Source: Caballeronia concitans
Lineage (GTDB): Bacteria; Pseudomonadota; Gammaproteobacteria; Burkholderiales; Burkholderiaceae
Reading direction: 5' to 3'
Assembly (NCBI RefSeq): GCF_001544615.1
Contig: NZ_FCNV02000002.1
Location: 707,934 to 771,933, forward strand
Length of the DNA: 64,000 bases
Part shown: piece after piece, positions 1 through 64,000 of the stretch
How positions within the stretch are numbered: position 1 is the stretch's first letter
How the letters are laid out: each line of letters begins with the position of its first letter
Position numbers and translations under genes: made by a program
The notes under the pieces: model-generated
What the model saw: the letters and a program-made list of their open reading frames with translations, nothing else
The model's database searches: none
What the model was told of the DNA's origin: nothing

Positions 1-370
1 CCGGCGGAAGCCGCACGGCGCCGGCTTGCGACGCGCGCTGGCGCGAGGCGTCCGCGCCCGCCGAAATCTGCGGGAAGAGCGCGGAGCGCGTGGTGACGAA
101 CTGGCCCATGAACTGTTCGACGCGCGCCGCCGCGATCTTCACGTCCTTGTTGTTGGCGAGCGCGGTTTCGATCAATTGATCCAGCACGGGGTCCTGAAAT
201 TGCTTCCACCATTCGGTGTTCGCGGTATCGGAGACTTCCGTCGCGGCGAAGCGATACGTCGCCGGCGTCTCGACGGGCTGACGCGAATAGTTCGGCCCGA
301 GCAGGCAGCCCGAGAGCGATGCGGCGGCGATCACGCCCGCCAGGGTGCGAAGGAACCGGTCGGGCCGCAT
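1..370 (-). CDS. Outer-membrane factor of RND efflux pump (NodT/OprM family), 5' part only
   Basis: N-terminal 123 residues of an outer-membrane efflux channel; the rest lies beyond the window edge. The start ATG (minus strand, 370-368) opens a lipoprotein signal with lipobox LSGC at about residues 19-22. It is followed by the GPNYSRP-like opening typical of NodT/OprM proteins (here LLGPNYSRQPVETP) and then by the first helical segment (WWKQFQDPVLDQLIETALANN). The start lies one base past the stop of the RND pump gene, so the two are translationally close and form one operon. In this family the trimeric channel carries substrates across the outer membrane after pickup by the adaptor and pump. 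Confidence 0.9.
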   Translation of the reverse strand, partial: MRPDRFLRTLAGVIAAASLSGCLLGPNYSRQPVETPATYRFAATEVSDTANTEWWKQFQDPVLDQLIETALANNKDVKIAAARVEQFMGQFVTTRSALFPQISAGADASRQRASQAGAVRLPP

Positions 371-371
371 G

Positions 372-3300
372 TCAATGCCCCTTGTCCGGAGCGGACGGCG
401 TCGCGTTCGGGCCGCTGCCGCCGGGTGTTCGCGGCGGCGGTTCGGATGCCGTCGCCGCGGGCGTCTGTCCGCTCTTCTTCTTCGAGCGCGCGGACAGCGT
501 TTCGAGTCCCCAGAAGAACATCGGGATGAAGAACACGGCGATGACCGTCGCGCCCAGCATCCCGCCGATCACGCCCGTGCCGATGGAATGCCGGCTGTTC
601 GCCGATGCGCCCGTCGCGATGGCGAGCGGCACGCAGCCGAGAATGAACGCGAGCGATGTCATCACGATCGGGCGCAGACGCTCTTCGGCGGCGGTCATGG
701 TCGCGTCGAACACGGACTTGCCCGACTGCACGTTCAGCACCGCGAACTCGAAGATGAGAATGGCGTTCTTCGCGGCCAGCGCGACGAGCATCGTGAGGCC
801 GATCTGGAAGTACACGTCGTTGTCGAGGCCGCGCAAAAGAATGGCGAGCAGCGCGCCGAAGATGGCGAAGGGCACGGCCATCAGCACGCCGAGCGGCAGG
901 CTCCACTTCTCGTATTGCGCGGCGAGAATGAGGAACACCATGATCAGCCCGAACACGAAGACGAGGCCCGACGTGCCGCCCGACTGCTTCGCCTCGAACG
1001 CTTCGCCGCTCCACGCGATGCCGTAATCCGATGGCAAGCCCGACGCGACTTCCTCCAGCGCCTGTATCACTTGCCCCGACGAATAGCCCGGCGCGGCGTT
1101 CGCGGTGATCTTCACCGCCGGGAAGTTGTTGAAGCGCGTGATGAGATCGGGGCCGGTCACGTAGCGCGTGTTGACCACCGACTTGAGCGGCACCATGCTG
1201 CCGTTCTTGCTCTTCACGAAGATCTGCGTGAGGTCGTCCGGTTTCAGGCGATACGAAGGCTCCGCCTGAAGAATCACTTGCCACAGGCGGCTCGACCGGT
1301 TGAACTGCGAGACATAGAGCGAGCCGAACATCGTTTGCATCGCGCTATAGACGTCTTCGACGGGCACGCCGAGCGTCTCGGCCTTGTCGCGATCCACGTC
1401 CGCGAGCAGTTGCTGCGACGACGCGTTGAAGGTCGATGTCACGCCGGTCAACTCCGGCCTCGCCTTCGCCTTCGCGACGTAATCCTGCACGATGCCCGCG
1501 AACTGGGCGATGGTCGTATCGCCCTTGCTCTGTATCCACATTTCGGTGCCGCCCGTGGTGCCCAGGCCCGGAATGGAAGGCGGATTGAGCGGCACGACAA
1601 TGCCCTCGCGCACTTGCGAAAGCGCCTTGTACGCATTGACGAGCACGGCGCGCGCGTTCTGTGTGCGGATATTGGCGGACGTGTAGCGGTCGTCGAAGCT
1701 CTTGAGCCCCACGAAGAACGTCGATGCGTTGTTCTTGTTCTGGCTGTCGAGCAGGCTGAAGCCGTCCACCGTCGCGATGCTGCCGACCGCCGGCTGCTTC
1801 ATGAAGTACTCGGTCACGCGGTCGGACACCGCGCCCGTGCGATCGAGCGAAGCCGCGTCCGGCATGATGACCGCGCCGAGCAGATACCCCTGGTCTTCGG
1901 GCGGCAGGAAGGCCGTGGGAATGTCGCGCATCATCACGACGGCGAGCGCGATCATGCCGACGAACAGCAGCAGCGCGATCACGAATCGCCGGATGACGAG
2001 CCGCACGATGCGCGTGTAGCCGTGCGTCATGCGCGTGAACTGATTGTCGAACCAGCGGAAAAAGCCCTTCTTTTCGTGATGTCCGGGTTTGAGCAGGAGC
2101 GAGGCGAGCGCGGGCGAAAGCGTCAGCGCGACGATGCCCGAGATCACCACCGATATCGCGATGGTGATGGCGAACTGCTTGTACATCTGCCCGGTGATGC
2201 CTCCGAGGAACGCCACCGGCACGAACACCGCGCACAGCACGAGCACGATGGCGACGACCGGCCCGGCGACCTCGTCCATCGCCTGTTTCGCGGCGGTTTT
2301 CGGATCGAGCTTGTGGACGGTCATGTTGCGCTCGACGTTTTCGATCACGACGATCGCATCGTCCACCACGATGCCGATGGCGAGCACCATGCCGAACAGC
2401 GTCAGCATGTTGATGGAGAAGCCGAGCGCTTCCATGCCCATGAACGTGCCGACGATCGACACCGGCACGGCCAGCACCGGGATGAGCGTCGCGCGCAGGC
2501 TTTGCAGGAACACGAACACCACGATCACCACGAGCACGACGGCTTCGAAGAACGTATGCACCACATCCGAGATGGATGCGCGCGTGAACTCCGTGGTGTC
2601 CATCGCGATCTGGTAGTCGATGCCTTCCGGGAACGTCTTTTTCATCTCCGCGAGACGCGCGCGCACCTGCTTCGAGACGTCGAGCGCGTTCGCGCCCGGC
2701 TGCTGATACACGGCGAGCACCGTCGCGGATTTGCCCTGAAAGCGGCTGCGAATGGAGTAATCCTTTTGCCCGAGTTCCGCGCGGCCCACGTCTTTCAAGC
2801 GCACGATGGCCGCGCCGCCGGATTCCGCGCGGATGATGATGTTCTCGAATTCGGCGGGCTCGGTGAGGCGCCCGGTTGTCGTCACGGCGAACGACTGCTC
2901 GACGGGCGAACCTGTCGGCGATTGCCCGAGCCGGCCCACCGCGAACTGCTGGTTCTGGTTCGCGACCGCGCGCTGCACGTCGGCGGCGGTGATGCCGAGC
3001 TGCGCCATGCGGTCGGGCTTGAGCCAGATGCGCATCGCGTAGTCGGGCGTGCCGAAGATGCTCGACTGATTCGCGCCGGGAATGCGCTTCAATGCATCGA
3101 GCACGTAGACGTTCGCGTAATTGGCGATGTAGGTAGCGTCGTAGCGTTCGTCGGGCGAATAGATCGCGACGACCATCATGAACGCCTGCGACTTCTTCTG
3201 CACCTGCACGCCCTGCGCCGTGACCGATTGCGGCAGTTGCGGCAGCGCGAGGTTCACGCGGTTCTGCACGTCCACCTGCGCGAGTTCCGGATTCGTGCCG

Positions 3301-3593
3301 ATCTGGAAGTAAGCATTGATCGTCAGATTGCCCGTCGACGAACTCGACGAGCTCATGTAGATCATGTTGTCCGCGCCGTTCACCTGCTGCTCGATCGGCG
3401 CGGCCACGTTGTTCGCGACGACCTCCGCGCTCGCACCCGGATACGTCGCGGAAATGGTGATCTGCGGCGGCGTGATGTCCGGGTATTGCGCGGTCGGCAG
3501 CGCGAGCATGGTGAGCGCGCCGCCGAGCGTGATGATGATCGAGATGACCGAGGCGAAGATCGGGCGGTCGATGCAGAAATGTGAGATGTTCAT
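372..3593 (-). CDS. RND multidrug efflux inner-membrane transporter (HAE1 family, AcrB/MexF-like)
   Basis: 1073 residues, normal for the HAE1 family (about 1030-1070). It opens with the typical MNISHFCIDRPIFASVISI helix. The proton-relay helix with the paired Asp is visible as LAIGIVVDDAIVVIENVER near residue 400, and the segment RLRPIVMTSLAFILG lies near residue 970. Two halves each show a large periplasmic loop. The protein is a proton-driven trimeric pump that exports amphiphilic drugs or solvents from the inner membrane and periplasm. It lies 47 bases after the adaptor gene and 1 base before the outer-membrane factor. Substrate range cannot be told from the sequence; the resemblance is to MexF/AcrB-type pumps in general. 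Confidence 0.95.
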   Translation of the reverse strand: MNISHFCIDRPIFASVISIIITLGGALTMLALPTAQYPDITPPQITISATYPGASAEVVANNVAAPIEQQVNGADNMIYMSSSSSSTGNLTINAYFQIGTNPELAQVDVQNRVNLALPQLPQSVTAQGVQVQKKSQAFMMVVAIYSPDERYDATYIANYANVYVLDALKRIPGANQSSIFGTPDYAMRIWLKPDRMAQLGITAADVQRAVANQNQQFAVGRLGQSPTGSPVEQSFAVTTTGRLTEPAEFENIIIRAESGGAAIVRLKDVGRAELGQKDYSIRSRFQGKSATVLAVYQQPGANALDVSKQVRARLAEMKKTFPEGIDYQIAMDTTEFTRASISDVVHTFFEAVVLVVIVVFVFLQSLRATLIPVLAVPVSIVGTFMGMEALGFSINMLTLFGMVLAIGIVVDDAIVVIENVERNMTVHKLDPKTAAKQAMDEVAGPVVAIVLVLCAVFVPVAFLGGITGQMYKQFAITIAISVVISGIVALTLSPALASLLLKPGHHEKKGFFRWFDNQFTRMTHGYTRIVRLVIRRFVIALLLFVGMIALAVVMMRDIPTAFLPPEDQGYLLGAVIMPDAASLDRTGAVSDRVTEYFMKQPAVGSIATVDGFSLLDSQNKNNASTFFVGLKSFDDRYTSANIRTQNARAVLVNAYKALSQVREGIVVPLNPPSIPGLGTTGGTEMWIQSKGDTTIAQFAGIVQDYVAKAKARPELTGVTSTFNASSQQLLADVDRDKAETLGVPVEDVYSAMQTMFGSLYVSQFNRSSRLWQVILQAEPSYRLKPDDLTQIFVKSKNGSMVPLKSVVNTRYVTGPDLITRFNNFPAVKITANAAPGYSSGQVIQALEEVASGLPSDYGIAWSGEAFEAKQSGGTSGLVFVFGLIMVFLILAAQYEKWSLPLGVLMAVPFAIFGALLAILLRGLDNDVYFQIGLTMLVALAAKNAILIFEFAVLNVQSGKSVFDATMTAAEERLRPIVMTSLAFILGCVPLAIATGASANSRHSIGTGVIGGMLGATVIAVFFIPMFFWGLETLSARSKKKSGQTPAATASEPPPRTPGGSGPNATPSAPDKGH

Positions 3594-3640
3594 TGGCCTT
3601 TTCCGCTTTTCTGCTCGGCTTGGCTGATGGCTATTGATGC

Positions 3641-4930
3641 TTACTGCTGGCTCTCGCTGGCGGGCTTCGTCGTCCCGATCGACGCCTGCGCGCCCGATGC
3701 CGCCATCGCAGCCGATGCCGGGGCCGCGCCCTCCGCCGGCGCGCTCACCACGCGCACCTGCGAATCCGCAGCGACGCGAATCGCGCCATCGACGATCACG
3801 CGTTCGCCCGCGCGAAGACCGCTCGTGATGAACCAGTCGTCGCCGTGCCATTCGCCCACTTCGATCACGCGCTGATGCGGCTTCGACTGATCGTCGAGCA
3901 CCCACACGAAATGGCTCTTCGCGCCTTGCAGCACGGCGCGTTGCGGCACGAGGATCGCGTTGGGCCGCAGCGCCCCCGACACGCGCGCCTTCACGAACTG
4001 GCCGGGACGCAGCGTGCCCTTCGGATTCGCGAACGACGCGCGGACCAGAAAGGTGCCGGTCTGCGTGCTGAAAGCGGGATTCGTGAAATCGATACGGCCG
4101 GTCTCCGGATACACGGAGCCATCGGCCTGAATGACGGTGACATCGAACTGATTGTTGGGCGGAAAGCGCAACTGTCCTTTCTGAATCTGCTCGCGATACG
4201 TCAGCAGCTCGTTCTCCGAGATGCTGAAGTTGACCCACATCGGATCGAGCTGATAGACGTAGGTGAGCAGGCCCGATTGCGTCGGCGTGACGTAGCTGCC
4301 TTCCTGCACGCGCGCGAAACTCGAAAGCCCCTTGAGCGGCGAGCGAATGGTCGTATAGCTGAGATTGAGTTGCGCGGTCTGCACTTCGCCTTGCGCCGCG
4401 ATGACGGCGGCCTCCGCGCTCTTTTCGTTGCCGATGGCGTCGTCGAGATCCTTCTTGCTCAACGCGTTCATTGCGGCAAGCGGCTTCACGCGCGCGAGAT
4501 TCTGTTGCGTGACGAGCAGCCGCGCCTGCTGCTGCGAAAGCGCGCCCTTGGCGGTTTGCAGCGCGGCTTCGAACGGGCGCTTGTCCATCAAGAACATGAT
4601 CTGGTTCGCCGCGACGAGCGCGCCTTCGGTGTACATGCGCTTTTCGAGGAAGCCGTCGACGCGCGCGCGTATTTCCACTTCGCGCGAGCTTTGTGTCTGC
4701 GCGGTGAATTCGAATTCGACCGGCGTCGTTTTCGCGGCGACGGTGACCACCGTCACGTCGACGGCGGCGCGCGGCGGTTCGGCGGGCGGCTTCCTGCATG
4801 CGGCCAGCGAGAGCAGGGCCAGCGCCGCGAGCGGCATGTAGCGGCGTGCGTGCATCGACTGTATCGCGTGGGACATCCGCGCATGACCGCCATGCAGTAA
4901 TCGTTCCGACACCAACGCCATGAACGTCAT
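3641..4930 (-). CDS. RND efflux periplasmic adaptor (membrane fusion protein, AcrA/MexE-like)
   Basis: 429 residues. Lipoprotein-type signal MPLAALALLSLAAC precedes an HlyD/AcrA-type body: a lipoyl half-motif (VEIRARVDGFLEKRMYTEGALV), a coiled-coil hairpin rich in Ala/Gln (residues about 140-210), the second lipoyl half (LSYTTIRSPLKGLSS) and a beta-barrel with TFLVRASFANPKGTLRPGQFVKARV. The chosen ATG at 4930 has a GAGAGG ribosome site a few bases upstream, but leaves about 30 residues before the signal. A start at the internal ATG giving MSHAIQSMHARRYMPL is an alternative. It bridges pump and outer-membrane channel; first gene of the efflux operon. Confidence 0.92.
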   Translation of the reverse strand: MTFMALVSERLLHGGHARMSHAIQSMHARRYMPLAALALLSLAACRKPPAEPPRAAVDVTVVTVAAKTTPVEFEFTAQTQSSREVEIRARVDGFLEKRMYTEGALVAANQIMFLMDKRPFEAALQTAKGALSQQQARLLVTQQNLARVKPLAAMNALSKKDLDDAIGNEKSAEAAVIAAQGEVQTAQLNLSYTTIRSPLKGLSSFARVQEGSYVTPTQSGLLTYVYQLDPMWVNFSISENELLTYREQIQKGQLRFPPNNQFDVTVIQADGSVYPETGRIDFTNPAFSTQTGTFLVRASFANPKGTLRPGQFVKARVSGALRPNAILVPQRAVLQGAKSHFVWVLDDQSKPHQRVIEVGEWHGDDWFITSGLRAGERVIVDGAIRVAADSQVRVVSAPAEGAAPASAAMAASGAQASIGTTKPASESQQ

Positions 4931-5685
4931 GAACGCCTCTCTTCTTGGGATGGCTTGACCAGGGTGCGGGCGCTTTGGCGCGCTCGCCGTCACATGCTCG
5001 CGGCGCGCGAAGAACGCCTGCATGCCGATGCCGGCAACGCGCGTGTCTCACGGCGCTGCATTCGCCATGCAGTGATTACGCGCGCGACGGATTGACGTGT
5101 CGATGTCAACGAGCGCGAGACCCGAGCCTCATAAGTGCCGTAGCTGCCTCCGTTTTCGATGTTCGCGCAATGGCCGGAGACACTTGCATGCCTGGCCACG
5201 AGCGGTCACCGCGTGCATGCCGGTGCGCCTGACGAATCTACTAATAGCCGAATAATGTTGAAAACGCCATAGGGTTCGTGCGTGGCATTTGCGGGCGTGG
5301 GTTCGTGTCGATTCGTGAAACGGTGGGGGTCAGTGAGAATAGTTTTGTGTCCGAAGTAAATACTTGATTTCGCTTTCTTGCATGTGACGTTTCCACTGTT
5401 TCATAACGCGAGGAATGGACGCTCTTTCGACGACGAGATCGGCTGAACATACGTGCTGCCCTTACGGCATGAGCCGGGTTCAGCGAGCGCGTTTTGTCGG
5501 CTCAATCACCTTCATGGGAATGAGCTGACTCCAAGGGTTTTCCCTCCCTCCCGCATTTGTCGATAGCCGCCTGTCCGGATAGCGCCTGCTATCGTTCGGT
5601 CTTAACATCTGCTGCCTGGCGTCGATCCGGCGCCGGCGTCCCACCGAAAGCGCGTCACGAAACGTGCCCGACAACATGGAACAAG
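4931..5685. other. 755-base gene-free stretch between efflux operon and tpsB
   Basis: Intergenic region between divergent genes. It is visibly poorer in GC than its surroundings around 5230-5420, as expected for promoters. Short open frames at 4990-5199 and 5241-5450 (minus) have unconvincing composition and no recognisable product. No TetR, LysR or MarR regulator gene sits beside the efflux operon, although such pumps usually have one. Promoters for both the efflux operon and tpsB should lie here; I cannot assign boxes with confidence. Confidence 0.6.
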
Positions 5686-7515
5686 ATGCGCAATCCGCTC
5701 GTGGAACCGCGCGCCCGCTATTTCGCGGGCGCTCATCGTCCGGCACGGCGTCATCGGCTGACAAGGCTTTGCCTCGCGACGCTGCTGCTGTCGAGCGCGT
5801 TTGCCCGCGCGCAGTCTTATCGCGATGTCAGTCCCACGCCGCCGCCCGCGCCCGCGCGTCCCGCCGCGCCGCCGCAGCCGCCGCAAGCCGAAAGCGCGTC
5901 GGCGCAAGTGGCCGTCGCCGCGCTGCGCGGACTCGTGTTCGAAGCATCGGCGTCGGGTTCGCGCGAGGCGGGCGCGCCGGGCGCATCGGCGAATGAAGCC
6001 GCGCGCGCAGCCGATGGACGCATCGTCGCGCGCGGTCTGCCTCCGCTCGACGACGCGTTCCTGCAAGGCTTCGCCGCCGATCTCGATCGCCCGCTCACCT
6101 TCGCGCGACTTGCGGAGATTCGGCGCGCCGTGGTCGCGCGTTATCGCGAAAGCGGGCTGCCGCTCGTCGATGTCTACGTGCCCGAGCAGGACGTGACGGA
6201 CGGCGTCGTGCGGATCGCGGTGGCGAGCTATCGGCTGGGCCGGGTGATCCCGCGCGGCAATCGCTATTTCTCCGATGCGCTGCTCGAGGGCGACATGCCG
6301 CTCACCGCCGGCGACGCCATCCGCGAATCCGACGTCGCCACGGGCCTCGCGTTGCTCAACGCGAACCCGTATCGCGCGGTCGATGTGATCTACGCGCCCG
6401 GCGAGGCCGAAAGCACCACCGACGTGATCCTGCAAACCGCCGACCGTTTCCCGATGCGCGTCTCGGCGGGCTACGACAACGCGGGCGTGCCGCAGCTCGG
6501 CCGCGACCGCTTCTTCGCGGGCATCGACTATGGCAATCTCTTCGGCCTCGATCAGCAGATCGCGTATCAGATCACCGCGAGCAACGACGCGCTGAGCGGC
6601 AATCCGGACATCGAAGGGCGTCCGAACCGTCCGCGCTTCGTCGCGCACGCGCTCAGTTATTCCGCGCCATTGCCGTGGCGCGACCGCATCGAACTATTCG
6701 GCGTCTACGCGCAAAGCACGCCGCGCCTGCCGGACAGTTACGGGCAAACGGGCATCTCCGCGCAGGCGAGCATCCGCTACGACTGGCGGCTCACGCCGTT
6801 CTCGGGCTGGCAGCAACAGGTGCAGTTCGGCTACGACTACAAGCGGTCGAACAACAACCTCGAATTCGGCGGATTCCAGGTGTTCAATTCCAACACGCAT
6901 ATCCATCAATTCCTGCTTGCGTACGATCTGAACCGCAGCGATGCGAGCGGCCAGACACGCGCGAACGCGACCGTCGTGCTGAGTCCCGGCCGGCTCGACG
7001 CCGACAATCGCGACGCCGCGTTCGAAAGCGCGCGTCACGGCGCGACGCCACGCTACATGTACGCGCAGTTGTCGGCGCAGCGCGATGTGGCGCTGGGCGC
7101 CGGTTTCGTCGCATGGGGAAGGGCGGCGCTGCAATGGACGCCCGACACGCTGCTGCCGAGCGAAGAGATGGGGCTGGGCGGCGACAGCAGCGTGCGCGGT
7201 TACCTGCCGTATGTCGTGCAGGGCGATCGCGGATGGAACGTGCAGACGGAAATCCGCACGCCGCCGTGGAGCATCGGCGAAAGCGGCGTGGCGATCCAGC
7301 CGTTCCTCTTCGTCGATGCAGGCCGCGTGTGGAACCGCATCGATCAGCCGACGGAGCCGAACAACGGATCGCTCGTCGGCATAGGCGGCGGGTTCCGCTT
7401 TCAGGTCAACCGCTTCGTCAACGTGCGCGGCACGTTCGGGTATCCGCTGCACGCCGCGGTTCCCGCCGGATCCAAAGCGCCGGTCGGGATGCTGTATATC
7501 GTGCTCGGCTCGTGA
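5686..7515 (+). CDS. TpsB two-partner secretion outer-membrane transporter (ShlB/FhaC/HecB family)
   Basis: 609 residues. A long signal peptide ends near AFARAQ (about residue 43), followed by a Pro/Ala-rich linker. A POTRA domain lies at about residues 95-180 (LTFARLAEIRRAVVARYRESG, then VYVPEQDVTDGVVRIAV), and the rest is a beta-barrel. The family motif of the conserved L6 loop appears as GLGGDSSVRGY near residue 500. The start at 5686 was preferred over an upstream in-frame ATG at 5557 because it directly precedes the signal peptide. In this family the protein exports one TpsA partner through the outer membrane. The probable partner at 7522-9828 is on the opposite strand with only 6 bases between the stops, which is unusual. 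Confidence 0.9.
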   Translation: MRNPLVEPRARYFAGAHRPARRHRLTRLCLATLLLSSAFARAQSYRDVSPTPPPAPARPAAPPQPPQAESASAQVAVAALRGLVFEASASGSREAGAPGASANEAARAADGRIVARGLPPLDDAFLQGFAADLDRPLTFARLAEIRRAVVARYRESGLPLVDVYVPEQDVTDGVVRIAVASYRLGRVIPRGNRYFSDALLEGDMPLTAGDAIRESDVATGLALLNANPYRAVDVIYAPGEAESTTDVILQTADRFPMRVSAGYDNAGVPQLGRDRFFAGIDYGNLFGLDQQIAYQITASNDALSGNPDIEGRPNRPRFVAHALSYSAPLPWRDRIELFGVYAQSTPRLPDSYGQTGISAQASIRYDWRLTPFSGWQQQVQFGYDYKRSNNNLEFGGFQVFNSNTHIHQFLLAYDLNRSDASGQTRANATVVLSPGRLDADNRDAAFESARHGATPRYMYAQLSAQRDVALGAGFVAWGRAALQWTPDTLLPSEEMGLGGDSSVRGYLPYVVQGDRGWNVQTEIRTPPWSIGESGVAIQPFLFVDAGRVWNRIDQPTEPNNGSLVGIGGGFRFQVNRFVNVRGTFGYPLHAAVPAGSKAPVGMLYIVLGS

Positions 7516-7521
7516 CGGCGG

Positions 7522-9828
7522 CTACTTGTTCACCTGCCATTGCAGCACGGGATGCGAGACGCCCGGCACGAACGTCCACGTGCCGCCCGGCCCGAAGTTC
7601 CAGCTCGGCGCGAAGCTCGACGCCATGCCCATCTGCGCGGTCGTTAAGCCGTTGGCGGCGGGGATCGCGTTGCCCGTGGCCGCGCCGACCGTCTGCCCCG
7701 ACACCTCGCGATCCCAGTAGACGTCCTTCGCGACGTTGCCGACGTTCGTGGATACGAGGCCGCCCACATAGCCCGGGGGAAAGATGGTCGGCAGCGCCAT
7801 CGCGGCGAACGATTCCTCGATCTTGCCCGTGTTGTACTCGGCCAGTCCGCCATCGGTCACGCCGCCGCCGCTGCCCGTCGCATACGATTGCCGGATGATG
7901 CCGGTCTTGCCGTTGCCCGCCGTGATGCCGCCCACGTGAGCATGCGTGCCGCCGCCGTAGTCGCCGGTCGCCCACGACTGCACGATCAGTCCCGTGTTGG
8001 ATAGCGCGATGCCGCCCATCGACCCTTGCGCGTACAGCGACACGTTGCTGGTGGCACGCGAGATGGTGCCCGAGTTCTCGCCGACGACACCGCCGATGGC
8101 GCCCGCGCCGATCTCGTCCGTCGACATCTGGCCGGTGACGTTGACGTTGGCGATCAGCCCCGCCGACGTGCCCGCGAGCAGTCCCGCGACCGTGCCCCAC
8201 GGCGACGCATACGCGTTCGTGAGATTCAGGTTGCGCACCACGCCCGATGCGCCGATCGCCGAGAACATGCCGAGCGGCGGCGAGTTCGAGAAAGGCGTCG
8301 TGCTGAACGAGATGCCGTCGATGATATGGCCGAAGCCGTCGAACTGGCCGGTGAAGCCCGTCGTGCTGGCAAGGCCGATGGGCGTGAACGATCCGCTCGC
8401 CTTAAGATCCTTTCCGAGCGCGTAATTGCCGCTCAGGTTCTGCGAGATGTTCTCCAACTCCGCGATGGAATTGACGAGCTGATACGCGGTCACCTGCGTC
8501 TTGAGTCCGCTGAACGGCGCGGCGGCCCACGCGGCGTTCGTGCGAATGGTGCCGGGCGTGAAGGTGCCGTTCGAATCGTGGAACGCGGCGACGATGCCCG
8601 TGCTTCGCGACCAGTCGATCGTGCCTTGGTTCGTCACGCTGCCGTTGTTGTCGATGCTCTTCGAATCCGCGCGCAGGTAAAGATTGCCCGCGCCCGTGTT
8701 GGCGATGGTGGTGACCGGTCCGAGCAGGATCGAATGCCCGGCCTTGAGCACGAGCGTGGCGTTGCCGGTCCAGGTCAGCGTCGAAAGCACGTTGATGTCG
8801 CTGTCCGCTTCGATGGTCACCGACGTGCCTTTCGACAGGCTCCCCGCGATCGCCGCCGCGTTATGCGGCCCGGCGTTCAGTTCGCCCACGCCGATGGTCC
8901 ACTTCGCCGCCGTCACCGTGCTGTCTTCCAGTTCCATCGTCTTGCCGGTGGTCTGGACCGTGCCGCCCGAGCCGTCGCTGTTGCGCGCGGTGATCGCTTC
9001 GTGCTGCTGCACATCGCCCTGATGCGCGATGAGCCAGACGTGACCGTCGCGCGTGGCGGTGCCGGTCGCGCGCAGTCCCGCGTGATGGCCGGCGAGCGCG
9101 TAGACGTTGCCATCGGCGGCCTGGAGATGGATCTGCGCGGCGCGTATGCCGCCCCGGTTCACCACGTCGCCTTGCGCGCCCGGCTGCACGAAGACTTGCG
9201 CGCCGCTCGTCGAATCCTTGAGCAGCACGTTGTTGCCCGCGATGAGTTCCGCCGTGCCGTTGGGCGCGGAAATGCGGCCCGCGTTCTCGGTGTGCGCGAG
9301 CGAGATGAGGAAGACATCGCCGCCCGTCGAACTGATCTTGCCGAGATTGACGACGGACGCGGTGCTCGTGCCCGACAACGTGAGCGGGCCGCCCGCGATG
9401 AACGCGTCGTTGCTCGTGTCGAGCGTGGCGGCGACGAAGCGGCCGCCTGTGGTCACCACGCCTTGCTGCCCGATCACCACGCCTTGCGGATTGATGAGGT
9501 AAAAGCTGCCTGTCGCGCTGAGATTCCCGTCGATGGCCGAGGCATTCGGACCGGTCACGCGCGAAAGCGTCGCGCCCGCGCCGTTGTTGACGTTCACGCT
9601 GTTGCCCGCGCCGATGGAAAAGCTGTTCCAGTCGATCACGCCGCGCGTGGTGCTTTGCGTGATGTTGACCTGCGTGGCCGACGACGTGATGCTGCCCGAG
9701 CCGGCCTTGAACTGGCCGTTCTGCGGCAGCGGTCCGGCGGCGAAGGCGGCCGGCACCGAGGCGCTCACCAGAAACACGATCGCGGCGGGCCTGATGAGCC
9801 GGCCGTGCTTGGACGATTCATCGCGCAT
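7522..9828 (-). CDS. TpsA-like exoprotein: filamentous haemagglutinin N-terminal domain with GLUG repeats
   Basis: 768 residues. Signal peptide to about residue 31 (VSASVPAAFAAG), then the haemagglutination/TPS domain with QSTTRGVIDWNSFSIGAGNSV and the secretion motif NPQGV at residues 113-117. The C-terminal third carries GLUG-type repeats (for example LLAGTSAGLIANVNVTGQM and GGVVGENSGTISRATSNVSL). It should be exported by the adjacent TpsB and stay cell-attached or be released. No CdiA-type toxin tail, no VENN motif, and it is short for a TpsA. The ATG at 9828 has a GGGAGA ribosome site; an in-frame ATG eight codons upstream is less good. It is convergent with tpsB rather than in operon with it. 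Confidence 0.85.
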   Translation of the reverse strand: MRDESSKHGRLIRPAAIVFLVSASVPAAFAAGPLPQNGQFKAGSGSITSSATQVNITQSTTRGVIDWNSFSIGAGNSVNVNNGAGATLSRVTGPNASAIDGNLSATGSFYLINPQGVVIGQQGVVTTGGRFVAATLDTSNDAFIAGGPLTLSGTSTASVVNLGKISSTGGDVFLISLAHTENAGRISAPNGTAELIAGNNVLLKDSTSGAQVFVQPGAQGDVVNRGGIRAAQIHLQAADGNVYALAGHHAGLRATGTATRDGHVWLIAHQGDVQQHEAITARNSDGSGGTVQTTGKTMELEDSTVTAAKWTIGVGELNAGPHNAAAIAGSLSKGTSVTIEADSDINVLSTLTWTGNATLVLKAGHSILLGPVTTIANTGAGNLYLRADSKSIDNNGSVTNQGTIDWSRSTGIVAAFHDSNGTFTPGTIRTNAAWAAAPFSGLKTQVTAYQLVNSIAELENISQNLSGNYALGKDLKASGSFTPIGLASTTGFTGQFDGFGHIIDGISFSTTPFSNSPPLGMFSAIGASGVVRNLNLTNAYASPWGTVAGLLAGTSAGLIANVNVTGQMSTDEIGAGAIGGVVGENSGTISRATSNVSLYAQGSMGGIALSNTGLIVQSWATGDYGGGTHAHVGGITAGNGKTGIIRQSYATGSGGGVTDGGLAEYNTGKIEESFAAMALPTIFPPGYVGGLVSTNVGNVAKDVYWDREVSGQTVGAATGNAIPAANGLTTAQMGMASSFAPSWNFGPGGTWTFVPGVSHPVLQWQVNK

Positions 9829-9927
9829 GACGTCTCCCGTTGCGTGGCACACCGAACTGACCGGTGGATCATTCAGGATAGAACCGGATCGGGTAATTTC
9901 AATGCGGCAGTGCGGGCCGCGGACGCA

Positions 9928-10911
9928 TCAGGGACGAGTGGACTGTTGTATGCGGATTGGCGAGCGCGACGCCGTCGCTTTCTGATCTTTATCGCCAAGC
10001 GCGCTTGCAGCGTTGCGTTCGCGGACCACGCGTTGCAGGCAGTCGAGAAACACGGTCGCGGCGGGCGTGAGCGGGCTGTCGCGACGCGTCACCACGCCCA
10101 CCGACGATACCGGCAGCGCATCCTCGACAGGCAGCACCGCAAGCCCTTCACCGACCCATTCGTGATCGAGCAGCGAACGCGGCATCGAGGCCAGCGCCTC
10201 GGACTCACGCAGCAGCCCATGCGCGATGACGAAGCTCGGACATTCGATCACGCGCTGCGGCCTCGGCAAGCCGTGCTGCGTGAAGATGTCGAGCAGCGCC
10301 TGCGTCGTGCTTTCGGGCGATGGATTCAGCAGCCATTCGGCATCCGCGAGATCGGCGAGGCGCGTGGCATGACGCAGCGGATGATCCTTGCGCGCGACGA
10401 TCACCGAATGCGATTCGTACAGCGGCACGTAGTCGAATTCGGCCGACAACTGACTGGCCATGATGACCGCGACGACGAGATCGAGCGTGCCGTCGCGCAG
10501 ACGCGGAAGCGCGACGCCCGGAAAGCCTTCGATGAAACTCACCTTCGCCTGCGGCATCTCGCGGCGGAACATCGCGTAGGCCTGCGGCAGCACGGAAAGC
10601 GCGGCGGTCGGCGTGATGGCCGCGCTCACGCTGCCCGACCCTGCGCCCTTCATCTGCACGATGTCGTCTTCGGCGCGCCGCATTTCGCTCACCACGAGCT
10701 TCGCGCGCACGCGCAACTGCTGGCCGAACGCGGTGAGCTGGACGCCGCGCGCGGTCCGCACGATGAGCGGCACGCCCAGATCCTGTTCCAGTTCCTTGAT
10801 GGCTTTCGTCAGCGCCGCCTGCGAGAGAAACAGGCTGCGCGCCGCGGCGCGAATGCTCCCTTGCTCGACCACGGAGAGGAACGCGCGCAACTGGTGGTAC
10901 TTCATCGTCAT
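9928..10911 (-). CDS. LysR-family transcriptional regulator
   Basis: 327 residues, the usual LysR length. The N-terminal winged helix-turn-helix reads MKYHQLRAFLSVVEQGSIRAAARSLFLSQAALTKAIKELEQDLGVPLIVR in outline (about residues 3-60), followed by a periplasmic-binding-protein-like effector domain (residues about 95-300). It is divergent from the M20 amidohydrolase gene with 138 bases between the starts, the classic layout for a LysR protein controlling its neighbour. The inducer is unknown; by context it would be the substrate or product of the amidohydrolase. Confidence 0.92.
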   Translation of the reverse strand: MTMKYHQLRAFLSVVEQGSIRAAARSLFLSQAALTKAIKELEQDLGVPLIVRTARGVQLTAFGQQLRVRAKLVVSEMRRAEDDIVQMKGAGSGSVSAAITPTAALSVLPQAYAMFRREMPQAKVSFIEGFPGVALPRLRDGTLDLVVAVIMASQLSAEFDYVPLYESHSVIVARKDHPLRHATRLADLADAEWLLNPSPESTTQALLDIFTQHGLPRPQRVIECPSFVIAHGLLRESEALASMPRSLLDHEWVGEGLAVLPVEDALPVSSVGVVTRRDSPLTPAATVFLDCLQRVVRERNAASALGDKDQKATASRSPIRIQQSTRP

Positions 10912-11049
10912 GCTGTCACCTGGGAATACCTAGGGTTTTCGCCGACAACCGTGGGTCGTCATAGACGGAATTTACTGTCTTTTGCGATTATTTTCGACTG
11001 CCTATGCTCAATCGATCGATGAACCACGCGACGCGTTCGAGGAGCCAAG
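10912..11049. promoter_or_regulatory. Divergent promoter region between LysR gene and amidohydrolase
   Basis: 138 bases between divergent starts, with an AT-rich core around 10965-11010. An imperfect dyad GACAAC-N5-GTCGTC at 10944-10960 is a candidate LysR half-site pair, but it is weak (5 of 6 bases pair). GGAG precedes the amidohydrolase ATG. Position is the main evidence. Confidence 0.4.
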
Positions 11050-12231
11050 ATGCTTTCAGTTGACCCGATCATCCCCGGCATTGCCGCCATTGCAGCCGAT
11101 TTCGTCGATGTGCGGCGGCGCATTCACGAGCATCCGGAACTTGCGTTCGATGAAACGCAGACGAGCGATCTCGTCGCCGGGCTGCTCGCCGAATGGGGAT
11201 ACCACGTGCATCGCGGTCTCGGCAGGACGGGCGTCGTGGGTGTGCTGAAACAGGGCGACGGCACGAAGCGCATCGGCCTGCGCGCCGACATGGACGCGCT
11301 GCCGATAGAAGAAACCACCGGCCTGCCTTACGCCAGCAAGACCGCGCGCGTGATGCACGCCTGCGGTCACGACGGCCACACCGCCATGCTGCTGTGCGCG
11401 GCGCGTCATCTCGCGTCGAGCGGGCAGTTCTCCGGCACCCTCAACGTGATCTTCCAGCCCGCCGAGGAAGGCGAGGCGGGCGCTCGAGCGATGATCGAAG
11501 ACGGCCTCTTCGAGCGCTTCCCCTGCGATGCCGTGTTCGGCCTGCACAACATGCCGGGCTTGCCCGCGGGCGAGATGTTCTTCACGCCGGGGCCGGCGAT
11601 GGCGTCGTCGGACCGCGTGTCGATCGTCGTGCGCGGCGTCGGCGGTCATGGCGCGATGCCGCACGCCGCGCGCGATCCGATGTCGGCGGTGGCATCGATC
11701 ATTCTGGGGCTGAACAGCATCGTCGCGCGCGAAGTGAATGCGCAGAAACCGGCGGTCGTCACCGTCGGCAGCGTGCAGGCGGGCGAAGCGAACAACGTGA
11801 TTCCCGAGACCGCGCTGATGAAGCTCTCCGTGCGCACGCTCGACGCCGCCGTGCGCATGCAGTTGAAGGAGCGCATTTCGGCGCTCGCGCACGCGCAGGC
11901 GAGCGCGTTCGGCTGCACCGCCGAGATCGACTACGAACTGGGGTATCCCGTGCTCGTGAATCATGCGGAGCCGACCGCGTTCGCCACGCAAGTCGCGACG
12001 AACATGCTCGGCGCGCAACGCGTCGATCCCGCCGCCGCGCCGCTGATGGGCAGCGAGGACTTCGCGTTCATGCTCGAAGCATGTCCCGGAAGCTACGCGT
12101 GGATCGGCAACGGCGTGGGATCGAAGGGCGGCTGCATGGTGCACAACCCCGGCTACGATTTCAACGACGACATTCTCGCGACCGGCGCGAGCTACTGGGT
12201 CCGGCTCGCCGAAGCCTGGCTCGCCGACTGA
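11050..12231 (+). CDS. M20D-family amidohydrolase (hippurate hydrolase / N-acyl-amino-acid deacylase-like)
   Basis: 393 residues, typical for the HipO/IAA-amino-acid hydrolase group. The metal-binding motif HACGHDGH is at residues 103-110 and the catalytic/metal region QPAEEGEAGA near residue 137. VRRRIHEHPELAFDE at about 21-35 is the usual N-terminal signature, and MGSEDFAFMLE near the C terminus supplies the other metal-site residues. It hydrolyses amide bonds of N-acyl or N-carbamoyl amino acids in the cytoplasm; the exact substrate is not predictable. The MFS transporter follows 51 bases downstream, which suggests import and cleavage of the same compound, under the divergent LysR protein. 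Confidence 0.92.
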   Translation: MLSVDPIIPGIAAIAADFVDVRRRIHEHPELAFDETQTSDLVAGLLAEWGYHVHRGLGRTGVVGVLKQGDGTKRIGLRADMDALPIEETTGLPYASKTARVMHACGHDGHTAMLLCAARHLASSGQFSGTLNVIFQPAEEGEAGARAMIEDGLFERFPCDAVFGLHNMPGLPAGEMFFTPGPAMASSDRVSIVVRGVGGHGAMPHAARDPMSAVASIILGLNSIVAREVNAQKPAVVTVGSVQAGEANNVIPETALMKLSVRTLDAAVRMQLKERISALAHAQASAFGCTAEIDYELGYPVLVNHAEPTAFATQVATNMLGAQRVDPAAAPLMGSEDFAFMLEACPGSYAWIGNGVGSKGGCMVHNPGYDFNDDILATGASYWVRLAEAWLAD

Positions 12232-12282
12232 TTCTCATCGACATCGTTATCGACTCACGCCACGCGCACACTGGAGCACGAC

Positions 12283-13617
12283 ATGGATACCCCCGCAATC
12301 GCCGGTAACGCACGCACGAGACAGCCCTTGAGCGGGCGCGCGGCGCGCGTGCGTCTCGTCACGGCGGCCGCCGTCGGCAACGCGCTCGAGTTCTACGACT
12401 TCACCGTCTATGCGTTCTTCGCGCTCATCATCGGCAAGCTGTTCTTTCCGGTGCACGATCCGGTCGGCCAGTTGCTGCTCGCGGTGGCGAGCTTCGGCGT
12501 CGGCTTCTTCACGCGGCCGCTCGGCGGGATCGTCATCGGCATGTACGCGGACCGCGCCGGTCGCAAGAAGGCGATGCTGCTCACGCTCGGGCTGATGGCG
12601 CTCGGGACCGCGCTCATCGCGATTGCGCCGACATATGCGCAGGCGGGCGTCGCGGCGCCCGTGCTGCTCGTGATCGCGCGGCTCCTGCAAGGCTTCTCGG
12701 CGGGCGGGGAAGTGGGCGCATCCACGACGCTGCTGCTCGAACAGGCGCCGTCGAATCGTCGCGGGCTGTATGCGTCGTGGCAGTTCGCGAGCCAGGGTCT
12801 TGCCGCGCTCGCGGGCGCGCTGACCGGCGTGGCGCTGAGCGCGGCCCTCACGCCCGCGCAACTCGAAGGATGGGGCTGGCGCGTGCCGTTTGTCATCGGC
12901 ACGCTGATCGTGCCGGTCGGCTGGTGGCTGCGCCGCACGATGGAAGAAGCGCCTCACGTGCAGTCCGTCGATGCCGCCGTCTCGTCGCAGTCGCACACGC
13001 AAAACAAGACGCCGCTTCGCGCGGTGCTGCGTCATCACGGCCGCGCGTTGCTTTCGGGACTCGGGCTCACCATCGGCGGGACATCGGCGCATTTCATCAT
13101 CGTGTTCTATCTGTCGATCTACGGCGTGAAGACGCTCGGCCTGCCCGGATGGACCTCGATGCTCTCGGGCTGCATCGCGGGCGCGGTGCTGTTCGTGCTG
13201 ACGCCCGTGGGCGGGTATCTCTCCGACCGCTTCGGCCGCAAGCGTCTCGCGCAGGCCACGCGCATCGTGCTCATGCTCGCGATCTATCCCGCCTTCGTGC
13301 TGCTCAACCGCCATCCGACGGCGGGCACGCTGTTCGCGGTCGTGACGGCGCTTTCCGTCGTGCATTCGCTCAATGTCGGGCCGGTCGGCGCGATGCTCGG
13401 CGAACTCTTTCCGCGCAGCGTGCGGGCGACGGGCGCGGCTATCGTGTACAGCATCGGCGTGGCGATCTTCGGGGGCTTCGCGCAGTTCTTCGTGACGACG
13501 CTCATCGTCGTGACCGGCAGCGTGCTCGCGCCCGCTTGGTACGTGATTGCGTGCGGCGTATTGAGCGTGATCGCCGTTCACTGCATGCGCGAGGGATCAC
13601 GCGAGGCGCTCGATTGA
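12283..13617 (+). CDS. MFS transporter, metabolite:H+ symporter (MHS) type
   Basis: 444 residues with about twelve hydrophobic segments. The N-terminal signature GNALEFYDFTVYAFFA and the loop motif ADRAGRKKAM between helices 2 and 3 mark the MHS group of the major facilitator superfamily (relatives of ProP, ShiA and citrate or ketoglutarate permeases). The second loop motif reads LSDRFGRKRLAQ near residue 312. It imports small organic acids or related metabolites with protons across the inner membrane. It follows the M20 hydrolase in what looks like one transcript. Confidence 0.92.
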   Translation: MDTPAIAGNARTRQPLSGRAARVRLVTAAAVGNALEFYDFTVYAFFALIIGKLFFPVHDPVGQLLLAVASFGVGFFTRPLGGIVIGMYADRAGRKKAMLLTLGLMALGTALIAIAPTYAQAGVAAPVLLVIARLLQGFSAGGEVGASTTLLLEQAPSNRRGLYASWQFASQGLAALAGALTGVALSAALTPAQLEGWGWRVPFVIGTLIVPVGWWLRRTMEEAPHVQSVDAAVSSQSHTQNKTPLRAVLRHHGRALLSGLGLTIGGTSAHFIIVFYLSIYGVKTLGLPGWTSMLSGCIAGAVLFVLTPVGGYLSDRFGRKRLAQATRIVLMLAIYPAFVLLNRHPTAGTLFAVVTALSVVHSLNVGPVGAMLGELFPRSVRATGAAIVYSIGVAIFGGFAQFFVTTLIVVTGSVLAPAWYVIACGVLSVIAVHCMREGSREALD

Positions 13618-13722
13618 GCGATGCAGCGGCGGTTTGCATTTGGATCGCGGGCCTACCATACTCGTTGTATCGTCGCCCGGCGATGCAAGGAAGGTCTACC
13701 GCGAACTCGCTGATCCACTGCA

Positions 13723-14127
13723 ATGTCGATCGATTGGAAGCGCCGCGTCCGTCTTTTCGTTCAGCGTTTCTGGCAGCCGGTCAGCGCATGCATGACCTGC
13801 ATGCCGGGAAGCTGGGGCAATCTGCTGAGCGTCGTGCACTGGACCGTCGCGCTGCGCACGGGTCTTGTCACCGGCACGCTCGCCGTGCTGCTGAGCTTCG
13901 TGCCGGCGGTGAAGCGCATCTACGCGCTGCGCTTCGGCAATGCGCTGATGGTCGGCCTGCTCACCGCGCTGGGCGATGTCCTCTCGCACCGCAGCGGCTA
14001 TCGCGTTCCGTGGCTGGAGCACGCGCTGACGGGCGTGATGGCCGGCCTTTTCGCGCTGGCCGCGTCCTATCTGCTCGAAGACCGGGCGCGCCGCGTTCGG
14101 GCGGCGTGGGCGCGGGTGTTCAGATGA
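13723..14127 (+). CDS. Small membrane protein of unknown function
   Basis: 134 residues starting MSIDWKRRVRLF. It has hydrophobic segments at about residues 45-62 (GLVTGTLAVLLSFVPA), 73-87 (ALMVGLLTALGDVLS) and 100-118 (LTGVMAGLFALAASYLL), with basic ends, so it is probably an inner-membrane protein with three helices. I recognise no family. It stands alone between the MFS gene and a convergent minus-strand gene. Confidence 0.7.
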   Translation: MSIDWKRRVRLFVQRFWQPVSACMTCMPGSWGNLLSVVHWTVALRTGLVTGTLAVLLSFVPAVKRIYALRFGNALMVGLLTALGDVLSHRSGYRVPWLEHALTGVMAGLFALAASYLLEDRARRVRAAWARVFR

Positions 14128-14148
14128 CACGCCACGCGCCCGTCCATC

Positions 14149-14925
14149 TCAAGCTGCGCCCGGCCCCGACTCCACAGCGAGCAGATTCAGAATGACGAAG
14201 ATCGCGGACTGATTGTCGGCGATGATCGCAATGCCGAGCGTCGCGCTGATCCATCGGCCGATCTTGGTGGCCGCGAAGTCGTCGCTTTGCGCGGACTTCT
14301 TGACGGTGACGCCGAGCTTGACCGCGCGATAGTGATACGACGGGATGTGATGCCGCGCCGCCACGCCCGACAGTCCGCCCTTGCCGCCCGATGACCAGCC
14401 GAGCGTGCCCGCGAGCACGAGCCGCTCGTACTTGTCGAGGCCGTCGATGAACTCGCGCGCGAGCAGCCGCACGCGCGCTTCGCAAAGCCCGTATTGCATC
14501 AAAACGGATTCGACCGGATCGGCTACGGCGTGCGCGTGTTCATCCACTTGCTGACCGATGCCGTCCACTTCGATCGACACGTCGCGCTGATAGCTCGCGC
14601 TTCGCAGGCAATCGATCAAAAAGCGCCTGAAATACGTGCATACGGCGTAGCGGCTCGACGGCGCGCTCTGATCGCTCGAATGCGTATCGGTGTGTCCCGG
14701 CTCGAGCCTCAGCACCTTCGAGTAGATGAACTGCGCGATCAGCTCTTCCTTGTCTTCCCGAAGCGACTGCAACTCGGGAGGATGGTAGCTGCGCAACGCG
14801 CTGCGCACGAGCGTATAGATCGAAACCATTTCGTCGTGCGACAGATGCGTCCTGCGCCGCCACAGCGTGGCCAGTGTCGATACGGGACCGGCATCGGCGG
14901 CCGCGTCCATCGTCAAGGTATCCAT
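14149..14925 (-). CDS. Unknown protein with sigma-factor-like layout
   Basis: 258 residues, start MDTLTMDAAADAG. I do not recognise the family with certainty. It has a central segment resembling sigma region 2 (CTYFRRFLIDCLRSASYQRD at about 105-125), an acidic linker, then a helical segment (FIDGLDKYERLVLAGTLGW) followed by a possible helix-turn-helix (LSGVAARHHIPSYHYRAVKL) where sigma region 4 would be. The C-terminal 30 residues are unusually hydrophobic (ISATLGIAIIADNQSAIFVIL), which is not normal for a sigma factor. It is divergent from the hybrid histidine kinase with 216 bases between starts. Confidence 0.65.
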   Translation of the reverse strand: MDTLTMDAAADAGPVSTLATLWRRRTHLSHDEMVSIYTLVRSALRSYHPPELQSLREDKEELIAQFIYSKVLRLEPGHTDTHSSDQSAPSSRYAVCTYFRRFLIDCLRSASYQRDVSIEVDGIGQQVDEHAHAVADPVESVLMQYGLCEARVRLLAREFIDGLDKYERLVLAGTLGWSSGGKGGLSGVAARHHIPSYHYRAVKLGVTVKKSAQSDDFAATKIGRWISATLGIAIIADNQSAIFVILNLLAVESGPGAA

Positions 14926-15141
14926 CGCATCCCCCCTTATCGGTGGCTACGCGATGAGTATGGTTTTTTCGGAGGGATCGTCCAATATGGATTAAGTGAT
15001 AGCCGTCGCCTAAACTCTCGGGTAAACCAGTCGAGCACGGGACCTGCACGATCGCTTCACGGCCATGCCGTGTACGCGGTCCGCATCGTCCGCCTGCTTT
15101 CTGAACCGACCCGGCGTGCACCGCGACAAGGGGATGACAGA

Positions 15142-16917
15142 ATGCCAGGCGATCGTGAGCAAAGAGAGATCGACACCGATCTCGCGAACGCGCTATATGC
15201 CGCGGACCCTGCATCGTTCATCGCGCACGGCTGTGCCATTTCCCTTCTCGGCGCGGTCTATCTCACCCGCCCCGGCGACACGCGGCTCACTCTTCTCTGC
15301 ATGCATTTCTATGGCGTGGGCATCGCGCTCATGCTGACGGTGTGGGCGTGGCGGCGTCTTCATCCGTTTGCCTTGAGCGCACGCGAATGGATCAATGTTC
15401 ACGCGCTCGCCAACGTAGCGCTTCACGCGGCTCCCGGTTTTTCTATGTGGTTCGCGATCCGAAACGATATGGACGAAACCGCCGCTATCCATACCGTGCT
15501 GCTCGTCGCGCTGGCCGCGCTCGCATACGCGTCGAACGGGCTGTGTGCGTTGAATCTGTCCGCCGCCGTGTTGACGCTGATCGCGCCCGCCATCGTCTTG
15601 AATCTGATTCTGCCGGGGCCCGCGCGCGTTGAAATGAGCGCGCTGCTCGCCGCGTGCGGCGTCGCGGTATGCGTGTTCGCGGCGCAGCATCGGCGGCGAT
15701 ATAGGCGCATCGTCGCGGCGCTCGTGAACCAGCAACGGCTCGCCGAGACCATCACGCGGCAGAAGTGCCTGATCGAAGATGCGAGCCGCGCCAAGACCCG
15801 CTTCTTCGCCGCCGCGAGCCACGATCTCAGGCAGCCGCTGCACGCCATCGGCCTGCTTGCGCAAGCGCTGTGCGAACGCGGCGCGAAAGCCGAAGAACGC
15901 GATGAAACGGCGCAGCACATCATGGCGAACGTCGAGGCGCTGAACCATCTCTTCAATCAGGTGCTCGATCTCGCGCGCATCGAAAGCGGCGTCACGCAGG
16001 TCATCACGCAGCACTTCCGGCTCTCGGAACTGCTCGCGCGCATCGACAAGCAGTTCCGTCCCGCCGCCGCCGCGAAAGGGCTTGCGTTCAGGATCGCGCC
16101 GACCGATTGCATCGCGAATACGGACCCCGTGCTGCTCGAACGCATTCTCATCAACCTCGTGTCCAACGCGGTGCGCTACACCGAGCGCGGCGCGATCTGG
16201 ATCGGCGTGCGGCACGGCGTGGATCGCGAGCGCTGCCATATCGAAGTGCGCGATTCGGGTATCGGCATCGCGCCGCACGAACACGAACTCGTTTTCGAGG
16301 AGTTCTATCAGGTGCCGCTGCCGCAATTCCCGGTGCGGCAAGGACACGGCCTCGGCCTGCCGACGGTGCGACGCCTCATCCGCATGCTCGGCGACGAACT
16401 CACGCTGCGCTCGGACCTCGGGCGCGGCACGACCGTGCGCGTGCCGGTCAAGGTCGGCGAGGCGGGGCTGATTACCGCGAGTCTTTCCGCGCCGCCTTCG
16501 GTGGGCGCGCCGCTCGAAGGCCGCCAGATTCTGTGTGTCGATGACGACCCCGCCAATCTCGATGCTCTCGGCACGCTGCTCACGCGCTGGGGTTGCGTCG
16601 TGCGCGGCTGCCGCGACGAACTCGCGGCGGTGCGTGCGATCGCCGAGGGCTTCGTGCCGGACGCGTTTCTTTGCGACTACCGGATCGGCCGTCAGCAAAC
16701 CGGTGTGGAGGCGATTAGCGCTGTGCGCGAGGCGCTGCGGCGGCGCGGACACAACGAACTGGCGTGCGTGATGATTACCGGCGACATGGCATCGCCCGAA
16801 CTGTCCGCGCTCGCCGCCGATGGCGTGCCGGTCCTGCGCAAGCCGGTGACGCCGGCACGTCTGCGCCGCACGCTCGACATGCTCTTGCAGGAGAGCGGGC
16901 AGAACGAGGCCGCGTGA
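15142..16917 (+). CDS. Hybrid sensor histidine kinase with membrane-embedded sensor and receiver domain
   Basis: 591 residues. About six hydrophobic segments (residues 30-180) form a membrane sensor without a large periplasmic loop. A coiled linker is followed by HisKA with the phospho-accepting His227 in SHDLRQPLHAIG, and by HATPase_c with NLVSNAVRYTERG (N box), DSGIGI (G1) and GHGLGLPTV (G2). A C-terminal receiver domain has DDD at 467-469 and phospho-acceptor Asp512 in FLCDYRIG. The start has an AAGGGG ribosome site; longer in-frame reading upstream lacks kinase-like composition. It converges on a LuxR-type response regulator (14-base gap), a likely partner. The signal is unknown. Confidence 0.92.
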   Translation: MPGDREQREIDTDLANALYAADPASFIAHGCAISLLGAVYLTRPGDTRLTLLCMHFYGVGIALMLTVWAWRRLHPFALSAREWINVHALANVALHAAPGFSMWFAIRNDMDETAAIHTVLLVALAALAYASNGLCALNLSAAVLTLIAPAIVLNLILPGPARVEMSALLAACGVAVCVFAAQHRRRYRRIVAALVNQQRLAETITRQKCLIEDASRAKTRFFAAASHDLRQPLHAIGLLAQALCERGAKAEERDETAQHIMANVEALNHLFNQVLDLARIESGVTQVITQHFRLSELLARIDKQFRPAAAAKGLAFRIAPTDCIANTDPVLLERILINLVSNAVRYTERGAIWIGVRHGVDRERCHIEVRDSGIGIAPHEHELVFEEFYQVPLPQFPVRQGHGLGLPTVRRLIRMLGDELTLRSDLGRGTTVRVPVKVGEAGLITASLSAPPSVGAPLEGRQILCVDDDPANLDALGTLLTRWGCVVRGCRDELAAVRAIAEGFVPDAFLCDYRIGRQQTGVEAISAVREALRRRGHNELACVMITGDMASPELSALAADGVPVLRKPVTPARLRRTLDMLLQESGQNEAA

Positions 16918-16931
16918 ATCGAACGAAGCAC

Positions 16932-17636
16932 CTAGAGTTCGCGCCCCGCCTGCAGCCAGCCGTTGATGACCGCGATCGCCGACGAGCGGTTATGCACGCC
17001 GAGCGCCCGGAAAATGACCGACAGATGGACCTTGACGGTTCCTTCGGCGACTTGCAGTTCGCGCGCGATCATTTTGTTGGTGCAGCCGCGATGCACGAGC
17101 CGCATGATTTCGCGCTGCCGTGGCGAGAGGTTTTCCATCAGATGCAGATGATGCGGCGCGAGCGCGGCGGCGGGGCCGTTCGTCGTGATGGTCGGGGAAG
17201 GACACGCGGGTCGCGCCGGTGCAGACCGCGCCGCGCCGATGAGACTGAGCGCCTCGATCGGCACATACGCGCCGCCCGAGAGCACGAGTTCGATGGCCTT
17301 GAGCATGACGTTGGCCGGCTCGCGCTTGGGCACGAAGCCGAGCGCGCCGGCGGCGAGCACGGCGCGCATTTCATCGACGGATTCTTCCGCCGAGAGCACG
17401 ACGAGCGGCAGCGCGGGATTCGCCTTCAGCAGCGTCGCCAGCGACGACGCGCCCGCCATGCCCGTCATGTGCAGGTCCACGATGGCGAGATCGTGGTTCG
17501 CTTCGGGCCGCGCGGCGGCGGCGAGCGTGTCCCAGCTATCGGCTTCGTCGAATTGCGCTTCGGGATCGATTCCGCGCAACAGCGACTTGACGGCCTGACG
17601 GATCAGTTCGTGGTCGTCGGCGACGAGGAACCTCAT
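16932..17636 (-). CDS. LuxR/NarL-family response regulator
   Basis: 234 residues. The receiver domain has the acidic pair in VADDHE (residues 5-10), phospho-acceptor Asp54 in LAIVDLHMTGM and the Lys in GFVPK. The C-terminal LuxR-type helix-turn-helix (about 165-228) reads LSPRQREIMRLVHRGCTNKMIA then VAEGTVKVHLSVIFRALGV. It is a DNA-binding response regulator, probably phosphorylated by the convergent hybrid kinase, although the two are on opposite strands and not co-transcribed. Its target genes are unknown. Confidence 0.92.
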   Translation of the reverse strand: MRFLVADDHELIRQAVKSLLRGIDPEAQFDEADSWDTLAAAARPEANHDLAIVDLHMTGMAGASSLATLLKANPALPLVVLSAEESVDEMRAVLAAGALGFVPKREPANVMLKAIELVLSGGAYVPIEALSLIGAARSAPARPACPSPTITTNGPAAALAPHHLHLMENLSPRQREIMRLVHRGCTNKMIARELQVAEGTVKVHLSVIFRALGVHNRSSAIAVINGWLQAGREL

Positions 17637-17698
17637 GCTGTCTCCCGGCTGAGTGTCGCGATGCGCGGCGCTTTTCTCGTGCGCGCATCACGCATCAT

Positions 17699-19513
17699 TC
17701 ACTGTGTATCGTCGACGCACAAGTCCGGGTCGCTCACGACGCAATCCGCGCTCGGCAACGCGGGTCCGCCGCGCACGCGCACGCCCGATTCCTTCGCGGA
17801 GATGCGCAGCCCCTTCGGCAGCAGCAGCCACATCTGCGTCGGCTGCTTCATTCTGCTCGCCTTCTGCTGCGCCTGCGCGCCGGTGCCGAAGAAGTAGTCC
17901 GCGCGCACCGCGCCACGTATCGCGCCGCCCGCGTCCTGCGCCATCAAAAGCCGCGTGACCGATGCCCCCGATCCGCTCTCGCTCGCATCGATGAACACGG
18001 GTGCGCCGAGCGGCGTGGTGCGCGGATCGATCGCGGCGGAGCGTTCGGGCGACAGCGGCACGCCGAGCGCGCCGATCGGCCCCGACGACGAATCCGGAAT
18101 CGGGCGGAAGAAGACGTAGCTCGGATCGGATGTGGCGAACGTGTAGGCGAGGGGCGTCGAGGTGAGCGGAGCGGGCGCTGTGGTCGTTGCGCGCGGCGAA
18201 TCGATCCGCGCCACGCCTGCATTTCCCGAAACCGATGGCGTGCTCACGCGCGCCGGATGCACCGCGGGCGTCGCGCTCTTAGCAAGCGTGAAGCCGCGCA
18301 GGAGCGGGGAGTCGGGGTTGGCGTCGGCGCTTTGATCGTCGCTCGAAGGCGATGCGTCCGCGTCCTGCGCGCCGCGCAGCAGCGGAGATTGAGGCGTGTC
18401 GTCGGATGCGGACGCGCCCGCGCCATCCGGCGTGTTCGTCACGCTCACTGCGCCTTCTTCCAGCGCGATCTCGACGCCGCGCACCAGGATCTTGCGACCC
18501 TTGCTCTGCGCGCTCGCAACCGGCGGATTGAATGCGAAGCCGTTTTGCTCGGCATAAGCGAGCCGGATCACGCTCACGCCGTCCGGCAGCACGATCTTTC
18601 CCGCGCCCTGCAATTGCATCGAGTAGAGCATCGCGGGATCGGAGACATAGGCCAGCACCGGCGCATCGATGCGCCCGCGTTCGATCTGCGCGCGCGACAG
18701 GTACGGCACGATGCGCCCGCCCACGAGGCGCAGCCGCAGCTTCTTGTCGCGGATGTCGGGCACGCTGTTGCCTAAATCGAGCGCGTAGACGCCCTTCGCC
18801 CGGCTCATCGAAAGCGCCGCGAGCGGTACCACCGAGCGGCCTTCGATGCGCGCCATCATCGGTTCCGAGCGCGCGTTCGGTGGCAGCTTGCGGGAATCGA
18901 GGAAGAGCATGTCGCGCGGGACGCCGTAGACCGGGTACACGTACGGCGGTTCGTAGCGGCGGCTGCCGCGCATCACCGGTTCGTAGTAGCCGGTCAACAC
19001 GCCGCGCGATGTGCGGTCCACGTTGCTGATCTGATAGACCGTGAAGTTCTCTTCGAAGAACTGCCGGATGGCGGTGCGGTCCGTTGCGCTTATTTTTCGC
19101 GATGCCGCGCACGGGGCGGCCCAGGCGGGTTTGCCGCCCAGCACCGAGCAGCTCCGGCGGAAGGCTTCCCAGGATTCGGCTACGTCATCCCTCGACCAGC
19201 CGGGGACGGCTGTGAAGGGGACCGGGGTGTACAAGGCGTTCTTTGTCGCGAACGGGGTCGCTGTGCCCGACAGTTGGGCCGATGGGGTCGCCGGTAACGG
19301 GCTCGTTATGCCAGGCTCTTGCCCCGTCGGTGCGGCGCTTACTATGCTCGGTTCTTCTTTCGCTTCGTTCTGTGGTGCTAGCGTGGGGGCATTTGCCTCC
19401 GCGGCAGCGGGCGGTGGGTTTGTCGCGCAACCACTCGCTATGCTTATTGCCGCTGCTGCGGCTAGCAGCTTTAACACGGTTAATTCGTCGGAGCCCTTCG
19501 CTTCTTGTGACAT
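17699..19513 (-). CDS. mltA: Membrane-bound lytic murein transglycosylase A with a low-complexity insertion
   Basis: 604 residues, much longer than the usual 365-430. Lipoprotein signal ends at Cys29 (IASGC). After a Pro/Ala/Thr-rich linker, the MltA domain starts near residue 100 (PGWSRDDVAESWEAFRRSC) and includes GVLTGYYEPVMRGSRRY (171-187) and AYAEQNG (319-325). A 3D-type catalytic region with AQDAGGAIRGAVRADYFFG lies at about 525-542. Between AYAEQNG and DPSYVFFRP (463-471) is about 100 residues of Ser/Asp/Pro-rich sequence that contains SPLLRG twice (376-381 and 402-407). The enzyme cleaves peptidoglycan glycan strands to 1,6-anhydro products at the outer membrane. The start has a GAGGAAACC ribosome site. 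Confidence 0.9.
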   Translation of the reverse strand: MSQEAKGSDELTVLKLLAAAAAISIASGCATNPPPAAAEANAPTLAPQNEAKEEPSIVSAAPTGQEPGITSPLPATPSAQLSGTATPFATKNALYTPVPFTAVPGWSRDDVAESWEAFRRSCSVLGGKPAWAAPCAASRKISATDRTAIRQFFEENFTVYQISNVDRTSRGVLTGYYEPVMRGSRRYEPPYVYPVYGVPRDMLFLDSRKLPPNARSEPMMARIEGRSVVPLAALSMSRAKGVYALDLGNSVPDIRDKKLRLRLVGGRIVPYLSRAQIERGRIDAPVLAYVSDPAMLYSMQLQGAGKIVLPDGVSVIRLAYAEQNGFAFNPPVASAQSKGRKILVRGVEIALEEGAVSVTNTPDGAGASASDDTPQSPLLRGAQDADASPSSDDQSADANPDSPLLRGFTLAKSATPAVHPARVSTPSVSGNAGVARIDSPRATTTAPAPLTSTPLAYTFATSDPSYVFFRPIPDSSSGPIGALGVPLSPERSAAIDPRTTPLGAPVFIDASESGSGASVTRLLMAQDAGGAIRGAVRADYFFGTGAQAQQKASRMKQPTQMWLLLPKGLRISAKESGVRVRGGPALPSADCVVSDPDLCVDDTQ

Positions 19514-19588
19514 GGTTTCCTCGTCACGTTTTCCCTTTTCTTATTTTCGTGTCGGTCTATTAGCTCGCCCCTCCCCGGGGCGGGGGTC

Positions 19589-19614
19589 ACTTTCTTTGCT
19601 GCTGCAAAGAAAGT
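19589..19614. repeat. Perfect hairpin, likely a dispersed intergenic repeat unit
   Basis: Arm ACTTTCTTTGC (19589-19599), loop of 4, and its exact complement (19604-19614), followed by the half-copy AACCAAAGAAAG. From memory, hairpins of this kind recur between genes in Burkholderia-type genomes, so it may be a dispersed repeat or a terminator. Confidence 0.6.
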
Positions 19615-19658
19615 AACCAAAGAAAGCAGCCTTTTCGCCCGCTGTTCTGAATCAGGGT

Positions 19659-19777
19659 GCACTCCGTAGAACCACGTTGGCACTCAGCTTGAATCAACCC
19701 TGAATCACCCTCCGCGCCCACTGAGCGCCACGTCCTCCGAGCCCCTCGGCTCGTTAACACCATCGGTGCTTTCAATG
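19659..19777. repeat. Direct repeat, copy 1 (119 bases)
   Basis: From GCACTCCGTAGAAC to TTTCAATG. It matches copy 2 at 19832-19951 with about two substitutions and one single-base indel. Each copy holds an inverted repeat CGAGCC-N4-GGCTCG. No coding potential seen. Confidence 0.85.
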
Positions 19778-19831
19778 CCTCGTGGTCTCTCAAGCCTTTC
19801 GGTTTTTCTTCATCCATCAAGCCATAACACA

Positions 19832-19951
19832 GCACTCCGTAGAACAACGTTGGCACTCAGCTTGAATCAACCCTGAATCACCCTCCACGCCCACTGAGCG
19901 CCACGTCCTCCGAGCCCCTCGGCTCGTTAACACCATCGGTGCCTTTCAATG
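19832..19951. repeat. Direct repeat, copy 2 (120 bases)
   Basis: Second copy of the segment at 19659-19777, 55 bases after the first copy ends. It reaches to within 8 bases of the kinase stop codon, so its CGAGCC/GGCTCG dyad could help end transcription of the T6SS arm. Confidence 0.85.
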
Positions 19952-19958
19952 TCACCCA

Positions 19959-21836
19959 TCATTTAGACGAACGCACCACGTCGATTTTGAACGTCGCCGC
20001 TCCATACGCCACCGGACACGACGGCGCCGCACTCCCGCACGACGGCACACCCGCAAACGGCGACGCACTCAACGTCCGCTGCGCCGCCGCCAATGCCTGC
20101 GCCGAAGTCGACAAACTCGGGAATACCGAATCGTGCGTCAAATCCAACGCCGAAAAATCTCGCGGCGCCAACGACACGATCGCCACGAAATGATTCTCCC
20201 CAATCGGCTCGCCCGCCTGCATCGGCCACGCCGCTCGCGGCAACACCATCCGCCTCCCCGCATCGATCCGATTGTCTCGATCCAACTCATTCGGAAACAA
20301 CTGCAAATACTGGTTCGCCGGATCGACCGCGAACACATACAGATATCCATCGCGATCGCTCGTCACCATGAAGCGCAACCGGTCCCGATCCACCACCGCA
20401 CGCGCCAACGGCACCTCCACCTTCACCCCAACCGACGGATCCGACAACGCCTCAATCCGCGCAAACTCACCAGCAGGCGTATACGGCGGCAACGCAGGCG
20501 GCGGCGGTGTGATCGGCGAAACAGCCGGCGACGCAGCCGGCATCGATACAGGCGCCGCCGCCGATCCCGCCGCCTCGCTCGCCGTCCCCTGCACTCGATC
20601 GACACGATCCACACGATCCACTCTCGCCACCTGCGGACCTTGCTGCATCAGCTTCGGCACGAACCAGCCGAGCGCCGCCACCACCAGCGCGCACGCCGCG
20701 CCGACCATCCAGCGCACGCGCCGCCGCGACGCACTTCTACCGCGCGACGCATCCGTGCCCGCCGCACGTTCCGCCGACGCCACATCCAGCGCAATCCCCA
20801 GTTCATCCGCGAATTGCCGGTCCGTCTGCGGCCGGTCCGCCGGCGACACCGCCAGCGCATGATCGATCGCCCTTAGAAAGCGCTCCGAATAGCGGCCCGC
20901 CGCCAGCTTCGCGAGCGGCTGGTACGCATCGCTCACCATGCGCCCAACCGACGGCGGCGGCGTCTTGCCCGTGATCGCGAAATACACCATCGCGGCCAGC
21001 GCGTAATGATCCGTCCACGGCCCCTGCCTCAGCGACGCCACCTCCGCATACTGCTCGATCGGCGCATAACCCGGCTTCAGAATCACCGTCAACGCCTGCG
21101 TCATGTCGCCGATCACGCGCCGCGCCGCGCCGAAGTCCAGCAGCACCGGACGATGGCTATCGTCGAGCAGGATGATGTTGTCCGGCGATATGTCGCGATG
21201 AAAACAGTTCGACGCATGCAGCACGGCGAGCGCATCGACGAGCGGCGTCAGCAGCGCGCGCAGCCACGCTTCGTCAGGCGGCTTCGGCATCGCCTTCAAC
21301 GCGTCCTTGAGCGTCACGCCCCGGTAGTACGGCATCACCATGTACGCCGTGCCGTTCGCCTCCCAGAAGCGATACACCTTCACGAGCGACTGATGATCGA
21401 ATCGCGCAAGCAGCCGCGCCTCGTCGTTGATGAAGCTCTTCAGGCCCGCGCGGAACATGCTCTCGTATCGCGACGATTTCACCTGCACCTGCGTCGCCCC
21501 GACGCGCGCCGCCAGCGCAGACGGCATGTACTCCTTCACCGCCACCTCGCGATCCAGCGACGTATCCAGCGCGCGATACACAATGCCGAAGCCGCCTTCG
21601 CCGATCAGCCCCAAGATCTCGAACTCGCCGAGCCGCGTGCCGGGCGGCAGGACGCCATCAGTGGGCGGCGTCGCGGGCTTGCCCGGCATGCCCGGCTTGT
21701 TCGGCAACGGCACGCGCGCGCCGCTCACGATCACCGTCTTGTCGTCCTCGCCGCCGGCCTCGATGTTGACCTCGGTCTTGCCTTCGTCGCCGCCGTCCGG
21801 ATCGCGCTCGTCGGGACGCCTGCCGGTCGCGTTCAT
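19959..21836 (-). CDS. T6SS-associated Ser/Thr protein kinase with C-terminal DUF4384-like domain
   Basis: 625 residues. The cytoplasmic kinase domain (about 70-335) has a Gly loop IGEGGFG (78-84), ATP-binding Lys101, HRD at 213-215 and DFG at 234-236. An Ala/Arg-rich stretch and one membrane helix (MVGAACALVVAALGWFV, about 385-401) follow, then a Pro-rich linker and a periplasmic domain of DUF4384 type (FMVTSDRDGYLYVFAVD, LFPNE). It plays the PpkA role: phosphorylating the FHA protein or partners to switch the T6SS on. The Pseudomonas PpkA has a von Willebrand-type sensor instead of this C-terminal domain. It overlaps tagF by ATGA and is last in the tssJ-to-kinase arm. Confidence 0.88.
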   Translation of the reverse strand: MNATGRRPDERDPDGGDEGKTEVNIEAGGEDDKTVIVSGARVPLPNKPGMPGKPATPPTDGVLPPGTRLGEFEILGLIGEGGFGIVYRALDTSLDREVAVKEYMPSALAARVGATQVQVKSSRYESMFRAGLKSFINDEARLLARFDHQSLVKVYRFWEANGTAYMVMPYYRGVTLKDALKAMPKPPDEAWLRALLTPLVDALAVLHASNCFHRDISPDNIILLDDSHRPVLLDFGAARRVIGDMTQALTVILKPGYAPIEQYAEVASLRQGPWTDHYALAAMVYFAITGKTPPPSVGRMVSDAYQPLAKLAAGRYSERFLRAIDHALAVSPADRPQTDRQFADELGIALDVASAERAAGTDASRGRSASRRRVRWMVGAACALVVAALGWFVPKLMQQGPQVARVDRVDRVDRVQGTASEAAGSAAAPVSMPAASPAVSPITPPPPALPPYTPAGEFARIEALSDPSVGVKVEVPLARAVVDRDRLRFMVTSDRDGYLYVFAVDPANQYLQLFPNELDRDNRIDAGRRMVLPRAAWPMQAGEPIGENHFVAIVSLAPRDFSALDLTHDSVFPSLSTSAQALAAAQRTLSASPFAGVPSCGSAAPSCPVAYGAATFKIDVVRSSK

Positions 21837-22600
21837 GATGCGCGGTCCCGCAAGAGCGTCGTGAAAAGCGCCGTGTCCGGCAAGCCGTACGCCGGCCAGA
21901 TGGTGAACGGGCGTGGCGTCGCTGTCGGCGGGTCCTGCGCGTCGTCCGTCGATTCTTCCGGTTGCGCGCACTGCGCCGACGTCCACATGCTCATGCCATA
22001 AAGCTCCGTCTGCCAGACCGGGGCGAAGGTGCGCGCGAGCGCATCCGGTAGCGCCGCCGCCGACTGCACGATCCACGGTTCGGTCAGCACGGCCGCGCGC
22101 GCATCGTTGACGGGCGGCGCGGGCGAGGGCGCGGGCAGCGCGGCGAGCTGCGCGTCGAGGCGCTCGATGCTGTGGTCGAAATCGAGCGCGGCGAGCGCCA
22201 CGCCTTCTATCGCCGAAAGCCAGTCCCACAGCGCGACGATCTCGCCGCCGCGCGCAGGCGGGCACGGCAGCGACGCCGCGATCGTCAGCGGAAAATGCCG
22301 GCCCACGCGATCCACCGACGCCATCACCACGCCCGCCCAGCACTGCGTGAGCGTCGGCGCAATCGCGCCCGGCATCGCGAAGAAGCGCCACACCGGACAC
22401 GTGAGATAGAACTCGAGCCAGTCCGCGCCGAGCGCAAGCTGCGTTTCCGCGACGCGCTGCGCGAGCCACGCGTCCCACGGCGCGACGAACGCATCCGAGA
22501 GCCGCCGCGCCGCGAAATCGCCGAGCGACGGCAGCTTGCCGTACCAGCCGGGAATGGCCGGGCCTTCATCGGCGAGGGCGTCGGCGAGATCGTCGCTCAT
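21833..22600 (-). CDS. tagF: T6SS-associated protein TagF (ImpM/SciT family)
   Basis: 255 residues. The TagF N-terminal signature is clear: PGWYGKLPSLGDFAARRL then WDAWLAQRV and GADWLEFYLTCPVWRFF, followed by GVVMASVDRVGRHFPLTI. TagF proteins hold T6SS assembly in check by binding the FHA protein, working with the kinase/phosphatase pair. Its ATG overlaps the tssM stop by four bases and its own stop overlaps the kinase ATG by four bases, so the three are translationally coupled. Confidence 0.92.
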   Translation of the reverse strand: MSDDLADALADEGPAIPGWYGKLPSLGDFAARRLSDAFVAPWDAWLAQRVAETQLALGADWLEFYLTCPVWRFFAMPGAIAPTLTQCWAGVVMASVDRVGRHFPLTIAASLPCPPARGGEIVALWDWLSAIEGVALAALDFDHSIERLDAQLAALPAPSPAPPVNDARAAVLTEPWIVQSAAALPDALARTFAPVWQTELYGMSMWTSAQCAQPEESTDDAQDPPTATPRPFTIWPAYGLPDTALFTTLLRDRAS

Positions 22601-25600
22601 AGGCGTTCCGGACACGAGAACGCGCGCAAATCGGCGAGCCGGAACGGATTCTCGACGCTGTTCGCCGTCACCTCGAAGCGCGCCTTGCGCCCCTCCACAT
22701 CGAACGTGACGATGAAGCGCTCTGGCTGGCCCGTCGGCTGCACGTCGAGCCGGTCGAACATGCGGAAAAGCGCCCACGGTCCCTCGAACACCAGATTGCT
22801 CGCTGCGTTCGACGGCGGCGGCGTCAGTTGCAGGCTCACGCGGCCCGAGCCGCGCGCGCCGGGCCACTGAATAGCCGATGGAACCTGCGGGCCGTGCGCG
22901 TAGGTGAGGATTTGCCCGTCGATGTCGAGCGTGAACGAAAGAATCGACGGGTCCATGTCGAGCGGCTTGAACTGCAACGCCAGCGCCGGCGTCTTGCCGC
23001 CGCCCCGAAAGAACACGCCGCGAATGGTCGCCGCGCGCTCGAACTGCGCGAGCCCGGCGGGGCTGATCTGCGTCGCGGTGGAATCGGATTTCTTAAAGGC
23101 CCACGGTTTCGCGGATACGTCCACGTCCTGCGCCAGGTTCTTCTGAAAGAAGTCGTCGAACTTGCCGCCCGGCGCGAACAGCGTGCCGAAGTCCTCGGGC
23201 AGCACGTCGCGGCCGGACGCCGGCACGAACGGATAGCGCCCCGCCACCGCGCGGTTGCAGAACGCGGAAATCGACTCCTTCAGGTCCGCCGACAGATTCA
23301 CGCGACGCGCCTGCAGCGTCTGCGCCGCGCCCTGACTGCCTAAGTCGAGCAGCGCCGTGCGGATCGGCTCGGGCATGCGCGCGGCCTGCGAACGCAGCTT
23401 CGCGGGCGCGTCCGAAGGCGGCGGCGCGGTCTTCTGCTGCAAGGCTTCGTCGGTGGCGCTCAGGTACGCGTAGACATCGTTGATGAGCGCGAGCGTCTGC
23501 ATGATCGGCGCGGGCTGCCCGCCGCCGGGACTCGTCGCGAGCGCGCGCAGGCCGGCGAAGCGATCGTCGACGACGCTCTCCAGCCGCATTCCCGGCGCGG
23601 CCGGCGCGATGCGCGTGGGGTCCGGTCCGCGAATGATCTTTTCGAGCCGCTCGCGCGCGGCGCTGATCTTGTCGTTCGCCTTGTCGACGACCGTCGCTTC
23701 GTTGTCCGGCTTCGCGGCGAGCGTTGTTTCCCGCGATGCGGCCCGCACGAGCATCGCGAGCGGCGAATCCGGCGCGGAGAGAATGCGCGCGATCTGCACC
23801 GACTGCGAAAGCGTGTCCGCGCGCACGATGCGGATGTCGTTCAGAAATTCCGTCCATGTGCGCGCGTAGTCCTGCAAGTACAGCAGCCGCACGTCCTGCG
23901 TCAGGCGCTGCATCGCTGCGGGATCGCCGCGCGGCAGGCCGCTTTGATCGCGGATGCCGAGCACCCACGGCTCTTCGCTCGCGAGTTGCGCGGCGGTGTC
24001 ATCGACGGCTTTCAGGAACGCCTTGTGATAGCCGTCGAACGAATACAGCCCCGGCACGCCGCGCGTGAGCGGCGCGCCGCTCGCCCGCACGAAGACGAGC
24101 TGCGCGTTCGGCCCGCCCGCGCGCGCGACGGTGAATTCCGGGTAATCCGCGCCCACGCCTTGCTGCTTCACGCGCCCGTAGACGCGCTGCGCGAGCGTGC
24201 TGGCGGCGAGCATCGAACGCACACTGGCCACGAGACGTTCGTCGAAAGGCAAATCAGGATGCACGACGCCGCGCGAAAACAGCGCATCCAGATGGCCGGC
24301 CAGCGCCGCGCGCTCCTCGTTGCCGACCTCGCGCGGCAGCGAGCGGTCCCAGTCGGTGACGATCCACACTTTGAGCGCATCGGGGTCCTGATGATCCGGC
24401 TGATGCAGCATCAGATACGCCTTGAGCGCTTCGTACGCGTAGCCGGGATTCGACGCGTTCGCGCTGCGCGCCTGCTCCTCGATGCGCGCGGCGAGCTTCG
24501 GCAGGAAGAGATCGGTGAGCAGCCGTTCGTATGCGCCGTTCGCGGCGGCGTCGAGTTTCGCGCCTTGCCACAGGCCCCATTGCATCGCGAGCGGCGGATG
24601 CGCGGCATCGACTTGCGGCGTGGAGCCGAGCTTTTGCACCGCCGAGAGAATCGGCAGCAGCGCGACGAGACTCGTATTCGCCGCCGATGTCCCCGCGACC
24701 GCCTCTTTCGCCGCGCGCGCGGCCTGTTCGACGTGCTGCACATACGCGCGGTTGCGCAGATAGCTCGTGCCCCACAGCGCCAGCACGCACGCGCTCAACG
24801 CCGCGATGCCCGCATACGCCGACAGCCGCCGCAGATGCCGCCGCCGCGCCCATTGCAGGTTCGATCCCGCGAGCCCTTGCTCCGCGAACACGACCTGCTT
24901 CAGCAATCGTTCGATGAAATAGCTGCGCCCGCCCGATGCGCGTGCCGGCTGCGCGCCGCGCTCGATGCGATCGATATGGAACGCCCGCGCGAGCGCGCCC
25001 ATCACGCGATCGATCGGCGTGCCTTCCTGCGTGCCGCTCGTGAAATAGACGCCGCGCACGAACGGAAGCTCGTCGTGCTTCGACTGCACGAAGGTCGCGG
25101 CGAGCGCTTCGGCCAGCACGGGCTTCAACGCCGCGAACTGCTGCGGAAAGCCGATGATCGCCGCGCGCGCGGCAAGCCCGCTTTCCGCGTTCAGCCGGTC
25201 CGGCACGCGCGCGACGAGCCGCGCTTCGAGCGCATTCAGCTCGGCATCGATGCGCGCGGCGAATTCGGCGTCGGTCAAGGGATGCGCGGGATCGTACGGA
25301 AACGTGAAGCCGAAGACCTGCGCGCGCTCTTCCTTCGACATGTCCGCGAAAAACTCCGTGAAGCCCGCGAGCAGATCCGTCTTGGTGACGAGCACGTAGA
25401 CCGGAAAGCGCGTGCCGAACGCCTGGATCAGCTCGCGCATGCGGGCGCGCAGCGTGGCGGCCATGTCGCCCGCGTTCGCGGACGTGGCCGCGAGCAGATC
25501 GGGCACGGCGAGCGTGAGGAACACGCCGTTGATCGGCTGGCGCGGGCGCGTCTTCCTGAGCAGCGCGAGAAAGCCCTGCCACGCGGTCTGGTCGGCGTCG

Positions 25601-26253
25601 CGGTCGCTTTCGTGCGTGGTGTAGCGGCCGGCGGTGTCGATGAGCACGGCTTCGTCGGTGAACCACCAGTCGCAGTTGCGCGTGCCGCCGACGCCGCGAA
25701 TCTTGTCGGTGCCGAATCGCTCGGCGAGCGGAAAGCGCAGGCCCGAATGGACGAGCGCGGTCGTCTTGCCCGCGCCCGGCGCGCCGATGAACATGTACCA
25801 CGGCAACTGATACAGATATTGCCTGCCCGAGAACGTGATCCAGTCGCGCCAGCCGGGCTTGCCGCCGGACGCGGTGATGCGCGCGTCGCGCAGCACGGCG
25901 AGCGCTTCGTCGAAGCGTTGCGAGAGCGTCGCGACCTCCGCTTCGCCCGCCGATGGCGCGGCGGCGCGCGCGGGCGGCGGCGCGTCGCGCATCGCGAATC
26001 CTGCTGACAATCCCTTCGACAACGCCGCCTGCGTGCGACGCGCGCGCCACGCGGAGAGCAGCATCCGCAGCACGAGCAGCAGCGCGACGCAGCCGATGGC
26101 GATGCCGCGCGCCGTCGTCGATTCGAGCGGATAGTTGCCCGCGAACGACAGCAGCGGCCCCGCGATCCAGATCACGCCGGCGATCAGCAGGAAGCCGATG
26201 CTGGTCAGCAGCACGGGATGAAACAGGATCGAGAGGATCTTCTTCATGATCAC
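22597..26253 (-). CDS. tssM: T6SS inner-membrane protein TssM (IcmF)
   Basis: 1218 residues, normal for TssM. Two N-terminal membrane helices (about 10-36 and 50-66) flank a short loop. A cytoplasmic domain follows with Walker A GAPGAGKTT at 157-165. A third helix lies near residue 450 (AYAGIAALSACVLALWGTSYL), and a large periplasmic C-terminal domain contacts TssJ. With TssL and TssJ it builds the envelope-spanning membrane complex. The GTG start at 26253 overlaps the tssL stop by four bases; an ATG two codons later (26247) is the alternative. Confidence 0.95.
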   Translation of the reverse strand: MIMKKILSILFHPVLLTSIGFLLIAGVIWIAGPLLSFAGNYPLESTTARGIAIGCVALLLVLRMLLSAWRARRTQAALSKGLSAGFAMRDAPPPARAAAPSAGEAEVATLSQRFDEALAVLRDARITASGGKPGWRDWITFSGRQYLYQLPWYMFIGAPGAGKTTALVHSGLRFPLAERFGTDKIRGVGGTRNCDWWFTDEAVLIDTAGRYTTHESDRDADQTAWQGFLALLRKTRPRQPINGVFLTLAVPDLLAATSANAGDMAATLRARMRELIQAFGTRFPVYVLVTKTDLLAGFTEFFADMSKEERAQVFGFTFPYDPAHPLTDAEFAARIDAELNALEARLVARVPDRLNAESGLAARAAIIGFPQQFAALKPVLAEALAATFVQSKHDELPFVRGVYFTSGTQEGTPIDRVMGALARAFHIDRIERGAQPARASGGRSYFIERLLKQVVFAEQGLAGSNLQWARRRHLRRLSAYAGIAALSACVLALWGTSYLRNRAYVQHVEQAARAAKEAVAGTSAANTSLVALLPILSAVQKLGSTPQVDAAHPPLAMQWGLWQGAKLDAAANGAYERLLTDLFLPKLAARIEEQARSANASNPGYAYEALKAYLMLHQPDHQDPDALKVWIVTDWDRSLPREVGNEERAALAGHLDALFSRGVVHPDLPFDERLVASVRSMLAASTLAQRVYGRVKQQGVGADYPEFTVARAGGPNAQLVFVRASGAPLTRGVPGLYSFDGYHKAFLKAVDDTAAQLASEEPWVLGIRDQSGLPRGDPAAMQRLTQDVRLLYLQDYARTWTEFLNDIRIVRADTLSQSVQIARILSAPDSPLAMLVRAASRETTLAAKPDNEATVVDKANDKISAARERLEKIIRGPDPTRIAPAAPGMRLESVVDDRFAGLRALATSPGGGQPAPIMQTLALINDVYAYLSATDEALQQKTAPPPSDAPAKLRSQAARMPEPIRTALLDLGSQGAAQTLQARRVNLSADLKESISAFCNRAVAGRYPFVPASGRDVLPEDFGTLFAPGGKFDDFFQKNLAQDVDVSAKPWAFKKSDSTATQISPAGLAQFERAATIRGVFFRGGGKTPALALQFKPLDMDPSILSFTLDIDGQILTYAHGPQVPSAIQWPGARGSGRVSLQLTPPPSNAASNLVFEGPWALFRMFDRLDVQPTGQPERFIVTFDVEGRKARFEVTANSVENPFRLADLRAFSCPERL

Positions 26254-27572
26254 GAGCCCGGCCTGGCGAAAAGCGTCACCTCGACGCGCCGGTTGCGCGC
26301 GCGCCCGGCGGGGGAGTCGTTGGGCGCGACGGGGTCGGCGTCGCCTTGGCCTTCGGCTTTCAGGCGGGCGGCTGGCACCGTGGCCGCGAGCAGGTCGCGC
26401 ACGTTCGTCGCGCGTTCCTGCGAGAGTTCCCAGTTCGACGGATAGCGCGCCGAGCGGATCGGCCGGTCGTCGGTGTGGCCGGTGACGAGGATGTTGCCGG
26501 GGACCGCGCCGAGCGCCGCCGCGATGCGCCCGATCAGCGGCCGCGTTTGCGCCGACACTTGCGCGCTGCCCGGGCTGAACACGTTGTCGCCGCGCAGCGT
26601 GATGACCGAGCGATCGACGCGGTCATCGACGGCGACGAGGCCATCGCGAATATCTTGCGCGAGGAATTCGGCGAGACGCGGCTTCGCCGCCTGCGTGACG
26701 ACGAGCGGCCGTTGCGCGCCCGCGCGGATCGACGCGAGCGCGGCGAACGCGGGGTCGGAGAGGCGGCCGAGCTGGAAGCTCATCGCGAGCCACGCGGCGG
26801 CGAGCACGAGCAGCGCGAGCGCGCCCGCGACCCAGACCGGCAGCACGTCGGTGGTGCGGCGGCGCGCGGCGGGCACGCCTTCCCAGTGCGGCGAGAGCGC
26901 GCGCTCCGGATCGCCGCGCTCCTTGCGGATCAGCTGATGAAGCCGCGCGCGGATCGCGTCGAGCGTTTGCCTGCCTTGCGCCGCCACGCGATAGCGCCCT
27001 TCGAAGCCGAGCGCGAGCACGATGTTCGACAACTCCAGCAAATGCAAATGCTCGGACGGCTTCTGCGCGAGTCCCGCGAGCAGCTTGAAGACTTTCTCGC
27101 CGCCCCACGCTTCGTTGTGGAAGGTCACGAGCAGGCTTTGCCGCGCCCAAACGCCCGCGCCCCAAGGCGTGCCGGAGGCGGCTTCGTCGAGCATGGTGCA
27201 GACCATGTAGCGCGCCGCCGTGACCTGCTCGGCGGGGACGCCGTTCACGCGCGCCTGCGCCTCGAAGCGGCGCACGCCGGCGGCGAGCGAATCGCGTAGC
27301 GCGGCGGGATCGGCGCAGGCGCTCATCGCACGGATGCGCGGCGCGAGTTGCAGAAGCGGCGCGCACGCGGCGACGAGCGGATTGACCGCGCCGCCCTGAA
27401 CGAATGCGGCGTCGAAGGCGCGCGGGTCGGAATCCGAGGTGTATGCGCCTTCGGTGTTCCCGCCGCCGCGCGATTCGCTCGCGCCGGGCACGCGGCGGCG
27501 CGCGCCCGGATTCGGCTTGATCATCGTCTGGTCGGATTCGAAGCCGGCGAAGGGATCGTCGTGGTTCGTCAT
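26250..27572 (-). CDS. tssL: T6SS protein TssL with C-terminal OmpA peptidoglycan-binding domain
   Basis: 440 residues. The cytoplasmic DotU/ImpK domain (about 65-260) includes AARYMVCTMLDEAASGTPWG and LVTFHNEAWGGEKVF. The single membrane helix is VWVAGALALLVLAAAWLAM. A periplasmic OmpA-like domain (about 320-440) has LVTGHTDDRPIRSARYPSNW and LSQERATNVRDLL, the peptidoglycan-contact motif. So it is an extended TssL that carries its own cell-wall anchor. The start ATG lies 20 bases after the tssK stop, and its stop overlaps tssM. Confidence 0.95.
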   Translation of the reverse strand: MTNHDDPFAGFESDQTMIKPNPGARRRVPGASESRGGGNTEGAYTSDSDPRAFDAAFVQGGAVNPLVAACAPLLQLAPRIRAMSACADPAALRDSLAAGVRRFEAQARVNGVPAEQVTAARYMVCTMLDEAASGTPWGAGVWARQSLLVTFHNEAWGGEKVFKLLAGLAQKPSEHLHLLELSNIVLALGFEGRYRVAAQGRQTLDAIRARLHQLIRKERGDPERALSPHWEGVPAARRRTTDVLPVWVAGALALLVLAAAWLAMSFQLGRLSDPAFAALASIRAGAQRPLVVTQAAKPRLAEFLAQDIRDGLVAVDDRVDRSVITLRGDNVFSPGSAQVSAQTRPLIGRIAAALGAVPGNILVTGHTDDRPIRSARYPSNWELSQERATNVRDLLAATVPAARLKAEGQGDADPVAPNDSPAGRARNRRVEVTLFARPGS

Positions 27573-27592
27573 GTCGTCGATGCCCGATGGTC

Positions 27593-28933
27593 TCAATGGC
27601 GGATCGCCCAGAATTCGAGTTCGAGCGCCGGAAATTCGCCCGCGATATACATCGCCAGATTGCCGGTCTGCTCCAGTTCCTTCCACAGCTCGCCGCCGCG
27701 ATCCAGCTCGAAATACGAAAAGCCCGCGTGAAACGGAATCTGACGCGGCGCGACCGGCATGGCGCGCAGTCCGATGCCCGGCAGTGCGAGATTGACGAGA
27801 TCGCGCAGCTTTTCGGCGGGCGCGATCTTGACCTGCGTGGGAAAGCGCGTGCGCAGCGCCTCGCCCGGCATCTGCGCGTTCGCCGCGAGGACGAAGCCCG
27901 CGCTGCGCACGAGTTCGAGGTCGTTGATGAGCGCGACGCGCACGCCGGGCTTGCGGCTCTGCAATTCGATGGCGACGGCGTCCGGTTCGCGCACTTGCGC
28001 GAGCAGTTGGCGCACGTCGCGCATCAGCGGCTCGAACGACGCGGCGATGTCGTCGTGCCGATACGGCGGATACGCGGGCACGCGGCGGCGCTCGTCGAAG
28101 GCGGCGAGGTCGCCGGCGAACGCGAGCGTCGTCTGATAAAGGCGTTCGGGATGCAGAAGCGGCGATTGCAGCAGATGCGCGTACTGCGGCTCGAAGCGGT
28201 TGAGCGTTTGCAGCAGCAGAAAATCCGCGATTTCCGCGACGCCGCCGCGCCCCGGATTCGCGAGGCGGCTCGCGAGCCGGTCCGCGTGCTGATGCGCGAG
28301 TCCCGCGAGTTCCTGCGCGTAGCCGAGAAGACGCGCGTCGGCGAGCGCGTGGAGCATCGGCGGGATGTAGGCGGGATCGAGCACCACGCGATTGTCCGCG
28401 CGGCGCTCGAGCACGCGCGCGAGGCCGATGGTCGCGAAGGCGTCGGTGGCGTCGCGCGCGAGCATGAGCCGCAGATTCGGCGCGCCGACGCGGATTTGCG
28501 CGACGCGATCGGTGCTCGTGGTGACATCGGCGACGGAGGTATCGCTCGTGCGATAGCGCAGGTGATCGACGCGGTCCGTGGCGGCGGCATCGGAGTCGAA
28601 TTCCTTGGCGCCTGCGCGGGCGAGCGGGAGTGCGAGCAGCACGGTTTCGTCGCGCGTGCCGGGCGGGATGTCGAGCGGGGGCGGCGCGGGGGCGTCGTCG
28701 GGAAAGGAGAACGCGACGCCGTCGGGCAGCACGCCGAACGCCTGCGACAGCGCGATCTTGCCGAGCCCGAGCGCGATGTCGTCGATGCTCACGGCGGCCC
28801 AGCCCCACGACCACGCTTCGGTCGCGCGCGCATGGGAGCGCACGAGATGCTCGATGAAGCGGTCATGCTGCTGGAAATGCTGCGGTTCGAGGAAGAGGCC
28901 CTCGGACCAGATCATGCGTTGATGCCAGGTCAT
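27593..28933 (-). CDS. tssK: T6SS baseplate protein TssK
   Basis: 446 residues, the standard TssK length. It opens MTWHQRMIWSEGLFLEPQHFQQHDRF in outline, the family hallmark, and ends ALELEFWAIRH. TssK is the trimeric connector between baseplate and membrane complex. The frame stays open upstream to 29122, but homology starts exactly at the ATG at 28933. It is followed closely by tssL. Confidence 0.95.
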   Translation of the reverse strand: MTWHQRMIWSEGLFLEPQHFQQHDRFIEHLVRSHARATEAWSWGWAAVSIDDIALGLGKIALSQAFGVLPDGVAFSFPDDAPAPPPLDIPPGTRDETVLLALPLARAGAKEFDSDAAATDRVDHLRYRTSDTSVADVTTSTDRVAQIRVGAPNLRLMLARDATDAFATIGLARVLERRADNRVVLDPAYIPPMLHALADARLLGYAQELAGLAHQHADRLASRLANPGRGGVAEIADFLLLQTLNRFEPQYAHLLQSPLLHPERLYQTTLAFAGDLAAFDERRRVPAYPPYRHDDIAASFEPLMRDVRQLLAQVREPDAVAIELQSRKPGVRVALINDLELVRSAGFVLAANAQMPGEALRTRFPTQVKIAPAEKLRDLVNLALPGIGLRAMPVAPRQIPFHAGFSYFELDRGGELWKELEQTGNLAMYIAGEFPALELEFWAIRH

Positions 28934-29268
28934 GGTGGCTCGATTCCTTGGCTCGGGCGGGCGCTTACAGGACGCGAGGGCGTTCCGGGCGCTCCGGTCA
29001 AAGAACGATTGGGGGCGGGGAATTTGGAAGGGGGGCTGCTTGTGGGGCGTCTGGTGTGACGAATGGGGCGGACGTGGGCGGATGGATCGAATTAGCGACT
29101 CTGTCAGAAAGTCCTCAAGCATCTTTTCCAGGAACCACGAACCCGGTGCCGCATCGCCAGCCGATGTTCAGTGGCACCGTGCGCAGGATGGCTGCCGTTC
29201 GCCTTCGACGTCTGATTTCACTCGGGCTCGTCCATCGGCTGCTGAGTCACGCTCATATACCGCTTGAT
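28934..29268. other. 335-base stretch upstream of tssK without a recognisable gene
   Basis: Lies between tssK and the small gene ending at 29269. Frames on both strands are open, but their translations have no recognisable pattern. It is G-rich on the plus strand at 29005-29040. It may hold a secondary promoter for the tssK-kinase arm; I see no clear boxes. Confidence 0.5.
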
Positions 29269-29484
29269 CTACGGCTGTCCTAACGCGATCAGGTTGAGCA
29301 TGGCGACGCTCAGGCGGCGCGCGAATTCATCGTCCAGTTTGTTATCGAACTCTTCCGGAGCAATAGGCAATTCCAGCTTGCCCGCGAGTAAGGGCGCTAT
29401 CGCGGCCGGCTCGATTGCGTGAACCAGGAACACTCGTGTGTCTTCCGAGTAGGAGACGACAGAATACGGCGAATGAGCAGCCAT
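29269..29484 (-). CDS. Small protein of unknown function, possible immunity partner
   Basis: 71 residues from the ATG at 29484, which has an excellent AGAGG ribosome site. The ATG shares one base with the stop of the upstream gene (TGATG), so the two are coupled. The protein is mildly acidic in its second half (APEEFDNKLDDEFARRL) and has no signal peptide. I recognise no family. Its position after a Cys-motif protein inside a T6SS operon is suggestive of an effector/immunity pair, but this is inference only. A GTG five codons upstream is an alternative start. Confidence 0.55.
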   Translation of the reverse strand: MAAHSPYSVVSYSEDTRVFLVHAIEPAAIAPLLAGKLELPIAPEEFDNKLDDEFARRLSVAMLNLIALGQP

Positions 29485-29960
29485 CAAAATCCTCTGCACT
29501 GTTGATGACGATCAAATGCGTTCTGGCGACACAGGATCGCGCCACGACTGCCGCCCATTGCTGTATACAGCGCGTTACACATGTCGAGGTCGCGCTCATA
29601 CTGGGCAAAGCAATGCGCTTCGTCCGGCTCGCTTACGGCCCTGGCCGCTGAGTCCAAGACGTCACCCAACGGCGAGTCTTCAGAATACTCGAACGGTGCC
29701 GCATTGAGCGTGGAGTCCTCATCATCGAGGCTCAGTGCCAGCGAGCCACCATCCGAACTGCTTTCCCCTAAGACTGCTCCTGCCATATCTGAACCTGAGC
29801 TTTTTATCGCCGTAGCGATCCGCCCGTCGGGCAACACATCGCCCGGTTTCGCGCTGAAAATAGCCGGCCCGTTGAACGCGGGCAGATCGATCCACGAAGA
29901 TTTCCGCGTGCGCTCGAAAGAACTGCCCGATGACGCCGCCCGCGATAGTCGGCAAGCCAT
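29484..29960 (-). CDS. Unknown small protein with four-cysteine C-terminal motif
   Basis: 158 residues. The first half is Ser-rich and includes FNGPAIFSAKPGDVLPDGRI. The C-terminal 42 residues show Cys117, Cys128, Cys144 and Cys155 in the pattern C-x3-YERD-x3-C, then C-x3-AFDR-x3-C. From memory, similar tails occur on hypothetical proteins near secretion or toxin loci in this bacterial group; I cannot name the family. It lies between tssJ and tssK on the same strand. The start at 29960 has an AGGGG site 10 bases upstream. A different frame coupled to the tssJ stop (GTG at 30034) runs into this gene, so a frameshift is possible. Confidence 0.55.
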   Translation of the reverse strand: MACRLSRAASSGSSFERTRKSSWIDLPAFNGPAIFSAKPGDVLPDGRIATAIKSSGSDMAGAVLGESSSDGGSLALSLDDEDSTLNAAPFEYSEDSPLGDVLDSAARAVSEPDEAHCFAQYERDLDMCNALYTAMGGSRGAILCRQNAFDRHQQCRGF

Positions 29961-30030
29961 CTCTGATCGTCCCCTGTATCGTTAGGATACGAAAGTATCA
30001 CTGGCGAACATGGGCCGAAGCCAAAATTGG

Positions 30031-30588
30031 TCACTTCCCAACCTTCTTCCCCACCGCCGCAGGCACCGCCTGCGCCGCGATACTCACATCGGCCGCATCG
30101 ACACGCACGTTCATCACCGTCGTCTGATTCGGCGGCACGGGCTCGGTGATACGCCAGCGCGATCGTTCGATATCCCGATACGCCGCCATCACCCCGACGA
30201 ACTTCGTGCCCGGCTGCACCGTCTGCTCCACGCTGCGGCTTTCGCCCGGCTTCAGCAGGAATTCGTTCTTCGCGTTGAGATCGCCGCCGAGCGTCGCCTG
30301 ATCCTTGCCGTAGAGCGTGAAGAAATCGGCGCTATCGAAGGCGGCGGTCGTCTTCAGCTCGTACACGCGCACGACGACGGGCGAGGGCCGCCCCGTGTGA
30401 TCCGGATTGACGCCATCGAGCGCATTCACGCTGATTCGCACGATGGTCGGCGCAGGCGGCGGAGGCGGCGACTTGCACGCGGCCACGGCGAGCATGCAAA
30501 GCAACACGGCGCAACGAGCGCAACGAAAGCAACAAAAGCAACAAAAGCAACAAAGCCGCATGAGAGCCATAAAACGCGCGCTGTCCAT
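30031..30588 (-). CDS. tssJ: T6SS outer-membrane lipoprotein TssJ (VasD/SciN)
   Basis: 185 residues. A signal peptide ends at lipobox LAVAAC, followed by KSPPPPP and the TssJ beta-sandwich with VVVRVYELKTTAAFDSADFF, then GVMAAYRDIERSRWR and VPPNQTTVMNV, all typical. It anchors the TssL-TssM complex to the outer membrane. The start is uncertain: ATG 30588, ATG 30570 or GTG 30624; the second gives a more normal signal length. The signal region encodes CCFCCFCCF from a 9-base tandem repeat, which is odd. First gene of the minus-strand arm, divergent from the CHAT protein gene. Confidence 0.9.
   Translation of the reverse strand: MDSARFMALMRLCCFCCFCCFRCARCAVLLCMLAVAACKSPPPPPAPTIVRISVNALDGVNPDHTGRPSPVVVRVYELKTTAAFDSADFFTLYGKDQATLGGDLNAKNEFLLKPGESRSVEQTVQPGTKFVGVMAAYRDIERSRWRITEPVPPNQTTVMNVRVDAADVSIAAQAVPAAVGKKVGK
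30526..30552. repeat. 9-base tandem repeat in the TssJ signal region
   Basis: Three perfect copies of AAAGCAACA (plus strand), with a degenerate copy before them. Read on the minus strand they encode repeats of Cys-Cys-Phe. Unit length is a multiple of three, so copy changes would alter signal length but keep the frame. Confidence 0.8.
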
Positions 30589-30728
30589 GATCCGTGATGA
30601 ACGCCTGAGTGAGACCGCCGACACAGCAGCAGACGATCCACGCCGCCGCGTTTTTCAAATCGGCTGCGGTGTTTCGTCTAATCGTGGCACCGCATCGCAC
30701 GATGCGGCGGTCATCGAGGAGCGCATTC

Positions 30729-32930
30729 GTGAAACCGATCGATCGGATCGCGCCGGCCCGTCTGAAGGCCGGTGCTCGCGTCGCGAAAAGCGACGCACGG
30801 CGGATCGCCACCACCTTCGCGATGTGCTGCGCGCTCGCCGCCGCCGCCGCCCGCGCCGATGCGCAATCGGCCCAATCGGCGCAGCGCACGCGCGACGAAG
30901 CGCCGACGCCCGCCGCGCGCCAGGCCGAAGCCCGCGTGCGCGACGCCGAAACCATCGCGACGCTCTCGCAAGAAGGGCGCCTTCTGCTCGCGCGCGATCA
31001 GGTCAAGCTCGACGGCTACGCGTACTGCAGCATGTCGGTGGCGGCGGCGGAGCGCGGGGATTTTCGCGAGAGCATCGAGGCGGCGTCGCGCGCGCTCGTC
31101 GTCGCCAAGGAGACGGACAACGCGAACCTCGCCGCGCTGTCGCGTCGCGATCTGGCCATCGCCTACAGCTACGCGGGCGATCTCCCCGACGCCGAACGCT
31201 ACGCGAAAGAGGCCATCGCCGCGGGCGCGGGCAATCCGCAGCAAGTGCTCGCGCCCGCGCACAAGGTGCTCGGCGACATCGCGGCGCGGCGCGGCGATCC
31301 GGCCGCCGCGCTCACCGAATATCGCGCGGCGCTCGCGACGGCTTCGGCGCGGTATCGGCCGATGGTGCTGCTCTCGATCACCAACGCGCAAATCGCCGCC
31401 GGCGATGCAGCCGGCGCGCGCGCGACCTTCGCGGAAACCGGCGGCATCGACGACACGCTGCTCGCGCCGCTCAGGAAACGCATCGAAGGCAATCTGCTGC
31501 TCGCCGAGCACAAGCCGCAACGAGCGCTCGACGCGTTCGCCGCCAGCGCCGCGAAAGGCGGCTCCGACGCCAGCTACGACAAGCTTTGGGCGCAGGAAGG
31601 CATGGGCCGCGCATACCTCGCGCTCGGCGACCGCGCGAAGGCGCGCGACGCGTGGCTCACCGCGCTCGACGAATCCGAGTCCATCCGCGCACGCTTTCGC
31701 AGCGACGAGTTCAAGACCGGTCTCTTCTCCGATACCCAAACGGTCTTCGAGGAAACGATCGCGCTCGTCGTCGAAGACGGCGATTACGCAGAGGCCTGGG
31801 CGCTCTCGGAAAAGAGCCGCAGCCGCGCGCTGCTCGACGTGGTGCGCAACCGGCTCGCATCCAGCGTCGGTGAAACGCAGCTCAACGGCCGCGCGCTGTC
31901 GCTCGACGATGTGCGCGGCGCGCTCAAACCCGGCGAGGCGATCGTCGAATATCACGGCCTGACCGACAAGATGATCGCGTGGGTCGTGCGCGCTGATGGC
32001 ATCCGGGGCTTCACGCTGCCGATCGCGCGCCGCGACATGGCGCTCGCCGTCGACGACTTTCGCGGCGCGATCGTGCGCGGGCGGCCGCAGGCGCTCACCT
32101 ACGGCGCGAAGCTCGACGCGCTCCTCATCGCGCCGCTCGGCCTGCGTCCGGGCGAACGGCTCATCGTCGTGCCGAACGGCGCGCTGCACTACATGCCGTT
32201 CCAGGCGCTGAAAAACGCGGACGGTTTTCTGATCCAGCGACACGCCATCGCGCTCGCGCCATCGGCGAGCGTCGCCGTGCAGCTCGTGCGGCGGCAGCAG
32301 CGCGTCGCGAGCAATCTCGTCGCGTTCGGCAATCCGCGCATTGCGCCGGAGTTCGATCTTCCGGGCGCGGAAGCCGAAGTCCGCGCCATCGGCCCGCTCT
32401 TCGCGCAGCGCGAAGCCTTCCTCCACGACGACGTTACGCGCAAGACCTTCAGCGACAACGCACCGGCGGGCCGCATCGTGCATGTGGCGACGCACGCGCA
32501 AGCCGACACCATCGATCCGCTGCATTCCCGCGTGCTGCTCGCGCCCGCCACGCAGCCCGCCGACGGTCCCGACCCGATGCTCGCGGAGGACATTTACAAC
32601 CTCAAGTTCGATTCCGTCGCGCTCGTGACCTTGTCCGCGTGCGAGACGGCGCTCGGGCGCATCGAGCGCGGCGACGAGATCATGGGCTTCACGCGCGCGT
32701 TCTTCTACGCGGGCGCATCGGCGCTGCTCGTATCGATGTGGCCCGTCGCCGATGAATCCACCGCGCTCACCATGCGCACGTTCTACGGCGGGCTCACGAA
32801 AGGCGAAGAAGCCATCGACGCGATGCGCGATGCACAACTCGCCGTGCTCGCCGACAGCAAGTTCGCGCATCCGTTCTACTGGGCGCCCTTCGATCTGATG
32901 GGCAACTGGCGGCTTTCGGTCGCGCGCTGA
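30729..32930 (+). CDS. Secreted TPR-CHAT protein (caspase-like peptidase family)
   Basis: 733 residues. A long basic N-terminus leads to a signal-like helix (IATTFAMCCALAAAAARADAQS), then TPR-like helical repeats (about 95-340; for example AWALSEKSRSRALLDVVRN). The C-terminal CHAT domain (about 400-733) has the catalytic dyad His589 in HVATHAQ and Cys638 in TLSACETALG, as in caspase/separase-like peptidases. The GTG start has an AGGAG site 8 bases upstream; an in-frame ATG at 30702 is an alternative. TpsB and TpsA genes follow directly. CHAT-TPR proteins are known neighbours of TPS exoproteins in several bacterial groups; processing of the exoprotein is a plausible role, but unproven. Confidence 0.88.
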   Translation: MKPIDRIAPARLKAGARVAKSDARRIATTFAMCCALAAAAARADAQSAQSAQRTRDEAPTPAARQAEARVRDAETIATLSQEGRLLLARDQVKLDGYAYCSMSVAAAERGDFRESIEAASRALVVAKETDNANLAALSRRDLAIAYSYAGDLPDAERYAKEAIAAGAGNPQQVLAPAHKVLGDIAARRGDPAAALTEYRAALATASARYRPMVLLSITNAQIAAGDAAGARATFAETGGIDDTLLAPLRKRIEGNLLLAEHKPQRALDAFAASAAKGGSDASYDKLWAQEGMGRAYLALGDRAKARDAWLTALDESESIRARFRSDEFKTGLFSDTQTVFEETIALVVEDGDYAEAWALSEKSRSRALLDVVRNRLASSVGETQLNGRALSLDDVRGALKPGEAIVEYHGLTDKMIAWVVRADGIRGFTLPIARRDMALAVDDFRGAIVRGRPQALTYGAKLDALLIAPLGLRPGERLIVVPNGALHYMPFQALKNADGFLIQRHAIALAPSASVAVQLVRRQQRVASNLVAFGNPRIAPEFDLPGAEAEVRAIGPLFAQREAFLHDDVTRKTFSDNAPAGRIVHVATHAQADTIDPLHSRVLLAPATQPADGPDPMLAEDIYNLKFDSVALVTLSACETALGRIERGDEIMGFTRAFFYAGASALLVSMWPVADESTALTMRTFYGGLTKGEEAIDAMRDAQLAVLADSKFAHPFYWAPFDLMGNWRLSVAR

Positions 32931-32983
32931 ACGTTCCGCTTCAATTCGCTTCACTTCGCCTGATTTTCGATAACGACGCAGCC

Positions 32984-34729
32984 GTGAACGACGCCATGAA
33001 TTCCTTCGCTATCCGTATCAATCCGCGTCGGCGCAAGCTCGCGCGCGTGGCCGGCGCGAGCATCGCGTGTGCGGGCGCGCTGTCGGCGTGGGCGCAGCAG
33101 GTGCCGCTTCCCGGCACGCAGCAGACGCCGAGCGCCGGCACGCTGCTCAACGAGCAGCCGCGTCCTTCCACCGCCGCGCCGCCGCCCGGCGCCACGAGCG
33201 CGCTGCCCGCGCCGCCGCCCGCCGCGCCGCCCGCGCCCGAGGGCCGCAAGTTCACGTTGAAGAGCATCCGCTTCGCGGGCAACGAGTCGCTGCCGTCCGA
33301 CGCGCTGCTTCCGCTCGTCGCCGACAAAATCGGCCAGGAAGTATCGATCAACGATCTCAATGCGATGGGCGCGCGCATCGCGGCGGCGTATCGGGAGCGC
33401 GGGTATCCGCTCGCGCAAGTGGTGATTCCGCCGCAGGACGTGACGCAAGGCGATGTGCTCTTTACCGTGCTCGAAGGCAAGATCGGGCGCGTGCGGCTGA
33501 CCGTTGCGCCCGGCGCGCCGATCAAGGAGTCGATGGTGCGCGCGCGGCTCGCCGCCATCGAGCCGGGCAAGCCGCTGAAGCAGGCGGAACTCGAACGCAC
33601 GATGCTGCTGCTGTCGGACTTGCCGGGCATCCGCGTGAGTTCGGCGCTGGAGACGGGCAGCACGCCTGGCACCGTCGATCTCGGCGTGACCGTGGAACCG
33701 GTGCGCCGCTGGAACTTCGCGGTCGCCGTCGACGACTACGGCGCGGCGCCCGCCGGCCGCTGGCGGCTCGGCGCGGTCGGGCGGCTCGCGTCGCCATTCG
33801 GTATCGGCGACAACCTCGACCTCAACCTGCTCGCCGCCGAACGCGCCGATACGGTCTACGGGCGCATCGGCTACGACGCACCGATCAACGCGTACGGCAC
33901 GCGCGCGGGCATCGCGTATTCGCATCTGTACTACTACCTCGGCCAGAACTTCTCGGCGCTCGACGCCCACGGTGAAGCCGATGTCGTGACCGCGTCGGTG
34001 TCGCATCCGCTCATCCGCTCGCGCAGCCAGAACCTGCTGCTGCGCGGCGCGCTGGAGTATCGGTCGCTCACGGACAAGATCGGCAGCGTGAGCTTCGAGA
34101 ATCCGCAAAAGCTGTACGTGGCGAGCGTCGGGCTGTCGTACGAAAGCCGCGACAGTTTTCTCGGCGGCGGCTTCAACAGCGCGGACGTGCAGCTTTCGTT
34201 CGCGCATCTGAACATCGATTCGGCGCTCGCGGAGCAGGTCGATCAGGGTCCGTTCGGCCGCCACGCCCAAGGCAACAGCGTGCGCCTGACGATGCAGGCC
34301 AACCGCCTCAACGCGATCACCCCGAAAACCAGCTTCTTTCTCGGCATGTCGGGGCAATGGGCGAACCAGAACCTCGACAGTTCGTCGCGCATCACGCTCG
34401 GCGGGCCGCGCGCGGTGCGGGCGTATTCGCCGTCCGAGGCGGTCGTCGACGAAGGGCTGATCGGCACGGCGCAGCTTCGTTACGCGGTGATTCCGTCGCT
34501 CACGCTGTCCGCGTTCTTCGATATCGGCGTCGGCCGCTACAACGCGCGCTCGATTCCCGGACAAGGCGCGAACACGGTGACGCGCAGCGGCGCGGGCATC
34601 GGCGCGTTCTGGAACGGGCCGTACGGCATCACGGTCGACGGCAGCATCGCCTGGCGCACCACCGGCCCCGACACCACCGGCGACGACAAGCTGCCGCGCG
34701 TGTACGTGCAGGTGTCCAAATCGTTTTAG
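32984..34729 (+). CDS. TpsB two-partner secretion transporter of the CHAT-TPS cassette
   Basis: 581 residues. Signal peptide (IACAGALSAWAQQ), a Pro-rich linker (about 40-85), and POTRA domains from FTLKSIRFAGNESLPSDALL (about 88) to residue 240 (AAAYRERGYPLAQVVIPPQDV in the first POTRA). A beta-barrel follows with the L6-loop motif RITLGGPRAVRAYSPSE near residue 470, and the protein ends in an aromatic residue (VQVSKSF). It should export the TpsA encoded 20 bases downstream. Start GTG at 32984; ATG at 32996 is the alternative and neither has a strong ribosome site. Confidence 0.92.
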   Translation: MNDAMNSFAIRINPRRRKLARVAGASIACAGALSAWAQQVPLPGTQQTPSAGTLLNEQPRPSTAAPPPGATSALPAPPPAAPPAPEGRKFTLKSIRFAGNESLPSDALLPLVADKIGQEVSINDLNAMGARIAAAYRERGYPLAQVVIPPQDVTQGDVLFTVLEGKIGRVRLTVAPGAPIKESMVRARLAAIEPGKPLKQAELERTMLLLSDLPGIRVSSALETGSTPGTVDLGVTVEPVRRWNFAVAVDDYGAAPAGRWRLGAVGRLASPFGIGDNLDLNLLAAERADTVYGRIGYDAPINAYGTRAGIAYSHLYYYLGQNFSALDAHGEADVVTASVSHPLIRSRSQNLLLRGALEYRSLTDKIGSVSFENPQKLYVASVGLSYESRDSFLGGGFNSADVQLSFAHLNIDSALAEQVDQGPFGRHAQGNSVRLTMQANRLNAITPKTSFFLGMSGQWANQNLDSSSRITLGGPRAVRAYSPSEAVVDEGLIGTAQLRYAVIPSLTLSAFFDIGVGRYNARSIPGQGANTVTRSGAGIGAFWNGPYGITVDGSIAWRTTGPDTTGDDKLPRVYVQVSKSF

Positions 34730-34749
34730 GGTCTGTGAAGGAGCGCGCA

Positions 34750-37700
34750 ATGAACGACACCACTTGCCTTCGGACCCGCAGGCATCGCCGCGAATGGGAA
34801 CGCGCGATCCGGCGTTTCGCGAAACGCGCCGCGCGTCATGCGGGCGCCGAGCTGAAGGCGTCGGCGCTGTTGCCGCTCCTCGTGCTCGTCGCCGCGCCGG
34901 GCGCGTTCGCGCTGCCGGTCGGCGAGCAGGTGCAGGCGGGCAACGTCGCGATCAACCGGCCGAGCGCCACCGCGATGACCATCACGCAAGGCTCGCAGAA
35001 GGGCATCGTCAACTGGAACGGATTCTCGATTCAGGGCAACGAGCGCGTGGACATTTCGCAGCCGTCGGCGCAGGCGGTGCTGCTCAACCGCGTCGTGGGC
35101 AACGAGGCGAGCCGCATCGCCGGGCAGCTCAACGCGAACGGGCAGGTGTTCCTCGTGAACCCGGCGGGCGTGATGTTCGCGCGCGGAGCGTCGGTGAACG
35201 TGGGATCGCTCGTCGCCTCGACGCTCGGCATTTCCGACGACGCGTTCCTCGCCGGCAAATACCGCTTCACGCAGGGCGGCGCGGCGGGCAGGAACGTGTC
35301 GATCGAACCGGGCGCGGCGATCACGGCGTCGACGGGCGGCGCGGTCGCGCTGCTGGGCGCGCAGGTGGACAACAGCGGCCACGTCAGCGCGACGCTCGGC
35401 AAGATCGCGATGGGCGCGGGCAGCGACATCACGCTCGACTTCGCGGGCGACGGCCTCACGATGCTGAAGGTCAACGACAAGGTCGCCAACGCGCTCGTGA
35501 ACAACGCGGGCGTGCTGGAAGCGGACGGCGGGCAGATCGTGATGTCGGTGCGCGCCGCCGACGAAGCCGCCGCGAGCGTGCTCAACCAGACGGGCACGGT
35601 GCGGGCGAGAAGCGTGGAGGCGCGCAACGGGCGCATCGTGCTCGACGGCGGCACGTCGGGCGTGACGGAGATCGCGGGCAGTCTCGACGCCAGCGCGCCG
35701 AACGGCGGCACGGGCGGGCGCATCGACGTGACCGGGCACGATGTCGCGCTGATGGACGGCGCGCGCATCGACGCGAGCGGCGCACAAGGCGGCGGACGCG
35801 TGCGCGTGGGCGGCGGCGCGGCGGGCAGGGAGGCGGACATCGCGAACGCGGACGGCCTGTGGATGAGCCCGAATGCCCACGTACTCGCCGATGCCCTCGC
35901 CGCCGGCGATGGCGGCAACGTCGTGATGTACGCGACGCAGGCGGCGCGCGTCTACGGCGAACTGTCGGCACGGGGCGGGGCGGGCGGCGGCAACGGTGGG
36001 CGCGTGGAGACGTCCGGCGGCTATCTGGAGACGAATGGCAGTCAGATTCACGTCGATGCCCCGATGGGCCGCGGCGGCGAATGGCTGCTGGACCCGGCGA
36101 GCCTGCTGATCGTGAGCACGCAGCCAAGCACGCTCGGCACGGCGGTATCCGCGCTCGATACGGGCGCGAACCGTGTCACCTTTTCACCCGGCGCGACCGA
36201 TAGCAGCGTGCTTGCGCAAGACATCAGCAATCAGCTCAACAGCGGCAGTTCGGTCACGCTTTCGACGAGCAACGGCGGCACGGGCGCATTCAACGGCGAC
36301 ATCACGATGCTGGGCGGCACGAGCATCACGAAAACCGGACCCGCTGCCGCCAACGACGCCACGCTCACGATGAGCGCCAACGGCTCGATCACGCTGCTCG
36401 GGACCATCGGCGGGGCGTCGGTGGCGCAGGAGGGGATTCCGAGCGCGCCGCCGAACGGAAGGCTGAACGTCGTGCTCGACGCCAACACGGGCGGCGCAGC
36501 GGCGGGCGCGAGCCGCATCGTGCTGTCGGGGGCGTCGATCAGCACGAACGGCGGCTTTCTGACCATCGGCGTGCCGCAGGCGCAGGCCGGCACGCCTGCC
36601 GCCGCGACGAGCTTCGACGGCGCGGCGGTCGGCATCGCAAATTCGCTGATCGACACACGCGTGCCGCAAGGGCCGGGCGGTCTCGCGAGCGGTTCCATCA
36701 CCATCAACGGACAAGGCGCGCTGACCATTCCGAACACGAGCTTCGGCATCAGCGACACGTTCCTCGGCTTTCCCACGAGCACGCCGCTCGCGGCGGTCAA
36801 CATGCTGAATTCGTCGCTCGCCACGTCCGTCAGCGATATCTCCGTCAGCGGGCAAGCGGGGAATGCGTCGCCGGTTGCGCTGGGCGGCGTGTCGATGAGC
36901 GGCGCGACGCAGCTCAGCACGACGAGCGGAAACATCGACATTCGCGGCGTCGCGCAAGTGGTGCCGACCGTGTCGACGGGGCTCTCGACGGGCGTGTCGG
37001 GCATCGGCGTCGCGCTCATCCCGACGACGGGCAGCACCGTGCAGGCGCCGAGCCTCGTCACGCAGTCGGGCGCGATCAGCATCGACGGCACCGCGCCGGA
37101 CGTGACGGCATCGACTTCGGTGTCGGGCGCGGGCGTGGGGATCGAAGGCGCGACCATCAGCACCGCGACCGGCGATGTGTCGGTCACGGGCCGCGCGCCT
37201 GCTTATTCCACCAACGTGCTGGCGGGCAGCAGCCGCGTAGATGGCGTGGACCTCGCCGGCACGCGCCTCGCAGCGGGCGGGCGCATGCTCGTGCAAGGCA
37301 CGGTGCAGCCCGCGCCGGGCGTGCCTGTCGGCGTGCCGGGAACGGGCGTTTCGGTGACCGGCAACGCGAACGCACCGACGGCGATCACATCGGCCAACGC
37401 GGACATACGCATCTTCGGCGGCGGCAACGCGCTGCCGGGCGTGTCGATGCAAGGCGATATCGGCGGCGGCAACGTGCGGCGGGTGGATGTCCGTACGACC
37501 AACGGCGATATCGACATTCGCGGCTACACGACGAATCAGCCCGACGACGGCGTGGTCTTCCCCGGCGTGCAGATCAGCGATGCGTCCGTGACCGCGCAGG
37601 GCAACGGCCGTCTGCTGTCGATCACCGGGCAGACGCCCAGCACGTCACCGGCCATCGCGCTCAACAACTCGGTGATTTCGGCGGGACGCGACCCGGACGC

Positions 37701-40700
37701 CTACGAGACTTTCGACACGGGCGGCACGCTCGTGCTGCGCGCCACGAGCGGGACGAACGCGGCCGCGCCCATCACGATCACGACGGCGCTCTCGACGGTG
37801 TCGCCGTCGCTGTTCGCGCCGGGCGGCAATCTCGTGTTCGTGCCGGGCGGCCTCGCGCCGGACACGTTCGATCTCGTCGCGCAGAACGCCACGCCGATCA
37901 ACGTCGGCGGGACCGCCAGCGGATTCACCATCACGCCCACGGTGCTCGGCCAGATTTCGCCGAACGTGCTGAACGTGCTCGCCGGATCGTCCACGCATAC
38001 GGGGCCGATCGCGCTGAACATCGAGAATCCCGCGCCGAGCGCGCAGTCGCTGACGCTCGCGAACGGCGGCGCGGGCAGCGAGGGCATCACGCTGCCCGTC
38101 GGCTTTTCCGGCAATACGCTGACCTTGCAGTCGGCCGGAACGGTGACGGAAGGCGGCGCGGGCATCCGGGCATCGGCGCTCAATCTCGTCGGGTTCGGCG
38201 CGTTCAGTTTGACGGGCGCGCCGAACAGCGTCGGGTCGCTCAGCTTCTCCGGCACGCGCGACGTGACGATGACGAATGCGGGCGACATCTCCATCGCCAA
38301 TCCCACGGGCGTGACGTTCGATAACGCGACCGGGCGCGTCGTGCCGCCGACGACGGGCGTGGTCCCGACGCTCGCGGGTAGTCTCGATCTGCGCACGACC
38401 GCGGGCGTCGCAGGCACCCCGGGCGACATTTTCGTGCCGGTGCCGATCGTCGAAACCGCGAGCGGCGCTTCGACGATCGCGTTTCATTCGAACGGCGTGC
38501 TGCACTTGCAGAACGACATCACGTCCACGGCCGGTCCGCTCGATATCGTCGCGGATGCGCGCAACGCGATCATCGCGCTCGGCAATGCGGGCGAAGGCCC
38601 GGAGTACCGCATCCGCTTCGCGACGAACGGCGGCAGCGTCGCGATGGGCACGGCGAACGGCGGCACCACCGGCTTCGACGGCGCGACGGTGCAGGTCCAT
38701 TCGACGGACATCGACACGGGCGGCGGCAACGTCACGCTGCACGGCATCGCGCCGGCGCAGATTTCGACGGGCGACGGCGTGGCGTTCCCCGCGTTCGGCA
38801 CGGCGTACGGCGTCGATTTGAACGACGCGACGATCCGCTCCGGCACGGGCAGCATCGAAGTGGAAGGCCAGAGCCTGAACGCGGCGGCGAACCCGGGCGG
38901 CGGCGTGATCCTTCGCAACGCGGGCAACGCGGCGAGCGTGAATCCGGGGCCGACGCAGCTCGTCTCGCTGGCGACGGACTCGGCGAACCTGACCGATTCG
39001 GCGGGCGCCGCTGCGGTCCGTGTCTTCGGCGCGGCGAGCGGCGCGGGCAACAACGGCGTTGCGATGCTGGATGGCGCATCGGTGCAAGCGCCGAACGGAA
39101 CCGTCGATGTGCGCGGCCACGCGACCGGCGTGAATGGCGTGAATGGCGCGAATGCCGGCGGATACGGCGCGCTGCTGTGGTCCGGATCGATCGCGGCGGC
39201 GAACGTGCGCGTCACCGGCTCGACGGATTCGGCGACGCCCGGCTTAGGCATCGGCGCGGTGAACGTGCCGCCGAACGCGGGATTCGCGGCCCCGGCGTTC
39301 GGCATCGGCGCGGGCGCGTCGGGCGCGGTCATCCTGCGTTCGGCGAACGACGGCACGGACAGCAGCATCGCCGTGCGCGGCGCGCCCGCGCCCATCGCCG
39401 CGCCCGGCGGGACACTCGGCATCGCGCCGGCATCCGTCGATCCGTCGAGCTTCGCCGTGACCGCGCAGAACGACGTGCCGGTCACGCTCTTCGGCACGAG
39501 CGCGACACCGGGCCTTTCCATCGACGCGCAGAGCTATCAGGCGTTCTCGCCCGCCATCGCGACGCTCGTGCTCGGGTCGTCGACGCAGAACGGGCGCATC
39601 GTGGTCGAAGGCGCGTGCGCGGGCGGCGCGGGTTGCGCCGCGCGGCCCGCCGTCGCGACGAGCCTCACGCTGCAGAACACCGGCGCGAACAGTCAGGGCA
39701 TCGGTCTGCCGTCCGGCATCGCGCTGCCCGGCAAGACGCTCGCGCTCGATTCGTCCGGTGCCGTGACCGATCCGGGCGGCATCGCGGCGAAAACGCTGCT
39801 GCTCGCGGGCGGCGGCAACTTCGATCTCGTCGATGCGGGCAACCGTGTCGAATCGCTCGCGCTCGCGGGCGCGCACGACGTGCGGTTTTCGAATGCGGGC
39901 GGCTTCGTGATCGGCGCGGCGAACGCGAACGGACTCGATGGCGCGACCGGCAACGTCGCCCCGATCGGCGGACCGCCCGCGAGCGTGACCGGCGACCTGA
40001 CCGCCATCGCGGACACTGGCGCGATCGCGCTCGGCGTTCCCGGCGCGCCGACGCCGCTCAGTGCGGGCGGCAGCATCGATCTCGTGATGCAGCAAGCCAT
40101 CTTCCAGAACGATGCGGGCGGCACGCTGAACGCGGGCAACGCGTGGCGCATATGGGCGCGCTCGCGCAGCGACGAGCGGCGCAACGGCGTGGAACCCGGC
40201 GGCACGCTGCCGAACTTCTACGGCTGCCTCTACGGCGGCGTTTGCAGCTGGAACGGGCTGCCGTCGCAGGACGTCGTGCCGGCGAGCGGCAATCACTTCG
40301 TGTACGCGGACCGGCCCGTCGCGCGGGTCGTCATCGGCGATCAGGCGCGCGTCGAAGGCACGCCGAACGGCCCGTTCACCTTCGACGTGACCGGGCTGCT
40401 CGGCGGCGATCAGCGCGGCTCGGCGATCGTCGGCGACGTGACCGGCACGTCCGCGACGACGAATTCGCCGCCCGGCCGCTATGCGATCAACGGCGCGTTC
40501 TCGTCGCCTGTGGGCTACGAGGTGGTCGTCGTGCCGGGCACGCTTATCGTCACGCCGATGGAGTTTCAGGGCGCGGTCTTCAATCGCAGCGGCCTGCAGC
40601 CGCTTTTCACGGCGCAGGAGCAGAGCTTCGTCTACGAAAGCAATCTGGGCGGCGTGAACATTTGCGTCGGCACGAACGAGCCGGTCCTCGCGCTGCAACA

Positions 40701-40812
40701 GTCCGAAGGTCCGGCCGACACGCTCGCGGCGGAATGGAAGCGCGTGCGCTCGCGGCCGAATCTCAACAACTGCCTCGTGGTGAACGGGCAGCACGGCTGC
40801 GGCGAGTTCTGA
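34750..40812 (+). CDS. Large TpsA exoprotein (filamentous haemagglutinin-type beta-helix)
   Basis: 2020 residues. An extended signal peptide ends near PGAFALPVG (about 55), followed by the TPS domain with SQKGIVNWNGFSIQGNERVDI and secretion motif NPAGVMF at 137-143. The rest is a long Gly/Ala/Thr/Asn-rich beta-helix with many short repeats. Near the C terminus, a segment (YADRPVARVVIGDQARV to VVVPGTLIVTP) looks like an MBG-type adhesin domain, followed by a short Cys-containing tail. No CDI toxin tail is visible. It is likely a surface or secreted adhesin, exported by the preceding TpsB. An AGGAG ribosome site precedes the ATG; tssA starts 12 bases after its stop. Confidence 0.92.
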   Translation: MNDTTCLRTRRHRREWERAIRRFAKRAARHAGAELKASALLPLLVLVAAPGAFALPVGEQVQAGNVAINRPSATAMTITQGSQKGIVNWNGFSIQGNERVDISQPSAQAVLLNRVVGNEASRIAGQLNANGQVFLVNPAGVMFARGASVNVGSLVASTLGISDDAFLAGKYRFTQGGAAGRNVSIEPGAAITASTGGAVALLGAQVDNSGHVSATLGKIAMGAGSDITLDFAGDGLTMLKVNDKVANALVNNAGVLEADGGQIVMSVRAADEAAASVLNQTGTVRARSVEARNGRIVLDGGTSGVTEIAGSLDASAPNGGTGGRIDVTGHDVALMDGARIDASGAQGGGRVRVGGGAAGREADIANADGLWMSPNAHVLADALAAGDGGNVVMYATQAARVYGELSARGGAGGGNGGRVETSGGYLETNGSQIHVDAPMGRGGEWLLDPASLLIVSTQPSTLGTAVSALDTGANRVTFSPGATDSSVLAQDISNQLNSGSSVTLSTSNGGTGAFNGDITMLGGTSITKTGPAAANDATLTMSANGSITLLGTIGGASVAQEGIPSAPPNGRLNVVLDANTGGAAAGASRIVLSGASISTNGGFLTIGVPQAQAGTPAAATSFDGAAVGIANSLIDTRVPQGPGGLASGSITINGQGALTIPNTSFGISDTFLGFPTSTPLAAVNMLNSSLATSVSDISVSGQAGNASPVALGGVSMSGATQLSTTSGNIDIRGVAQVVPTVSTGLSTGVSGIGVALIPTTGSTVQAPSLVTQSGAISIDGTAPDVTASTSVSGAGVGIEGATISTATGDVSVTGRAPAYSTNVLAGSSRVDGVDLAGTRLAAGGRMLVQGTVQPAPGVPVGVPGTGVSVTGNANAPTAITSANADIRIFGGGNALPGVSMQGDIGGGNVRRVDVRTTNGDIDIRGYTTNQPDDGVVFPGVQISDASVTAQGNGRLLSITGQTPSTSPAIALNNSVISAGRDPDAYETFDTGGTLVLRATSGTNAAAPITITTALSTVSPSLFAPGGNLVFVPGGLAPDTFDLVAQNATPINVGGTASGFTITPTVLGQISPNVLNVLAGSSTHTGPIALNIENPAPSAQSLTLANGGAGSEGITLPVGFSGNTLTLQSAGTVTEGGAGIRASALNLVGFGAFSLTGAPNSVGSLSFSGTRDVTMTNAGDISIANPTGVTFDNATGRVVPPTTGVVPTLAGSLDLRTTAGVAGTPGDIFVPVPIVETASGASTIAFHSNGVLHLQNDITSTAGPLDIVADARNAIIALGNAGEGPEYRIRFATNGGSVAMGTANGGTTGFDGATVQVHSTDIDTGGGNVTLHGIAPAQISTGDGVAFPAFGTAYGVDLNDATIRSGTGSIEVEGQSLNAAANPGGGVILRNAGNAASVNPGPTQLVSLATDSANLTDSAGAAAVRVFGAASGAGNNGVAMLDGASVQAPNGTVDVRGHATGVNGVNGANAGGYGALLWSGSIAAANVRVTGSTDSATPGLGIGAVNVPPNAGFAAPAFGIGAGASGAVILRSANDGTDSSIAVRGAPAPIAAPGGTLGIAPASVDPSSFAVTAQNDVPVTLFGTSATPGLSIDAQSYQAFSPAIATLVLGSSTQNGRIVVEGACAGGAGCAARPAVATSLTLQNTGANSQGIGLPSGIALPGKTLALDSSGAVTDPGGIAAKTLLLAGGGNFDLVDAGNRVESLALAGAHDVRFSNAGGFVIGAANANGLDGATGNVAPIGGPPASVTGDLTAIADTGAIALGVPGAPTPLSAGGSIDLVMQQAIFQNDAGGTLNAGNAWRIWARSRSDERRNGVEPGGTLPNFYGCLYGGVCSWNGLPSQDVVPASGNHFVYADRPVARVVIGDQARVEGTPNGPFTFDVTGLLGGDQRGSAIVGDVTGTSATTNSPPGRYAINGAFSSPVGYEVVVVPGTLIVTPMEFQGAVFNRSGLQPLFTAQEQSFVYESNLGGVNICVGTNEPVLALQQSEGPADTLAAEWKRVRSRPNLNNCLVVNGQHGCGEF

Positions 40813-40824
40813 AGAGGAGCCGGC

Positions 40825-41850
40825 ATGATCGACGTCGAACCGCTGCTCGCGCCGACCGCGACCGATCCGCCCGCGGGCATCGACCTGGAATACGACGCGG
40901 CGTTTCTCGCGTTCGAAGCGCTCGCGCGCGAGCATCCCACGCGTCAGTTCGATACCCCCGCCGAGCCGCCGCCCTGGAACGACGTGCTCGAACAGGCGGA
41001 AGCGCTGCTCGCCCTCTCGAAGGACGTGCGCGTGGCGGTGGCGTGGACGCGCGCGGCGTCGCATGTGCATGGGCTGGCGGGTTTCATCGCGGGCATGCGC
41101 TTGCTGACCGGGCTTATCGAGCGTTACTGGGACGGGCTTTATCCGCCGCTCGATCCGGACGAAGCCGGCGACGGCGGCGATGCCGCGCTGCGCATCAACG
41201 CGCTCGCGCCGCTCGCGGATGCGTACACGCCGTTCGCCGAAGCCGAAACGCTGCTGCACGATCTGCGCGAATGCGAGGTGTGTCGTGTGCACGGCGAGCG
41301 CCTGACGGTGCGCGACATGCTGGTCGCGCAGGGACGGCTCGCGCCGCAGGAAGGCGCGAGCGCCGCGAGCCTGCCGCGCGTGGAAGGCATGCTCGCCGAT
41401 GCCCTCGCGCACGATCCCGCCCTGCGCGCCGATGCGCTCGATCTGCCGCGTGCGGTGGAGGCGCTGGCGGCGTGCATCGGCGGGAAGCTGGGCGCGGCCC
41501 GCGCGCCGTCGATGAGCGCGTTGACGACGACCGCGCGCTACATCGCCGCGCCGTTTCGTTCAATGACGCCCGTCGATGTTCCGCACGAAACAGCCGAAGC
41601 GGAAGAACCCGCGCCGCCGATGCATCGCGGTGTCGCGCGTTCCGGCGAGATTGCATCGCGCGAAGCGGCCATCGCCGCGCTCGATGCGGTCTGCGCGTTC
41701 CTCGAACGCACCGAGCCGACGAGTCCCGCGCCGCTCTTGATTCGACGCGCGCGCGGGCTGATCGGCAAGGACTTTCTCGCGGTGATGCAGGACCTCGCGC
41801 CCGACAGCCTCGCGCAGATTCATCTGATCGCGGGCACGCGGCCCGAGTGA
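40825..41850 (+). CDS. tssA: T6SS protein TssA (ImpA N-terminal domain)
   Basis: 341 residues. The ImpA_N signature is clear: PAGIDLEYDAAFLAFEALAR, then DVLEQAEALLALSKDVRVAVAWTRA and LIERYWDGLYPPLDPDE. The C-terminal part (RRARGLIGKDFLAVMQDLAPDSL) is typical of shorter TssA proteins. TssA docks at the baseplate and guides sheath polymerisation. A GAAGAGGAG ribosome site precedes the ATG. It starts 12 bases after the large tpsA stop, so it may be co-transcribed with the CHAT-TPS cassette. Confidence 0.93.
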   Translation: MIDVEPLLAPTATDPPAGIDLEYDAAFLAFEALAREHPTRQFDTPAEPPPWNDVLEQAEALLALSKDVRVAVAWTRAASHVHGLAGFIAGMRLLTGLIERYWDGLYPPLDPDEAGDGGDAALRINALAPLADAYTPFAEAETLLHDLRECEVCRVHGERLTVRDMLVAQGRLAPQEGASAASLPRVEGMLADALAHDPALRADALDLPRAVEALAACIGGKLGAARAPSMSALTTTARYIAAPFRSMTPVDVPHETAEAEEPAPPMHRGVARSGEIASREAAIAALDAVCAFLERTEPTSPAPLLIRRARGLIGKDFLAVMQDLAPDSLAQIHLIAGTRPE

Positions 41851-41919
41851 CGGTTCGGTGACGCTTGAAATTGCCGCCGCGACGTTCGTCTACTGAGCAG
41901 CAAGCATGGAGAGAATGCG

Positions 41920-42387
41920 ATGAGCGGACGCGATTTCATCGAGCCTTTGACGATGCCGGTCGTCGAAGGCGCTCGCATCGGCGAGCTCGTGGGCTTCAGC
42001 GGCGAGGGCGCGCGTCCGCTCGTCGTGTACGCAGGGCAGCCGGGCGGCGCGGCGCTCGTCGCACGCACCGTCGCCGATGTGCGCGGCGCGCATATCGGGC
42101 GCGAAGTGCTGTTGATTTTCGAGGCGGGCGATCCGGCGCGGCCCGTCATCATCGGATGCCTTCAGGCGGATGAACCGTGGCCGCTCGACGAAGCGCCCGC
42201 GCAGGTCGAAGCGGACGCGGACGGGCAAAGGCTCGTGGTGACGGCGAAGGAAGAGATCGTGTTGCGCTGCGGGCAGGCGAGCATCACGCTCACGAAGGCG
42301 GGCAAGGTGCTGATACGCGGCACGTATGTGTCGAGCCGGTCGTCGGGCGTGAACCGCATCAAGGGCGGATCGGTGCAGCTCAATTGA
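41920..42387 (+). CDS. DUF6484-type T6SS accessory protein
   Basis: 155 residues. The N-terminal half is a small beta domain (LTMPVVEGARIGELVGFSG, VGREVLLIFE-like). The C-terminal half (VVTAKEEIVLRCGQASITLT, GKVLIRGTYVSSRSSGVNRI) resembles the gp5-like spike repeats of VgrG and the DUF6484 proteins found in T6SS cargo islands. It probably helps load the downstream PAAR-like effector onto the spike; that role is inferred from context. No signal peptide. Confidence 0.75.
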   Translation: MSGRDFIEPLTMPVVEGARIGELVGFSGEGARPLVVYAGQPGGAALVARTVADVRGAHIGREVLLIFEAGDPARPVIIGCLQADEPWPLDEAPAQVEADADGQRLVVTAKEEIVLRCGQASITLTKAGKVLIRGTYVSSRSSGVNRIKGGSVQLN

Positions 42388-42398
42388 CGCCTGCGAAG

Positions 42399-43499
42399 AT
42401 GGAACTGATCAACGCCACCCGCATGATCGCGGGCTACACGATGGGCACCGAGCCGAGCGGGCGCGAGTCGCTCGTGGTCGTCGTCAAGGGCACGTTTCGC
42501 CTGCCCGCGCCGGGCGAAGCGGTGCGTCTCGCCGATGAACAGGCGCCGCTCGTCATGGCCGATACCTTCACCGGCGAGCCGGGATTTTCCGCGCCGTACT
42601 ACGAGGTGGACTACGCGCCGCACAAGCCGCGCTGCGACGTGCTGCTGCTCGGCTGCGCGCACGCGCCGGGCGGACGTCCCGCGACGCGCGTGCCGGTGGC
42701 CTTGCGCGTGGGCAACATGGTGAAGCAGTTCGCGGTGGTGGGCGATCGTGTGTGGCAGGCGGGCGCGACGCGCATCGAGCCGAGCGCGCCGGTGCCGTTC
42801 GTATCGAAGCCGATTACCTACGATTGCGCGTTCGGCGGCATCGATCAGGAGCACGAAGATCCGATGCAGCATGCGGCGTTCATGGCGAATCCGGTCGGGC
42901 GCGGGTTCCGGCGGCATGTGCGGCGCGAATGGGTCGATGGGCGCTTGCTGCCGAATACCGAGGAGCTGGATCGGCCGGTGATGCGTCCGGACGAGGCGTA
43001 TCGGCCGATGTCGTTCGGGGTGCTCGGGCGCGGCTGGGACGCGCGGTATCGGCACGCGGGCACGTACGACGATGAATGGATGGAGAAGCACTTTCCGTTT
43101 CTGCCGCCGGATTTCGACGAGCGCTATTACCAGGCCGCGCCCGAGGATCAGCAATTGGTGAAGCCTGTGGGCGGTGCCGAAGTGACGCTGATCAACTTGA
43201 CTGCCGATGGAAGGCGCAGCTTCGCGCTGCCGGATTTCGAAGCGCCGGTGCTGGTGGTGCCGAAGCATGGCGAGCCGGAGGATTATCGGGCGGGCGTCGA
43301 TACGATCGTGTTCGAGCCGGAACTCGAGCGGTTCACGATGAGCTGGCGGGTACGCAGACCGCTCAGGAAGAACATGTTCGAGGTCGCGCGGGTGCTGGTG
43401 GGGCGGAAGGGGAGGGAGTGGTGGCGGGAGTGGGAAGCGGAGGCGTTTCCTGTTCCGATCGTGGCAATGCAGACCGATGCGCGCGGGGGAATGCGATGA
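42399..43499 (+). CDS. DUF2169 T6SS effector-adaptor protein
   Basis: 366 residues. Recognised by its opening (TMGTEPSGRESLVVVVKGTF), APYYEVDYAPHKPRCDVLLLG, the SKPITYDCAFGGID motif near residue 135 and the N-P-V-G-R-G-F motif. DUF2169 proteins are adaptors encoded beside PAAR/DUF4150 effectors and are needed to deliver them. It is coupled to the next gene by an ATGA overlap. Confidence 0.85.
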   Translation: MELINATRMIAGYTMGTEPSGRESLVVVVKGTFRLPAPGEAVRLADEQAPLVMADTFTGEPGFSAPYYEVDYAPHKPRCDVLLLGCAHAPGGRPATRVPVALRVGNMVKQFAVVGDRVWQAGATRIEPSAPVPFVSKPITYDCAFGGIDQEHEDPMQHAAFMANPVGRGFRRHVRREWVDGRLLPNTEELDRPVMRPDEAYRPMSFGVLGRGWDARYRHAGTYDDEWMEKHFPFLPPDFDERYYQAAPEDQQLVKPVGGAEVTLINLTADGRRSFALPDFEAPVLVVPKHGEPEDYRAGVDTIVFEPELERFTMSWRVRRPLRKNMFEVARVLVGRKGREWWREWEAEAFPVPIVAMQTDARGGMR

Positions 43500-44524
43500 A
43501 CGATCGCGCGGTCGGCATCCTCAGCACGGGACTCGTGACGAGCGCCGGATGGTCCGCGCCTGCGACGTGCGCCGCGATCCGCGCGAAGATCAGCAATGCG
43601 ACGGAATCGCCGTTCATCGATTGCCGAGGCGAATGGATCGTCGCGCATCAGGTGCCTTTCGGGAGTCCGTGGCGCGGCCGAACGAAGCTCGCATACATGG
43701 CCGCGATGGCGATCGGCGAATGTCTCGAAGGCGTGCCGAAGACGGAGTGGCGGAACACTCCGCTCCTGATGTGCGTGGCGGAAATGGATCGGCCCGGGCG
43801 CACGAGAGGCCTCGATGACACGCTCCCCGCACGAATCGCCGATGCGCTCGAAGCCGAATTCTCCTCCGCGTCGCGCGTGATTCCGTGGGGGCGCGTGAGT
43901 GTCGCTGTTGCAATGGAGGAGGCGCGCACGCTGTTGCATGAGGGGTGCTGCGAACACGTCGTGATCGCCGCCGCGGATAGTTTGCTGAACTGGAGGACGC
44001 TGCGCGCGTTCGAGGATCGCGAGCAGCTTCGAACGTCATCGAATTCGAACGGCTTCATCCCCGGCGAAGCGGGCGGCGCGGTGCTCGTAGGACGATGCCA
44101 TTCGACGCAGGGCCTCTCGTGCGTCGCGCTCGGCTTTGGCAAGGAGGACGCGCACATCCACAGCGAAATGCCGCTTCGCGCCGATGGCATGGCCGCCGCC
44201 GTGAAAATCGCGTTGAGCGACGCGAACCTCGACATCGTGGACTGCGATTTCCGTATCTGCGATTTGTCCGGCGAGCAATATTATTTCGACGAAGCATCGC
44301 TGACGGTCGCGCGATTGCTTCGCGCGCACAAGGAGACTTTCCCGCTCTGGCATCCCGCCGAATGCATGGGAGAAACCGGCGCGGTAGCGGGTATTGGCGT
44401 CATCGCGACGGCTCATTCGGCTTTCCAGAAGCGCTATGCGCCCGGAGCAAGGATTCTCGCGCACTTGAGCAATGATGCCGGTGAACGGGCGGCCATGATC
44501 TTTCACGCAGCGGTTGCGCAATGA
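43496..44524 (+). CDS. Thiolase-fold (beta-ketoacyl synthase-like) T6SS accessory protein, active site degenerate
   Basis: 342 residues. It has the overall pattern of a ketoacyl synthase: N-terminal GILSTGLVTSAGWSAPATCAAIRA, a central EHVVIAAADSLL and the clear motif FIPGEAGGAVLVGR, then MGETGAVAGIGVI near the C terminus. The nucleophilic Cys segment is replaced by GRVSVAVAMEEA, and both active-site His motifs are lost (GEQYYFDEA, and MGETGAVAG where GHTLGAAG is expected). It is therefore probably a structural or chaperone protein and not an enzyme. Such proteins occur with DUF2169 and DUF4150 genes in T6SS islands. ATGA overlaps at both ends couple it to its neighbours. Confidence 0.8.
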   Translation: MNDRAVGILSTGLVTSAGWSAPATCAAIRAKISNATESPFIDCRGEWIVAHQVPFGSPWRGRTKLAYMAAMAIGECLEGVPKTEWRNTPLLMCVAEMDRPGRTRGLDDTLPARIADALEAEFSSASRVIPWGRVSVAVAMEEARTLLHEGCCEHVVIAAADSLLNWRTLRAFEDREQLRTSSNSNGFIPGEAGGAVLVGRCHSTQGLSCVALGFGKEDAHIHSEMPLRADGMAAAVKIALSDANLDIVDCDFRICDLSGEQYYFDEASLTVARLLRAHKETFPLWHPAECMGETGAVAGIGVIATAHSAFQKRYAPGARILAHLSNDAGERAAMIFHAAVAQ

Positions 44525-45423
44525 GCACCGAGGTCTACGCCAACTCAAGGGAAATATCCGGAAAGGCCGCCGACGGCAAGTCGATTTGCGCGCTGCCCGA
44601 CACATGCTTCACGCCGCCGCAAACACCGGCGACGCCACCGGGCGTGCCCGTGCCGTATCCGAATTCCGCGTTCTCTTCCGACACCACCGACGGGTCGAAG
44701 TCAGTGAAGATCGGGGGCGAAGAGATCATGCTGAAGGACGTTTCCTCGTTCAAGAAGAGCAGCGGCGACGAAGCGGGCTGTGCGCCGAAGAAGGGCGTGC
44801 TGAACAGCAAGATATCGGGCAGCGTGTACTTCATCTCCTGGTCGATGGACGTCATCGCAGAAGGCGAGAACCTTCCGCGACACCTCGACAAGACGACGCA
44901 CAATCACGCCTGTCCGACGGCTAACGAAGGGGCGCCGTGGATTCATGTCACGGCGCTGCATCCCGACGCCAAGCCCGATCTCGTACCGTGCGAGGCGAAA
45001 TGCAACACCAAGGAATTGAGCAAGGAGAAGAAGTCCAATCTTCGAAAACAGCCTGAATACGAAACGGCCAAGGACAAGGTGAACAAACCGAAGCCGCTCA
45101 CCTGTCCGGTTTGCAAAGAGGGACGGGATAAGTTGTCGCCCGATCATATTGTTCCGGTCACTCACGTGACGGCGATGAAGTTCTTCGCCTGCCTGCCGAC
45201 GTCCGAGCAAAGCAAGATCGTGAATCATCCCAACAACTTTGTCGGTATATGTGGATCGTGCAACAGTTCAAAAAGCGGCACGTTGTGGCACAACTGGTTC
45301 GGGCACAAGGTCAGGCAAAAGGTGTGGGACGAAGCAAGCATCAGGCAGCCGGCGATCAAGGCCACGGACACGTTGTTGCATGACCTGCAGATCATGATCA
45401 GCCAGGCAGATTGTCCTAAATGA
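44521..45423 (+). CDS. T6SS effector: PAAR-like DUF4150 domain fused to HNH nuclease
   Basis: 300 residues. The DUF4150 (PAAR-like spike tip) domain spans about 1-145: DTCFTPPQTPATPPGVPVPYPN, GSKSVKIGGEEIMLKD, GCAPKKGVLNSKISGSVYF and LDKTTHNHACP. The C-terminal HNH/zinc-finger nuclease (about 190-300) has CPVC at 195-198, the catalytic-type DHIVPV with His209, NHPNNF at 235-240 and CGSC at 244-247. In this family it caps VgrG and is injected to cut target DNA. Adaptor genes lie upstream in coupled order, and a SUKH-like protein lies 18 bases downstream, so it forms a full effector module. Confidence 0.88.
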   Translation: MSTEVYANSREISGKAADGKSICALPDTCFTPPQTPATPPGVPVPYPNSAFSSDTTDGSKSVKIGGEEIMLKDVSSFKKSSGDEAGCAPKKGVLNSKISGSVYFISWSMDVIAEGENLPRHLDKTTHNHACPTANEGAPWIHVTALHPDAKPDLVPCEAKCNTKELSKEKKSNLRKQPEYETAKDKVNKPKPLTCPVCKEGRDKLSPDHIVPVTHVTAMKFFACLPTSEQSKIVNHPNNFVGICGSCNSSKSGTLWHNWFGHKVRQKVWDEASIRQPAIKATDTLLHDLQIMISQADCPK

Positions 45424-45441
45424 CGATGAAGGAGATGACAC

Positions 45442-46086
45442 GTGAACGACTTCGATGAGTTGACCGAATTCGTGGAATGGGAAGGCGATGTCGAATGGAT
45501 CGAGCTTCCCGCCGATGCCGCAAAACTCGCGGCGCTGAACGTTCCCGCAGCGTGGCATGCGGCCCTGACGCAATCGCCGGACGTCGAGTCCTGCGTTCTC
45601 GAATTGTGGTCGGGTCTGGCCGCCGTCATGCCGCGAACGCGCGCTGCCTTTTCGAAGAAAGCCGTCGCGCTCGCGCTGCTGCGCACAAACAAGACACCGT
45701 TGTCGCTGGTCTATGTATTCGATACGGGAACCATCCTGACCGCTCGACGCGGCTATCCGCCGGTCGACGCGCTGCCCGACATTGCCCGGAAATTTCCGGT
45801 CGATCTGTCGCCGCTATACGCGCTTCACGACGGACTGACTCACTTCGCGAGCGGAGATGCCGGCCCGATGCCGAGCGATGAATGGGAAACGCTCCAAGAC
45901 CCCGAGTCGGGCGAAGAAACGCTCGTCAAGATTCTGATGGACGGCAGCGAGATGCTCGGCTTCAGTATCTCGGAGCCGCAATGTCCAGCCTATTTCGTCC
46001 AGCCGGAAGACGATAGCGTCGAGCAGATCGATGACGTTTGGGCGTTGCTCGATGAAATCCTCGCCGCTCCGATCGAGAATTTTTGA
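45442..46086 (+). CDS. Probable immunity protein (SUKH/SMI1-KNR4-like) for the HNH effector
   Basis: 214 residues, strongly acidic. It shows SUKH-like features: PLSLVYVFDTGTILTARRGYPP, then LSPLYALHDGLTHFASGDAGPMPSDEW, and PECPAYFVQPEDD-like strands near the end. No signal peptide, as expected for an immunity protein that blocks a cytoplasmic DNase. GTG start with a GAAGGAG ribosome site. Position immediately after the effector is the main support; family assignment is moderately sure. Confidence 0.75.
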   Translation: MNDFDELTEFVEWEGDVEWIELPADAAKLAALNVPAAWHAALTQSPDVESCVLELWSGLAAVMPRTRAAFSKKAVALALLRTNKTPLSLVYVFDTGTILTARRGYPPVDALPDIARKFPVDLSPLYALHDGLTHFASGDAGPMPSDEWETLQDPESGEETLVKILMDGSEMLGFSISEPQCPAYFVQPEDDSVEQIDDVWALLDEILAAPIENF

Positions 46087-46116
46087 CCCGTCTGCGCGCG
46101 CGACCGGGAGAAGAGC

Positions 46117-47334
46117 GTGCCCACCGTCCTCCCCATCCTCCACCAACACATCGAAGACGCCGCGTGCCTCCGCACGACGCGCTCGTCGCTCGTGCGCGCG
46201 CCCCACGTCAAACTGAAGCACCTCGCCCGCCTCGACGATCGCATCGCCGCGCACCTCGACGGCATCGCGGTGGCGGGTCGCGTCGGCGCGCAGATGTCGA
46301 TGCAAGCGCTCGATCGCACCGGCCGGGGCGAACTCTTCACCGCCGCCGTCGGCTGCATCGAAACGCATGCTGACAAGACGCTCTTACAACTCATCGCGTT
46401 GAGCGAAGCCGTGCCCGCCGCGCGATCCGGCCTGCATTCCGCGTTCGGCTGGGTGTCCGCGAGCCGCCTGCAGGAAACCGTCGGCGCTTTGCTCGCCAGC
46501 GACGATCCGCCTGCGCAACTCGCCGGTCTTGCCGCCTGCGCGCAGCATCGCGTGGATCCGAAGCGCGCGCTCGACACGTTAATCGCTTCGGAAAACACAG
46601 CCGTGCGCGCCCGCGCCCTGCAATGCGCGGGGGAAATAGGCCGCATCGATCTGCTCGCCGCCTGCATCGCTCAGCTCGACGATGACAACTCCGCCTGCCG
46701 CTTCCACGCCGCGCAATCCGCGCTGCTGCTCGGCGACCGCGCCGCATCGCTCGATGTTCTGCGCGAGGCTGCGCCCATCGACGCCGCCAGCGCATTGCCG
46801 CCAGCCGATGCCCGCGCGCTGCTCGAAACCCTCGCCGCGAAGCCGAACAGCAAGCGCCTGCTGATCCGGGCGATCGCACATGCCGGCGATCCGCGCTACA
46901 TCCCCTGGCTCATCGATCTCATGCCGGACGACGTGTTCGCGCGCATCGCCGGGGAGAGCTTCAGCTTCATCACGGGCGCGGACCTCGCCTGGCTCGATCT
47001 GGAACGTAAGCCGCCCGAGCGTCTGCCCGCAGGCCCCAACGACGACCCGGACGATCCCGATATCGCGATGGACGAAGACGACGGCGCGCCGTGGCCCGAC
47101 GCCGAAAAGATCGCGCAGTGGTGGCAAGCCAACGCACCGCGCTTCGAAAGCGGCAGGCGCCATCTGTGCGGCGCGCCGCCATCGAAAGCGCATTGCATCG
47201 GCATCCTCAAGGACGGCTATCAACGTCAGCGCATGGCCGCCGCGCGCCATCTCTGCTTGCTCGAACCCGGCTCGGTGCTCTTCAACTGCGCCGCGCCCGC
47301 ATGGCGCCAGCAACGCAAGCTCGCCGCGCTTTAA
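46117..47334 (+). CDS. TIGR02270-type T6SS-associated HEAT-repeat protein
   Basis: 405 residues, GTG start. N-terminal LPILHQHIEDAACLRTTRS and LKHLARLDDRIAAHLDGI mark the family. Helical HEAT-like repeats fill about 90-270 (for example LAGLAACAQHRVDPKRALD, VRARALQCAGEIGR), and the C-terminal end has DGYQRQRMAAARHLCLLEPG. It is a conserved cytoplasmic protein of T6SS loci with unknown role, perhaps a scaffold. It sits between the effector module and tssB. Confidence 0.8.
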   Translation: MPTVLPILHQHIEDAACLRTTRSSLVRAPHVKLKHLARLDDRIAAHLDGIAVAGRVGAQMSMQALDRTGRGELFTAAVGCIETHADKTLLQLIALSEAVPAARSGLHSAFGWVSASRLQETVGALLASDDPPAQLAGLAACAQHRVDPKRALDTLIASENTAVRARALQCAGEIGRIDLLAACIAQLDDDNSACRFHAAQSALLLGDRAASLDVLREAAPIDAASALPPADARALLETLAAKPNSKRLLIRAIAHAGDPRYIPWLIDLMPDDVFARIAGESFSFITGADLAWLDLERKPPERLPAGPNDDPDDPDIAMDEDDGAPWPDAEKIAQWWQANAPRFESGRRHLCGAPPSKAHCIGILKDGYQRQRMAAARHLCLLEPGSVLFNCAAPAWRQQRKLAAL

Positions 47335-47394
47335 ATCCGCGCGCCGCTCGTTCGTCTTGAAAGCGTGACCTCATGCTCACGCGAAGGAGTCGTC

Positions 47395-47946
47395 ATGGCA
47401 ACCAGCAGTCAGAAGTTCATCGGCCGCAATCGCGCGCCGCGCGTGCAGATCGAATACGACGTCGAAACCTACGGCAGCGAGAAGAAAATTCAGCTTCCGT
47501 TCGTCATGGGCGTGATGGCCGATCTCTCCGGCAAGCCCGCCGAGGCGCTGCCGCCCGTCGATCAGCGCAAGTTCCAGGAGATCGACATCGACAACTTCGA
47601 CAGCCGCATGAAGGCGATGCATCCGCGCGTCGCGTTCCAGGTGCCGAACAGGCTCACCGGCGAAGGCAATCTCAGCGTCGACATCACGTTCGAGAACATG
47701 GACGACTTCTCGCCCGCCAACGTCGCGCGCAAGGTCGATGCGCTCGCCAAGCTGCTCGAAGCGCGCACGCAGCTCGCCAATCTCGTCATCTTCATGGACG
47801 GCAAGAACGGCGCGGAAGAACTCATCGCGCGCGTGCTCGACGATCCCGCGCTGCTCGCCACGCTCGCCAAGGCCACGCCACCCGCCGCTGCGACGCCTGC
47901 CGCTTCCGCCGCGACCGATGGCGCCGCCACGGCCGCCGCCGAATGA
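47395..47946 (+). CDS. tssB: T6SS contractile sheath small subunit TssB
   Basis: 183 residues. QKFIGRNRAPRVQIEYDVE, then KIQLPFVMGVMADLSG and KFQEIDIDNFDSRMKAMHPRV in outline are the standard TssB opening. An Ala/Thr-rich tail follows. It assembles with TssC into the contractile sheath. Start ATG at 47395 with GAAGGAG upstream; the frame opens earlier, but without homology. Confidence 0.95.
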   Translation: MATSSQKFIGRNRAPRVQIEYDVETYGSEKKIQLPFVMGVMADLSGKPAEALPPVDQRKFQEIDIDNFDSRMKAMHPRVAFQVPNRLTGEGNLSVDITFENMDDFSPANVARKVDALAKLLEARTQLANLVIFMDGKNGAEELIARVLDDPALLATLAKATPPAAATPAASAATDGAATAAAE

Positions 47947-47964
47947 GCCCTGAAAGGAACCGAC

Positions 47965-49482
47965 ATGTCCGACATTCCGCAATCCGCCGCGCCGTCAGCC
48001 GAAGCGTCGTCCGCGCTGCAGGGCGCGACGCTCGAAGGCGACGACCTCGCCGCGCTCCTGAATCGCGAGTTCCGTCCGAAAAGCGACGAAGCCAAGAGCG
48101 CCGTGCAGACGGCCGTGCAGACGCTCGCGCAGCAGGCGCTCGCACAGACGCAGATCGTTTCCGGCGATGCCATCCGCTCCATTCAGGCGATGATCGCCGA
48201 AATCGACGCGCGCCTCACCGCGCAGGTCAACGAGGTGATGCATCATCCCGACTTCCAGAAACTCGAAGGTTCGTGGCGCGGGCTGCACTACCTCATCAAC
48301 AACACCGAAACCGACGAGATGCTCAAGATTCGCGTGATGAACATCTCGAAGAAGGATCTCGGCAAGACGCTCAAGCGCTTCAAGGGCGTCGCGTGGGATC
48401 AGAGCCCGCTCTTCAAGCAGATCTACGAGCACGAATACGGGCAGCTCGGCGGCGAGCCGTTCGGCGCGCTCATCGGCGATTACTACTTCAACCAGACACC
48501 GCCCGATGTCGAACTGCTCGGCGAAGTATCGAAGATCGCGGCGTCGGCGCACGCACCGTTCATCGCCGCTGCCGACCCGAGCCTCTTGCAAATGGATTCG
48601 TGGCAGGAACTCGCCAATCCACGCGATCTCACCAAGATATTCGGAACGCCTGAATATGCCAGTTGGCGTTCGCTGCGTGCGTCCGAAGATTCGCGCTACA
48701 TCGGCCTTGCGATGCCGCGCTTTCTCGCGCGCGTGCCATATGGCGCGCGCACCGAACCCGTCGATGAATTCGACTTCGAGGAAGACACCGGTTCCGCCGA
48801 TCACACGCGCTATACGTGGGCCAATTCCGCCTACGCGATGGCCGTGAATATCAACCGCTCGTTCAAGCTGTATAGCTGGTGCTCGCGCATTCGCGGCGTG
48901 GAATCGGGCGGCGCGGTGGAAGGCTTGCCCGTGCACAGTTTCCCGACCGACGACGGCGGCGTCGACATGAAATGCCCGACCGAGATCGCCATTTCGGACC
49001 GGCGCGAAGCGGAGTTGGCGAAGAACGGCTTCATGCCGCTCATTCATCGCAAGAACTCGGATTTCGCGGCGTTCATCGGCGCGCAGTCGCTGCAAAAGCC
49101 GTTCGAATACGAAGACCCCGACGCCACCGCGAATGCCGCGCTCGCCGCGCGCCTGCCGTATCTCTTCGCGTGCAACCGCTTCGCGCATTATCTGAAGTGC
49201 ATCGTGCGCGACAAGATCGGCACGTTCAAGGAGCGCGCCGACATGGAAGGCTGGCTCAACAAGTGGATCACGCAATACGTGGACGGCGATCCCGCCAATT
49301 CGTCCGAGCACACGAAGGCGCAGAAGCCGCTCGCCGCCGCCGAAGTGAAGGTGCAGGAAGTGGCGGGCGCGCCGGGCTATTACACATCGACGTTCTATCT
49401 GCGCCCGCATTATCAGCTCGAAGGGCTGACGGTCTCGTTGCGGCTGGTGTCGCGGCTGCCGTCGGCGAAGCAGGCGGCCTGA
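47965..49482 (+). CDS. tssC: T6SS contractile sheath large subunit TssC
   Basis: 505 residues. LTAQVNEVMHHPDFQKLEGSW, GLHYLINNTETDEMLKIRV, GALIGDYYFNQTP and the C-terminal LNKWITQYVDGDPANSSE are diagnostic. With TssB it forms the sheath whose contraction drives the Hcp tube. An AAAGGAA ribosome site precedes the ATG, 18 bases after tssB. Last gene of the tssA-tssC arm. Confidence 0.96.
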   Translation: MSDIPQSAAPSAEASSALQGATLEGDDLAALLNREFRPKSDEAKSAVQTAVQTLAQQALAQTQIVSGDAIRSIQAMIAEIDARLTAQVNEVMHHPDFQKLEGSWRGLHYLINNTETDEMLKIRVMNISKKDLGKTLKRFKGVAWDQSPLFKQIYEHEYGQLGGEPFGALIGDYYFNQTPPDVELLGEVSKIAASAHAPFIAAADPSLLQMDSWQELANPRDLTKIFGTPEYASWRSLRASEDSRYIGLAMPRFLARVPYGARTEPVDEFDFEEDTGSADHTRYTWANSAYAMAVNINRSFKLYSWCSRIRGVESGGAVEGLPVHSFPTDDGGVDMKCPTEIAISDRREAELAKNGFMPLIHRKNSDFAAFIGAQSLQKPFEYEDPDATANAALAARLPYLFACNRFAHYLKCIVRDKIGTFKERADMEGWLNKWITQYVDGDPANSSEHTKAQKPLAAAEVKVQEVAGAPGYYTSTFYLRPHYQLEGLTVSLRLVSRLPSAKQAA

Positions 49483-49498
49483 TTTTTTTCGATGTCAC

Positions 49499-49529
49499 GA
49501 TGCCCGCGATACATCACGTCGCGGGCATC
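49499..49529. terminator. Stem-loop between convergent tssC and PP2C phosphatase genes
   Basis: Perfect 11-base stem GATGCCCGCGA (49499-49509) with its complement at 49519-49529 and a 9-base loop. It sits at the 3' ends of two convergent genes. A run of seven T lies before it on the plus strand, not after it, so it is not a canonical intrinsic terminator in either direction. Confidence 0.5.
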
Positions 49530-50299
49530 AGCATGACGGTGGTCTGCGACGCATCGCCGATCCACACCGCGCTCGCCGTGAAGTTGTCCTGATTCGGGCG
49601 CGCTGCCTCGCGCAAATGCGCCACCATCAGATCGAGCCACGCGGCGGGCGTCGCGGCGCGGCCGATCGCATCGATCATCACGGATTCGTCGAGATATTCC
49701 CAGAAGCCATCGGTACACAGCAGGAAGGCATCGCCTTCGATGATGCTGAACGGCTCCTCCGACGCCGCGATCGACAAATCATCCGCCGTGCCGAGCGCCG
49801 AGAACAGCACGTTGCGGCGCGGATGGCCGCGCACGTCGCGCGTATCGAGCAGGTTCGCGTCGATCATGCTCTGCACGAGGCTGTGATCCTGCGTCTGCAC
49901 GACGGTCGCGCCGCGCCGGAAACAATAGAGCCGCGTGTCGCCGCAATGCGCCCACGCCGCGATGCCCGCCGCCTGATCGATGCCGAGCAGCACCGCCGTC
50001 GAACGCATCTGCGCGAGTTCGCGATTGTGCTCTTGCGCGTCGATGATCGCGTCGTTGGCGCGCAAAAGCACGCGCAACAGATTGAGCCCGGTAAGCGCGA
50101 TGCCCGTCGCCGCCACGCGCGTGAGTTCCGCGAGCACGGTTTCGACCGCGATGCGCGAGGCCGCATCGCCGCCGCCGTGACCGCCCGCGCCGTCCGCGAC
50201 GACGCTCGCGAAAAGCGCGCCGTGCCGCCACTCGCCGTAGGCGTCCTCGTTGCGCGACCGGCCGCCTACATCGCTCACGCTCGCGGTTTGCAGTTGCAT
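49514..50299 (-). CDS. T6SS-associated PP2C-family protein phosphatase
   Basis: 261 residues. PP2C motifs: VGGRSRNEDAYG (residues 11-22), VVADGAGGHGGGD with metal-binding Asp (about 35-47), WAHCGDTRLYCF, LLCTDGFWEYLDE and the final metal Asp in NQDNFT. It is the counterpart of PppA and removes the phosphate added by the kinase at 19959-21836, turning secretion off. It is last in the Hcp-to-phosphatase arm, 13 bases after the FHA gene. Confidence 0.9.
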   Translation of the reverse strand: MQLQTASVSDVGGRSRNEDAYGEWRHGALFASVVADGAGGHGGGDAASRIAVETVLAELTRVAATGIALTGLNLLRVLLRANDAIIDAQEHNRELAQMRSTAVLLGIDQAAGIAAWAHCGDTRLYCFRRGATVVQTQDHSLVQSMIDANLLDTRDVRGHPRRNVLFSALGTADDLSIAASEEPFSIIEGDAFLLCTDGFWEYLDESVMIDAIGRAATPAAWLDLMVAHLREAARPNQDNFTASAVWIGDASQTTVMLMPAT

Positions 50300-50312
50300 G
50301 TCGTGTCTCGGG

Positions 50313-51638
50313 TTATCGGCGGCCGCGCCGTTGCAATTCGTCGATCTGCGCTTCGTACGCCGCGACGAACGCGCGGCCGAAGAGCGTATGGAAATCCTCG
50401 GTGGCCTCGCGCGAAAGCTGGCCGTACATCTCGATGAACAGGTCCCAGCAGCGCGCGCGGCGGGTGAGGCCGGGCAGCAGGCCGTCGAGCATCGAACGCC
50501 CTGACATGCGCGCCTCGATGCGCGCCGGCTCGAAGCGTTCAAACACGCCGTCGAGCGCCGCGCGCATGCCCGCGACCATGCCGACCTGATGCGCGCGCAG
50601 GTCGGCGTAGGCGTCGTCGAGCGCGGCGGCGGGTGGCATGAAGCCGCGCATCGGCGGATTGAGCAGATGCGCGAGCGCCGCTTCCACGTTCGGCGAGAAC
50701 TTGAGCGGATTGTTGTCCGATACCGCGATCATCGTCGCGCCGGTGCGCATTTCGCGCTTCGTCGCGGCGCGCGCGGCGAGCAGTTCGAGCGTGCCGCGCG
50801 TCGCTTCGCGCAGCAGTTCGCCGACGAGCTGCATCAGCGCGGGCGAGAGCGCGTCGATGCGCACGCCGGGCGCACCGAGGCCGCGCAGGAAGGCATCGAC
50901 GAGCGCGCGATGGTCGGCGGGCGCGGGCGTCGGGGGCGGCGGTGGCGGCGGTGTCGGTGTCGTACGGGCGCGGGGCGGCGTGAACGCGCTGTGCAGTTCG
51001 GAACCTGCATCGGATTGCGTCGCGGGCGGATCGATGCGCCGCGCCGCGCCCGTCAGGCTGGCGAACGGATCGGCGTCGTGCGCGGTATTCGGCAGCGAGA
51101 CGGGATCGATGAGCGGATCGACGAGCGGATCGGTAAGCGGCTTCAGATCGAACAGTTCGTCGATGGAACGCTTCGACGCGGGATCGTCGAACGAAAAGTT
51201 GAACTTGCCGCTGGCTTGCGGCAAAGGCGCGGGCTGCGCGCGAAGCACGTCGGCGTCAGGCGCGGCGTCGAAGAGACCGGCGAAAGGATCGTCGGAAGGG
51301 GCGCCGCCGCTCACCGTGTCGTCCTCGCCCGATACCTCCGCGCGCAACTGATACCCGCCGATCTGCACTTCGTCGCCGTGCTTGAGCGGCACGTCCTGTC
51401 CCGGATCGAGCGGGGCGCCGTTCACGAGCGCCGGATTGCTGCCGCGGTCGATGAGCCGGTAGCGCCCGTCGCGCCACACGATCTGCACGTGCAGGCGCGA
51501 CACGGTGCGCTCGGCGTCGTCGAGCACGAGGCGGTTCGTGACCGCGCGGCCGACGGTGCCGCCTTCGGTATCGAAGGTCGCCGCGAGCGGCACGCGCGGC
51601 GGCTGGCCGTTATGGAGCGTCACCGTGAGCGTGAGCAT
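50313..51638 (-). CDS. tagH: T6SS FHA-domain protein TagH
   Basis: 441 residues. The N-terminal FHA domain (about 1-105) has the phosphothreonine-binding layout VGRAVTNRLVLDDAERTVSRLH then SNPALVNG and LKHGDEVQIGGYQL. A Pro/Asp-rich linker follows, then a C-terminal TagH/VasC domain (about 240-441) with PPMRGFMPPAAALDDAYADLR and DLFIEMYGQLS. It is the substrate or reader of kinase phosphorylation that triggers T6SS assembly. It lies between clpV and the phosphatase gene. Confidence 0.92.
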   Translation of the reverse strand: MLTLTVTLHNGQPPRVPLAATFDTEGGTVGRAVTNRLVLDDAERTVSRLHVQIVWRDGRYRLIDRGSNPALVNGAPLDPGQDVPLKHGDEVQIGGYQLRAEVSGEDDTVSGGAPSDDPFAGLFDAAPDADVLRAQPAPLPQASGKFNFSFDDPASKRSIDELFDLKPLTDPLVDPLIDPVSLPNTAHDADPFASLTGAARRIDPPATQSDAGSELHSAFTPPRARTTPTPPPPPPPTPAPADHRALVDAFLRGLGAPGVRIDALSPALMQLVGELLREATRGTLELLAARAATKREMRTGATMIAVSDNNPLKFSPNVEAALAHLLNPPMRGFMPPAAALDDAYADLRAHQVGMVAGMRAALDGVFERFEPARIEARMSGRSMLDGLLPGLTRRARCWDLFIEMYGQLSREATEDFHTLFGRAFVAAYEAQIDELQRRGRR

Positions 51639-51650
51639 GGTTCCGCCGAT

Positions 51651-54299
51651 TCATTCGAACGCGTAGACGAAGTCGTCCGCGCTCGCGGAAAGACGGATGT
51701 GCGCGAGCGCGCGGCCTTCCGTGAGACGCGTCAGATACTCCATCGAAATGCGCGGCAGCACGGTGTTGGTGAGCAGCGCATCGATCACGCGCCCGCCCGA
51801 TTCGGCTTCCGTGCATCGAGAGACGACGAGCCGCACGGCGTCATCGTCGTAATCGAACGGAATGCCGTGATTGTCCGCGACGCGGCGGCGAATGCGCCCC
51901 AGTTGCAGGCGCACGATGTCGGCCATCATCGCGTCGGAGAGCGGGTAGTAGGGCACGGCGACGAGCCGCCCGAGCAGCGCGGCGGGAAACACGTCGAGCA
52001 GCGGCGGGCGCAACGCGCGCGCGAGCGTCTCGGGCGCGGGGAGATTCGCAGGATCGCGGCACATCGACATGATCACGTCCGAGCCGACATTCGACGTGAG
52101 CAGGATGATCGTGTTCCTGAAGTCGATCGCGCGGCCTTCGCCGTCTTCCATCCAGCCCTTGTCGAAGACCTGGAAGAAGATTTCGTGCACGTCCGGATGC
52201 GCCTTCTCCACTTCGTCGAGCAACACGACGCTGTACGGCCGGCGGCGCACCGCCTCGGTCAGCACGCCGCCCTCGCCGTAGCCCACGTAACCGGGCGGCG
52301 CGCCCTTGAGCGTCGATACGGTATGCGCTTCCTGGAACTCGCTCATGTTGATGGTGATGACGTTCTGCTCGCCGCCATAGAGCGTTTCCGCGAGCGCGAG
52401 CGCGGTTTCCGTCTTGCCGACGCCCGACGTTCCCGCGAGCAGGAACACGCCGACCGGCTTGTCCGGATTGTCGAGCCGCGCGCGCGATGTCTGGATGCGC
52501 TTCGCGATCATGTCGAGCGCGTGACGCTGGCCGATCACGCGCCGGTCCAGTGCATCGGCGAGATTGAGCACGGCGGCCAGTTCGTTCTTCAGCATCTTGC
52601 CGACGGGAATGCCGGTCCAGTCCGCGACCACGCCGGCGATCACGCCCGCATCGACGCTCGGCAGGATGAGCGGGGCATCGCCCTGAAGCTCGGCGAGTCG
52701 CGCTTTCAGTGCGGCGAGTTTGGAAAGCAGCGCGTCGCGGGAATCGGATGGCGCATCCACGGCCTTGCCTGCTTCGCGCAGCGCCGCGCGCAGCGACAGC
52801 AGCTCATCGACGACGCGCTTCTCCTCGTTCCAGCGCAGCTCCAGCCCGCCCAAGGCGTCGCGTTCGCGGGCGAGCATCGCGGCGACATCGGCGGCGCGCG
52901 TGCCGGTATCGACGCCCGCGTTCGCCTCGCGCTCCACGATCTGCGCTTCCACTTCGAGCGCCTCGATGCGGCGGCGGCAATCGTCCACTTGCGGCGGTGT
53001 CGCGTGCTGGCTGACGGCGACGCGCGCGCACGCGGTGTCCACGAGCGATACGGCCTTGTCCGGCAACTGCCGCGCCGGAATATAGCGATGCGACAGCCGC
53101 ACCGCCGCCTCGATCGCCTCGTCGAGCAACTGCACGCGATGATGCCCTTCGAGCACCGCCGCCACGCCGCGCAGCATCCGCACGGCCTTGTCCTCCCCGG
53201 GTTCGTGAACCTGCACGACCTGAAAGCGCCGCGTGAGCGCGGGATCTTTCTCGATGTGCTTCTTGTACTCGGCCCACGTCGTCGCGCCGATGGTGCGCAA
53301 GTCGCCGCGCGCGAGCGCGGGCTTCAGCAGATTGGCCGCGTCGCCCGTGCCCGCCGCGCCGCCCGCGCCGACGAGCGTATGCACTTCGTCGATGAAAAGA
53401 ATGACCGGCTTCGGGCTTGCCTGCACTTCCTCGACGACCTGGCGCAGACGCTGCTCGAACTCGCCTTTCATGCTGGCGCCGGCCTGCAGCAGCCCGAGAT
53501 CGAGCGACAGCAGCGCGACTTCGCGCAAGGGCGGCGGCACGTCGCCGCGCACGAGCCGTTGCGCGAAGCCTTCGACGACCGCCGTCTTGCCGACGCCGGC
53601 TTCGCCCGTGAGCAGTGGATTGTTTTGCCGCCGCCGCATGAGGATATCGACGAGCTGGCGGATTTCATCGTCGCGGCCCGTGACGGGATCGAGCATGCTG
53701 CGGCGCGCTTTCTCGGTGAGATCGGTCGTGTATTTGCGCAGCGCTTCCTGGCGGGCGTCGCCGCCTTGCGTCGCGTCGCTTTCGGGCGCGGATGCGGGCG
53801 CGTGCGGCTCCTCTTCACGATCCTCGACCGAACCGGCGACGATGCGCGCGAAGTTATCGGAAAGATCGTCGGGCTTGATGCGCTCGAACTGCCGCGACAT
53901 GCCGAACAGCACGCTGCGCAGGCGCTGTGTCTTCAGCATGCCGACGAGCAGATGCCCCGTGCGGACTTTCGTCGCGCCGAAGAGCAGCGTGCCGTAGACC
54001 CAGCCGCGCTCGATGGCGTCGGTGACGTGCTCGGAGATATCGGAAATGGAGGTCGCGCCGCGCGGCAGGCGGTCGAGCGTCGCGGTCATCTCGCGCGAAA
54101 GCACGGCGGCGTCGATGCCGTAATGCGCGGCGATCCGCTGCCAGTCCGAGTTCGGCGTCTCGATGATCTGCGTGATCCAGTGCGCAAGCTCGACATACGG
54201 GTTGCCGCGCATCTTGCAATAAACCCGCGCGCCTTCGACGGTCTTGTAGCCGAGCTTGTTCAGCTTGCCGAACAGCGCGACGCGACTGATTTCCGCCAT
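51651..54299 (-). CDS. clpV: T6SS ATPase TssH (ClpV)
   Basis: 882 residues. The N-domain (1-150) is of ClpV type. First AAA module: Walker A TGEAGVGKTA at 231-240 and Walker B LFIDEVH at 301-307. A coiled middle domain lies near 440-510. Second AAA module: Walker A AGTSGVGKT from about 622 and Walker B VLLDEVEKAHPDVHE near 700. ClpV disassembles contracted sheath so that TssB and TssC can be reused. Start at 54299 (MAEISRVALFGKLNKLGY) is supported by homology; the frame is open further upstream. Confidence 0.95.
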   Translation of the reverse strand: MAEISRVALFGKLNKLGYKTVEGARVYCKMRGNPYVELAHWITQIIETPNSDWQRIAAHYGIDAAVLSREMTATLDRLPRGATSISDISEHVTDAIERGWVYGTLLFGATKVRTGHLLVGMLKTQRLRSVLFGMSRQFERIKPDDLSDNFARIVAGSVEDREEEPHAPASAPESDATQGGDARQEALRKYTTDLTEKARRSMLDPVTGRDDEIRQLVDILMRRRQNNPLLTGEAGVGKTAVVEGFAQRLVRGDVPPPLREVALLSLDLGLLQAGASMKGEFEQRLRQVVEEVQASPKPVILFIDEVHTLVGAGGAAGTGDAANLLKPALARGDLRTIGATTWAEYKKHIEKDPALTRRFQVVQVHEPGEDKAVRMLRGVAAVLEGHHRVQLLDEAIEAAVRLSHRYIPARQLPDKAVSLVDTACARVAVSQHATPPQVDDCRRRIEALEVEAQIVEREANAGVDTGTRAADVAAMLARERDALGGLELRWNEEKRVVDELLSLRAALREAGKAVDAPSDSRDALLSKLAALKARLAELQGDAPLILPSVDAGVIAGVVADWTGIPVGKMLKNELAAVLNLADALDRRVIGQRHALDMIAKRIQTSRARLDNPDKPVGVFLLAGTSGVGKTETALALAETLYGGEQNVITINMSEFQEAHTVSTLKGAPPGYVGYGEGGVLTEAVRRRPYSVVLLDEVEKAHPDVHEIFFQVFDKGWMEDGEGRAIDFRNTIILLTSNVGSDVIMSMCRDPANLPAPETLARALRPPLLDVFPAALLGRLVAVPYYPLSDAMMADIVRLQLGRIRRRVADNHGIPFDYDDDAVRLVVSRCTEAESGGRVIDALLTNTVLPRISMEYLTRLTEGRALAHIRLSASADDFVYAFE

Positions 54300-54372
54300 C
54301 GTCCGACTCCTTCGTGGATGCGCGCTTGCCACACGCGCCTCATCCGATAAGACGGCGCGGCGTCGGCGATTT

Positions 54373-55443
54373 TCAAGGCGCTTTCGCGCGATGCGCCATC
54401 GCGCGTTCGGCGTCCAGCGCGAGATCGGCGCAATCGGCGTGTCGTTCGCGCAGACCGAGCCACGCCGAATAGCCGAGCCGCCCATAGCGGCCGGGCTGCG
54501 CGGTCGGAACCTCGTCGGCGGCGAGCACGAGTTGCGCGTCCCACGCAAGTTCGTCGTTCAGATGCTGACGAACGACCGCGATGAGCGTCGGCAGCGCGGC
54601 GCCGCCCGGCAAGAGCGATTCGAACTGCGCGAGTGACAGCGGCCCGATCACGAGGCGAATCGCGTGCTGTCGATCCCACACGGCGCGCCCAAGCACGGCC
54701 CCGCGCCCGAGCGGCGCCGCGCGAGGCCGCAGCGCGGTACGTTCGTCGGGATGCAGGCTCATCCAGTGCCCGCGATACGGCTCGACACGCACCGGCACAC
54801 GCAGCAACGCGCTCGCGATGGCTTCGAGCGCATCGGCGGGGCGCGTCTGCATGTTCCGGAGGCCCGCGAAATGCAGCTTCGCGTGATCCGAGACGGCATC
54901 GCGATGACGGCTCGCTTCATCGGCGAAACCGGTCAGCGCGCCGACGTAGAACGCGAACCGGTCGCCGCCCGGCCGGTCCAGCGCGTTCACGGGCCGCCCC
55001 TGCGCCCACGCGCGATAAAACAGCAGCAGGAAGCGATGCAGCAGCGCATCGAGCAGGCGCGCGAACGCCTTGTCGCCGTGATGCAGCGCGCGCTCGCGGA
55101 TGAAGTCCGTCAGATGCAGCGGCAGCGGACCGTTCGGGCCGAGGTAGCCGAAGAAGCGCTGTTCCAGACGCGGCGCGTGCGCGCCGTGTTCGTGCTCCAG
55201 ACGCGCGAGCGGCGCGGGCGCGAATGCGAGCGACACGTCCTGCGCGAGGCGCACGGGCTCGTCGGCGGGACGCGCGCCGCAGCCCAGGCGCGGCAAGTGC
55301 GGCGTCGCGGCGTCGATGTGCCGCATCACGCGATAAAAATCGTGACGATGCGGCGCGGCGGCGACGGCATCGAATAAATCGAGCAAGTCGCCCGGCGGCT
55401 CCTCGCGCGCCGCCTCGCTCAGAAGATGGCTCTCGTGCCGCAT
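54373..55443 (-). CDS. tssG: T6SS baseplate protein TssG
   Basis: 356 residues. HDFYRVMRHIDAATPHLPRLG, VRLAQDVSLAFAPAPLARL, RFFGYLGPNGPLPLHLTDFIRER in outline and RGHWMSLHPDERTAL are the TssG landmarks. It forms the wedge with TssF and TssE around the VgrG hub. It overlaps the tssF 3' end by 25 bases. Confidence 0.95.
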   Translation of the reverse strand: MRHESHLLSEAAREEPPGDLLDLFDAVAAAPHRHDFYRVMRHIDAATPHLPRLGCGARPADEPVRLAQDVSLAFAPAPLARLEHEHGAHAPRLEQRFFGYLGPNGPLPLHLTDFIRERALHHGDKAFARLLDALLHRFLLLFYRAWAQGRPVNALDRPGGDRFAFYVGALTGFADEASRHRDAVSDHAKLHFAGLRNMQTRPADALEAIASALLRVPVRVEPYRGHWMSLHPDERTALRPRAAPLGRGAVLGRAVWDRQHAIRLVIGPLSLAQFESLLPGGAALPTLIAVVRQHLNDELAWDAQLVLAADEVPTAQPGRYGRLGYSAWLGLRERHADCADLALDAERAMAHRAKAP

Positions 55444-57302
55444 CGCGGAGGCAGCCGAAGAATTTCGCCGCGCGCGCTCGTGCGCAGCGCCGTCTGCACA
55501 AAGGAATTGATCGACACGTAGCGCGCAAAGAAGCGGTCGAGCACGCAGCCGAAGAGCCACGCGCTGCCGCCCTGAAACGCGAGATCGTCGACTGTTACTT
55601 CGATGGTCAGGCCGCGCCCGAACGCAATGGGACCGGGCATCGGCAGGCGGCGCACGACGGGCTTCGCATCGACGGAAACGACGCCCGCCACCTGCGCGCG
55701 GCCCGCCTGATCGGCGTCCGGCACGTGCAGCGCGAGCAGCGCGCGCAATGCGGCGGCGGCCTCGCGCGTGCCGTGGCCGATCGACAGATAGTGCAGCGAC
55801 AGTTGATCGATCAGACGCCAGCTTCGCGCGGCGTCCAGATTCGCGGGCGCGGGCCGCGACGGGCCGCTCACGCATCGCACGGCGGCAACGGGCGCGGCAA
55901 TGTCGAGCGAGAAGCCGCCGCCCGCGCCGCCGCGCGGCATCGAAAGCGGCAGATCGCGATTCGTGCAGAGCGTCGCGAACGAAAGCTGCCGCAGCGATCC
56001 GCGATACGGCGCGGCGTTCGGATCGACGATGGACACGTACGTCTCGCTGCCGACGTACTCGGTGCGCGCGCCGCTCTTCTGCCGCGCCGCCGGCACGATG
56101 CGCGGCTCGCGCTCGGTCGTGAAGTACGCGGCGTCGCCGGGGCGGTCCGCGAGGAAGTCGCCGTAGAACGGATGAAACGTCTGCTCGGTGTCGTCGCTCG
56201 CGCCGTAGCCGGACACGCCGGTGACCGAATGCACTTCGAAGTCGAGCGGATGCGTGCGGTCCGGCACCACATGAAAGCGCGCGGCGGCTTCGGTCACGAG
56301 CGCGCGGTCGGCCTGCTTCGCGAAGAGGTTGATAGCGGGCACGCAGTCGAGCAGCACGTTGTCTTTCGTGACGATGCGTTCCAGCGCGGCATCGGCGGTG
56401 GCGAGCAGGAACGTCAGCTCGATCTCGCGTGCGGCGAACGACGGCAACACGCTCGCGAGACCGTCGATGCGGGCGAAGCGGAAGCGCTCGGGCAACGCGA
56501 AATATTCGTGCAGCAGGCGATAGCCCTGGAACGCGTTGGGCGTGACGGGCAGGAGCGCTTCGGCGTCGCTGAAACCGGCGGGCGCGAGGGCATCGGCGGG
56601 AAGAACGGCGAGCGCGCGGCTCGGCCGCTCGGGCGTCGATACGACGATCGCGAGCGTGCCGGCCATCGCCGCTTCGTACAGCCGATACGCCGTTTCGTCG
56701 CCGCCTGCGAAGTAGAGGCTGAGCGCGTTCAGACTCAGCGCATCGAACGACACGCCTTCCGCCGCCGAAAGCCGGATGCGCAGCGCGCCCTTCACGCGTG
56801 GCGCGAGCGCCTGCGTTTCGCGCAACGACGTGAGCGGCAAGTCCTGCAACTGCGCGATATAACGCGCTTCGGTCAGCTCGATGGGCCACAGCGCGAGATC
56901 GGCGGCGGTGCGAAACTCGCAGGATGTCGTGTGCGGCGACGGCATCGCAGCGATCAGCGCCGCGCCGCGCGGCACGACGAATCCTTCGGCGAGATTCGGG
57001 CTCGCGAGATCGGGCGACAGGCGCGCGATGAGCATCGAAGGCGTCGGACAGGCGGCTTGCGGCAGCACCACATGCGTGAGCTGCTGCGTGAAGCGCGGGA
57101 ATTCCTCTTCGATCTTCAACTGCACGCGCGCCGCGAGAAACGCCGTGCCTTCGAGCAGGCGTTCGACATAGGGATCGGCCACGTCGATGCCGTTCATGCC
57201 GAGCCGCGCCGCGATCTTCGGGAACTGCTGCGCGAACTCCGCGCCCATCTCGCGCAGATGCGCAAGCTCGGTGTTGTAGTGACGCAGCAGGCGCGGGTCC
57301 AT
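55419..57302 (-). CDS. tssF: T6SS baseplate protein TssF
   Basis: 627 residues. It starts MDPRLLRHYNTELAHLREMG and continues FPKIAARLGMNGIDVADPYVERLLEGTAFLAARV in outline, the universal TssF opening. Further landmarks are GSETYVSIVDPNAAPY and a C-terminal CVLDRFFARYVSINSFVQT. It is a core wedge subunit. The start lies one base after the tssE stop. Confidence 0.96.
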   Translation of the reverse strand: MDPRLLRHYNTELAHLREMGAEFAQQFPKIAARLGMNGIDVADPYVERLLEGTAFLAARVQLKIEEEFPRFTQQLTHVVLPQAACPTPSMLIARLSPDLASPNLAEGFVVPRGAALIAAMPSPHTTSCEFRTAADLALWPIELTEARYIAQLQDLPLTSLRETQALAPRVKGALRIRLSAAEGVSFDALSLNALSLYFAGGDETAYRLYEAAMAGTLAIVVSTPERPSRALAVLPADALAPAGFSDAEALLPVTPNAFQGYRLLHEYFALPERFRFARIDGLASVLPSFAAREIELTFLLATADAALERIVTKDNVLLDCVPAINLFAKQADRALVTEAAARFHVVPDRTHPLDFEVHSVTGVSGYGASDDTEQTFHPFYGDFLADRPGDAAYFTTEREPRIVPAARQKSGARTEYVGSETYVSIVDPNAAPYRGSLRQLSFATLCTNRDLPLSMPRGGAGGGFSLDIAAPVAAVRCVSGPSRPAPANLDAARSWRLIDQLSLHYLSIGHGTREAAAALRALLALHVPDADQAGRAQVAGVVSVDAKPVVRRLPMPGPIAFGRGLTIEVTVDDLAFQGGSAWLFGCVLDRFFARYVSINSFVQTALRTSARGEILRLPPRCGTRAIF

Positions 57303-57303
57303 G

Positions 57304-57798
57304 TCAGCGCGGCAGTTCCATGACGGTGATGCCGCCTTCCTCGAGATCGATCTGCGTGCGCAGCGCGAATTCGAGCGGCACCGGCTGCGCCCACAACAGG
57401 CCGCGTATCACAAGCGCGATCTGGTTGTGCATGTCGAGCACGGACCGGTCGAGCACGGGTTCGATATCGAGCGTCGATGGATCGATGCGCGGCTCGAAGC
57501 GTTCGATCGCCTGACGGATGGCCTGTTCGAGCAGCACGGTGTCGATGGTCGATGCGAAGCGCCCCGACAGGCACGGCAAGCCGTAGTTCAGCACCGAAGC
57601 GAACGCATGCGGATAGCGCTCTTCGGCGATCGCGCCGCCGAGATTGGTCGTGTTGAAGAGCCACGAGACGTCGCGCAGCACGGCGGCCCGCAAGCTGCGA
57701 TGCGTCATGAAGCGCTCGCTGGCGGCATCGGCGAGTGCGGCGGGATCGTCGTCGATCAGGCGGTCGAGGAGCGACGGCTGCAGGCGGTCGGTTTCCAT
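57304..57798 (-). CDS. tssE: T6SS baseplate protein TssE (gp25-like)
   Basis: 164 residues from the ATG at 57798 (METDRLQPSLLDRLIDDDP). gp25-like features: LRAAVLRDVSWLFNTTNLGG, SVLNYGLPCLSGRF, and AIERFEPRIDPSTLDIEPV in outline. It joins the sheath base to the baseplate. A longer frame to 57936 lacks homology before this start. Confidence 0.93.
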   Translation of the reverse strand: METDRLQPSLLDRLIDDDPAALADAASERFMTHRSLRAAVLRDVSWLFNTTNLGGAIAEERYPHAFASVLNYGLPCLSGRFASTIDTVLLEQAIRQAIERFEPRIDPSTLDIEPVLDRSVLDMHNQIALVIRGLLWAQPVPLEFALRTQIDLEEGGITVMELPR

Positions 57799-57812
57799 CT
57801 TCGCATGTGGCG

Positions 57813-58424
57813 TCAGGTGATGCGCCGTGTCGATACGTCCAGCGCGAACGTCACTTCCGCGCCGCGGCTGCCGGTTTCGGTTTGCGGCGCGCACGTCATC
57901 GTCAACTGCTGCGCCGAGAACTCGAACACTTCGCACGGGCGCGACAGGCGCGCGCTCGTGTAGATGTGATAGTTGCGGATATACGCCTGCTCCAGCTTCA
58001 TCGACAGATATTCGATCTGCACGCCGTTGTCCGCGCCCGCCGCCTTGAAGCAGCGGATATGCGCGAGCGCGAGCAGTTCAGCCTGCGCGCACAGCTTGGC
58101 CAGAACGGGCGACGCCGAATCCACCGACTTGATGACGCCGAGCGTCGTCACGCGCATGTCGTTCGCGTTGAGCGCGGCTGCGTGCGGCGCGGCGTCGTAG
58201 CCTTGCGCCCAGCGCCAGCCGTGAATCTGCATGGGCGTGTCCCAGTCGGCGCGCTTCTTCGCTTCGCCCTTGACCGGCGTGTTGCTGCGCTTCGGCACGA
58301 CCTGCAGAAACATGTCGTCGGATGCCGTGATGGCGAGGAGATCGAACTGGCGCAACGCGTCGAGCGTGAGGCTCATGTCGAAGCGCGGCGATTCGCGCGG
58401 GTCGTTGCTTGGCATCGTGCTCAT
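57813..58424 (-). CDS. Divergent Hcp-family protein (second TssD-like)
   Basis: 203 residues. The Hcp pattern is visible but diverged: DMFLQVVPKR, then WRWAQGYDAA, LGVIKSVDSASPVLAKLCAQ, IRCFKAAGADNGVQIEYLSMKL and FEFSAQQLTMTCAPQTETGS. It is longer than the tube-forming Hcp at 58553-59035 and heads the tssE-tssF-tssG-clpV arm, so it may be a dedicated or minor tube protein. Start MSTMPSND at 58424; MPSND at 58415 is an alternative. Confidence 0.8.
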   Translation of the reverse strand: MSTMPSNDPRESPRFDMSLTLDALRQFDLLAITASDDMFLQVVPKRSNTPVKGEAKKRADWDTPMQIHGWRWAQGYDAAPHAAALNANDMRVTTLGVIKSVDSASPVLAKLCAQAELLALAHIRCFKAAGADNGVQIEYLSMKLEQAYIRNYHIYTSARLSRPCEVFEFSAQQLTMTCAPQTETGSRGAEVTFALDVSTRRIT

Positions 58425-58552
58425 CCGGGTGACGAGGTTCCGAAGATAAGACGGCGCGCGTCGCGTGATTTTGAAGTTCAAAAGCGCGGTGCGTGTTTCG
58501 TTTAACGGATGGATTGCGCGCGTTGATGCGCTGGACCACGACGGAGGACCGC
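58425..58552. promoter_or_regulatory. Divergent promoter region between the two hcp-type genes
   Basis: 128 bases between divergent starts. It should carry the promoter for the arm ending at 49514 and that for hcp-vgrG. The GGAGGACC ribosome site of hcp is at its right edge. No clear activator site seen. Confidence 0.45.
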
Positions 58553-59035
58553 ATGAGTACGATCGACTGCTATGTGAAGATTGACGGAATCGAAGGCGAG
58601 AGCAAGCACAAGGGGGCCGAAGGGCAGATCGAGGTACAGGGCTTCGAGTGGCAGGTCTCGAATGCGAGCAATCCGACGACGGGCGGCGGCAGCGGCATCG
58701 GCAAGGCGACGCCGGGCGCGTTCATGTTCAAGCATCTCTACGACAAGGCCGCGCCGACCATCCAGAAGAGTTGCGCCACGGGAAAGCACATTGCGAGCGT
58801 GAAGTTCACGATGAGCAAGTCCGGCGACGGCCAGAAGGAATTCCTGACCGTCACGATGAAGCAGGTGACGGTCTCGAAGGTCGATATGAAGTGCGACGAA
58901 CGCGGCTATCCGGAAAATACGGTGGAATTGTCGTTCGCGGATATCGAGTTCGAATACAAGCCGCAGGACGACAAGGGCGCGCTCGGCGGCGCGGTGAAGT
59001 TCGGCTGGGACGTGCGCAGCACGGAAGTGCGCTAA
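58553..59035 (+). CDS. hcp: T6SS tube protein Hcp (TssD)
   Basis: 160 residues. It starts MSTIDCYVKIDGIEGESKHKG, followed by IEVQGFEWQVSNA, KHLYDKAAPTIQKSCATGKHI, FLTVTMKQVTVSKV and SFADIEFEYKPQ: classic Hcp. Hexameric rings stack into the secreted inner tube. A GGAGG ribosome site precedes the ATG. vgrG follows 13 bases later. Confidence 0.96.
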   Translation: MSTIDCYVKIDGIEGESKHKGAEGQIEVQGFEWQVSNASNPTTGGGSGIGKATPGAFMFKHLYDKAAPTIQKSCATGKHIASVKFTMSKSGDGQKEFLTVTMKQVTVSKVDMKCDERGYPENTVELSFADIEFEYKPQDDKGALGGAVKFGWDVRSTEVR

Positions 59036-59048
59036 GTGACCGAAAGCC

Positions 59049-61400
59049 ATGAACGATGCCGTCGCGCAGAAGCCGCTCGCGAGCGTCGATACGCCTCTGG
59101 GCGACGACGTGCGCTTTCTGAGCCTGCGCGCGAGCGCGGAACTCGGGCGCATGCCGCGTTGTGAGTTGACGCTCGTTGCGAAGCGCGCGGATATCGACTT
59201 CGGCCGCATTCTGGGCAAGCGCGTGAGCGTGTCGCTCGGCGTGCCGAAGTCGAAGCCGCGCGTGTTCGGCGGCTATGTCGTGGGCTTTCGGCAAACGGGC
59301 ATGCGCGGACGGCTTTACGTTTATGAAGCGACGGTGCGGCCGTGGCTGTGGCTGCTTTCCCGGCGCAGCAACTGCCGCATCTTTCAGAACAAGACCGTCG
59401 AAGAGATCGTGAAGGCCGTGTTCGCCGATCCCGTCTACAAGGGACTCGAATTCGGCGAGATCAAATGGAAGGCGAACACGCGCAAGCATCCGCCGCGCGA
59501 ATATTGCGTGCAGTATCGCGAGTCCGACTTCAACTTCGTGAGCCGGCTGCTGGAAGACGAAGGCATCTACTACTGGTTTCAGGACAAGGACGGCAAGGAA
59601 TCGCTGATTCTGACCGATACGCTCGCCGCGCACGAAAGCGTCGCGGGCTGCGAGTCGCTGCCCTATGGCGCAGTGATGTCCGCTGCGCCCGATGCCGAAT
59701 ACGTGAGCGAATGGCGCATGCAGCATGCAATCGAAACGCGCAACTGGCTGCTCACCGATTACGACTTCAAGCATCCGTCGCGGCCCTTGCAGAAGCAGGC
59801 GGTGAAGCACATGGAAGGCTTCGACGCGTTCTCGGGGCTTGAGCATTTCGATTACCCCGGCGGCTATGTCGAAGCCGATCACGGCGAAAGCCGCGCGAAG
59901 TCGCGTGCGGACGAATGGCGCGTGGAAGGCAGCGTGCCCGACGATCCCGACATCAACTGGCAACAGGCCGAGGCGCGCAGCAATTGCCGCAGCGTGCGTT
60001 GCGGCGCGCTCTTGAAACTGACGCGGCATCCGCGCGCGGATCAGAACGCGCAGTATCTCGTGACGCGCACGCGTTATGAAATCGATATCGCCGATTACGA
60101 AGCCTTCGACGGCGCGCAGTCGAATCGTTGCGAATGCTGGTTCTCCGCCATCGATGCGAAGCAGCCGTTCGCGCCGGCCCGCAGCGCGCGCAAGCCCTTC
60201 GTGCAGGGGCCGCAGACGGCGGTCGTCGTGGGGCCGGGTGGCGACGAGATCTACACGGATCAATATGGCCGCGTGAAGGTGCAGTTCTTCTGGGACCGGC
60301 AGGGCAAGCGCGACGAGAACAGTTCGTGCTGGATGCGCGTCTCGCAGCCGTGGGCGGGCAAGGGCTTCGGCGCAGTCGCGATTCCGCGCATGGGACAGGA
60401 GGTGATCGTCGATTTTCTGGAAGGCGATCCCGACCGGCCGATTATCACGGGCCGCGTGTATAACGCCGAACAGATGCCGCCGTATGAGTTGCCGGCGAAC
60501 ATGACGCAGTCGGGCATCAAGAGCCGGTCGAGCAAGGGCGGCAGCGCGGCGAACTGCAACGAGCTGCGCTTCGAGGACAAGAAGGGCGCGGAGCAGGTGC
60601 TGCTGCATGCGGAAAAAAATCAGGATATCGAAGTAGAGAACGACGAGACGCACTGGGTCGGACGTGACCGCAAGAAGAACATCGACCATGACGAAACGAC
60701 GGTCGTGAAGCATGACCGGACCGAAACCGTGGGCAACAACGAGAAGATCGAAGTCGTGGCGAATCGCGACGAGAAGGTCGGTCAGAACGAGACCATCGCG
60801 ATTGTTCAGAATCGCACGGAGACGGTTGGAGGGAACGAGACGATTACCATCGACCGGAACCGGACCATTCTCGTCAAGATGATGGAGACGGCCAGCGTGC
60901 TGTTGCAGCGCACGCATTTCGTGGGCATCAACGAGACGATCACGGTGGGCGCGGCGCAGGAGATTGCGATTGGCGCATATCAGACGGTGAAGATCGTCGC
61001 GTATCAGAAGGTGAGCGTGGGCGCGGATCAGACGGTCAAGGTGGACCACAATCAGAAGACGACCGTGGGCGGCGATCAGACGCTCGATGTCACGGGCGCG
61101 CAGACGGTCACTGTCGGCAAGGACATGAGCGAGACGATCAGCGGCGGGCAATCCAGTACGGTGAAGAAGGGGCGTACGACTTCGGTGACCGAGGACGATG
61201 CGTTGACGGTGGGGAAGAAGATCACGATCAGCGCGGGGGATTCGATCACGCTCGTGACCGGCGATGCGAGCATCACGATGAAAAAAGACGGGACCATTCG
61301 CATTAAAGGCAAGGATATTTCGATCGATGCCAGTGGGAAGATCAATGCGAAAGCGGATGGGGATATCGTGATGAAAGGGGCGAAGATTCTGCAGAATTGA
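59049..61400 (+). CDS. vgrG: T6SS spike protein VgrG (TssI)
   Basis: 783 residues. The gp27-like part (about 1-380) includes FQNKTVEEIVKAVFAD-like, YCVQYRESDFNFVSRLLEDEG and YYWFQDKDGKE. The gp5/OB part holds TDQYGRVKVQFFWDRQGKRDENSS, WMRVSQPWAGKGFG and DFLEGDPDRPIITGRVYN. A long beta-helical needle (about 520-783) is made of short repeats around Thr-Val (DHDETTVVKHDRTETVGNNE type). It ends at the needle (GDIVMKGAKILQN) with no extra effector domain. The tip is presumably capped by the DUF4150 protein. Confidence 0.96.
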   Translation: MNDAVAQKPLASVDTPLGDDVRFLSLRASAELGRMPRCELTLVAKRADIDFGRILGKRVSVSLGVPKSKPRVFGGYVVGFRQTGMRGRLYVYEATVRPWLWLLSRRSNCRIFQNKTVEEIVKAVFADPVYKGLEFGEIKWKANTRKHPPREYCVQYRESDFNFVSRLLEDEGIYYWFQDKDGKESLILTDTLAAHESVAGCESLPYGAVMSAAPDAEYVSEWRMQHAIETRNWLLTDYDFKHPSRPLQKQAVKHMEGFDAFSGLEHFDYPGGYVEADHGESRAKSRADEWRVEGSVPDDPDINWQQAEARSNCRSVRCGALLKLTRHPRADQNAQYLVTRTRYEIDIADYEAFDGAQSNRCECWFSAIDAKQPFAPARSARKPFVQGPQTAVVVGPGGDEIYTDQYGRVKVQFFWDRQGKRDENSSCWMRVSQPWAGKGFGAVAIPRMGQEVIVDFLEGDPDRPIITGRVYNAEQMPPYELPANMTQSGIKSRSSKGGSAANCNELRFEDKKGAEQVLLHAEKNQDIEVENDETHWVGRDRKKNIDHDETTVVKHDRTETVGNNEKIEVVANRDEKVGQNETIAIVQNRTETVGGNETITIDRNRTILVKMMETASVLLQRTHFVGINETITVGAAQEIAIGAYQTVKIVAYQKVSVGADQTVKVDHNQKTTVGGDQTLDVTGAQTVTVGKDMSETISGGQSSTVKKGRTTSVTEDDALTVGKKITISAGDSITLVTGDASITMKKDGTIRIKGKDISIDASGKINAKADGDIVMKGAKILQN

Positions 61401-61556
61401 GGGGGAGGCCGGAGCGGTTGTTGGGTTAGTTTTGGCAGTGTCCAATCTGCGGCTCATCTGAGCCCGGCGGCCGTCGTTTGGGCGGTGGGTAGGATCGAGA
61501 ATCCGCGACACGGTCAAGGGGTGCTTGTCGGCCTTGCCGACGTTCGACGATGCTCG

Positions 61557-61890
61557 ATTCGAGCGCGACACACCCAGGACTTCACAGACCGTCTTCAACG
61601 GTCGTCCCCCGGCAGCAATGGTGAGCGCGCATCGCTTCTGCCAGCTCCGATGCCGGCACCGCCTGCTCGCCGGCACTGACCGCCGATAGGCTCCCGTCCT
61701 GATAGAGTTTGCGCCATCCGAAGACCTGGTTGGCATTTACTCGATGCCGGCTAGCGACGCCGGAAACCGTTGCACCGGGCTCGAAAGTCTTCCGCACTAT
61801 CGCGCGTTTCTCTTCAAGAGAACGTCGGCGGCGCTGCTCCGGCTGGGTCAGAACTTCTTCAGGTTCCACGTCGTGACCAGGGTTAAACAT
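61557..61890 (-). mobile_element. IS3-family (IS2-like) insertion sequence remnant
   Basis: An orfA-like start is followed directly by a piece of orfB in another frame ([21 protein letters not shown], codons 61631-61557), with the intervening end of orfA and start of orfB deleted. The rest of the transposase, including the DDE catalytic part, is missing. Terminal inverted repeats were not identified, so the borders are only those of the recognisable coding pieces. Confidence 0.75.
61582..61890 (-). pseudogene. Truncated IS3-family transposase OrfA
   Basis: Start [14 protein letters not shown] at 61890. A helix-turn-helix of IS2 OrfA type reads [20 protein letters not shown], then [21 protein letters not shown] and [21 protein letters not shown]. 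After this the sequence leaves the family ([15 protein letters not shown]) because it has crossed into orfB DNA out of frame. The leucine-zipper end of OrfA is lost. Confidence 0.75.
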
Positions 61891-62343
61891 AAGCAGAAGA
61901 CTGCTTCGAAATTTGCCCGTTACCGCATGTCCGGGTCTTGCGGGGGCCGGCCCACGCGCTAAGTCCGTACTGTGAAATTTGAGGTCGCCGTTTACGTCGA
62001 TATTCCGTGAGGCTTTCAAAAAGCTCAATACTCCTCCGTCTTGTTGCTGTGGGGTCTTTCAGCTGTTGTTCGGACATCATCGAAAGATGCTGTGGCTTGT
62101 GCAATAGTCAATGAAAGCGTGCGCCGCAAGGTGCTGACAGTGCGACGCTTCATGCTACATCGCGTTACATCGGCGACAAAATCGCGCAAGTTTCCCGACG
62201 AATGGCGACTCGTACGTCTTTCGAGACTGGTGAGCCGGTTAGTCCGTCACCCGCTTGCTGAGCGGTGATGGGAATTGACCGGTGCCAACTGCCCCACTTT
62301 GCTTCAGCCTCGAAACAAGATTACCGTCCTTCCGGAGGAAACC

Positions 62344-63339
62344 ATGTCAAATGCAGGTAGGGTCCACGCGGCGACCGCGGTCGCACTCACGCTCGCGGGC
62401 AGCAGCCTTGTCTACGCGCAGCCACCTATCCCCGACATCAGTGAATTGGCCAACGCGGCGCAAATGGTGGTGCAGAGTCGCGTTAGTAAGGTCGAGTACC
62501 GTATGTCCGAGGCCGGTGCTCAGGGGCAGCCGTCGTTGCCGAACACTATCGTGACTTACGAAGTGCTGCGATCCGTGCGCGGAGACGGCCCCTCGACTAT
62601 GACGCTGCGCTATGCCGGCGGTCCGGATGGTCGCGGGCATGTCTACCAGCTATCCAACGTTCCGGTCTTTCAGGTCGGAGATGAGGATGTGCTGTTCGTT
62701 GAGACAAACGGGGCGGCTGCTTGCCCACTGGTGAACTGTGGCGACGGACGCTTCCGCGTGCTCAACGGCGCCATCTACGATGGCACTGGCGTACCCGTGC
62801 AGGCCGTGCGAAACAACAAGGTTGTGACGGGCGGCGCACCGGAATCCGCGTTTGGCAAGACCCAATATCCGGCGCCTGCGTTCGATGAACTCATGAAAAA
62901 CCCAGAGGCGCGGAGACTCATCAGCAAGAGCGGGCTGACGCTGGAAGAGGCGCGCAACCGCTATCAGGCGCAGGCGCCAAAGACGATCGAGCTGGAAAGC
63001 CGCAGCGGCGGCGATAGGAACCCGGATTCCGCCGGGAAGGGGCCGGGTCAGTCCGTGAGCAGAAGCGCAGAGCAACAGGCCGCAATACAGCCAATGTCCG
63101 TGGACGCATTCGTAGCCGCAGTGCAAGCCGTACGCACGAACCCTGGAAAGGCGCAAAGCTACTTCCGAAGCGTGGACCCGAACGCGCGCATTCCTGCACC
63201 AGAGCCGCAGCCCACGGCTCCCCCAGTGGTTCCTCAGTCGGGATCTGCTGCGGCGCGTTCGTCGGCCGGAGTCGCGGAAGACCTCGCTCTCCCGAAGGAC
63301 GATTCGACGATTACGGAAAGAAAGCAGTCCTCGCAGTAA
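62344..63339 (+). CDS. Secreted protein of unknown function, partner of the metzincin-like gene
   Basis: 331 residues with a signal peptide (AVALTLAGSSLVYAQ). The first half looks like a compact beta domain (NTIVTYEVLRSVRGDGPSTMTLRYAGG, VGDEDVLFVETNGAAACPLVNC, GRFRVLNG). The second half is Pro/Ala/Gln-rich, probably flexible. I do not recognise a named family. GGAGGAAACC precedes the ATG. The protease-like gene begins 39 bases later, so they probably form one operon; this protein may be a co-secreted partner. Base composition is lower in GC than the T6SS genes, which suggests acquisition. Confidence 0.75.
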   Translation: MSNAGRVHAATAVALTLAGSSLVYAQPPIPDISELANAAQMVVQSRVSKVEYRMSEAGAQGQPSLPNTIVTYEVLRSVRGDGPSTMTLRYAGGPDGRGHVYQLSNVPVFQVGDEDVLFVETNGAAACPLVNCGDGRFRVLNGAIYDGTGVPVQAVRNNKVVTGGAPESAFGKTQYPAPAFDELMKNPEARRLISKSGLTLEEARNRYQAQAPKTIELESRSGGDRNPDSAGKGPGQSVSRSAEQQAAIQPMSVDAFVAAVQAVRTNPGKAQSYFRSVDPNARIPAPEPQPTAPPVVPQSGSAAARSSAGVAEDLALPKDDSTITERKQSSQ

Positions 63340-63378
63340 CCCGCTACCCAACTTCGCAATTTCGTAAGGATAGACATC

Positions 63379-63942
63379 ATGAACACGAAACTTGCCCTGT
63401 TTGGGGCAGCATTGTCATGCCTGGTTACGGCATCGTCCGCGATGGCGTACAACCTCAACTACTGCCGTGGCGTTCCGATCAAGTGGGGAACCAATGGCGT
63501 CACCATGAGAGCCAGTTCGACCAGTTTTCCCACGGGATACTGGCGCAACGGATTGCAGCGGACCGTCACTCTCGTCAATCAGAACCCGAGCCCGTTCTAT
63601 TTCACGCTCGTAACCGACACGGGAGGCGTCGCTGTTAAGAATGGCGAGAACGAGGTCTGGGGCAGCACGAATAGCAGTGTTCTTCAAGGGTCGCCAGCTA
63701 TTACGCACTGGCAGGACACTTGCTATTGGCTGCCAATTATTGGCACGGTCACTCACCGGGATGAGGCCGACGTGGTGTTCGACTACAACTCGCCTTTCCA
63801 GTGGACAGCCGATGAGGTCAAAGCAAGCATCTGGAACTACGGGGGGACGCGCCGTCAACTTCAGAGTACCGGCATTCATGAGTTCGGACATGCGTTGGGC
63901 CTGCTGCATGTGAACACGGAGTATGGACTTGCCCCCGCATAA
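63379..63942 (+). CDS. Secreted metzincin/matrixin-like zinc protease, apparently truncated
   Basis: 187 residues. A signal peptide (LSCLVTASSAMA) precedes YNLNYCRGVPIKW, typical of matrixin-like bacterial proteins. The zinc motif HEFGHALGLLH is at residues 167-177, matching HExxHxxGxxH. The protein ends ten residues later (VNTEYGLAPA) with no room for the Met-turn and C-terminal subdomain that the family needs. The final residues and the following DNA may belong to an insertion, so the gene is probably broken. Ribosome site GTAAGGA. Confidence 0.75.
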   Translation: MNTKLALFGAALSCLVTASSAMAYNLNYCRGVPIKWGTNGVTMRASSTSFPTGYWRNGLQRTVTLVNQNPSPFYFTLVTDTGGVAVKNGENEVWGSTNSSVLQGSPAITHWQDTCYWLPIIGTVTHRDEADVVFDYNSPFQWTADEVKASIWNYGGTRRQLQSTGIHEFGHALGLLHVNTEYGLAPA

Positions 63943-64000
63943 CCGGACACCCGGTCACGCTTAGGTTGGAGAAACTGCTTGCCGACGAAACTCACGAGGC
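63943..64000. other. Right edge after truncated protease; possible start of an insertion element
   Basis: 58 bases following the early stop. A TTG at 63979 preceded by GGAG could begin another frame that leaves the window. I cannot identify the element; the idea rests on the abrupt end of the protease. Confidence 0.3.

What the first reader, a model, noticed from the sequence alone, without database searches (positions are those of the whole stretch)
30729..40812. CHAT protease-family protein, TpsB and TpsA cassette embedded in a T6SS locus
A 10-kb plus-strand block (secreted TPR-CHAT protein with intact His/Cys dyad, TpsB, 2020-residue TpsA) splits the T6SS genes between tssJ and tssA. The tpsA stop is 12 bases from the tssA start, so the adhesin and T6SS arm may share transcription. 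CHAT-TPS neighbours are known in other bacteria, but location inside a T6SS suggests joint use: an adhesin to hold prey, a contact-dependent weapon, and a protease-like protein to process or release the exoprotein.
Basis: partly seen in the sequence, partly recalled or inferred. Interest (0 to 1): 0.75.

Follow-up and report, generated by a model that had tools for sequence, protein, structure and literature searches.

The report
T6SS-linked adhesin and CHAT protease cassette
A gene trio for a large exported surface protein, its outer-membrane exporter and a probable periplasmic protease is built into a bacterial contact weapon (the type VI secretion system) and has stayed with that weapon across several bacterial families, which suggests the surface protein and the weapon work together.

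Summary
In a Caballeronia-type genome a plus-strand trio (secreted TPR-CHAT protein, TpsB, 2020-aa TpsA) lies between tssJ and tssA of a complete T6SS locus, 12 nt separating tpsA from tssA. The location is not chance. All 22 relatives found in a 299-genome family sample carry the CHAT beside T6SS genes, as do 51 of 52 named loci with CHAT at 48% identity or more (Caballeronia, Paraburkholderia, Burkholderia, Polaromonas, Pseudoduganella, Thauera, MAGs); the exception is a 5.8-kb contig. Of 81 other TpsB matches in those genomes, 2 lie within 25 kb of a listed tssK. The trio sits in at least two T6SS lineages. New here: TpsA ends in a near-invariant tail (EWxRVRxxPNLxxC, then C and a final F; three Cys), found in exactly the 23 genomes of 299 that have the CHAT, once each, while the passenger middle is hypervariable. 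CHAT His589/Cys638 are invariant; its predicted fold resembles Csx29 and separase. Best reading: a T6SS-partnered adhesin, anchored by a cysteine-hook-like tail and processed or released by a periplasmic CHAT protease, much as LapG acts on CdrA. Export, cleavage, prey binding and a link to T6SS firing are inferred, not shown.

The parts
30729..32930 (+). Secreted TPR-CHAT protein (733 aa): signal-peptide-like N terminus, TPR helices, CHAT domain with His589/Cys638
   Evidence: Pfam CHAT E 1.5e-63 and TPR; dyad invariant in 23 of 23 and 45 of 45; hydrophobic N-terminal stretches judged by eye in relatives' frames; AlphaFold mean pLDDT 80.7, Foldseek top hits Csx29/Craspase TPR-CHAT, DdvA, separase
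32984..34729 (+). TpsB transporter (581 aa; POTRA_2 plus ShlB barrel)
   Evidence: Pfam E 2.8e-20 and 1.3e-20
34750..40812 (+). TpsA exoprotein (2020 aa): N-terminal TPS domain, hypervariable middle (about residues 607-1212), MBG_2 domain, conserved C-terminal tail
   Evidence: Pfam TPS E 2.3e-34, MBG_2 E 5e-10; TIGR01901 adhes_NPXG E 7.7e-20; conservation profile
40660..40809 (+). C-terminal tail of TpsA, last 50 aa, Cys at -49, -13 and -4 from the end; cysteine-hook-like anchor or CHAT recognition site (inferred)
   Evidence: Alignments A2 and A3; tails of 46 named loci printed; one tail in each of exactly the 23 CHAT genomes of 299
40813..40824 (+). 12-nt gap between tpsA stop and tssA start, with ribosome-binding-like AGAGGAG
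   Evidence: read directly
40825..41850 (+). tssA, first T6SS gene of the right arm
   Evidence: Pfam ImpA_N E 1e-28; TIGR03363 160.6 bits, just under its cut-off of 160.85
30031..30624 (-). tssJ lipoprotein, first gene of the divergent left arm
   Evidence: Pfam T6SS-SciN E 1.7e-38
19959..29122 (-). Left T6SS arm: ppkA, tagF, tssM, tssL, tssK
   Evidence: Pfam
41920..61400 (.). Right T6SS arm: DUF6484, DUF2169, ketoacyl-synthase-like, Tox-PAAR-like and HEAT-repeat cargo, tssB, tssC, PP2C phosphatase, FHA, clpV, tssG, tssF, tssE, hcp, vgrG
   Evidence: Pfam and NCBIfam

Best explanation
The trio is a dedicated T6SS partner module. TpsB exports TpsA as a long fibre whose middle varies between species. 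The conserved C-terminal tail, with two cysteines in the last 13 residues, stays behind in or under the TpsB pore as a hook, so the adhesin remains cell-bound. The secreted TPR-CHAT cysteine protease works in the periplasm, recognises that tail or the region next to it, and trims or releases the adhesin. The adhesin brings target cells into the lasting contact that the neighbouring T6SS needs, and the protease lets go of them or resets the surface. Shown here: gene order, conservation and co-occurrence. Inferred: export and adhesion (from families), periplasmic location of CHAT (from N-terminal sequence judged by eye), the hook, the cleavage, and the functional link to the T6SS.
For: Linkage: 22 of 22 other family genomes with the CHAT and 51 of 52 named loci have T6SS genes beside it. 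Background: of 103 TpsB matches in those 23 genomes, 18 of the 22 identified cassette TpsBs lie within 25 kb of a listed tssK, 2 more within 30 kb, 2 on broken contigs; of the 81 others, 2 lie within 25 kb. 0 of 40 other T6SS loci of the family have a CHAT or TpsB match. The trio sits in at least two T6SS lineages (one-clade AU test p 1.15e-6). CHAT-tail tie: the tail is in exactly the same 23 of 299 genomes as the CHAT, once each, and in 0 of 368 other class-sample genomes. The tail keeps 51% identity (last 32 residues 65%) in a distant set of 19 while residues 607-1212 fall to 0-6%. CHAT fold and invariant dyad. Precedent: CdrA, a TPS adhesin with MBG2 domains held in CdrB by a cysteine hook and cut in its periplasmic C-terminal tail by the protease LapG (PMC7616799, PMC5422565, PMC6156197; passages).
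Against: No experiment. The tail was not modelled with confidence (pLDDT under 50 from residue 163 of 241), so no structure supports a hook. CHAT folds can be regulatory: DdvA, an anti-sigma factor, is among the top fold hits. Linkage can persist without joint function. In G034 the trio lies at the tssM end, away from tssA; in G638 it is about 11 kb from the T6SS; so coupling to tssA is not needed everywhere. In L148, L153 and L158 no left-arm tss gene was found in about 10 kb upstream. The one-to-one tie of tail and CHAT could simply reflect orthology of one inherited cassette. The TpsB and CHAT trees do not settle how the cassette reached the second T6SS lineage.
Confidence: 0.5

Rival explanations
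1. Contact sensor: engagement of TpsA on a neighbour changes the periplasmic tail, CHAT responds, and the signal gates T6SS assembly, for example through the PpkA/PP2C/FHA/TagF proteins encoded at the same locus.
For: ppkA lies upstream on the opposite strand with no tssJ match in 23 of 52 named loci (in L154 other tss genes lie between); tagF, ppkA, a PP2C phosphatase and FHA are in the window locus; a PP2C-like gene lies between tpsA and tssA in L125, by reading; TPR-CHAT proteins of Craspase, top fold hits here, are switchable proteases (recalled); two other CHATs sit near ppkA-like genes (L253, L258).
Against: No sensor-to-kinase connection is visible; CHAT shows no membrane anchor beyond the signal-peptide-like stretch; ppkA is common in T6SS loci (recalled).
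Confidence: 0.17
2. Hitchhiking: an ordinary TPS adhesin with a processing protease that happens to travel with T6SS loci, without working with them.
For: TPS systems are common (103 TpsB matches in 23 genomes); linkage by itself does not prove function; in G034 and G638 the coupling is loose.
Against: Conservation over loci of Burkholderiaceae, Comamonadaceae, Oxalobacteraceae and Zoogloeaceae and over two T6SS lineages; 2 of 81 other TpsB matches are within 25 kb of a listed tssK.
Confidence: 0.2
3. Polymorphic toxin (CDI/FhaB-like): TpsA itself delivers a toxic C terminus to neighbours, a second contact weapon beside the T6SS.
For: TpsA is large and in a weapon locus.
Against: Its C terminus is highly conserved rather than variable, and in the window it ends 12 nt before tssA with no gene between; no toxin domain in Pfam or NCBIfam.
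Confidence: 0.04
4. CHAT acts on something else (T6SS parts, incoming effectors, or as an immunity factor) and only the TPS pair is an adhesin.
For: CHAT proteins in a Bacteroides fragilis T6SS region were proposed, without test, as immunity proteins (PMC11854122, passages).
Against: CHAT and the TpsA tail co-occur one to one in the family sample, and the CHAT-TpsB-TpsA order is kept in the 48 of 52 named loci where TpsA is held.
Confidence: 0.09

Closest known systems
CdrA/CdrB with LapG (Pseudomonas aeruginosa)
   Same: TPS adhesin with MBG2 domains; C terminus held in the transporter by a cysteine hook; a periplasmic protease cuts the tail to release it (passages).
   Different: LapG is controlled by c-di-GMP; the protease here is a CHAT protein encoded next to the adhesin; a T6SS link is not part of the CdrA system (recalled). 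Cleavage here is untested and the tails were not compared by sequence.
Csx29 / Craspase TPR-CHAT
   Same: TPR plus CHAT; best Foldseek hits for the model (8eey_B E 7.6e-16).
   Different: Csx29 works in the cytoplasm with an RNA-guided complex (recalled); here the protein is predicted secreted and sits with a TPS pair. A sequence search of solved structures found nothing at E 0.01.
T6SS clusters of environmental Burkholderia sensu lato (T6SS-b and others)
   Same: Core tss genes with ppkA; group B loci resemble P. phymatum T6SS-b in having ppkA nearby and no tssJ (no tssJ match in L222-L226).
   Different: Term searches of the main text of five papers on such clusters found no mention of hemagglutinin, CHAT-domain or adhesin genes in them; the table of P. 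phymatum lists core components only, and figures are not held. T6SS type was not tested with typed references.
FhaB/FhaC and HMW1A/HMW1B
   Same: TpsB-TpsA pair, TPS domain with NPxG-type motif.
   Different: No CHAT and no T6SS in their operons (recalled).
CdiA/CdiB
   Same: TPS architecture used for contact with other bacteria.
   Different: Here the C terminus is constant and no immunity gene follows.

Membership tests
Two-partner secretion (type Vb) | TpsB with POTRA and ShlB-type barrel domains | tested here: met
   Pfam POTRA_2 and ShlB
Two-partner secretion (type Vb) | TpsA with TPS domain and NPxG motif | tested here: met
   TPS E 2.3e-34; adhes_NPXG E 7.7e-20; NP[AN]G found by pattern in 42 of 47 TpsAs
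Two-partner secretion (type Vb) | Secretion of TpsA by its TpsB | not testable with these tools
   needs experiment
CHAT peptidases | CHAT domain with His-Cys dyad | tested here: met
   Pfam E 1.5e-63; H589 and C638 invariant 23 of 23 and 45 of 45; dyad geometry in the model was not measured
CHAT peptidases | Proteolytic activity | not testable with these tools
   needs experiment
Cysteine-hook adhesin released by periplasmic protease (CdrA-LapG type) | MBG2 domain before the C terminus | tested here: met
   MBG_2 residues 1860-1932, E 5e-10
Cysteine-hook adhesin released by periplasmic protease (CdrA-LapG type) | C-terminal cysteine hook | tested here: inconclusive
   Cys at -13 and -4 invariant in 34 of 34 rows; the tail is not modelled with confidence; not compared with CdrA by sequence
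Cysteine-hook adhesin released by periplasmic protease (CdrA-LapG type) | LapG-type protease with LapD control | tested here: not met
   The neighbouring protease-like protein is CHAT, not LapG; LapG or LapD elsewhere in the genome was not looked for
CDI / polymorphic toxin TPS | Variable C-terminal toxin followed by an immunity gene | tested here: not met
   C terminus conserved; tssA follows after 12 nt
Type VI secretion system | Thirteen core tss genes | tested here: met
T6SS-b type | Placement in the published T6SS tree | not tested
   no typed references were put in the trees

The most novel reading that the evidence does not exclude
The cassette makes this a T6SS with its own built-in contact detector: an anchored TPS fibre touches a neighbour, its conserved periplasmic tail reports to a TPR-CHAT protease, and proteolysis licenses T6SS firing at that site, an outside-in proteolytic trigger for a contractile injection machine.
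Probability: 0.12. Interest if true: 0.9.

Novelty: new variant of a known kind. Interest (0 to 1): 0.62.

Why it matters
How T6SS-armed cells achieve stable contact with targets, and how firing is tied to contact, are open questions. A TPS adhesin and a protease-like protein that are genetically fixed to the T6SS in several families give a defined, testable set of genes for both. The conserved TpsA tail also predicts a substrate or docking site for a secreted CHAT protein.

Tried and rejected
Local insertion into an otherwise ordinary T6SS: rejected. In the 299-genome family sample all 18 listed tssK places of 55% identity or more are in genomes with the CHAT and beside it. No empty site was found in this lineage.

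Toxin (CDI) reading: rejected, see rivals.

Transfer of the trio between T6SS lineages: favoured, not proven. TssK data reject one clade of all CHAT-positive T6SSs (p 1.15e-6) and reject window-type plus Paraburkholderia-type as one clade (p 1.7e-5). A CHAT tree rooted on distant CHATs puts those two together (97/92) but does not reject the TssK-like arrangement (p 0.217; long outgroup branches). The AU test printed (p 4.75e-76) is not a test of this conflict, because it also split Polaromonas and Pseudoduganella from the other outside-family rows; I do not use it. In one search the splits already in the trees are uninformative without a root; the tests run there gave p 0.055 (TpsB, {A,P} held together), 0.276 (TssA, {A,A2,B}) and 0.021 (TssA, {A,P}), which do not settle it. 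The TssC tree needs 3 changes and puts three CHAT-positive rows (L141, L144, L157) on a long separate branch, unlike TssK.

Promoter and terminator scan: no promoter found (0.5 expected), 3 terminator-like sites (7.4 in shuffles); no weight placed on it.

Papers: CHAT domain with two-partner secretion, filamentous hemagglutinin, TpsA, or hemolysin activation returned 0 papers each. CHAT domain with type VI secretion returned 5; passages of two were seen, neither describing this. Other listings. Passages also seen in PMC10778856, PMC8929069 and PMC6692535, nothing on such a cassette. Most subscription papers are not held, so 'not in print' is not claimed. No paper was read whole; all were seen as listings or passages.

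Rows dropped: L149 and L170 from A4 because their translations contain a stop, L167 when the list was shortened. A4 used 45 rows out of the 73 loci plus window. Trees used chosen subsets: 71 TssK rows, 38 of 52 loci given for TssC, those with over 80% of its length, 31 CHAT rows, 28 TpsB and 23 TssA rows, 28 rows.
Full report
WHAT IS THERE. The window lies in a 6.17-Mb genome. Its closest locus is that of Caballeronia grimmiae (TssK 95% identical). A complete T6SS locus spans about 20-61 kb. The left arm (ppkA, tagF, tssM, tssL, tssK, tssJ) runs on the minus strand. The plus strand then carries CHAT 30729-32930, tpsB 32984-34729, tpsA 34750-40812, tssA 40825-41850, a cargo set (DUF6484, DUF2169, a ketoacyl-synthase-like protein, a Tox-PAAR-like protein, an unknown, a HEAT-repeat protein), tssB and tssC. 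The tpsA-tssA gap is 12 nt with a ribosome-binding-like stretch.

THE LINKAGE IS REAL. In a sample of 299 genomes of the family, 23 (own included) have this CHAT protein at E 1e-30 or better. I fetched the DNA round the other 22: in 22 of 22 the CHAT gene is beside T6SS genes, 17 with tssJ divergent and 5 with ppkA divergent. Of these, 52 have CHAT at 48% identity or more; the other 21, at 26-38%, have no TpsB by BLAST or profile in the DNA held. Of the 52, 51 have T6SS genes within the held flank of up to 10 kb: 35 on both sides, 12 only upstream, 4 only downstream. The exception, L149, is a 5.8-kb contig that ends 374 nt after the CHAT match; the genes upstream of CHAT there look, by my reading, unrelated to T6SS. 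TpsB was found in 51 of 52 and TpsA in 48 of 52; the four without TpsA are contigs that end early.

CONTROLS. Forty other T6SS loci of the family (tssK 37-50% identical) have no CHAT or TpsB match in 9-20 kb. The 23 genomes hold 103 TpsB matches, some of them pieces of one gene. Of the 22 identified as the cassettes' own, 18 lie within 25 kb of a listed tssK, two more within 30 kb, and two are on broken contigs; of the 81 others, 2 lie within 25 kb: the second TPS pair of this window and its C. grimmiae counterpart. One search lists 45 of the 48 tssK matches of these genomes and keeps only E 1e-60 or better, so the count for others is a lower bound. The tssA-tssB cargo is an internal contrast: where both genes are held (24 named loci) the gap is 46-236 nt in 20, so no cargo. 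Loci with long cargo are under-counted there, since tssB then falls outside the DNA: L109, L115, L116 and L117, besides L123, carry DUF6484.

TWO T6SS LINEAGES. A TssK tree of 31 CHAT-positive and 40 CHAT-negative rows splits the positives into a window-like clade with Polaromonas and Pseudoduganella (99/95) and a Paraburkholderia-type clade lying among CHAT-negative T6SSs (98/90); one clade for all is rejected (p 1.15e-6). TssC agrees in placing the second group among CHAT-negative rows, though it puts three other positive rows on a long separate branch. Whether the trio moved between T6SS lineages or was lost repeatedly is not settled: the rooted CHAT tree favours a move (97/92) but the alternative is not rejected (p 0.217). 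Either way the trio remained beside a T6SS.

LOOSER CASES. Estimated from BLAST-placed starts, tpsA stops 9-15 nt before tssA in 17 of the 52 named loci, 42-153 nt in 8, and 2.3-4.3 kb in 14; in 7 tssA is outside the DNA held and in 6 the locus is cut short. In L125 the larger gap holds opposite-strand genes that by reading look like a glycosyltransferase, a PP2C phosphatase and an unknown. In G034 the trio lies at the tssM end of the locus. In the order sample (399 genomes) one further genome, G638, has the full trio with tail; its T6SS begins about 11 kb downstream, with other genes between. G528 has CHAT pieces at two contig ends and no tssC match. The other seven order-level hits match only the C-terminal, CHAT-domain half of the profile and have no TpsB beside them.

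THE TAIL. All 46 complete TpsA ends printed share the same kind of tail: a Cys about 48 residues from the end, then (E/D)W(K/R/S/A)RVR..PNL..C, then a Cys three residues before a final Phe. Alignment A3 (34 rows) has N, C, P, L, W, R-V-R, P-N-L, C, C and F of the tail invariant. Exceptions outside that set: L146 has HVR for RVR, and L045 (G034) ends in Tyr. A profile of the tail (A2) finds one match in each of exactly the 23 genomes that have the CHAT and none in the other 276; in a class sample of 369 it finds only the own genome. Both searches score only the best first-look candidates per genome (up to 19 and 15), so a very divergent tail could be missed. In an alignment of 47 TpsAs the TPS domain and the last quarter are conserved, whereas residues 607-1212 fall to 0-6% identity in a distant set of 19, mostly gaps over all rows; trimmed lengths run from 1287 to 2588. 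The tail is thus the opposite of a polymorphic toxin end.

CHAT. AlphaFold gives mean pLDDT 80.7. Foldseek's first hits are Csx29 and other TPR-CHAT chains of Craspase, the anti-sigma factor DdvA, and separase; TM-scores normalised to the query are 0.34-0.55 over the first 26, so the relation is of architecture, not of close kinship. N termini of relatives show a hydrophobic stretch and small-residue site typical of signal peptides, judged by eye, no predictor being at hand. Export to the periplasm is likely, not shown.

MECHANISM. The closest working precedent is CdrA-CdrB-LapG: CdrA carries MBG2 domains, is held by its C terminus in CdrB through a cysteine hook, and is cut in its periplasmic C-terminal tail by LapG to release it (PMC7616799; PMC5422565; PMC6156197; passages). 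The present TpsA has an MBG_2 domain followed by a tail with two terminal cysteines, and a secreted cysteine-protease-like protein encoded next to it. I infer the same logic with a different protease. The hypervariable middle fits a species-tuned binding region or stalk. The partner is the T6SS, which needs close contact. Confidence 0.5 for this whole reading; higher (about 0.75, my estimate) for 'a functional partner of the T6SS of some kind'.

NOVELTY. TPS, CHAT and T6SS are all known. I found no paper that describes their union in one locus type, in the searches listed under Tried and rejected, which cover openly licensed papers only. The annotation of a C. grimmiae replicon names the genes separately. 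I file it as a new variant of a known kind: a T6SS with an integral TPS-CHAT module.

Noticed in passing
   Followed up: partly
L253 (G100) and L258 (G071): Other, larger CHAT proteins (open frames 1065 and 1097 aa) lie near ppkA-like kinase genes, without TPS genes.
   Followed up: no
window 41920-47334: Variable cargo between tssA and tssB (DUF6484, DUF2169, ketoacyl-synthase-like, Tox-PAAR-like, unknown, TIGR02270) that many relatives lack; looks like a T6SS effector-loading island.
   Followed up: partly
L125 17627-20073: In this Paraburkholderia locus opposite-strand genes, one PP2C-like, separate tpsA from tssA; 13 other named loci have a gap of like size that I did not read.
   Followed up: partly
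L288 (NZ_CP084273.1): In C. grimmiae Lep1A1, from the bug Leptoglossus zonatus, the locus is on a 916-kb replicon, so it may be a secondary-replicon trait of insect-associated strains.
   Followed up: no
L157 17274-17996: TpsA of Burkholderia sp. S171 has a long G-N-G-G-P-rich repeat before the tail where others have the MBG domain.
   Followed up: no
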